Origin: Krasilnikovozyma curviuscula
Taxonomy: Eukaryota; Basidiomycota; Tremellomycetes; Cystofilobasidiales; Mrakiaceae
Assembly: GCA_014825775.1 (NCBI GenBank)
Contig: MVAQ01000184.1
Location: 1 to 43,364, forward strand
Direction: 5' to 3'
DNA: 43,364 bases
The position numbers and the translations under genes were made by a program. Positions 1 to 43,364 of the stretch are shown here, in pieces (position 1 is the stretch's first letter; every line of letters starts with the position of its first letter). The notes below the pieces were generated by a model. The model saw nothing but the letters and a program-made list of their open reading frames with translations. It ran no database searches and was not told the origin of the DNA.

Positions 1-382
1 CACCTCCTCCTTACCACCAGATCCCTCCATGCCACTCCCGCGCGGTGGCTCCAAAACGCTCTCGCGCAACCTCTCCCAACCGTCCGGCGGCGAAGACATG
101 AAGCCAAAGAAACGGCTTCCGTCAGGACGTGGCGGATCTAAAGTCCCCTTAACACCCACCGAACCACCGAACCAGGAGATTCTAGAGCACGAAATGTATC
201 AGCAGGGTGGGCCGTACAACCCGGGTAATGCACAGATGCACCACCCGCAACAGCAGCAGATGACGCAGCAGGGTGGACCGAGCCATCTCGACCCGTCACT
301 CGCGCAGAACGGGGGCTACTACCCGCCATACAACACGGGCTACCAGAATATGCCGAGCCATGGTGGATATGCTGGGTACTAG
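1..382 (+). CDS. 3' end of a Gln/Gly-rich protein (partial)
   Basis: This is the C-terminal end of a gene that begins outside the window. The frame ending at the TAG at 380-382 is open from base 2 and gives about 126 residues. They are disordered and of low complexity: two RGGSK-type basic segments near the left edge, a Pro/Thr stretch, a QQQQ run, and a Gly/Tyr/Asn/Pro-rich tail ending GGYAGY. No catalytic or folded domain is visible, so no function is assigned. Tails of this kind are common in fungal transcription and RNA-binding factors, but that is composition only. A second frame is open to about base 107 (PPPYHQIPP), so a splice junction in the first 100 bases is possible and the N-terminal part of this reading is less certain than its C-terminus. 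Confidence 0.6.
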   Translation, partial: TSSLPPDPSMPLPRGGSKTLSRNLSQPSGGEDMKPKKRLPSGRGGSKVPLTPTEPPNQEILEHEMYQQGGPYNPGNAQMHHPQQQQMTQQGGPSHLDPSLAQNGGYYPPYNTGYQNMPSHGGYAGY

Positions 383-1107
383 GAAAGGTGCGAATTTGTT
401 TGAAGTTGAGGAATGGTGTGTTTGGCGTTCTCTGCCCCTCATGTGCACGTCAGTTTAGATGCTGATGGATTTATTTTTCTCTCTCTTTCTGCTATTCTTT
501 AGGTAACCTTTTTGCATTCCACATCAACATCAGGCTCTAGATGAGAGCCTCATATACCCTCTTCGTTTTGCTTTTCTTGGGGGTTACAAAAGCCCCCTTC
601 TTCCCATGTCATCTTTTCGTTTCGTTATTCTCTTTCCATCGTAAGTTTCGTGGATGGTCCAATTTCTTTTCATTCCCCTTTATCATCAGCCTCCCTCTAA
701 ACTCTATCCTTATATCTGTGATACAACATACTCGCGCCTATCTGTCTGCCTGTCTGTAGTGTAGGTAAAAACTTCTTGATAGATGTACCTTGTTGATATA
801 CCCTCATATCTAGACTTTCGAATTCAAAAGAGCAAGTCATTCGAAGCGCAGAGCATTGATTCTGTCACGATCAAGCCGCCCTTTGTGTCAAAACTACAAC
901 ACCAGTTAAATAGGTATGTATATCGGTATGCATGTACATAGGTTATAAACGAATGACTAAGTGGAGAAAAGGAACCAAGATGTCGGAGTGTACAGTGATA
1001 TGAATGAACAAGAGGGTTAAAACGACGCTAAAATTGATAAGTACTGAAAGAAGTACATGCGATAAAAACACTCGGTGGCAGAGGGGGGAAGCAATGGAAG
1101 TTCAAAG
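383..1107. other. intergenic, convergent 3' flanks
   Basis: This 725-base stretch lies between the stop of the left-edge gene (+) and the stop of the membrane-protein gene (-). It is T-rich on the plus strand in its first half. I see only short chance reading frames and assign it to the two 3' untranslated regions. Confidence 0.5.
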
Positions 1108-3585
1108 TTAATTGAGGTCGTCCTTCTTGTTTAACTTTATTTTACTTCCATTCTCGTAACTGTTGTTATCTTCTTCGAAGTCGGAGTAAGGGCCGGCAGT
1201 GTCGTTTGATGTATCGTCATGGTGGTGGACCACGTAAGGCGAGATGATGGTTTCAGGGCTGTTTTGGAGGGTGGAGAGTCCCTCAGCATGTGAGGAGGAA
1301 GGTGACAAGTCTGGAGTAACGGCATGGGTATGAGTGACTTCAGTATTGACGTGAACCTGTTGGGATAAGGGTTGAAGGATGGAAGGGTCAGTGATCCAAA
1401 TGAAGCGATACTTCGACGTAAATGTGAGACTCGCCTGAATACTGGTAGTTCCGGCCAAATCCCTCATCGCAACTGCATCACCTGTCTTGATTCCAAGAGC
1501 AGACTTCAAGCTACCCACCCAACCTGACTTCTCCCCGGCAGTGGCACGGACTTTGGCTCTCTCCTTTGCTTGTCTCTCCATGAACTCGACCGTCTCCCTC
1601 GCACTTGTCTGCTTAGGGCCTCGCGCACCTCCTACGCTCTCAGCGATAACCAATGCTTTTTGAAGACCTTGTCTGGGAGCAGTGCTTTTAGCTGGATAGG
1701 TGATTTTTGGAGCTCTTCCGCCGATAGCAAACTCTTCGTCGATATCGCCATCACGACCGCCCTTATGAGGCTCAGGATCGGGAAACCAGTTGTATTCGTT
1801 TCTAGAAGAGAAATGTTTACTGGAATTACTGAATGCCTGTGGTGATCTGATGTTGTTGGACGATTGGGGACCACGGGCTGCGGCGATTTCAGTTGGGCCG
1901 TCGGTTGAAGTTGTACTCTGAGTAACAAAGAAGAGAATGACAGCGTTGGCTGTGACATCGCTTCCACATGATCCTGTTTGAAGAAAGTTCTGGTTCAGCA
2001 GTGCTCAAATAGCCTCATAAGAGAGAAGATCTTACCTAAACAGACCCATCCAAGCTGTTTTCCCTTCATCAAACTGAGAACCAAGATATTGATAGTGGAA
2101 GTGGTGAGAGCCGCCAAGGCAGAAATCATGGTACGAGTTGCAACGCTCTTGAGCCTGGGATTGGCAACTAAGTCAAAAGGCAGTTCAGAGACCAGGGTTG
2201 GAGGGTGTAGAACAAGATAAGATTTAAGAGCCACTAATTACATTTGCTTTTGAAGATAGGGACTACGAAGAGTGATGTGAGCTAAAGGAAAGGGACAGAG
2301 GGACCAGTTAGCTTATGGTAAAGGCTATATTGAAACGACTGTCACTCACGAACACATTGAGGAACAAATCGTATCCTAGCAGTGAATAGGAACTGCGAAG
2401 TCGCAAGAATGACAGCAGTCAATAGCAGTCAGCTTTGACCTTCATCCCCAAAGCACAGCTTACGAAAACTCTTTCAATCCAATGTAGCAAGCTCTTCTTG
2501 TATCAATGAAGGCGATTCGACCTGTCGAACAAGGAAGGTGATGTAGTCGTTAATTGAAAGTTTCAAAGGTGCTTCATGAGAGGGACTCACCAATAATCAT
2601 GGTGATTACAATTGCTAAGAACATAAAATCAGAATGACAACGAGGGATAATCTTCAACGAAGGAAGACGGCACTACTCACCCAAGTACGGGCTCATTACA
2701 ACCAAACAGATCCGGTACAGCTTCGATTGGAATCGAGATTGGTTGGTTCCTGAGATGATGTGAACCTAAATATTGGAGGAAAAAGACGTCACTGTATTCT
2801 ATCAGTAGGACTTCAATGGAAGTTTGAAAAAGAAGCGACGCCGAACCGCGACGTACCTTCTCAACTAAGAATCTGGTAATGGAAGGGGTTGAAGGTCAGT
2901 GTTTTTCAAGGAAAGCAGTCTCGTCATTGAAAGGCATACAAGTAGATGAAGACTTTAGACATGGCATAGAAAACGATGCAGGAGAAGATTCTGAAGTCGA
3001 GAAAATGAGATTTGATGGGAAAGCTAGTTTCAGTAGTGAACTCGCCGAGAGATGAACAGTAAGGGACACACCCAAGGGAGCAGCTGGTTTCATTTCTCGA
3101 CATACCAATTCCAAGGACAAGGATTCCAGCGGAGTAGACGAAGAGCCATCTATTGGAGGGTCGGCACGTGCGATGAAACGAGGGACCGGAGAGGTATGAG
3201 GAAATGCCAAATGTTAAAGTTAGCAGCGCCGCTATTGATGTTGATACAGAGAAACTCACGAAGAAACGAAGACGGCGATACAAATAAGCTTGGGCCAGGA
3301 ATAGTTAGCCCAAGAGCTTGGAGAGATGGGGTTGAGTCCAATCGTTCTTCGAGACACCAAAAACGATAAGATTGCCACGGCTGATCGAACGAAGCAAAGA
3401 TTAGTTGAGACTGTGATTTCTGCACCAAGACTGCACGACAACAAGAAAGTACACCCACCAGTAAAGAAGATGAAACAAGACAGAACCTGCAAGCCCGATC
3501 TTGGGTAAATCGAGGTTGATAACGCTAATGGGTCGTCGGTGTACTGACCACCTCCAACATAAGTAGCGGGTGTTGAATTGCTCAT
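1108..3585 (-). CDS. polytopic (about 7 TM) membrane protein, 12 exons
   Basis: Splicing by frame and GT-AG signals gives ATG 3583-3585, stop 1108-1110 and a 546-residue protein. Exons: 3585-3459, 3380-3260, 3149-3072, 2990-2940, 2872-2857, 2765-2681, 2614-2591, 2521-2464, 2392-2350, 2281-2242, 2167-2036, 1973-1108; lengths sum to exactly 547 codons. The first about 290 residues hold roughly seven hydrophobic segments, with landmarks NPISPSSWANYSW, CSLGIFSCIVFYAMSKVFIYL, FLVEKVHIISGT, LKSVATRTMISALAALTTST and GWVCLGSCGSDVTANAV. About 250 residues of Ser/Asp-rich, presumably cytosolic tail follow. It looks like a basidiomycete family of uncharacterised 7-TM proteins that I know only by pattern (a K-x-x-I-Y-L-F-L-V-E core). 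No ligand or enzyme motif is visible. The reading needs two very short exons (16 and 24 nt), so RNA evidence matters. Confidence 0.8.
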
Positions 3586-5905
3586 TATAATTTCTGCTGT
3601 TGTAATTAAGGAGTGCAAGGGTGGTGGAAGCTGGTAGCGGAGCAAATTCCAGTGGTTTAATCGTTGGTTGCTCTAAAATCTCAATTCAGTTGCGGTTTTC
3701 GAGTCGTGATTGGACCTATTCCTTACCTGAACTGGAGAGATCTACCGGAATTCTGCTCTCGGCTGCGAAGGGTATAGAAATAGTGGGTGGTGGTAGTTGG
3801 ATTGTGATATAAAAATGTCGGCGTGCGATTGAGAACTTCACCAGCCCCTGGAAGTCACAATTCCTTGGAAAGTTCTTCTCGACCAGCGATCGCAGTAAGG
3901 TTCGAACTTAAATCGATGCGCAGGTCCCCCTGCTAATTAACCCTGTTTGAGCACATTAAAGAAAATAAAGAAGGTATCAGGACGTGTCAGTGGAGGGAAT
4001 GTTCTCAATCGCATGTGATTTTCGCGCGCGACTGATTCTCAGTGAAACGCGACTTGCATGAGGCCCTGAAGGCTATACATTCCTACATAGCAGGTAACAG
4101 CGCAAGAAAGTCAGCATGTATTTGGAAATGGAAGTGAGATGGAGAGAAGGTAGGTGTGGGTCGTGAGTCATCTCCCTCGTTCTCCGTCAAAGCCAAATTG
4201 GAGACGCGCGTTTTTGGGAAGACTAGCAACTCACAGCTCAGCTTACCTACAGGAAAAACGAGCAGCTCATACCCATGTGGTAAACTGAAGCTGATGCTGG
4301 GTCTCAGCAACGGAGTTTGAGAGAGAAGAAGACGTGATGCTATGGTTCAAGCAAATCATGGCGACGAACCAGTACAAGCTCTCATGTCAGACTTTCCACT
4401 AAAGTAACAGAATTGAACAAGTTAAGTGATGACAAAAGACGTTTCCGAGTTAAGGGAAAAGGACTGACAGGAGTGACCGAGACATAGCTCATCACCACAC
4501 TATTCGACGCGCCACCTCGAGATGGAGGACACGAATAGGAAGGTAATCTGACAAAGGTTCAGAGCGCATGCTCTGTAGTGCCAGAATAGAATTCACTTGG
4601 TCATGGTCAGTTTTTAGGACACACCTCCAAGAATGATCACGTCCTCCTCAGGCTATATAGGCGTACCGCAAAGCGGCCCTGTTTACCGCCACCATCTTCT
4701 TTCGCTGAAGCTCACGGCTGTTCGAACTCTCATTCGAAGAACATGTTATGCTGTAGTAGTATCAAAACCTTACACCCTACCACTCTCTTACAGCCGAGGA
4801 AGAAATGGACACAGCGGAAATAAAATGTGTGCAATAGAACTTTATTTCGGATTTCTGGAAGGTCTTAAGTCTTAAAAAACTCCACATTTGTGCGAGGAGG
4901 AAAGAAAACAGGGTGAGACTCTTTTTGATTCAGGCTGATGGCGAGTAGATGAATATTAATAGTATGAAGCAGAACAGGTCGCAGATCAGAGAAAAGTCGG
5001 CTATGTGTGCACTGGTGAAAGTAGCCGACACGCGAAACAAGGTTATTGGTGAGAGCCAGAGCTGCGACTTTGACAGGACAGCTTTACCCTCGAATTCACT
5101 AGCTCGACAGTAAGTTTCTCTCAGCATATTCGATAAAGTCGATACATAAGCACCCAAAAACGTTGATGTGCAACATCCGCTGCAGACAGTCTACAGCGGT
5201 ATCTACATGCGACACCTCAAAAGGTTGCACGCGTAAAGCCATGATGAGGCTTCTGGAAACTCTCCTCAGAAATTCCTACAGAGTAGGCGATGGGACTAAA
5301 GAAAGTGTTAAGGGCAGTTTCACAGCAGGGAAGGCGCACAAGTTCTACAGGACGCAAATCGCATTATCTGACGTCAACGCAGCGGCTTTTCATTTGTGGC
5401 CCTGTCGGATAGGCTCGCTGATCATTCTCATCACTTCAAAAGACACCGTAACGACCTTGCACTGTTTTTCAATGTCGGTTCCATGTACCCTGTTTCATAA
5501 TATGCTTGCGATGTCCAAGCAAGAGTAGATGAAGCTCAAGCTTCAATTTTTGTTGTTGCGTCGGGGTATCTGTTATCTTATCAGAAGACACTGTAAGTCA
5601 CGTTGGCGCACCATCCATTTTCTGCGCTAGTCTCTTTTTCAGTTATAGTTCCACGACATCCGAGTCATGTTGTATCATGGACCTCGGTCCCTGATGGGGG
5701 CTTCCTGTGTGCTTCGTCTCTGAAGCTGCAGAGAGTTTGAGAAAGAGACAGTTTCATTGTAGCCAACGGAAGGTGCTTCAAAATATACAGGGGCAAAGTA
5801 AGAAGAAGAACACAGCGCTTCTCCGCCTACCCTGACACCAATGACTTTCAGGAGGTCTGATCAAGATCTGCACACTGAAAATCCTCATTTCAAATCTACA
5901 CATGT
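3586..5905. other. long gene-free region upstream of peptide A
   Basis: About 2.3 kb between the start of the membrane-protein gene and the TATA box of peptide A. Reading frames here (for example 5163-5528 + and 4083-4310 -) have unconvincing composition and no splice continuity. I see no tRNA B-box in a credible context. Two overlapping GATA-type cores on the minus strand (TTATCTTATC) lie near 5573-5582. This is unusually long for a region where most gene gaps are 150-700 bases, so a large regulatory region or an unrecognised noncoding RNA is possible. Confidence 0.4.
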
Positions 5906-5911
5906 TGCGTG

Positions 5912-5920
5912 TATATATAA
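5912..5920 (+). promoter_or_regulatory. TATA box of peptide A gene
   Basis: The sequence TATATATAA lies 123 bases before the peptide A ATG. A TATA box at almost the same distance precedes peptide B. A shared ten-base block (TTCGACCACA at 5961-5970; TTTGACCACA at 24839-24848) follows each TATA box by 30-40 bases and may mark the start-site region. This is positional inference; no start site was measured. Confidence 0.55.
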
Positions 5921-6042
5921 GGCGACAGATGGCAAGAACGACGACTTCTTATTCTTTCCCTTCGACCACACTTTGCCAGAACTTCACAGATCGCAATTCG
6001 AGAATCACAGCACTAAAATCAGGTCTACACCATTATTTAAGC

Positions 6043-6442
6043 ATGCGTTCGTCAATTGTAGCCATCGCTGCCGCCTTCGTCTCCTCGAGCGTGGTGCTCG
6101 CGGCCCCTGTTCCTGAAGCTGCTCCCAGTGGCGCTTCAACGTGAGCATGCAGAACGTGTTCTATCTCATTCACATTCGTTGGAGGGCTAATCCGATCTGC
6201 TCCTTTTCAGTGACAACTGGGGCAACGGTCCCGGATCGTTCAACCCTTGGCCAGGAGAGAGGGAAGCTGAGGCTGAGGCCGCTCCCGGTGGCGCTTCAAC
6301 GTGAGCATGCAGAACGTGTTCTATCTCATTCACATTCGTTGGAGGGCTAATCCGATCTGCTCCTTTCAGTGACAACTGGGGTAACGGTCCTGGATCGTTC
6401 AACCCTTGGCCAGGAAAGAGAGATGTCGACGGTGTGAACTAA
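6043..6442 (+). CDS. secreted repeat-peptide precursor A (Qsp1-like)
   Basis: Three exons, 6043-6140, 6211-6300 and 6370-6442, give 86 residues. Residues 1-20 form a signal peptide (basic start, Ala/Val-rich core, likely cut before APVPEAAP). Two copies of DNWGNGPGSFNPWPG follow. Copy 1 is followed by Glu-Arg and an EAEAEA spacer like those trimmed by Ste13-type dipeptidyl aminopeptidase in yeast alpha-factor. Copy 2 is followed by Lys-Arg, a kexin site, and a short acidic tail. There is no C-terminal CAAX box, so this is not a basidiomycete lipopeptide mating pheromone. Peptide B at 24920 is a clear paralogue. The repeats share the Asn-aromatic-Gly start, central Pro-Gly and Pro-Trp end of the C. 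neoformans quorum peptide Qsp1 (comparison from memory). The mature peptide ends are not known. An OPT transporter lies about 9.4 kb downstream. Confidence 0.85.
6121..6416 (+). repeat. tandem exon-intron duplication within peptide A
   Basis: Bases 6121-6257 recur at 6281-6416: the end of one exon (GCTCCC...TTCAAC), a whole intron, and the exon coding the DNWGNGPG peptide. Copies differ by about four substitutions and one deleted T in the intron's pyrimidine tract (70 versus 69 nt). The intron copies (6141-6210, 6301-6369) are otherwise identical, so the duplication is recent or kept similar by gene conversion. Confidence 0.95.
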
Positions 6443-6471
6443 GTCGACGCAAAAGATCTCCATCCGCCGAA

Positions 6472-6499
6472 GCCTTTATCTTGCTTTCAAGATAAAGGC
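6472..6499 (+). terminator. perfect 12-bp stem-loop in the peptide A 3' region
   Basis: GCCTTTATCTTG, loop CTTT, CAAGATAAAGGC: a perfect 12-bp inverted repeat with a 4-base loop that starts 30 bases after the peptide A stop codon. It lies between two converging genes (the TPR gene on the minus strand ends at 6625). It could be an mRNA 3' UTR hairpin, a bidirectional transcription-end element or a chance palindrome; the terminator label is only the nearest available type. Confidence 0.5.
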
Positions 6500-6624
6500 G
6501 ACGCCTAAAATTTCGTATTGCTAGGATACATTGCCAAAGCGCTGTAAAACCCGCTCAGATGTTACCTGTAGTATGACAATCTCGTTGTGAATATAAATAA
6601 CTTTCTTCTCAAAATGAAGATCTG

Positions 6625-9561
6625 CTAAACTACCTGACCAACATGTTCTAAATCTGGTAAGACGGTTGCTCCTAACCATGCCAGCAGAACTTCGACTCTA
6701 GGGCCACTCAAAGGGATATTGATGCTGCTGAAGCCAGCCCTTTTGCCATCCCGCTTAGCCACAGCTTCCTTCTCTGCTTGCTTCTCATTCCTATCCCTCA
6801 GCTTCTGACCAGCTCGCGCGATCAGCGACCTTGCAGCATCCAGTGATTCTAGCAAATTGATTCGTGTTTCACCGTTGGACGATAAGGCTTTCGTTGTGTT
6901 CGTGGTGACAGCAACTGAGCTGGCAACGCTTGAAGGAGTATCACGACCAGATGAAGCTTGAGCAGAAGCATTGGAAGAGGGACCTGCTGCTGATGACGGC
7001 AAGGAGTCGGACGAGGATATGTCACCGATGGAAAGTTTGGCCACTGATGGAATGGGTGTGGGCATAATCATCCCGACATCTTTACCGTTAGGCGGAAGAA
7101 TAGCACCAAATCTCCAGCCTAAGTATAGGCGCTCAAAGATTTCGACAAACTCCGCTTGAGCCATGGATCTCGCCGGTAAGAAGATGGGATACCCTTCCAA
7201 TCCCTCAACGAGGTGAGAGATGCGGATGTGTGCTGAAAGAACTGAGGGAAAATCGCCGAGAAGGAGGTAGTTCAAAAGCATGGAGTAGTGTGCTTCAACT
7301 AAGAGTGGGTGGTAGGTGGTGAAGGTTTGGGTTGTTGGCTTTACTTCGTGAATGGTGCCGTCGACGGATGTTGCGGTTGGACGTGATGAGAATGGACGCG
7401 AGGGATCACTTCTAATCTCATCCAGCACACTTTGATCCAAGAAAGCAGCCTGGCTCTCCATCTGGTCGAAGTGAGCCAGGAACCGCTCGTGGTCCCTGAT
7501 ACTCTTCCGAGCCAGAGTATGTATCTGGTCTCGCCACTTCTCCGTTCCGAACAGCGCGGCATATGCTCTCGCTTTCGTGCTATCCTTTTTTCCTAATGGG
7601 CCATCGGGGTTTCCCACCTCAACACCTCCGTACTTACCACCTGCAATGTTGACCAGCCGCAGCTCAATCCCATCTCCTGGCAGAGACCGCTTTACTCCTT
7701 CCATCTTGATAGCAGCCTCTTCAATTAGCCAGACTGCATGCTGGAGATAACTGCTACCACGAAGGAACAAGCACTGAGGTTCAATGGGCAGAGGGGCTTC
7801 TGGGGCGACACTTGGGTGGACTGGTGCTTGAGTTTTCTTGTCGGAGTTTATTAAACGAAGCTCCATTCCCCCTTCAGAGCTGGAGTCGACGGTGATATTT
7901 TCGCCATGGAAAGATCCTTTGGCCTTCTTCTTGGATTGCAGGCGGGCTTCTTCCTTCAAATGAGCTTGGCGACCCTTTCGAGCACTTCGAGCTTCAGTTA
8001 TAGCATGGGTGAAGTCACGGGCACCAGCGGCATAATCGTCCTTGAAGATTTTTACAACACCTCTGGTCCGGTAGAACTCTAACCGATGAGGGTTCGCCAT
8101 GATAAGGGCGTCCAGAACGTCCGTGGTGGTGTTTTCAGCTACCATTCTGTTGGAATTGCTAATGGCAGCATTGTTAACAAGAGCAACAGACCTGAAGCAA
8201 GATGCAAAGATAGAAGGACGGAATGTACCTAGAAGGAATCTTCTCGTGAAAGAAGTGGACGTAAAGTGCATCTGGATTCGTGGGATCTAGCCCGTAAAAA
8301 AGTAATCTCAAGGCACTTGAGCGAAAAATAAAAAAAGTTACGAAGAAAAAAACGCTCACCGTTCTTCAACACCTTCTCAGCAAGGTCATCCAATGCGCTA
8401 GCTCCCTGCATCACCATCACGCTGGCAGCAATTTCATCCCATTTATAGGCTTCCGCGAGACGCTGACACGCAAGAGCACGCAGCCTGTGCGTTCTGATGG
8501 CAGACATGGACGGCTCTCTTCCATTTTTTGAAGGAGGCATTTCAGTTTGAGAGGTTGATCCGGATATGAGAGAGAGGGAAAAGGCCGTAAGGCCAGAGGC
8601 TGCACGCACGGCTAGATCGGAAGCTAAGGGGATAGACAAGATTCAGTAACTGTTTATCCAAATTTCATCTCAGCAATATAACAAACCTTCGTCAACAAGT
8701 CGACGGATATTCAGTACGCTCCTGAAGACGCCAGGGTCTATCGGCGGCGGTGGGGGGCCCTTTTCTCGTTCTTTTTCCTTCTCTTTTTCTTTTAATCCCG
8801 GGCCACCGAGAAGTTTCATTTCACGAGCAGCAGCAATTGTACCAGACGAAGGGGAGGTAGAAGAACGGTACGACGACGATGGCGACGTCGACAATGTGAC
8901 TGGATCCAGGTTGAGTGTGAGAAGAGAGTCAAGTAGTTCAAGGGGAAGTTGGAGCCATGGTCCCTAGTATCACGTATAATGACCATCAGAATTAAAATGT
9001 TAGACAGAACATAGGGGATGGGACTCACATGGTAAGCAGAGACTAGGTCGGGTCGAAGTTTGTAAAATTGACACCAAGTTCATTTCAGCTCACGATATAA
9101 CAACTAGTCAGAACGTCACTAACTGTGTCTCCAGTGTTTGTTTCTAGAGATACAAAGCACACCACTCTTGTTCTTGCTGTTAGCAATTGCATTCTTTGTC
9201 TTCTCCTGAGAGGTCGAAGCAGCTACGGCCAAAGCAGCTGCAGCCTTGTCTTCTGCAGTGGGTTTCTTCTTCTTGTATTTCTTCTTTTTCTTCTTCTTCT
9301 TAGAGGTTGGTCTGCGCATAGTTCCACCAAAGGAGGGCTGTTAGTCAACTGTCGCTCAGACCAGTAAAATTGACCCGAAAGCCAGCAAACTTTGGGAGAT
9401 AGAACTCACTCTGTAGGCAGAGCAGCATCTTCATCATCTTCTTCATCATCTTCAGCATCAATTTCTACATTCTGCTCTAGTGCTTCATCCGCAGGAGGCG
9501 GTATCGTGCGATGCAAAGCCCCCGCTGCTACGGCAGATTTGTGTCCATAATCGGACATCAT
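6625..9561 (-). CDS. TPR-like protein with poly-Lys N-terminal region
   Basis: My splicing gives ATG 9559-9561, exons 9561-9410, 9311-9163, 9042-9029, 8963-8687, 8623-8360, 8286-8229 and 8191-6625, and 826 residues. The N-terminus has an acidic run (DDEEDDEDAA) followed by a lysine-rich tract (about residues 52-66). Next comes GPWLQLPLELLDSLL. The middle has helical repeats that read like TPRs: HRLRALACQRLAEAYKWDEI, DPTNPDALYVHFFHEKIP and PHRLEFYRTRGVVKIFKDDY. The C-terminal half is partly Ser-rich and ends in LPDLEHVGQVV. No enzyme motif is seen; TPR arrays usually bind partner proteins, so a scaffold role is inference. The 14-nt exon is my least certain junction. The gene is divergent from the Sec7-domain gene (294-base gap between the two ATGs). 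Confidence 0.75.
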
Positions 9562-9855
9562 AGTTGACTGGAACCTTTAAACTATAAGTTTGGTCCAGAT
9601 GAAGCCAGTAGACAGAATAAGTGTCGGTTCTATTTAGTCCATCTTTTTTGTACGCCAGGCTCTTGAACCAAAACAAAAATTGTGCGGTAGAAAACTCGCG
9701 AGGCCTTCCGAGTAATGGGTTGCAGCAAGCCTTGACCTCACCTGCCAAGGAACTCCCAAGGCTCCTCATTTCTGTTCAAGGAAGTCATTTCGAAAGGGCT
9801 CATATTGTTTCATCTATTTTGGACTGAACAGACGAGATCTCACTTGTTTGGAACC

Positions 9856-12800
9856 ATGGCGAGCTCATCTAGAGTTCTCAACGTGGCCAACGCCTCGGAT
9901 GTCTCCCCAGTGCATCTCGTGCTATCCCATATCCAGACCATCACTGGTACCATGCGGAAAAACTCTCGCTGGGCTTCAACATCCTCGCAATCTCGGCCAC
10001 GGAATGCAGACTACGGACAGCTGGCCAATCTCGCTGGCACGTCAAAGGATGGGACCAAAAGCTCCATGAGTGGGGCAGAGGACGGAAAGAGAGAGGTAGG
10101 TAAATGGAGAATGGGTGAATACATGGGTGAAGAAGAGCTCATGGTGGGCTTCATTGACTTGCGAAGACGACTTGGTGACGAAGGAGGTCCGTACACAACC
10201 ACGTTTACATCCTTCATTCTCAGACACTGACCTGATCGCTCTCCTCTCATAGAGCTTCCTTCTTTGCCGATTGTTCTCCATCCGTTCTTGTCCCTCATCA
10301 GATCCCCTCTCACTACCGGTCCAATAACTTCGCTCTCACTGCAATCGCTGCTCTCTCTCCTTACGCTTTTCCCGGATGTCGACACCCCAGACGGCAAATA
10401 CGATCTTACGACTGCTCTCTCTGATGTCTCATCTGCTGTGACTCACTGTAAATTTGAAGCAAGTGACAGTCAGGGCGACGAAGTAGTTCTGTTAAGGATA
10501 TTGGCCATTATTGAAACGGTACTGGAGAGATGGGGTGGAGGTGGAGTAGCTGGAGATGCCGGTGTTGCATTGGGAGATAAGGAGGTCTGCGAAATGCTTG
10601 AGACTGGCTTGGGAATGTGTTGTCAAATGAGATTAAGTGGTAAGTTCCCCTTTGCTCTGATGCCGCCGCTGGTGCTGTCTTTATTCACGTTCCAACCAAT
10701 TCTTAGAAATCTTGAGGAGAGCATCGGAACAGACAGTGCAGAATATGGTCAGAATGGTCTTCAATCACCTCAAACGGATACCAGTCACCGATCAGACAGA
10801 GACTGTAGTGACTACAGACAAAGACATTACTATACCCGCCGAACTCCATTCTATGGACCCAACCGGACTCAGCCTAGGAGGTGCAGTTGCACCATCGAGC
10901 GACGAAAGGGCTCAAGTAAAGCAAAGCGGTGAAACGACGCCTATTGAGAAGTCAGAGCAGGTTGAGGCTGTCATGGAAGTAAAGAACAACACAGATGAAG
11001 GTAACTATTACACTGGGTATATCTCTCTTTTATCTTACTAACTACTGTCGTGGTTCCAGAACCAGTAGTGGACCTTCCCTTCTGTCCTTACGGCGCCGCA
11101 ACTGCAACAGAGTTAATCAGAGTTTTAATCTCTCTACTCAACCCAATGGATCAGCAACACACCGATTCTATGCGAATGGCTGCATTGGGAATCCTGAACA
11201 CTGCTCTTGAAGTTGCTGGGGCATGCATAGGAGAATGGCAAGAAATGCGATCCATGATTTTGGATGAAGGCTGCAAATATCTCTTCCAGTTAACTCGTAG
11301 TGATTCACCCAATCTTCTCAGCATCAGTCTTAAAACCTCAAACACTATGTTTTCAACTATGAGGAAATACCTCAAACCACAACTTGAACTTTTCTTGTCA
11401 TACCTCATCGATCGACTAGCACCACCACCTGCCTTCTCAGCGATCCCGTCTCATGCCCGTGCTTCTATGTCAGTTCCTGGCTCACCTAGTCCATCCCCCA
11501 GTCTCAACGGAGACTCAATCGAATCGTCGATCACCTCAGTTTCCTCTTCACAGCGACCACATGTTCAAGCTCCTATCGTGCCCAACGAGGTCAGAGAGTT
11601 GATGCTCAACGCTCTGAGCCACCTCGCTGGTAAACCAACGTTTATGGTCGATCTCTGGGTCAATTACGACTGTAATATGGAGTGTGAGGATCTCTTCGAA
11701 CGCTCCATGCTTTTCCTTACCAGGGTGCGTCTTGAATTCGCTGTGGACAAGTAGCCGTTATTAAGCTTTGCGAATTCTCTAGGGCGTCTACCCAGTTGTT
11801 CCAACAAACAGAGACTCTCAGTCGGACAACCAGCTGGTATGTTTGGATATCTTGTTGTCGTCAGTCAACCATATGGCCCGCAGGGTAGAAGAGGTACGTC
11901 TTGCCGTCTTGTGTGTGAAGGCTCTTTCTAACATCTTCCATCAAAATCACTTCAAAACCAGAACGAAGACAATTGGCCTTCCGTGTATCCCACCAAAGCA
12001 TCTTTGGCTTTCACCAAGTCTCGCAAGAGCTTGATGCTCGCTGGAGCAGCGAAGTTCAACACGAAGCCAAAGCTTGGTCTTGCGTTCTTGGAAGATAATG
12101 GTCTCCTGGTCACTGAGCCAGGAGCCTCAAAAAGTCGTGCCATAGCTGATTTATTGAAATCAAGTCCCAGAATTGACAAGAAGCTTCTCGGTGACTACAT
12201 ATCTCGTCCAGATAACATCGAAATATTGAAGGAGTTCATCTGTATGTTCGATTTCAAAGGGGTGAGTCTTTCCTTTCTTTTTCTGCCCGTTGTATCTTCC
12301 TGACGAGAAGAGGCCACCTTGTGCTGTGATAGAAATTGGTCGCTGACGCAATGCGTGACTTGCTTGAATCCTTCCGACTTCCTGGAGAGTCTCAACAAAT
12401 CGCTAGAATTACGGAGACATTTGCAGAAATCTACTTTGCCTCAGGCCCAGCTGAAATCAAGTCTCAAGATGCTGTATACGTCCTTGCTTACTCCATCATC
12501 ATGCTCAATACAGATCTCTTCTCTCCTCAAGTGCGAAAAAAAATGGCATTCGAAGACTACAAACGAAACCTACGAGGAGTGAACGCAGACTCAGATTTTT
12601 CAGATGAGTTCCTAGTACGTGGTATGATATCTTATGTTCTCTTTGATAGTTCTGATGGTTTTCTTCTGTAGAGGAATATATACGACTCGATCAAGAGGCG
12701 GGAAATCATTATGCCGGAGGAGCACACTGGACAGTTTGGATTCGACTATGCATGGAAGGAGCTGTTAGCGAGAGCTCCTAGAGCAGGTAAGATTAAGTCC

Positions 12801-15653
12801 CTTGTTTTGTCATCATTGAGTTTTGCTTGCTGACTTTGGCGTTTAAGGTTTGATGCTGGTTTGCGAGACCTCGTCGTTTGACAATGAAATGTTTCAAACA
12901 GTCTCCAAACAGGTTGTTTCAACGATTGCCTATGCGTAAGTTTATTTATTCAGTACTTTCCATCTCTGGAGAGCATTATCAAAAGATTTTTGTCACATTT
13001 CAGGTTTACCACCTTCACAGACGACTATGTCATCCAAAGAGCTATTACTGGATTTAGACAATGTGCTACTCTTGCAGGAAAATTCCAGCTGCCTGAAGTC
13101 TTCGATCATATTGTGATGGCGTTGTCTCAAAGTGAGTTAGAGCTTTTCGATGGCACCTAATGAGTCGTGCTGATCTCCTTCCTTATACAAGCTACTGGCC
13201 TTCTCGATGATCTTGATACTCCATTCCACAACTCCAATAGCCCAGTCGTTGAAGTGGAGGGTCAATCTATCACTGTGTCTTCGCTCTCAGTACGATTCGG
13301 TTTGAACTTCAAGGCTCAGCTGGCCGTCGTTGTTCTCTTCACCATTGCTAATGGAAACGGTCATGCCATTCGAGATGGGTGGTCCCAGGTATGTGCATCC
13401 CCTAGTGACAATTTACACTATTGAACTAAGCTTCTTTTCATATCATCTTTCAGATCTTCGAAATGTATCAAACTCTCTTCCTTCATTCGCTTCTTCCTGC
13501 TCCGATGCTTCAAATGGAGGATTTCTTGGGTGGTACTTCTACAATTCCTCTTCAAGTGGCTGCTCCTGTTACTCCAAGGGAGGAACGGCGGTCCGATGTA
13601 GGCTTGCTATCAACATTATCTTCATACCTTCTCAGTCCGTACGGATCAAGCCTGGACACACTGGGCCTTCCTTCGGCAACAGATGACGAAATTGAAGCCA
13701 CTCTCACTACAATTGATTGCTTGAGCTCTTGCAAATTTGAGGAGCTCTACGGCCAAATGTTGTGAGTGTTACAATACAATTTTAATATCAATTGCTGGCC
13801 ACTACCTGACGGACCAGGGTGATCCCAGAGTACTCGACTTAGAATCCATGGTCTCCGCTGTCAAATCTTTGAAAGACTTAGCCGACAAGAGGTTGTCGGT
13901 GAAACCGATCCGAGCCCCCATTCCATCGAAGGAAGACTACCGATCATCACCTGGTCCAGCTTATCGCGAAGTTCAGAACCCCTACGATCCAGCTTCCGTT
14001 TTCCTCCTTGAGATGCTCGTTAGCATATCGAGCAAAGCCTCTAACCATATCAAGGATACCTGGTAAGGACATCGTGTTTCATTCGTTTGTATTCCTCACC
14101 TCAGAGTTTTTTTGTCCGCAGGCCAATTGTTTTCGACCATCTTTCCCATCTTCTCTCGTCAGCTGGGCAGTTCAGTATTCTACTCATTGAAAGAGCAGTA
14201 GTTGGGCTCCTAAAGTTATGTGTCATTATTTCCGTGGAGGTCAGCCCTCATTTCCTTTCTTCCATTACGCGAACGTGTTCTGACTCGGCTGTGTAATAGG
14301 TATCCCTCCGAGACCAGGTTTTTGTTTCTCTGGATTTGCTGAGGAGTCTACCAACTCCTATTTTGAATTCGGTGTCTGAACAGCTTGTAGCTGGCGTTGC
14401 TCGTGTGCTCGAGAAGGACGCATTGGCTATCAAGTGAGTCGCTATTAGCAACTTTGTACTGTCATTGAAGTCTGATAACACTCTGCTAGATCTCCAACCG
14501 AGTGGGGTCTGATTTTGGCTCTGCTCCGAGGTGCTGTACCTCACCCAGAAGCTTCGAAGAGTGCGCTAGTTTTGGTAGAGAAGGTCATCGCAGGAAATCT
14601 CGGGCCAGGTGTAACTCAGGATAACTTGAACGGAATTGTTGGTATCCTCTCTGAGTTTGCCGGGTTTGAGGGTGTGGCAACAGGGGGAAAGCAGCAGAAG
14701 TCACGACGCGCGGTCGTCCAATCAGCAGCGATGTCAGTCTCGCAACTCTCACATTTTGTAAGAAATTAGTAGATCTGACAGTTTTCTATTTCAGTGAGCC
14801 TGCTGTTGAGCGCGGTCTGAGAGCAGTCGATGCGTTGTTCGAGCTCAAGACTCCAATTACATCGCTGATGTCTACTTCTCCACTTTCCTACGATGAAGGT
14901 AGGCTAATCTTCTCTTTTCCCTCAATGATATTGTGCACTGAGAACCTCGCATAAGCTTGGTGTTGTTTCTGGCTTCCATCACTGCGAGCACTCGGCGTTC
15001 AGGTTGTCCACGGTTGTAGAGAAGTGCGGCAAAGAGCCCTTGGTTATCTGCAAAGAAGCCTGCCAGGATCGCCCTTAGTCAGTCACAGCCACGAAGCTCT
15101 AGCTCTTATTTTCGAACATGTGCTGTTTCCTATGCTCGATGAGTTACTCAAGCCCCAGGTTTACATGTTGGATCCTCAAGGCATGGAGGAGACTCGTTTG
15201 AGAGCGTCGGCTTTGCTTTGCCGTATCTTCCTCGTCTATTTCTCCGAAAAGGGGGATGAGGATATTACTGCTCTTTGGTTGCGTGTAGTGGATGTGTTAG
15301 ATCGATTCATGAACAGTGGAAAACCGGATCAGCTCGTGAGTTTAGACTTTTGAGTTCAATCTTCACCTCAGCTGACCCGTTGTTTTCATAGTACGAAGCC
15401 GTACCGGAATCTCTCAAAAATCTGCTTTTGGTACTCAATACCTCTGGGGTCCTTGTTCCCCCAACTGAGAGTGACACGAGAACCACTGCTGAGATCACAC
15501 TGTGGAATGCGACAAAGGAGCGAATTGACAGATTCTTACCTACGTTCTTCGAAGGTGAGTTTGTAAAACAGATAAAACAAACACTTTACTTAAGTCGGTT
15601 TGTCTGTAGGTATCTTCCCTGCTCCTCTGGAGCCACCGAAAGTGGTGGTCTAG
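9856..15653 (+). CDS. GEA1: Sec7-domain ARF guanine-nucleotide exchange factor, GBF1/Gea type
   Basis: A large multi-exon gene from ATG 9856 to TAG 15651-15653, estimated at about 1,500 residues, similar to yeast Gea1/Gea2. Order: N-terminal DCB region (from HLVLSHIQTITGTMRKNSRW); HUS box (VNYDCNMECEDLFERS, about 11,665-11,712); Sec7 domain (about 12,150-12,790) with FRLPGESQQI, where the Glu codon at 12,387-12,389 is the catalytic 'glutamic finger', then the IIMLNTDLFSPQ motif; then long HDS helical regions to a C-terminus ending PPKVVV. This family loads GTP onto ARF1 at the cis-Golgi and is the brefeldin A target class. The last intron joins E-G to IFPAPLEPP. A BIG1/Sec7p-type assignment is less likely because the Gea-type pattern around the Sec7 domain and the overall length fit GBF1. 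The stop lies 158 bases from the converging OPT gene. Confidence 0.92.
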
Positions 15654-15811
15654 AATATCGAGGGCCAGTTTGACATCAGGCGACATGCGGTAGCTTGCGA
15701 TCAAGCGATTTTCAAACCATATTGCACATTACGATTCCAGTATGACAGCAAAATATAACCACAAAAAGATAGGAGAGATGAGATGGACGAAACATTGACA
15801 GAACAAGCTTG

Positions 15812-18800
15812 TCACGTAGGCCACTGCGACGTGACGTCAGTTACTGTATTAGCGGTTTATGAAGCAAGGGACTTACAGTAGCAGGCCCAAACCCGTCTAC
15901 GGGCGCTGTTTTGAAGGTACCAGTTCCCGCCCAATCCAACGCTGCGTGACGAATGTGTCAGACATAGACCTCATAAGCAGCGGAAACTGTACTTACTGTT
16001 TTGGAACACATTATTACCCCACCAATCTAAGAATATAGTCCCTCCTTTGGGAAGATTCAGCGTCAAGAAGATAATAATAATGCTGATGAAGGTACCGGAG
16101 TCAAGGGCAGCAGCGGTGATATAATTGAACTGGAGGGATGGCCAGAGCGTTGGTCAGTACGCAAGAGGCAAAATAAGGAGAATGGAGGAAGCTAGGCGAG
16201 GAGAATCTTACATTTGACCACCATAAGAACCGTTTACGTCGTATGAGATATTCTGAGAAAGCGAAAGTATACTTGTGAAACAAACGAGGAATGCCTAAGA
16301 ATATATTTTCACTTACGAAATATGAATCCAACAATAACGAACGATGTATAATTGATTCCAGTCGATGGAGGAATTCCAATTGCGGAACCAATAAGGATGG
16401 GAAAGTTGATATTTCGTATCCACGAAGTTGGTCGCTTGATAAAAAAAAAAAAAAAAAAACCCCCAAAAAAAAACCATACACACACAAAACATAAGCAACG
16501 CCCCTTTGCTCTTCGAGAAAAACCATTACACGCACCTTACGAAGCCAGAAATACAGCGGTATCGGTAGCACAGCACCGATGATCATGCAGTACCATTCGG
16601 GATGGTACAAAGCGCCAGGACCAAACTGCCGGGCTGGACCAACAAGGCCCCTTGAAACAAAACGATCAACCTTAAGGAGGATATCTCAGAGGTTGAGGGA
16701 AATGACTGACCAAGTGATGGATGCAGTGAAAAAAGTCTGAGTTTGAGGACAAGTCAACTGTTCTGAATTTGTGGAGCTGCAAGTGTCTGGAACAGTCGCA
16801 AATATCCACCGCTTTACTCCCACCTGCACGATCGCAGAAGAAAGAACACTGATGAGTTGGGCTAAGGCAAGAAGTCAATTACAGAAGTCAGGTGAGAAAT
16901 TTTAATCGACATCATGTGCGATGAGATACGATTATGCAAGACCAGCAGAACTTACCTGTGAATGTGATTCTAGGGGGAATTTTCAAGTAATGGCCGAGTT
17001 TCTGCATCTGGGAGAAGTTACTGCCCGTGATTAAAGATTCAACGGCGATAGATTTGAAGAACTGTAGGGCAGAACCGATATAAAATCAGAGAATTTTTAT
17101 GATTAAAGTCTTCACAGCTACTGACCATTCCAGCGACAGGCATTCCAGGTAGAAGGTAGCCACCAACTATCTGCCCTATTACGTTTATTACAGAGATCTG
17201 CCAAAAAGCAGAATCAAACGAAGACGAAGAGGCATTAAAGGTCAAATCAATAGAAGCTCAGAAGTCCATTCACTTACAGAAACATTGCTCTGAGCAACAA
17301 TGACTCCGTAAGGCATATAGTACACAAGAGCAATCAAGAGTGAGAGTAGCACCCCCCAAACCGGAAGTCCTGAATTGGTGTATCCTTGTACGGCAGCAAT
17401 ACCAAATGCAAACGTTCCGATGCCGAAGCAGAGATACCACCTGCGGGCGACGAAAGAGCATGATTACCTGAGGAACTAAACAATGGGAAGGAAGCAATGA
17501 GAATAAACTTACCACATAGGAACTGGTTTGTACTGTTCCATCAGACGGGAATGAACGTCTGCAGGTTCGAGTGGCTTACCCCTTTTGAACAAGTTCAAGA
17601 AGCTCTGGCCATGGAACAGCAAGAAATGTACCAGGATACAAGTTGTGACGGCAAATGCCAACGTGTACGACATCATGAAAGTCGCCGTAAGGTAGATCGG
17701 TGAATATTTCGAATAAGTATCCAAATCCAGGGTCATGTTATCGTAAACAATATTTGAGTACCCAAACGAGTCTCCAAAGCGATCAAAGGCGCTGTTTGAG
17801 TTGATAGGAAGGTAGGCGAAATTCCAAGCCTAGACAGAGACACTGCAGTCAATTTTCAGATCCTTGGATCCAATAACACAATGTGATACTCACGTTTGTG
17901 TAGTACAAAATAGGAACAATTATCCAATAAAAAAGCAGAAACCCGACGCCCATATTTGCCTCCGCCCACCAAGGTGTGAGCAAAGGATTTCCCATGTAAC
18001 CGATGGTTCCCCAGTCAAATGACAACAGTGACATTCCTAGACCTGTAGCTGATCCGAAAAGTTGATTGACAACAACATTGTCTGCACCTTGATGTTAGCT
18101 GGGATTTAAAAAAGCGATTGATACCACAACTCACTGGGAGCGATCCAGCAGATCCACGAGAAGTATCCAAGTCCTCCAAAGATGAATGCTAAGCCGGCAG
18201 ACCATGCGTCAGCAGGAAACATCATTAAAATATAGAAGGTGCATTCAGTACTCACAAGGAAACCACTCCCATACGAAGATGGCAGTGAACACCACCCAAA
18301 AATATGTAAATCGCGACATGAAACGCGAATTCCCGATGCTGAATTCTTCACCTGCATGGAAAATGTTTAGCAGTGAGCAAGCAGAGAGATTTTGTGGCCA
18401 TATCATTGAAGCAGGCTCGATCTGGGAGTACATGTAATTAGTAGACAGAAGGGGGAAGAGAGGGAACTGAGGAAACTGAGGCTCACAATCATCTTCGTAG
18501 CCAGTCCCGCCATAAACAGTCCCGCGGTATGAGTACACAAGATCATAAGGAACTCGAAACTGCGTATTTGGTCATGTTAGCGAAGTCAGAGACCGAACCA
18601 AAATTGAAACAGGCTCACCCGGCGCCCAACTCGGCGGACCAGAAGGTTTCAGACGCAATTATAGCATTCATTGTATATGGAGTAGTCGTTGTTATTGATC
18701 CAATAATCACAATGAGAGTATGTTCCTTAATGTTGAAAGGGCCAGGATTGAATGAAAACTGTCCCCCTCCCAAGAATCTGGGCACCTCCCACGACCGAAT

Positions 18801-19976
18801 TGGAAGAACCTTTGCCATAATCTTTCCCAGAGGAAAACCAATGATCCTTGAGTCGACAGAAAGAGGTGTTTAGTTTGTAGCAAAAGAGCAATGCGGTCTT
18901 CCAACTCACTGGATTATCAATCCGCTGACAACGGTACCTCCTCCACGCAGTGATAGAAATATATTGATCCCAGCTCCAATCAATCCGAGCGTCAAGCCAA
19001 TGAGCCATGATCTGAAAGTAGAGACTGATTTAGAACAAAAATGACGTTATCAGTGGGAAAGATCAAGGTGGACAGAGAATTGAGCTCCGACCTGGCATGT
19101 CAGGATCGTCCAAGTTCGAGACAGCAGCGTTGACTTCTGGGTAAGGGCTATCTTCTTCAAAAATATCAGCTTGAATTTCACCTCTGCAGTCATACAAGGC
19201 GATCAGTCAGGTAAGACCAAGGATAAGATAAATAACAGCAGAGTGTCGTACTTTTCATCCGCAGTCCAGCCTTGGCCAGCTTTGGTTACTACCCCGTCAG
19301 GAACAGTCGTGACACCGTCAAGAGTGTTAGTGATCCAGGTCCCATTGGATGTTTCCATGCGAGAAGAATCCATTGATTTTCCATCGTCACTCGAAGAAGA
19401 GTACGCAGAGCCGATGAGAGGAGTGAATGAACGCATGCGGATCGCCTGACGCTCCGGATTTCCATTTTTGGACGAATACAGTGAATAGTCGTCACTGTTC
19501 ACAGTACCAGCGCTTTCTGAGGCTTTGAATCTTGCATGGTACTTCTGAGTAGACGGGAAAGGGTTGAGGTAGTCGCTGTTGGGTAGTGACGGATGCAAAG
19601 AAGGGGCGGAAGGATTATTTTTGTAGGTGGTGGATGCTGTCGTAGGAGGTTCTGACGAATAGGTGAACTGGGATGTTGATGGTGAGAAAGAATCGAACTG
19701 GCTGGTCGTCTCAGGAGAAGTGAGTCCTGTCCCTGAAACCGCTCCTGTCTGCGGCCTGTGGAAGGCAAATACGCCTTCCGCATCGTGTTCATCCTCCTCG
19801 TCCTCCTCGTCAAATCCTTCCATATCTTCAGGTTCGAATGTGTTCGGGGCTGGACCAAGACTGCTGATCGAACTGGCAGCCGTATCAGGTCGATAGCTAC
19901 CAGCGGTATCGGGCCTATACCCAGCGGTGCTGGATCGACCTGCAGAAGACGCTGCATTCGTACGGTCTGCAGACAT
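15812..19976 (-). CDS. OPT1: oligopeptide transporter, OPT family
   Basis: ATG 19974-19976, stop TGA 15812-15814, many short introns, estimated 900-1,000 residues. The first about 240 residues are Ser/Thr-rich, with a repeated YRPDTA at residues 20-33 and an acidic run (EDMEGFDEEDEEDEHD). The OPT core follows: GEIQADIFEEDSPYPEV, DDPDMP, NPGPFNIKEHTLIVI (about 18,700-18,755), the PASMIWPQNLSACSLLN segment, SFDWGTIGYMGNPLLTPWW, and the family's typical end GPATWPT, with a dozen or more hydrophobic segments. OPT proteins import small peptides, some glutathione or metal-chelate, by proton symport at the plasma membrane. In C. neoformans an OPT protein imports the secreted peptide Qsp1; here the transporter lies between two Qsp1-like precursor genes, so an equivalent role is inferred. 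The gene symbol is by that analogy. A 16,441-16,470 intron holds a long A/C tract. Confidence 0.9.
16441..16473. repeat. homopolymer A-C-A tract inside an OPT intron
   Basis: About 19 A, 5 C, then 9 A on the plus strand. On the transcribed (minus) strand this is a long T-G-T run just before a splice acceptor, so it acts at most as an oversized pyrimidine tract. Such runs are prone to length errors in sequencing. Confidence 0.8.
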
Positions 19977-20567
19977 TGCTCGGACAAGATGGGTTGAAAG
20001 GAACGTTGGTGATTTTTTGTCTGATCCTATGGCACGTACAATACACAGATCATGTTAATAAAATGAAAAGCAGTTTATCTCGACGAAGGATCAACGCACG
20101 AGGAGCGGGCTACCAAAACCGAGTGCAATTTCTCTATCTCAGCAAGCAATCTCGGGTTGACTGATGTTGAAGATCTTGATGGCAAAAGATAGACGGGAGT
20201 AGGGCAGAAGGACAGCAGTCACTTCGTCTGATATTTCTCAAGTGCAAATCGACCGCCGGGGTCGTCAATGTTGGGTGAGGCGTTCTGGCCGCAGAAGGAA
20301 ATTTGCCTTATTGCGGGTGCAATTTGTTGCAAAAATCAGCTTGAAAATAATGAGCTGCCATCAACATGAGTATGAGAGAGTATTTTATTGTGTGGGCAAT
20401 TTGCTGGTCTTAGAAACAGAGCCATGCAGACAAATCGCCGCCGTCTGGCCTTCTCCTGGTTGCATTGTGTGAATGTCAACTCCTCCCGCTTCCAGAAAGA
20501 TACAGTAAGTTGATACCAAAGCTAGAGGAATAATAGTCCACGAGAATACACTTGCTTGCCAATCATC
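19977..20567. other. OPT gene upstream region and Rpc82 3' flank
   Basis: A 591-base gap between the OPT ATG and the Rpc82 stop, both genes on the minus strand. It should contain the OPT promoter and the Rpc82 3' UTR. I see no further gene and no clear shared motif with the peptide promoters. Confidence 0.5.
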
Positions 20568-22731
20568 TCAGTCAGCTCCAAATCTACTGTTGGCTGTACT
20601 TAAAGGACCACCTGGAAGGTCTCTGAGCACCATGACGTTGAAGTCTACATTTTAATCAATGGAACCACGATCAGCAACATCAGAAAATCTGGGTAGAAAA
20701 GAAACATTACGCACCTGTACGCAACTCTGCCAGCGTCAACTTCATGATCATGTCGTCCAGCTCCTTCAAGCCTTTCTTCTCTTCGTCCGTCAACAAAGCA
20801 CCATTCTCACGGACATCGGTCCGGCTTCTCTTCTCCAGCAGTGCTCTTCGTTGTGACAACTCATAATCTTTTCTTTGAATGAGGTTGGCCATGGTTTTGT
20901 AAAGGTGCGAGATGAGTGCGGTATACGCTCGAGACAAGTCAACGTGCCAGAGGTAGAACGTTCTTGTTATTGCTCTATCAGCCCCTCTTGGGACTTCCTG
21001 AAGTTCCAGAAGTGAAGCTGCGGAGAGTTCTGCGGTAATGACCCTGATGTCCTTCGGGGCTAGCATAGTGACTTTAGAAATCTGCGAAATGGAAGCAACA
21101 GTGGTATTGGTTATCAAATACACGTCCAGAAGAAAGCATCGCTCTTACCTGCTTCTCGTCAATTTTTTCGTGCGCTATCACCACATTGATCACACGTGCC
21201 GCTCCGTCACCAAAACGCTCTCGAACTACAGCGTCCAATACTCTTAACTTCATTCGAGAAGATATGGTTTGAAAATCGACATAGAATGATCCCCCGCTAT
21301 CTCTGCCACTTGAGTTTCTACTGATGAAGATCCCTTTTCGACCGGCTTCCGTCGTGTTGTCTTGGCAAGAGAGGATATTACAGAACTCTGAGATGGTGTC
21401 TGCAAGTACAGGACGAGTTGATGATGACGCTTCCGCTGCTGGGTCTACAATTCCTCGGTAAAGTTTAATGTCAGAGGGAAGGTTCTGAGAAATTTGATGG
21501 ATTGATACAGGTTCTAGTCGGAAGAAAGTGTCAGCTTGCTGAATATCTCGGAGATCCAGTTGCTGCGTACTCACCCGATCTCGATGCCAGCAAAGATATT
21601 TGAGCTTCCTGAGTCGCTTTAAGCATTGCGTCCAAGACAGCAGCGGCCTCTTTATTGAATCTGTCCTCTGCAGCTCTGACAACGAGCTGCCAGACAACGA
21701 GCACGCGCCTTTGTCAGATTCTTTGTCTTCGACAGAAACCTTCTAATAAAACTCACTTGGTTACGCATACCAACCTCGAACTTCTCAAAGTTGACTTTAA
21801 AGTAAACCTCTTCGTCTATCACTTCCTCTTCTTTCTCTTTCCCTTTGGAGTCCTTACTCTTTTTCTTCTTGACGGCGCCTTCGTCTTCACGCTTTCTCTT
21901 GGCCGCAACAAGACCGTTTTGGGGGTTGAGCCATTGTTCTCGTTCTTGTCGGATTTTGAGATCGACTTTGTCCCACGCTGCTCGAAGCTCTTTGGGAGAA
22001 GGGTAACCACTGATTTTTGCCTTCTCTTCACGCAGGTAGGCGATTCGAGTATCACGAGGAGAAACCGAGGAGCTTGGATGGTAGGGTAAGATGAAAGACG
22101 ATTTTAGGAGGTCAACGGTTGTAGAGGTGATAGAGCGAATTTCTAAAACGAAGGTTATGAACAACAAAGCTTGAGAGTCAATCCATGCTAGCAACTGACT
22201 CACTCTTGCTCTGACCAAAAGCTAGATGGCTAAGAATATCTGGTAATCTGAGCTTTCCTTCTGAGAGTATGAGTCGAAGAATATCAGCCGCCTGTGTCGT
22301 TCGAGCGAAGTGTCAATTTGGCAAGAGGGAGGTTTCTGAGCAACAACCTACATTTTCACCACCAAAGTCTCTTCCCATTTCAATGACACGACCTGCCCTA
22401 CTCAGGTCCAGAATGGCTCGTATGTTTGCTTCAAATCCTTCAACGTTGCCAGCATCGGGTCCAGTCCACCAAATCAAATCGTGCTGCAGTAGAGTCACCA
22501 GGGCCGCTCGAGCAAGCTTGGGTGGAGTTCCAGACAGTTGGCATATTGCGGGAAGAGGTAGTCTTCCTCGGTGCAGAAGAGGATGGGCTACACTCTGTGG
22601 AACAGCAGTATTTCGAGTCAGTCCATGATACTTGTAGCAGAGAGCAAGAGATTTAACAGTACCGCCAGGACTTCACCAAAATGATGGAGAACTAGATGGT
22701 GAGCCAGCCTAACTGCTTCCTTATCCGACAT
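20568..22731 (-). CDS. RPC82: RNA polymerase III subunit Rpc82 (RPC3)
   Basis: ATG 22729-22731 (MSDKEAVRLAHHLVLHHFGE), stop TGA 20568-20570, about 600 residues over several exons. Recognised from its order of winged-helix segments: GRLPLPAICQLSGTPPKLAR and ALVTLLQHDLIWWTGP near the start; a Lys-rich loop (KRKREDEGAVKKKKSKDSK) mid-protein; FEKFEVGMRNQ; ISEFCN; FVDFQTISSRM-like segment; and a C-terminal helical part with FYLWHVDLSRAYTALISHL, LLEKRSRTDV and ELDDMIMKLTLAELR. The last short exon adds DFNVMVLRDLPGGP and the stop. In Pol III this subunit forms, with Rpc34 and Rpc31, the subcomplex that contacts TFIIIB during initiation at tRNA and 5S genes. No sign of truncation. Confidence 0.9.
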
Positions 22732-24800
22732 TGTGACACTTCCTATCTAGACTTGTGACCAAACTGGCGGTTAGGGACTCAATTCATAGACCGGAAACTG
22801 GCTGCAGCCAAAAATTCGCATCGAATCAGGGGCGAATTTTCTTGAACTTGAAGAGACCACCTGGATTCAAATTTAGTACAGATGATATTGTGTGCTTCTT
22901 GCCAACTACACAAAAACCTGATGAACTTAGCGTGGATGTCTGAACGCAATTTCTTTAGAGACCACTGAACTAGTGCACTTGCTATACTTGACCTCATCCT
23001 TCATTAAATCGCTTGAATGCATAAGTCAACCAAGAGAAGGTTTACTTTGTTTACCCAGCAGTTGTTCCAAGTTCCAGAAACCAAGATGAAGGTTAGCCAG
23101 GTCTGAGATGCACCTGTCGCGGTCTCGCAGGCGCAACCACGCATTGCAAATAGACTCAAAGAGTTGTGTCAACCACAAGATTGAGGTTTCTAACATTGAG
23201 GATTCTTATTTGCTTGAAAGCGGATTTTTATCTATTTATTTTTTAATGATGGAGCTTCCGATACTTGTAGAGCATCTTCCAGTCGACGAAATCAGGACTT
23301 TCGGAAGGCATAAGGTTACACTGTACTGCTGATCAGTGCTACTGATCGGTGGACTTACTGAATTAAGATCTAGTGCTACAATACTGTACTTGGGTTACAA
23401 GACTCGTCGTGACTATGACGTGAAGATCGATCAAGCATTAAGAGTATTGGTTGGCATGTTCAGATTCTGCTAAGCTTGAGATACATCAATTTTGAGACTG
23501 GAAAGCTCAGGCAGTGGAATTCTAGAAAGGGACAAGTGAACAGAATATATGGACCCCGCTTGCTATTGTGCGCTCACACAGCTGCGGTCGTCCTTTGCTC
23601 CATTGTGAAACCCTTTGATCTTTTTATTTTTCGACAATAGGTTGAAAAATACTCAAATGAACGTGACATAATGTACAAAGGAAGAATATCTTGTGCGTTG
23701 CATAGTGAAACTTTTTTTTTTTTTTTTCTTTTTCAAACCCACATCACCATCAATTTGTGCATTCCTTCCAAAGAAAGAACTAGATGAGTCTTCCTGATTG
23801 CCTTTGGGGCTGAAGGAACTTTTTGGATCTTCTACTCGCTGAAATCAGACGGGATAGCAAATGTCTCTGATGGGGAGTGGAACGTGTGAGCCACACGCCT
23901 ATCGTTCACCTTAGGTTCGAGTGATCTCGTTCAATCTGCTTGTTTTGAGAATGTTTTGAGATTTTTTTGATCTGTTTGAAAGAAACTTGCAAATGTTGTA
24001 CACGCAAGAGCGACACGCATATCTGCCTCCCAATAATAGGCCTCATCTTTCAAAACCTTGTCATTGTAGTATATTGCAGAAAAGATGGTCTACTTCAGAC
24101 TTCTGAAACTCTTGCTTTGCAGTGAATGATGTTCGAAAGCAAAGGAAGAAAAACATGTCTGTGAGATGTTGTCTACGTAAAACTTGCATGAGCCGGTGAT
24201 GATGAGGTCCCTAGACGGTGAGAGGCTGAAAGAAAATGTAAATAACATACATCGTAGTATCAGGATGAGGAGAATTTCAAAACCTCGATGAGAGCCAAAA
24301 TAAAACAATGCGCGCAAGGCGTCAAGGCGTCACCGTGTCGTCGCCTTTACCAGCCACCTATTGGGTTTTGGCATACACATGGAACCCCATATTCCAGGCC
24401 AAAGCGTGAGGATTTAAGGAGGGGGTACTTCTGTGGGAGCTGATGTTAGGTTCAGCCGTCTACCGAGTATGTTGGTCGAGGTTCCTGCACATCAGTTCTA
24501 GCTTTTATGGAAAGAAGGTTCCTAGACAACAACAGCAAGCAAACTCATGTGGAGATCGACAGATAGCCACGTCGTGTGTCTCGCAAAAATAAGAGACAAC
24601 ACAGGAGCGTGGCGCGAGACCGCGGCGGGCAAAAGGCGCTAAGGAAAATCCACGCGGGAAACGTTCGATAAGGGGCTGATTTGCGCGCAGCAGGCGTCAT
24701 GAAAACCTTCCGGAGCAGGGATATTGTGAAAGGATGGTAGACGGAAATTATTACTCCTCCCTTTCTCATACCCGTAACCTTTAGATTTTTCAGGCTGGTT
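22732..24800. other. long gene-free region upstream of peptide B
   Basis: About 2.1 kb between the Rpc82 start and the peptide B TATA box. It contains a T17 run near 23,709-23,725 and short frames with no splice continuity or domain. A GATAAG core occurs near 24,667. Together with the similar region before peptide A, it suggests extended regulatory DNA. No RNA gene was recognised. Confidence 0.4.
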
Positions 24801-24803
24801 CTT

Positions 24804-24810
24804 TATATAA
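24804..24810 (+). promoter_or_regulatory. TATA box of peptide B gene
   Basis: TATATAA lies 110 bases before the peptide B ATG, matching the arrangement before peptide A. TTTGACCACA follows at 24839-24848. Confidence 0.55.
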
Positions 24811-24919
24811 AGGGCTTCCAGTACAACTCCAGTGCCCCTTTGACCACATCGGCACTTCTCTTAGGTTGACAAGTCCCCCTGGTGCACTTTATTCAAAACA
24901 CCCTTGCACCTTCAACAAC

Positions 24920-25243
24920 ATGCGTGTTGCCTCCGTCGCTTTCTCAGTCATTGGTGCTGTCTCCCTCGTGTCTGCTGCTCCAGTTCCAGCTCCCTCTACT
25001 GGTGCGGCCCAACCTGCTAACTGGGGTGGAGGACCAGGTTTCAAAGGCTGGGGTGGAAAGAGAGACGTTGAGGAGAGAGACGCAACTGAGGCCACTACGT
25101 GAGTCCATTCGTCCGATCCGCCGGGCAGTTCAAGAGGCAGCTTGTAACTCATTCTGATGCATTGCTGATATCGCAGTGACAACTGGGGTGGAGGACCAGG
25201 TTTCAAAGGCTGGGGTGGAAAGAGAGACAATGTAGAAGCCTAA
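24920..25243 (+). CDS. secreted repeat-peptide precursor B (Qsp1-like)
   Basis: Two exons, 24920-25098 and 25177-25243, joined across a 78-nt intron, give 81 residues. Residues 1-19 form a signal peptide, with likely cleavage before APVPAPST. Two copies of NWGGGPGFKGWGG follow, each ended by Lys-Arg (a kexin-type site): one in exon 1 after QPA, one in exon 2 after TTD. They are separated by an acidic spacer (DVEERDATEA). The tail is DNVEA; there is no CAAX box. The intron interrupts the codon before Asp-Asn-Trp in the same phase as in peptide A, and exon 2 starts with the same 12 bases (TGACAACTGGGG). The first 11 repeat residues (NWGGGPGFKGW) equal the Qsp1 peptide in length and share its Asn-aromatic-Gly start and Trp end. 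The gene converges on the phosphate-carrier gene. Confidence 0.87.
25019..25228 (+). repeat. 48-bp identical direct repeat in peptide B
   Basis: Bases 25019-25066 and 25181-25228 are identical over 48 positions and encode the NWGGGPGFKGWGGKRD unit in exon 1 and in exon 2. Identity at every third codon position points to a recent duplication or to gene conversion. Confidence 0.95.
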
Positions 25244-25690
25244 GTTGGATGGTAGTGAGTTTACTGTCCCTGTGTGCTGTCGTTGCCTTATACTGACTAC
25301 GTGGGTGTTCAGACTGCATAGACAACATAATCTTTTAGTCAGATGTATAATACATACAATACATCACTTGCCCTTTCGTACTTTGCATTTTCTTTCGCTT
25401 TCGCTGTTGCTGCTTTCTGGCTGTTTTTCCTTTATAATACGAGTAACGACATTTGTGACGCAACGTGCTTTCAGAGAGCAACCAAGAGAACCTGACAGGT
25501 TACGTCACAAACAGAAAGAGTGGATCGAAGGAGTACATCCATCTATCAATGATCCATCTACAGCTGAAACGATTGGGTTTCGAAAGCAGATTAAGATTAA
25601 AGCCAAACGGACAATGAAAAACGGGCGCGAAAGTCGTTTCTATAGGGTGAGAGGGAGTAAAATGATGATCGATTTTAGGGAGGAAGGAGT
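25244..25690. other. intergenic, convergent 3' flanks
   Basis: A 447-base gap between the stops of peptide B (+) and the phosphate carrier (-). A plus-strand reading frame crosses it but has no gene-like composition. No hairpin like that after peptide A was found. Confidence 0.5.
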
Positions 25691-27611
25691 TTACTTGGAG
25701 ATCTCGACTGAATTGGAGACAGTGTGAATTGACGTGTCAGGGTTGTAGACAGAACTGGGGTGTACCGTAAGGAAGAAGACTCACCACCACCTGTAGCACC
25801 AAGGGCAGACTTGATGGAACCGTAAAGACCGAATTGACCAGCAGTCAATGTACCTGCAAATTGAAGGGATCTCTCAGCTGCTTTATTCCGAGGACAACGA
25901 TAGAGTCACACTCACCGATCATGACGAAACGAGCACCCATGCCACCGAAGAGACCTTTGATTCCGAGTTGACTGGCAAGTCCAGTAAGTCTGGAGATGGT
26001 TCCCTCTCCTGGGGCACCCTTGGTCTTGTTCATTCGAGAGAGAAGGGTATCGGCAGGTTGAGAGATCTGAAAGAGAGGAAAGAGGTGGCTGTCAGCCGCA
26101 AGTTTGCCCTCGACAAAAATGGTCAACACTCACAAAGGCAGCAGCAAGACCAGCAACAAGACCACCAGCCAAGTTGAACGTGGTCTTCTCGGTAGAAGTG
26201 AGGTCACCGACTTTCTTACCTGAAAAGGCGACGATGTTTTCGAAAGCAATTTCGTAGACGGCGAACCTGCGAGGAATTTATGTTGAATATGACAACGCAG
26301 TGTAGGAAGGGGAAATAGAGTATTACTCACTTAGCCATAGTGTATGGAACTACAAGATAGAAAGCAACGAAGTTAGACTCGAGCCAAAATTGGCAGATAG
26401 TCGTTCGTCTGCCGGCTTACCTTGCTTGAAGAGAATTGGTCCAAAACCAGCGTAGAATCCTCCAATACCTTCCTCCTTGGCGATTCTAGCAAAACCCCCA
26501 GCGAGACCGCTGGCAAAGTCTGGTTGGGAAACCAATCTAATTCTGACGGCTTCCAATGGGCATAGAGCAACATCAGCGAAGAACTCGGCAATGGCGGAAG
26601 CTCCGAGATAGATAGCTTGTCTGTTTTCACGGGCAGCCTCTGTAGCGGAATGCGTAGAGAGATGAATCAGTAGAAAGAAGAGTAGATAAAAAGAAAAGAC
26701 ACGGCGTTACTCACCCAAACCGTAGTAGTCGATAGCTTGCTTCTTCCAGAACTCGTAACCTCCGAACTTGAAAGCACCTTGGATGGAGTATCCGACCTAT
26801 GAAAGCAGGAGTAACGAACGAAGCAATGAAGTGTGATTAGGCTCCTTGCGACGCAAGCAAGACATTGATGTGAAAGGCGAAGAGACGTACGATGGTTGGT
26901 CCCAACCCGGTCAAGAGAGCTCCAGCACCATCCTTGGCAATGATGGTTTTGAAAGCATTACCCATGCCCTGCGAAAGCGCCATCTTGTCAGTGTCGCGCA
27001 AGAAAAAGTTTCCAGCCGAGAAAAAAAGCACACACCTTGTTGTAGACTTCTGGCTCAAGTTGGATCTTGGTCTTGACGACATCCATTGGGGTAAGAGCAC
27101 CTGTGGTAGGGGAAAGAGAAAGTAAGCCTCTGCCATCACTTTTTTTTTCAGGTGGAGAGGCGCAAAAAAAAAAAGGGATGGTGCTCTCGTTTCAGTTTCT
27201 CATTAAAGACTGATAGGGCCAATCACCTATGGCTCGTAGAGAGTACTTCATTGGTCCCAAAACTGAATTTAAACGGTCCTCTAGACCAACAAATTGACAT
27301 CTCCCTTTCAAACGTTTTCACCTACTACCCGCCGTTCGGTGACGCCTGAGATCTCGTTCCTGCAAAAGCCCTCAGACCTGCCAGAAGGACAGCAAGGACT
27401 TACCGTGGGTGATGGCACATCCAAGAGCACCAGCCAAGGCGAATCTGGCGTAAAGGTCGGCACCAGTTGGCTTGCTGCCAACAGCTTCGAGGACCTTGGC
27501 CTTAGCAGCCTGAGCGTTCAAGTCGACAGCGCTGACGGCCTTTTCAGCCTTCTCAGAGACAGAGAGAACTGGGAAAGCAGAAGCGAAGAGAGCAGATGGA
27601 CGGTAAACCAT
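25691..27611 (-). CDS. MIR1: mitochondrial phosphate carrier
   Basis: ATG 27609-27611, stop TAA 25691-25693, several exons, about 330 residues as for the family. It shows the three repeats of the mitochondrial carrier family: [17 protein letters not shown] with [33 protein letters not shown]; and [20 protein letters not shown] with [29 protein letters not shown] and [10 protein letters not shown] are typical of the phosphate carrier rather than of ADP/ATP or dicarboxylate carriers. The last exon is only VEISK-stop, joined to GATGG by a GTGAGT intron. The N-terminal about 50 residues ([18 protein letters not shown] and on) precede the first membrane helix. The protein imports phosphate with protons across the inner membrane for ATP synthesis. 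No anomaly is seen. Confidence 0.93.
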
Positions 27612-27935
27612 TTTGAAAAAGCACAAAGAGAGGTGTTGGGTGTGGTAGGCTCAGCTTGGGGACGGGAAAGCAAGATATACGCACCCAAGGCACGGAAGTT
27701 TTGCCACCGAAAGCTCACGGCAGTTCGGATGAGATTACGAACAAAACATCAAAACACGACGCAAAAGCAGGTCGTCAGCGCGATCGAAGGAATATATAGC
27801 AGCTTTCGGATGCGAAGAATGTTGTCTACTCAGAAGCCCAAGTCACCTTGCACGGTGAACAGCGCTCCAGCTCAACAGCGCGCCCCAATCGCTGATAGTC
27901 GGTCAAACTAAGCAAACGTGAATAAAAGCGATACG

Positions 27936-30678
27936 CTACCCCTCGACGTAGTTAGACGGGAATATAAGTATTTCTCCCTGCTTCGAGTAGCCTTGGTACC
28001 ACCCTTCGCCGTATTGGCGACCCGACGGCGTGAGCTGAATCATTTCTCCTTCGACCAGCGACATCTCATCTCCACCCGCTGCATTGTATGAGAATATCAC
28101 CCGCACTACAAAAACAAAGACGCGAATCAACAACATGTATTTTAAGAGTGTGGAGACAGATGACAACATCAGAACTGAAAAGAGGCGACTTACCAAATTC
28201 AGCATTCGCATCTGCACTGGGACCATTGGATGACTGAGTCACAAAAGAGGACTGAGGTGGTAGTTCCATTCTAGATGTTGTTGAAGAGTAAGCGGGAACT
28301 TGAGTTTCTTCCATCTGACCTATCTTGAGGTAGGTTGTTGGTACGATGCCTTCTCCACTTCCGTCCCCTCTCCTGACCTTGACCCATCCTGAGCCATCAT
28401 CCTCATCTATGACATCAACAATCTCTCCAACTAAATTTAGGCAGCATTTCGAGAAGAGAAACGAAAGTCAGAACGAGAACCATTATCTGTATGCGCACAA
28501 GGTAAAGGAGTACTCACCGGTTACAGAAACTTCCAGCGGACTGCCGCTAGTGAAATCGAACGCGACGGTTGCTTTACCAAAAGAAGATGTACTGATGGCT
28601 GGAGGCGGTAGCGATGATGAGAGGCTGGTCTGGCTTGGACTCGGGTTCTCATCCGTGGGCGACAATGTTGAACCAGAAGCGCTCGGAGCTTGAGATAGAC
28701 GACTTATTGTCGAACCAGACATGGAGACTCGATGGCTTGATCTTCGTTCCACTTTGGATGCCGTCACTGGCACCCCCTTAGAGTTGCGGCAGTTTGCAGA
28801 CATTTTCAGCTCGCATTTGACGTGAACGTGAATTTGGCAGCCTGAACATGTCTTTCCTTTTCCACTGGAGCCGATACCCCAGATATTGGATTTGCAAAAA
28901 GCGCATTGCTGTGGAGTAATGAATGTGGACGGTTGGAAGGAGTGCGGCGCTTGAGATCCTTGATCGTCTACAATTGATCGGAGAGCGTGATGAGCGTTGT
29001 TGAGCATAAGAATAAGGTATGATTCGAACGAGAACTTACTACCGAGAGTCGCCATGATCACACTCTGCTCTTTCTCTCTTCCTTCCACTAAAACACCAAC
29101 CTTACAGCACTCGTCACAAAGATCAAGCGCGCCGAGCAGAACGTCGTCTGGATCTTGACCCTTGGTGTCAGCCTTCGCATATGTGATCGAAAGGGAGAGT
29201 GTCCTCTGCATCTCAGATTCTTTAACGGTCAGGATCGGGACGTTGGCGGTAAGAGTTTGGGCAGCTTTGAGGAGAGCTGTAAAACAATTTGAGAGTCAAG
29301 AGCCGCTCCCCCGTTACAAGTTGGTGCAGACGTACTGTTCTGTAGGACAACCTTGGGACCGGGCTCGACGTTCATCTCACCAGTTTCATAGAATCCAGGG
29401 ATCTCCTCCCATCCTTGAGCAGCAGGCTCTTTCCAATTAGCTCTTCTGTTGAACTCAACGTATAAGTCGAGTTCGTGCTGAGGGTCTACCGTTGTCGCTG
29501 ATTGTGATGATTCGCTGTTAAGTGCGGTGATTGCAGTGAGATGAGAAGTGCAAAGATTGAGTGTGTGGTTGAAGAGGTTGGCAAGTAGGATGAGAGTGGA
29601 CTGGTGAAGAGATTGAAGAGTCTAGAACAAGCGAGGCGCGCATATTAGCTCTTCTACCCCCTCCAACTGAGTGAACTGACGCATTACGCACATCTTGAAA
29701 CATCGGCAAATCTGCTCTATAAAATCTAGTGTTGACGCTGTTCATAATCTCAGTCGACAATATGAACGCATTCTTGTCCAGTCCCGCGAGCTCCTTCTTC
29801 TCGTCCCAAGACCTCTTCGCCTTGTCAATGTTACGAGCTTCGCCTGATGCCTGAGCTTTTTCATGTCGTAGACGACTCTGTTCCAGATCTTCAAGGGTAG
29901 CAGCGTACTTATATGGCGAATTCTGACGTTAGTTCGACTCTCAGCACCCAGAGCTGAGTTGAACTGAGCCTACCTTCTCTCTAGCCTTTTGGCGATCAGC
30001 AATAGCCGCATCTCTCCTAGATTCAAGCTTCCTACAAACCTTCTCAGCTTTCGCAACCACCGCTTCCTTCTTCAACTTCTTGTCCTCAAGAACTTGACAC
30101 ACCTGAGCAGATATTGAAGTAGAGAGATGCAAATGGGATTTCGCTGTGGCTTGAAGATTTGCAGTGTATTTGTGGAGGAACAAAGCTAGAGAGCTTCTGA
30201 TGTCGGCACCTGTCGAGTTCTTTGCCGGTGTGTCTCCTGGACAAGGAAGGCGAGGAGGATGATGATTAGCTTGCTAGTGTTGAGGGCCAAACGGACTCAA
30301 CAGCTGACTTACCGATGTACAGGTTCTCCACTTTTTTACTGACTTTGTCTTCAAACTTCTTTGAGAGAGCCTGGCAGCGAAGTCCGGCAGAGGAAGCAGA
30401 GCATGAACATCAACGAACGTCATAATTGGCGAGCTCAGGCACGCAGTCTTTGTTAGTCGAGCTCACCTGAAGCTTAGTTCCATATTCCCTTTCAATAGCA
30501 GCACGTTCAGCTAAGAAGCCTTGTACTTCAGAATAAAAGGAGATTGTTGTGCTGAGGTGCGAGATGATTGAATTAGCTTGATCCTGTGCGAAGTTTGAAG
30601 AGAAGTCAGATTCACCACCAAACCAAATAACTCAAACGACCTTACAGGGATGGAGAGACCGTAGCTGAGGCCTTCCAT
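27936..30678 (-). CDS. BZZ1: Bzz1-like F-BAR, C1 and double-SH3 protein
   Basis: ATG 30676-30678, stop TAG 27936-27938. Domains in order: an N-terminal F-BAR/FCH domain (MEGLSYGLSIP, then DQANSIISHLSTTISFYSE, ERAAIEREYGTKLQ, DTPAKNSTGADIRSS and long Lys/Glu coiled-coil helices); a C1-type zinc finger (HSFQPSTFITPQQCAFC, then CSGCQIHVHVKCELKMSANC); a Ser-rich linker; and two SH3 domains (ATVAFDFTSG to GSGWVKVRRGDGEGIVPTTY; VIFSYNAAGGDEMSLVEG to IFPSNYVEG). This order is that of yeast Bzz1, a membrane-curving protein that recruits the WASP/Las17 actin machinery to endocytic sites. The ATG was chosen because the frame upstream has no ATG and the F-BAR begins here. It is head to head with the deacylase gene, 155 bases apart. 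Confidence 0.9.
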
Positions 30679-30833
30679 GTTTTCAATGTCTACCAGCTGG
30701 TGCAAGTTGCTGGTATCTTCAGTCTTCACAGCCTCTAGAATCTCTCCTTCCACACTGACGGCGTCTCTCCCTTTTCCGAACCAATTATTTGAAGAATTTG
30801 CCAGGAATCTATCGACAAGTATTCGAAAGGTAA
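30679..30833. promoter_or_regulatory. bidirectional promoter region
   Basis: Only 155 bases separate the ATG of BZZ1 (-) from the ATG of the deacylase gene (+). Both start sites and any 5' UTRs must lie here or overlap. No TATA box is obvious. Confidence 0.6.
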
Positions 30834-31814
30834 ATGAAGGCTGTCATCACTAGAGTTTCTTCAGCTTCAGTCTCAGGTCAGTTTGTAGCTTGCATTGCCG
30901 CTCCTCTTTGCCGAACTGATTTTACCTTTGTTTACTTAGTCAATGGAGCTGTTGTCTCTTCGATAGGACCAGGGATACTAGCACTGATAGGAATAGGAGC
31001 TAGTGAGAGTTCTTCATCTTTGGACGAGTTGCTACTGAAATGCGGTTAGGTCACTCAAGCATGGAAGGGAACTAACAGCTCTGTGTCTCCACAATAGACG
31101 ATCTACCCCCACACTTTGCCCTACTTGCCTCAAAGATTCTCGCTCTCAAGCTCTTCCCCTCAACTGCGACCGTATCAGACGATAAATCAGACCGGCCAGC
31201 AACGATGTGGAAGAGAACACTCGCTGAAACAAACGAAGAGATACTATGTGTCTCGCAGTTCACGCTCTACTCGAAAGTGAAGAAGGGAAATAAACTTGAC
31301 TTTCATGCTGCTATGGTGATTCAGACAGCGTATACTGATATTCCACCCGTTGACTTTATTGACATATTCTTTCTTACCAAGTCTCCGACTGATGCCAAAG
31401 TCGCTTACGACACGTTTCTCCAGCATCTTAGAGATGGATATGACCCTTCGAAGGTGAAAGGTCAGTCGTCCGATAGGTGCTTCGTTGCATCTTCCTTCAC
31501 TGATGATCATCTTTGGTATAATTAGACGGTATATTCGGCGCCATGGTTTGTCTTCTTCAAATTGCCTTTCATTAACTATGTCTTACTGATATGCTCTTCT
31601 TTTTTTTCTTTAGATGTCAGTAGCAAGTGTAAACGAAGGACCCATTACCATCCTTCTTGACACAGACGACTTCAACCTGCCGCCTCCTCCAAAGCCGCTC
31701 CCACTTCCCAAGAACGGCTCCTCAAACAAGAAACCCATTGCGGAACATACATCTGTCGTTGTTACGTTGGAAGAGGAGATTGGAAAGGTCGTTGTGGGTG
31801 TCCAGGGTTTATAA
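30834..31814 (+). CDS. DTD1: D-aminoacyl-tRNA deacylase
   Basis: ATG 30834, stop TAA 31812-31814, six exons (exon 1 30834-30876). Landmarks of the DTD family occur in order: MKAVITRVSSASVSVNGAVV; IGPGILALIGIGAS; ILALKLFPS; MWKRTLAETNEEILCVSQFT with the SQFT active-site motif; KGNKLDFHAAM; GAMMSVASVNEGPIT with the Gly-Pro motif (NEGPIT instead of the usual N-x-GPVT). The enzyme removes D-amino acids mischarged to tRNA. The C-terminus carries an extra Pro/Lys-rich segment (PPPPKPLPLPKNGSSNKK) followed by about 25 residues, longer than bacterial and yeast forms. Confidence 0.92.
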
Positions 31815-32082
31815 GTAGGTACTTACAATAGATGGCTGCGATGGAACTCGTAGATGGAGAAACTGTAGTCGAGTAGGCAAGCTTTGAATGAGCAACATTA
31901 CTGTGCTCGCCATGGCTCTCAGCGCAACGGTGGATATGAGATATGAGCAGAAGATTCAGAACAACAAAAAAACATCCATGGTGCGGATTGCGCCGCATCT
32001 TTCGAATTGCCGTTCCGTGTCCCGATGTATAGCGAGTGCTTCTTTTCTCTAACGCTCTGCTTGTGACGAACATCTTCACGAG

Positions 32083-33356
32083 ATGGCATCTTCCGCTCCT
32101 GTAACTAAAACACATGCTCAAACCACCTTTGGAGGGGAGACCTTCGACTGGAATAACTGTGAGTGGAACGTTATCTCTTCATCAGCCGTGGTGAAAGCTC
32201 GCTTTTTTTAAACGCCCTTGTGGTTGTTGCATAGATGAGCAGTACCGCCCAAAGTACCCTCGGCTGATCTATGATCGCATTTTTGAGTTCCACGAGAGGA
32301 ACGGTGGGAAGTTCGGTAACGTCGTGTGAGGTTTTAACTCGATAACGTCCCTATTTCATTTTTCCACCTTGCTAATTTCTATCCATCGGTAGCGACTTCG
32401 GGTGTGGACCAGGCACAGTATTTTCTCCCTTACTTACCAGATTCGAGTCCGTCCTGGGCTCAGACCTGAACCAACCACAGCTCGAGGCCATTAAATCACG
32501 GTTCCCCTCTGAGTTCGCCTCTGGACGAGTTGCTGTGCTTCAAGGTAAAGCAGATGAAGTAGCTGAAGGAATGGAAGAAAACAGTGTCGATCTTGTGATT
32601 ACTTCGGAGGCGATCCACTGGTTCTCACCTGTGGATAAGTGGTTCAATGCGGTTGGAAGGATCTTAAGACCTGGTGGGACTGTCGCTGTTATCCAGTACT
32701 GTGAGAATTTTCTGCAATTATTATTTTTTTTCTTTGGAAAGAGATGAGTTCTGATACTGTATTTGATGCTGGTAGCGTTCGAAGAGCTCGACAACACGGA
32801 GGCAAACACCATCTGGCAGTCGTATCTACTCCGCACCCTCTCTAGACCCAGAGATCCACTACCGTCATCTACAGCAACAGCGACCCCACGTCCTAAACCC
32901 ATCAATGGAGGTGGTCAGGCAATGATGACCTCTCTTCTGCTGAACGTTCAAGTTCCGACTAACTTCTTCACTCAAGAGACAAGATACATCTCCAAGACCC
33001 CACTGTTTGGCTCATCAGCCTTCGCCAACAATAATCTGGAATGGGAAGACTTGACTGGTAAAGAGGCGACAGTGATAAATGACGAAAAGGTCATCTTGGA
33101 AGTCGACCGGACACCAGTGGAGATGGTCAAGTCGCTGGAGACGTTGGGGAACATGGTGGAAGTTGAGAAGAAGTTCGATGGTGGGAAAGAGATGAATGAA
33201 TCTCTGGAAGCATTGCAGAGAATCTATGGAAAAGATGGGGTTATGAAAGTTAGATGGTGAGTCAGTCGATTGTGATGCTCGACTAGGCTGCACCCCCTGA
33301 TATTTCTTTCTTCAAACCACAGGCCAGTTACACTTCTCCTCGCATCCAAAAAGTAA
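32083..33356 (+). CDS. SAM-dependent methyltransferase (trans-aconitate methyltransferase-like)
   Basis: ATG 32083, stop TAA 33354-33356, about 300 residues in five exons. A class I methyltransferase fold is shown by DFGCGPGTVFSPLL (motif I, SAM binding), SDLNQPQLEAIKSRFP, VDLVITSEAIHWFSPVDKWF and LRPGGTVAVIQY. The N-terminal TFGGETFDWNNYEQYRPKYP is typical of the yeast Tmt1/Crg1-type group, which methylates small carboxylic acids or lipid-like compounds. The substrate cannot be read from sequence. It is downstream of, and on the same strand as, the deacylase gene, with a 268-base gap. Confidence 0.85.
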
Positions 33357-34031
33357 CGCTTCCTCATTTACGTGTTTTGATAATCTTGATTGAATGGCCA
33401 CTAAGGTCCCATTTCGTGACTATTGACTCTCTCGCTGCGTGTAATAAGAGATCTTGAGTCTACTTGCTATCTCTGAGCTCAGATTCCGACAGAATTTGGT
33501 GGAAGAGGCATACAGTCACGCACATCCGGTCGGACATACGGTGGCGGCATTGCACTGCTTCTCTGAAGTGTCGCTCTCAGAACAGACAAACATCGTCCAT
33601 GAGAGACTACACGACCAGATAGCTGGGGATATATAAATGTGTGTTTATGTGTGTCAAACACTCAGTGGGGTCGAGGATGTGACATATTACGTATGCAAAG
33701 GCCTTTGCATGAGATCCATGACAGCCGAAGCGAGCACCATGCCACTAGACTGCTTCAGCTCGCTTTGCAGTTGCTCCCACCATCTGCATCAGACGCGTGT
33801 ACTTCCCACAACCAAGGTTGACCCCCTCCTGAAGATACTCGAGACGTCACCTCACTCGTGTGGATCGAGCTTGGAGAGCGAGCCGACGGCCAACTTCACA
33901 GCATCGCCGCTGGATTTCCTCTTTTCCCCTCCCCGTCACCTCCTTGATAAGAACGGCAGACCTACCAACGTATTCCTTCCCATCGTCCTCGTTTCCCGTT
34001 TGAGCTATCAGTGAAGACATTGTGGGAACGA
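33357..34031. other. intergenic with an unassigned open frame
   Basis: 675 bases. An open frame covers about 33,637-34,014 (with an ATG at 33,719) but ends in a stop and has no domain. It could be a 5' exon of the next gene only if spliced; I found no in-frame junction. Confidence 0.35.
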
Positions 34032-35498
34032 ATGATGGCGACGGTACACGTCTCACACCAAACCCAACTCACCGCCTCCCTTCTCACGGCAGAATATCTC
34101 CCAGAGGCATCAGCCTCCCAACGAGCAAAATCTCATATCCAGCCCCTCTGTATCCCTCAATCAACCGCACGCTCAATGGCACCCTTCATGAGGACGTACT
34201 CCAGCCTACTCAGCGACACCATCTCGAAGGAGGACTTCGTTCGATTTCTCGACGGCCTGAACTTTGCTTTGGCTACTGGGAGTCCGTCAAGGATCATCGA
34301 CTGCTCTAGAGGGGTTATAGGAGTAGTGTGAGTAATCTCAATCTGTCATTCTCTGTTTGTGTGGCGAGAGCCGACGGAGACCCATGATACTAAACTTTTG
34401 GGAACCGATCCAGTCCCTTCAACTGGTATTTACTTCACGAATCGTTCGAGGTAGGTCTCATTTAGATTCTGAGCATGTTGTCGTATGTTAAACTACTGGG
34501 CACCTGCCTCTTGTGTACTGTAGAGCGACAACCCGTTCAGCAAACGCAATCTTCAGCACACCATTTGCGATACTTATCTTGACGCAGCAAACACACAACT
34601 CTTCAATCCTCGAGGTCTTTCCATCTACATTTGCACTACCTCAGCTGCTAATTTGCTACTTGAGCATGGGACTGTTCCCCAACCAACCGGCAGCTCCGAT
34701 GGAGCTGCCCAAACGACACCACCACCATCTCATCACCGTCAATCAAACAAACTTATGACCTCCTTCAGCAGAGCGCTTCACCTCCCTATATCCAAATCCC
34801 AAAGAAGGCCAAGTGACTTCAAGCTCAATCACTATAGAGCCTCTCATCCACGTTCGACGGAACTCTCATTGGCAATTACTGCTGACGAAACTGCGGCAGC
34901 CACGCTCACGACACACCCCCTTCCCAGACTCAGACCACCACCACAACACATCCTCGAGATCCTCCAGAGCAGCACGGAAGATTTCATGGTAAGGGAAAGG
35001 GAAAGAGTGTACACCATGGAGTCAGCGCTGAGGCGGAGGTTCGACTTGCAGAGGCTCAGTGGAAGCGAAGGAAGGAAGGTGAGGAAGAGGGAACGAATCG
35101 ATCGAGCTAGCAAAAGGAGAGAGGAAATGCTATGGAAAGGGTCCAAGGAGGTTGACGAGAAGGCAGTTTTGGACTTTGTCGTTGAGACGGAGGAGAGAGA
35201 CACCAGGCTTTGGCTTGTGATCATTCCGATTTCACTTGGTGCGCGTCGCATCTCTCTGTCCTCCGCTACCTCCCCGCAGGCTTACAGCTTACCCCTCATC
35301 TTCTTCGTAGATTGTCATATTGAAAATCACTACCTTGCTGAACGTACTACCGGCTTCGAAGAGGTCAGCGAGATATTTTGGTCTGCCCAACTGGTGCGCG
35401 ACGAGGAGGAGCTCATGGACAGGCTTACGAGGGTGGAGGATCTCTACCGAGAAGAACAGGATAGAATCAATCCCAGGACAAGATATGTAAGGAGCTGA
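34032..35498 (+). CDS. uncharacterised fungal-family protein
   Basis: Read from ATG 34032 (the next codon, 34035, is also ATG) with exons 34032-34327, 34414-34450 and 34524 onward. Motifs resemble a widespread uncharacterised fungal family: FMRTYSSLLSDTISKEDFVR, FLDGLNFALATGSP, the junction VIGVVPFNWYLLHESFE, and TYLDAANTQLFNPRGLSIYI. The C-terminal half has a Pro/His-rich stretch (TTPPPSHHRQ) and then a charged helical region (REERE-type, SKRREEMLWKGSKEVDEK). No catalytic motif is known to me. The last part is uncertain: an unspliced frame ends at 35498 (LVRDEEELMDRLTRVEDLYR), while using a GTGATC-to-CGTAG intron near 35,217-35,310 shifts to a different, hydrophobic end. Confidence 0.6.
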
Positions 35499-35783
35499 GG
35501 GTGGAATCTCTGACGTGTAGATAGGTGGCCTCGCGTTTGTTTGAGTACGAGTAGGACAAACTGGCTATCAGAATGCAATTGTGTTTCTTTTTAGTAACGG
35601 TGTATTGATAATAATACTAGCCATTTAATATCCGTCGGAGGTAAATTGGTGACCTGGAAGTAGCGGATGGTTTTTGGCCGATTTGTTATCACCTCGCGGT
35701 TGTTGTTCAATACATTTCGACTGCAAATCACGATCTACTTAAGGCCGGAAAAGCATCCATCCACGTTTCCAAAGTATCTCAGT

Positions 35784-38386
35784 ATGCTTCCTCATTCTTC
35801 AGTCCGTCTCCGTACCCCTCCTCAAACTCCTCCAGGTCTCTCTCGAAGTTCGACGAGTCCCCGGTCCTCCGTCTCGACAAGAACCTCCTCCTCGACGTGG
35901 AACTCTCGGTGGGCTGCTTCGGCTTCTTCTCCCACAACAAGCTCGTACCATGGATCACCTAGTGGCATACGAAAAGGAACCGAAGGAATTCTGAGAGCTC
36001 CACTCGGACCTTCGAATGCAACAGGATTTGGTTTCCGTCGAACAGCAAACAAGGTAAGCTTCCTGCTTCTTATTCTCATGCGTTTCTCCTTCTCTCGCTG
36101 ATTCTGACTCGCCGTTCTTCTTGACTGCCTCCAGGTTCTCTTGAAGTCTCAATCCGTTCCAGCTACGCCTTCGCCGCCTGCTGGATGTTCCTCAAGCTCA
36201 AGCCTTCAAAGCCTTCAACCAAGACCATCTACTTCTGTCTCCTTCTTCTCTACAAAACATAGAAAATCAAGCATTTCTCGTGATACTCGAAACGCATGTC
36301 GTACTTCAAGTCCTTCATTCGACCATCTCTCTTATGAAGCTGAAGATTCTGATAACTCGGACGAACTCAAGCCATCTCATACCCTCAAACACAACGGAGC
36401 CATATTGCACAACTCATTCGCTTCTCACTTCAATGGATACGATACAGATGATGGCGGCAGAGACGACGACGTCTTATTCGTTTCCTCAACTGACCTTGAA
36501 CTTGCAGCTCTCGATGCTCAGATCCTCAAGAACAAGGTATCATCTTCACCTTCTCAAAAATCTATTCTTCTGTCTTCTCCAATGATCTCCAATCATGCTT
36601 CTCACCTCAGAATCGGCTCTGGTACGTTCTTTCAGCGTCGCATATATCTAACGTAAGAGGGTCTGCTTTCTACCGGCATATACTCACATTCCCTCTTTCA
36701 ACCGCCCTCGTTACTACCAACTGAAGGTAAGTAGCAAATCCGGGCTTTTTTTGTCTGTCCCTGGCATATGTCGACCAATGGTTTGTTGGTGCGGTTGTCC
36801 ACAATAGCTTCTCTCCCATCATCGCCTTCTACTCATTCAAGCTATCATCAGAAGCCATGGTCTTCCGTCGGGCCACAAGTTCCTAGAAGAAGCCTTGAAA
36901 CATTCTCCGAAGAAGAAGAAGAGAAGATCTTATCTGATGACATGAACATCGTCAACAACAACACCAGTCGACCTCCCTCTCGGGAACGAAGATTCGTTGG
37001 ATTGAGTGTCGCTCAAAGAGGTATTCTAAACAAAACCAACAATCTCAATGTGCAGAATAGATACGCCTCTGTCAGTAGGAAGCTTCAATTCTCTAGTCCT
37101 TCTTCGTCGTCTGTCGAGGACAATTGCGTCGTTGTCTCTTCTCCTTCCGTCTCTTCATCTGCATCAAACAAGAGTGGGAATACCCCAACCTGTGGATCAT
37201 GTGCTTCAACTTCAACAAATGGTAAGATGGATGAGTTTCATGGTGTTTTAATTTCAGGTTGTGGTTGTCTCTGCTGTAAAGCGTGCTTCAAGTCAGCAAT
37301 GGATATCGTGTGCGATCTCAAAGATGGCGTTATGCGGTGAGTTCTTCCATTTCGCGCTTATTCCGCTTCGATTAGTGACTCTTTGTTGCTCTACTAGGTG
37401 CCCATCTTGTACAATTCCCGTTGAAAGCTTCAAGCTTGTCACTCTTCATGCGATGCCTAATCTCAGCATTAGCATCTCAGCTCTCAAAAAATCGTCTATT
37501 AAGCGCGAACCGAGTGAACAAGCTCTATATGAGGAACCTGTTATCCTCCGATTCGACAATGCTTCTTGGGTTTGTCTTTTCGGAGTGGAGCCATCTCATC
37601 TTCGCTCGTTGACAGCTCTGTTGCTTACTTCGTAGGACATTACACCGCACCAAGTCGAATCTTTCTTACCCAAAGGAGTTTTTCTCAATGATAGAGCTGG
37701 TACTGCTGTTCATATCCTTCTGGATCCTTACAGTGGCAAGACAAGGGACTTCTTCGTAAGTTTTGCATATCTCAACTCTGACTTTTTTGAGGCTCATCGA
37801 AATTTTATTTCTTCAATAGTTTGTGGAACTCAAATCAAAGGAATCTTCGAGAAGGGTCCTCAGAGAGTGTCAAGGAAAGATCTTGGGTGAGAGTCACAGG
37901 AAAAGAAAAGTCACCATTACTCTATCGAATGTTGATGATCTATCTGCCGAGGTGAGTGCTCAGCTTACTGTATCTGCTCTAATTATTAACCCTGACTAGT
38001 TCTGCTTCCCCGTAACCAAGCTCAACCTTCCAAACCTCCCTTCAGAAATCTACCGCATCATTGATCTCTGCGTTCTCGCTTATTCAAAGTTCAACAAGAG
38101 AGGGCTCAAGCGGTCCATCTACCCATTCATGTTTTTATCATCATTTTTTAGATGGAGTAACTGGGAAGGATTCTCCGAAGATATACTGGGTCCATCATTC
38201 CCTCGCTGCCCACTGCTGACAGTGTCTGATGGCTGATACCACTTTCTTTCTTCATCTGTAAAAGAGGCTATCCAGGAAATGTTAGATATTGTTGACTCAA
38301 TCCTCACCCAACAATTGGCTCCGGTTGAAGATATTGTTGTCCTCGAGGCCGTTTCAGAACTGCTCAGAGGTGTCAACGGTTATTAG
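35784..38386 (+). CDS. RING-type zinc finger and RRM domain protein
   Basis: Read from ATG 35784 (an in-frame ATG also lies at 35667) to TAG 38384-38386, with several introns. The first about 400 residues are Ser/Pro-rich (RTPPQTPPGLSRSS) with an acidic run (EEEEEKILSDD). A C8 RING-like finger follows: CGSC near 37,191, GCGCLCCKACF, then, across an intron, CPSC near 37,400. Next is an RRM-like fold: VILRFDNASW, DITPHQVESFL, AVHILLDPYSGKTRDFF and FVELKSKESSRRVL. The C-terminus has YRIIDLCVLAYSKFNKRGLK and FFRWSNWEGF. RING plus RRM suggests a ubiquitin ligase acting on RNA-bound complexes, as in CNOT4, but the order and the finger differ, so function is inference. Splicing around 36,540-36,780 and at 38,222-38,266 is unresolved. 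Confidence 0.6.
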
Positions 38387-39164
38387 AGATGTCAAGAGAG
38401 TTTCCAAGATCTTTGTTTCTAACTTCAGGTTCACTGTTCTGCTTGATCTTCGATTTCAATCTGCTTCGTTGGGTTCCCCTTTTGCGTACGACTTCATTGG
38501 GTCTGACAGTTGCATTTGCATCTTTTAAGACTCTGAAAAGATTTGATTTTTTGAAACGTCACGGTGGCTTTAGCAAGCTATGTCATCCTTTCCCCCAACG
38601 AGAAACTCCACGGTGACGGCTCTATATTGACACTAATGAATTTTCTTGGTGAGGTATCTTCCTCCCGCCTTGTGCTTTTCCCAAACCCGATTTCCATTTG
38701 TAATTCATTTTCTCCATCGATCACAAATACGCAATGAAAACAACAGTCTCTTTGACAACTTTCTTTCAAGGCGGGTTCTCAGATGCAAGTTGCTGATACT
38801 CACACTTTAAGATGTCAGGACGCTGGCAATCTTTTGCAGCTCCCCACCGCTGCCTATTCACACCAGAACACTCGGAGCTTTTCGTCTATCGTTTTTCTTT
38901 CAGGTGCGAGCAACTATACCCTGTGACTTCTGTCGATTACTAGTGTAGACTGACTTGTCAATGACGATATGGAGATGAGCCCCTCGCCGTGAGTTGAAGC
39001 AGAACCCGAGTACCCGTATAGCTTCGCAACGCCAACAGCGAGGATCAACTCTTGCAGCCCCCCTACATATTCTCATAGATTCTCTACTGAAATCTTCTAC
39101 ATTACCCGACTGAGCCCAACATTATGAGAGACGAGACCCCTGATTAGCGTTTGGTTGCGCCGGC
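38387..39164. other. intergenic
   Basis: 778 bases between two plus-strand genes. Pyrimidine-rich, with no frame of gene-like quality. Taken as 3' UTR plus promoter of the next gene. Confidence 0.5.
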
Positions 39165-40804
39165 ATGAGAGATACAGGAGGTGCCGATCGACAGTCACTC
39201 AACACCTTTTTCTCGTCCCCCAAGAAGCAGCCATAGGTTCCCTGGGTTCTCCTCTTGTCGTCAAGGGCAACCAGATGGCCTCAAGCCGGGTTGTTTCAGA
39301 CGATTTTCATTTCACGAGTGAAGTGTCCAACACTCGAGGGCTGGCTCCCTCTTCTCGCTCGACATCAGGCAGCTCCTCCTCTGCATCCGGCAAAGTGCAA
39401 GGTTGGGATACCGTGAGGTTACAGCCAGGAGGGGAACAGGAGTGGGAGGTCTTGCTAGAACTCGTCGGAAAAGGGCTCGAGAATTCAATCCCTTCAGAGG
39501 AGGAACATCTCCAAGTTCCCCAGGAAGAGCAGACGGTGAGCATAGCAAATTTTCTATACTTTAGAAACTATTCGTTACGGAGCTCCTAAATTCCTAGCTT
39601 CTGCTGAAGTAAATTTCCACCGTTTCAGGCCTGTGCAGCTAAGTCCGTGCACCGACAACCGCGTGTCACTCCACCGCCTACAAAGTCATCCCTGGATCAA
39701 CGTCAGCAATCCGTTCGACAAAGATCATACACGTCGATAGGCTCCGGCTTCCCTAGCGTCACTCCGACGATCCCAAGCTCCTCCTATCTTGGAGACGCGA
39801 AAGGGAAGATAGACAACATCTCGATCGAATCAGACCCATTTGCACGCTTTGTGAGCCATAAATCGGAACTATCCTACAAACCTGTAATGGAGAATATTAC
39901 TAGAAACGACAACTCGTGGTACGCATCTCTGGATAGCAGCACCATTGCTCCGTCTCCAAATTCAGTGTTTGTTGAAGAAGACCGAAGGAAACCAAGTCAA
40001 GACACATTTCAGCATCTCCGGTCTTTCAAAATGACCACGAAGCAACCAGAGGTGAGTAAAGGGTGCATTTCCCGCAATTTCATTTTGCAACGTCTCCTGA
40101 CTGCTCTCATCTCACACACACACACACACACACACACAGAATGAGTCTCCTATTAAGCAAATGGAAAGGAAGGCGAGCAGGACACTTCAGATAGTCAGGG
40201 AGCAGCAACAGAAGGAAGATGAAGCTAAAAAACAGCAACAGGAGGATCTCGGAAGAGCAGAGAATGGCGCTTATTCGTTGCAAGAGCTTTCATCGCTGGT
40301 GAGCTTTTGATTCGCAGCGCTCAAGACAATGCTATCAAACTGACCTAGCTCCGTTGAAGACTCCACCTCTTGGTCTGGTTTCTCTATCTCTCGCATTGGC
40401 AGCTGCTAACGACGAAGTGGCTCAACTTCGTCGTTCCCTTAGTGATGTATTCCACCTGACACGACAAACTCAACAAACTTTCCACCAGTTCCAGAACCCT
40501 AATGACTGCATTCTATCTCATGAAGAGATTGACGAACTATCTGGCTCCCAAGCACGGAATCTTTTGAAGGTACTTTAGCCAGCATGCTCTTTTAATCGGG
40601 TTCCAGCTCATCTCTTTACCTTCTCAACAGGCTCTCGCTCCCCCATCTGAATTGGCGGACGCGCAACTATTCATTAGCAATATCTCCGACCGCTTGTATG
40701 ACCAATGTCAGCCGAGGAAACCCACCAATCTTTACTCCAGGGAAGCTCTACAGCAGATGGAGGAAACCATCTCTCAACTTATCTTGTCCTCTCAGCCATC
40801 TTAA
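39165..40804 (+). CDS. Ser/Gln-rich protein with coiled coil, unknown function
   Basis: ATG 39165 with a 56-nt intron (39181-39236) joins MRDTGG to SLGSPLVVKG in frame; otherwise the first in-frame ATG is 39275. Stop TAA 40802-40804. The protein (roughly 430 residues) is Ser-rich at first (APSSRSTSGSSSSASG), then has a charged coiled coil (MERKASRTLQIVREQQQKED, KKQQQEDL). It ends in a helical region: LGLVSLSLALAAANDEVAQL, RRSLSDVFHLTRQTQQTF, ISNISDRLYDQC, REALQQMEETISQLIL. No domain of known function is recognised. The helical C-terminus suggests a protein-binding or structural role, which is inference. Confidence 0.65.
40116..40138 (+). repeat. CA dinucleotide microsatellite at a splice acceptor
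   Basis: About eleven CA units directly before the acceptor CACAG of an intron in the Ser/Gln-rich protein gene. The repeat stands in for the usual pyrimidine tract, so length changes could affect splicing. Confidence 0.8.
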
Positions 40805-40992
40805 AAACACATCTTTTCCGTTCAGTTTTTTCCACGCATCATGGTTTTTCACCTTCAGTTACCTTGCACTTTATACCCCCACTCACTTCACCCACTTTAC
40901 ATCTCTTTCTTTGCGATCACGATAATGCCTAATGATAGTGATACAACATGCGATAAATCTATGATACTTTTTGCTCGTCTTGTGGAAAAAGC

Positions 40993-43120
40993 TTAAATCT
41001 GAACCGCCATGAGCTAAAAAAATAAAACGCGAGTAGGTCGCTCAGTTAGTTTTTTTTGCACAATTGGTCTAATAAAAGCGATCGCGGCTTACTTTGGTGA
41101 CTTCGTACTCAGACATACCGTACTTGGAACCTTCACGTCCAAAGCCGGACTCCTTGATACCGCCGAATGGAATGGACGTCTGTGAGATGAGACCGGTGTT
41201 GACTCCGACCATGCCAACTTCGAGAGCTTCAGCGACTCTGAACGCTCGTGAGAGATCCTTGGTGAAGAAGTATCCGGCAAGCTATTGTTGGAGGAAACAG
41301 AAAATCGTGTTCAGATTGTGCTCAAGAGAAATTAAAAAGGGATTTAAGCTTACACCGTACTGAGTATCGTTGGCGAGTTGCATGACTTCATCCTCCGAGC
41401 TGAACTTGATGAGAGCAGCAACTATAGTGCCATACGGAGTCAGTCAGAAACATACACTCACATTTTATTAGAAGACAAAGTTCAAGACTTACCTGGGCCG
41501 AAAGTCTCCTCCTCATCCATGAGCGTACCTCTCTGTGGGACATCAGCGAGGACAGTTGGAGCAAAGAAGTGTGGTCCGAGCTCTGGCATAGCATTTCCAC
41601 CGATGAGCACCTTAGCACCAAGTCCAACAGCGTTGGCGACGTGGGTGGCAGTCTTGGCGACAGCTCTGTCGTGGATCAATGGACCGTGGGTGACTCCCGC
41701 TTCGAAACCATTTCCGACCTTGAAGGCGGCGACCTTAGCAACGAGCTTCTTGGCGAACTCTTCGTAAATGGACTCGTGGATGTAGACTCTGTTAGCACAG
41801 ACACAAGTCTATGACACAGATGTAAAGTCAATGACCGAGACCATTGGATTCAAGAGACGTAGATAGCTTACCTGTCCAGAAAGACGGTATTTGGAGGCGA
41901 CGAGGCCATCAACGGCCTTGTCAACATCAGCATCATCGAAAACCATGAAGACGGCATTACCGCCGAGTTCAAAGGAGCATTTCTTGAGAGTGGAGGAGGA
42001 TTGAGTCATTAAGAGCTTTCCGACTGGGGACTGTGATGCAAATGAGAAAGAGTTGAGCGCTATAACAAGACGCCAGAGATTTAACGTTTTCACATACAGA
42101 TCCAGTGAATGAGACTTTTTTGACGATTGGATTCTTGGTCATCTCTTCACCAACGGCTTGTTGGTTCTCACGTCCGGTGGTAATGATATTGACGACGCCC
42201 TTTGGGAAGCCTGCAATCTCAACAAGTCTAGCCAGAGCCAAAGCAGAGAAAGGTGTTTCTGGTGGTGCCTTAATTACAACGGTACATCCAGCTGAGAGGA
42301 GACGGCCTGTCAGCGATTGTACACATATTGCAGCGAGATTTTGGACTCACCAGCAATAGCAGGAGCCATTTTTCTGGTAATCATAGCAGTTGGGAAGTTC
42401 CAACACGCCAAGATGGAGCAGACACCGATGGGTTGCTTCAACACAAGATTGCGGAGACCAGGCACGGCGGAAGGAATGACATCTCCGTATGAACGGACGG
42501 CTTCAGCAGAGAACCTGTTCGTAGAGAAAGTTAACACGGATACTTCTTCATCTTTATTTGATTGGAGAAAGGTAGAACTCACCACTCGAAGAATCCCGCA
42601 CCGTAGTCAACTTCACCTCTGGCGTCAGCCAGAGGCTTACCGTTCTCACCAGTGATGATCTTAGCAAGATCCTCCTTGTGCTCTTGCATAAGATGGTACA
42701 GCTTGAGGACCATATCGGAACGATACTAGACAGTGAAAGCGACGGGAAAGGAAAGGTAAGTTTGGCCGGAGGCGTACAGCGGTCGCGCTAGTCTCAACAC
42801 TCTTACCTTAGCAGTAGTCTTTCCCCAAGCTGGAAGAGCAACCTTGGCAGCTTCAATGGCGGCAGTTACATCGTTGGCCTGGAGGTCTGGGACTTCACCA
42901 ATAACTTGTCCAGTGGCTGGAGACTGAACCTGGAAAGTTGAACCAGACGCAGCTGAAATCCAAGCACTGTTGACGTAAACCTGGGATCTGAGGAGATCGG
43001 GGGTTTTGAGCTGGCGAGGGGGTAGTTGGTCAGCGATAAACCTATCGTAAATTGACGAGACGCAGGTATACTCACCGACAGCTCGGTAGCAAACGCCTTG
43101 AAAGCAGCAGAGACAGACAT
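40993..43120 (-). CDS. UGA2: succinate-semialdehyde dehydrogenase
   Basis: ATG 43118-43120, about 490-500 residues in many exons. The aldehyde dehydrogenase fold is clear: SACWNF-type segment ([20 protein letters not shown]), NAD-binding VSFTGS, general base Glu in [15 protein letters not shown], catalytic Cys in [14 protein letters not shown], and the end motif [18 protein letters not shown] and [15 protein letters not shown] mark the succinate-semialdehyde group (ALDH5), last step of the GABA shunt, giving succinate. Introns separate GQ from TCVC. The C-terminus is ambiguous. A GTAAGC intron after EYEVTK leads to LMAVQI and a stop at 40993-40995; read through, it gives VSRDRFY and a stop at 41069-41071. 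The spliced form fits family length better. Confidence 0.92.
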
Positions 43121-43364
43121 GACAGAGAGAAGGAACGAAGAGAGAGAGGATTTACTCTGTTGACTACTTTGGATGGTGAAGGTTAAAGGTTGGAATTAGC
43201 GAAGAAACTTTCTCGACTGAAAACCAGGTATATGCAGGCGGCAAAGAAGCGACGCGAGCTGGCGCTAAAACGGTGTTGCGTTCCCAACGCATCAACTTCC
43301 GTTGACAAGCCCTCTTTCCCTTTTTTTTTTTTTTTTTTTTTTGGGCGGGGGCTTATGGGATCAA
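43121..43364. promoter_or_regulatory. upstream region of the dehydrogenase gene
   Basis: The first 244 bases upstream of the dehydrogenase ATG to the window edge. It ends with a run of about 23 T (43320-43342), followed by a G-rich stretch. No TATA box is evident in the part seen. Confidence 0.45.

What the first reader, a model, noticed from the sequence alone, without database searches (positions are those of the whole stretch)
6043..25243. Two Qsp1-like secreted peptide genes flank an oligopeptide transporter
Peptide A (6043-6442) and peptide B (24920-25243) encode paralogous secreted precursors. An OPT transporter (15812-19976) lies between them, all within 20 kb. In Cryptococcus neoformans the secreted peptide Qsp1 is matured outside the cell and taken up by the OPT protein Opt1, and I recall the two genes being neighbours there. 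This window therefore looks like an expanded form of that locus with two distinct peptide ligands and one importer. The Sec7 and Rpc82 genes in between appear unrelated.
Basis: partly seen in the sequence, partly recalled or inferred. Interest (0 to 1): 0.93.

Follow-up and report, generated by a model that had tools for sequence, protein, structure and literature searches.

The report
Secreted peptide pair beside Opt1-type importer
A fungus that seems to lie outside the Cryptococcus family carries two genes for small secreted repeat peptides near a relative of the transporter that Cryptococcus neoformans uses to import its quorum-sensing peptide; this may be an older, two-signal version of that system, but no experiment yet shows it.

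Summary
Peptide A (6043-6442, 3 exons, 86 aa) and peptide B (24920-25243, 2 exons, 81 aa) are paralogous secreted-type precursors, each with two NWGxGPG units and a shared intron site. A clean 977-aa OPT gene (19976-15812, minus) lies between. The NWGxGPG coding pattern occurs four times in the 22.4-Mb source genome, all in these genes.

Published identifiers confirm that QSP1 and OPT1 are neighbours in C. neoformans. Trees put the window OPT in the Tremellomycete Opt1 clade, away from proteins named glutathione transporters, with Opt1's N-terminal module.

Against it: a second, slower-evolving Opt1 co-orthologue sits on contig C376, with no such peptide found in 40 kb around it. Qsp1 resembles peptide A only weakly and peptide B not beyond chance. 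The Qsp1 precursor was not retrieved. Unrelated genes separate the three. Import and signalling are untested.

If real, it puts a Qsp1/Opt1-like system outside Cryptococcaceae, to which one paper says its key components belong.

The parts
6043..6442 (+). Peptide A precursor gene: exons 6043-6140, 6211-6300, 6370-6442; 86 aa
   Evidence: TATA box 131 bp upstream; hydrophobic N-terminus
6215..6256 (+). Peptide A unit 1, NWGNGPGSFNPWPG, followed by Glu-Arg
6374..6415 (+). Peptide A unit 2, NWGNGPGSFNPWPG, followed by Lys-Arg
6141..6210 (+). Intron 1 of peptide A; its copy at 6301-6369 differs by one T only, so intron and following exon unit were duplicated together or homogenised
5912..5921 (+). 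TATA box of peptide A
24920..25243 (+). Peptide B precursor gene: exons 24920-25098, 25177-25243; 81 aa
   Evidence: TATA box 116 bp upstream
25019..25057 (+). Peptide B unit 1, NWGGGPGFKGWGG, followed by Lys-Arg
25181..25219 (+). Peptide B unit 2, NWGGGPGFKGWGG, followed by Lys-Arg
24804..24812 (+). TATA box of peptide B
15812..19976 (-). OPT gene, 19 exons, 977 aa; second member of the Tremellomycete Opt1 clade in this genome
6625..8642 (-). TPR-like gene between A and the ArfGEF (rough limits from ORFs); judged unrelated
   Evidence: TPR_9 below the Pfam cut-off
9736..15673 (+). GBF1/Gea-type ArfGEF with Sec7 domain (rough limits from ORFs); judged unrelated
20707..22672 (-). RPC82, RNA polymerase III subunit (rough limits from ORFs); judged unrelated

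Best explanation
The locus encodes a peptide signalling set that works like Qsp1/Opt1. Two paralogous precursors enter the secretory pathway (inferred from sequence). They are cut at dibasic or dibasic-like sites, and in A probably trimmed at X-Ala/X-Pro dipeptides, releasing two copies each of NWGNGPGSFNPW-type (A) and NWGGGPGFKGW-type (B) peptides (inferred). The nearby Opt1-family transporter, a diverged duplicate of the conserved copy on C376 (tree shown), imports one or both (inferred from linkage and family), and they act inside the cell (inferred by analogy only).
For: Precursor anatomy, paralogy and shared intron site. The peptide family was found only at this locus in 22.4 Mb. The window OPT lies in the Opt1 clade: 99* for win+C376+Phaffia and 93 for that group with the Tremellales Opt1 clade; 100/99* and 98/95*. 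N-terminal DTAAS...FAFxRPxT module in both own copies and in 9 of the 120 listed hits, all Cryptococcus, Kwoniella or Phaffia. Opt1 itself identified as P0010 by P358, M484 and W932. QSP1 and OPT1 are neighbours in C. neoformans. A random gene falls within 10 kb of one of the two Opt1-type genes in about 0.2% of placements. The motif N-x-G-x(1,2)-P-G-x(2,4)-P-W, which Qsp1 fits, was found in frame only in A's two units, but that motif was widened to include A.
Against: Qsp1 against A scores 33, reached by 171 of 5000 shuffles of A's unit and 348 of 5000 of Qsp1; against B 20, reached by 3455 and 4219 of 5000. A second Opt1-type gene (C376) is the closer match to Opt1 and has no such peptide by motif scan of C376:70001-110000. 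Unrelated genes lie between peptides and OPT. No 9-mer is shared on the same strand between the A and B promoters (800 bp each). The Opt1 clade sits in a group that spans many Basidiomycota, so membership alone does not predict a peptide signal. The 0.2% becomes about 2.6% if any of about 24 OPTs counts.
Confidence: 0.48

Rival explanations
1. A and B are KEX2-processed repeat peptides (KEPs) of the alpha-pheromone-like kind known in Basidiomycota. They act at the cell surface, for example on a receptor, and the linkage with an OPT gene is coincidence.
For: Repeats with KR sites, and in A two runs of X-Ala/X-Pro dipeptides (APVPEAAP, EAEAEAAP) like the STE13 signature. Such KEPs in Basidiomycota are described, including QSWGGCGGRGTPCW in Trichosporon oleaginosus (PMC6339444, passages and sections 9 and 15). 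Linkage to some OPT by chance is about 2.6%.
Against: The neighbouring OPT is one of only two Opt1-clade genes among about 24 OPT loci. A search for STE2-type receptors found none, but nothing rang in its controls either, so it does not show absence.
Confidence: 0.27
2. The peptides are secreted for a non-signalling purpose (surface coating, antimicrobial, host or substrate interaction) and the OPT is a general nutrient peptide or glutathione importer.
For: OPTs in fungi import many substrates (established knowledge), and this genome has about 24 OPT loci (my grouping of 93 exon matches).
Against: Very short precursors with only two small, Gly/Trp-rich, cysteine-free units are small for structural proteins; the OPT carries the Opt1-specific N-terminal module.
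Confidence: 0.18
3. A and B are precursors of ribosomally made, modified peptides (dikaritin-type), cut by Kex2 and modified by UstY-type enzymes.
For: Secreted repeat precursors with KR sites are the usual anatomy of that class (recalled).
Against: No UstYa match in the genome, but the controls were silent too, so this is weak. The window ORF pieces that I scanned (28 references) show no modifying enzyme beyond a methyltransferase at 32.4 kb.
Confidence: 0.05

Closest known systems
Qsp1/Opt1 peptide system of Cryptococcus neoformans
   Same: Secreted-type precursor; peptide starting N-aromatic-G with a P-G and a C-terminal W; an Opt1-clade transporter close by, as QSP1 (CNAG_03012) and OPT1 (CNAG_03013) are neighbours.
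   Different: Two paralogous precursors with two units each and KR/ER sites; 5-9 kb and other genes between peptides and OPT; a second Opt1 co-orthologue elsewhere; residue-level similarity to Qsp1 not significant. Qsp1 matures through the extracellular protease Pqp1, not tested here.
KEX2-processed repeat proteins (KEPs), including alpha-pheromone-like KEPs of Basidiomycota
   Same: Secreted precursor with identical repeats bounded by KR; STE13-like dipeptides in A.
   Different: Only two units each; the first A unit ends in ER; no receptor known; linked to an Opt1-clade transporter.
Opt1 (CNAG_03013) orthologues
   Same: Same clade and same N-terminal module; 45.5% identity over 954 aligned residues to C. 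neoformans Opt1.
   Different: Diverged copy: end branch 0.86-0.99 against 0.49-0.59 for C376.

Membership tests
Qsp1 family | Small secreted precursor | tested here: met
   86 and 81 aa, hydrophobic N-termini; prediction by hydropathy only
Qsp1 family | Mature peptide homologous to NFGAPGGAYPW | tested here: inconclusive
   A weakly above shuffles, B not; motif shared with A only
Qsp1 family | Gene next to an Opt1-type transporter gene | tested here: inconclusive
   Linked at 4.9 and 9.4 kb but not adjacent
Qsp1 family | Precursor architecture like proQsp1 | not tested
   proQsp1 not retrieved: chimeric query found no candidate; Homer 2016 and Tian 2018 not held
Qsp1 family | Maturation by Pqp1, import, intracellular action | not testable with these tools
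   needs experiments
Opt1 orthologues | Falls in the clade of C. neoformans Opt1, apart from other OPT subfamilies | tested here: met
   69 rows; 26 rows; co-orthologue with C376, sister to the Tremellales clade, not inside it (AU p 0.0004)
Opt1 orthologues | N-terminal DTAAS...FAFxRPxT module (defined here, not from print) | tested here: met
Opt1 orthologues | Imports a secreted signal peptide | not testable with these tools
   needs uptake assay
KEP | Secreted protein with identical or near-identical repeats bounded by KEX2 sites | tested here: met
   B fully (two KR); A in part (ER then KR)

The most novel reading that the evidence does not exclude
The Qsp1/Opt1 import-type peptide signalling system is older than Cryptococcaceae. 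This lineage, near Phaffia by its OPT genes, keeps a duplicated form in which two distinct secreted ligands, each made in two copies, share or compete for one specialised, fast-evolving Opt1 duplicate, while the conserved Opt1 copy serves another role elsewhere.
Probability: 0.35. Interest if true: 0.78.

Novelty: new variant of a known kind. Interest (0 to 1): 0.6.

Why it matters
[quoted passage not shown] A linked peptide/Opt1-type locus in a lineage that groups with Phaffia would make the origin older and would offer a system in a different fungus for asking how a transporter chooses among signal peptides. My nine paper searches listed no paper reporting Qsp1 relatives outside Cryptococcus; only listings were seen for most of those papers, and subscription journals are mostly not held.

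Tried and rejected
Glutathione-type OPT: rejected, because the window OPT lies with Opt1, not with Phellopilus or Sparassis proteins named glutathione transporters. Window OPT as the only Opt1 orthologue: rejected because of C376. Window OPT and C376 as a recent exclusive pair: not favoured (win is outside C376+Phaffia, 90 and 91/87) but not rejected (AU p 0.11). A Qsp1-like peptide at C376: motif scan of 40 kb gave one match, interrupted by stops. A more Qsp1-like peptide elsewhere: pattern searches gave A twice and one out-of-frame match on C343, and none with AAT. Protein search with the A+B alignment: 127 candidates, none at E <= 10; the attempt to find proQsp1 also found nothing, so that negative says little about short, unannotated precursors. 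Shared promoter elements: no 9-mer on the same strand between A and B; A and OPT share one 11-mer, GCTTTTCATTT. Intron sequence A against B: local score 11, reached by 35 of 1000 shuffles. Synteny with C. neoformans: only CNAG_03014 (dolichyldiphosphatase) and CNAG_03009 (tyrosinase) could be named from papers; PAP2 was searched, tyrosinase was not. STE2 and UstYa searches were uninformative because nothing rang in the controls. WOPR genes, the class of Liv3: two loci; WOPR genes are general in fungi (recalled), so this was not used.
Full report
What is there. The window is the whole contig C93 of a 22,434,165-base genome in 387 contigs. Peptide A (6043-6442) has three exons and encodes 86 aa; peptide B (24920-25243) has two exons and encodes 81 aa. 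Both start with a hydrophobic stretch followed by AAPVP, and both lack cysteine. A carries NWGNGPGSFNPWPG twice, followed by ER and then KR. B carries NWGGGPGFKGWGG twice, each followed by KR. The precursors are 50% identical, and the intron before DNWG is in phase 2 in both. A's two introns differ by one base, and the two A units differ at the DNA level only by synonymous changes within the 14 residues, so an intron-plus-exon unit was duplicated recently or is kept alike by conversion. TATA boxes lie 131 and 116 bp before the start codons.

Uniqueness. The DNA pattern for NWGxGPG has four matches in the genome, the four units of A and B, with no match of the backward control and about 0.2 expected by base composition. 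Protein searches of the genome with A and with B matched only these genes (3 and 1 candidates scored). A looser motif that also fits Qsp1 matched A's two units and one out-of-frame place on C343, and nothing in the AAT version. That motif was widened to include A, so it is descriptive, not an independent test.

The transporter. The OPT gene (19976-15812, minus) splices into 977 aa, and a homology-guided spliced alignment gave the same internal borders. A search of a protein database listed the best 120 of 364 hits, the best being a Phaffia rhodozyma protein (46% identity over 90% of the query). P0010, from C. neoformans, carries P358, M484 and W932, the residues that PMC8092252 (passages) reports for OPT1 = CNAG_03013; it was the only listed hit longer than 932 aa with all three, so I take it as Opt1. 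Searching the genome with it gave its best matches on C376, not in the window. I modelled the C376 gene and 22 other OPT loci. A tree of 69 rows (window, C376, 21 of the 22 other models, 46 of the 120 listed hits) puts window OPT + C376 + Phaffia together (99*), sister to the Tremellales clade that holds Opt1 (93), with proteins named glutathione transporters outside. A careful tree of 26 rows agrees (100/99* and 98/95*). The window copy has the longer branch. Both own copies carry a DTAAS...FAFxRPxT module that a strict pattern finds in 9 of the 120 listed hits, all from Phaffia, Cryptococcus or Kwoniella.

Placement of the organism. The source is not named. Both own Opt1-type genes group with Phaffia and outside the Tremellales rows, so I infer a Tremellomycete near Cystofilobasidiales; this rests on one gene family.

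The known system. In C. neoformans QSP1 is CNAG_03012 (PMC8561399, passages) and OPT1 is CNAG_03013; the two share an intergenic region on chromosome 3 (PMC2848560; PMC8187385; see also PMC3618354; one passage each). Qsp1 is secreted as a pro-peptide, matured by Pqp1, imported through Opt1, and acts inside the cell (PMC7537855, passages; PMC6571750, passages). PMC9790007 (passages) states that key components have been shown in Cryptococcaceae and infers recent origin, citing Homer 2016, which is not held.

How strong is the link. Against Qsp1, A's unit scores 33, and shuffles reach that in 171 of 5000 and 348 of 5000 cases; B scores 20, which most shuffles reach (3455 and 4219 of 5000). Among 17,878 six-frame windows from 208,840 bases, A ties for the top with one unrelated place on L039. 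Sequence alone therefore does not make A and B Qsp1 homologues. Linkage is the stronger evidence: about 0.2% by chance for the two Opt1-type genes, about 2.6% for any of about 24 OPTs, under uniform placement and a 10-kb limit chosen after the fact. The C376 copy has no such peptide by motif scan within C376:70001-110000. Peptides and OPT are separated by a TPR-like gene, a GBF1-type ArfGEF and RPC82. No shared promoter element stood out.

Most likely mechanism. Secretion, cutting at KR (and perhaps ER) sites, trimming of X-Ala/X-Pro dipeptides in A, release of short Trp-rich peptides, and re-import by the nearby Opt1 duplicate. Gene structures, paralogy, uniqueness and the OPT clade are shown; secretion and processing are inferred from sequence; import and intracellular action are inferred by analogy. 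The main rival is a pair of alpha-pheromone-like KEPs that act at the surface, a kind reported in Basidiomycota (PMC6339444, passages and two sections).

Verdict. A real and unusual locus.

Noticed in passing
L038 (G000:C376:85001-95000); gene model C376:91376-87116, minus: A second Opt1-clade OPT with the same N-terminal module, closer to C. neoformans Opt1 than the window copy, with no NWG-type peptide in the 40 kb scanned.
   Followed up: yes
G000, 24 OPT loci by my grouping of 93 exon matches: A large OPT family for a 22.4-Mb genome, including a close pair on C309 (branches 0.13 each) and two loci side by side on C126.
   Followed up: partly
window 9736-15673: The gene read as Sec7 has a GBF1-like TPR_28 match as well as the Sec7 domain, so it is a GBF1/Gea-type ArfGEF.
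   Followed up: partly
window 28066-30843, minus: A gene with a C1 domain and an SH3 domain; from memory this looks like a Bzz1-type F-BAR protein, but no F-BAR match was obtained.
   Followed up: no
window 6251-6262 and 6410-6421: In peptide A the first unit ends in Glu-Arg and the second in Lys-Arg, so one of the two dibasic sites may be weak or lost.
   Followed up: no
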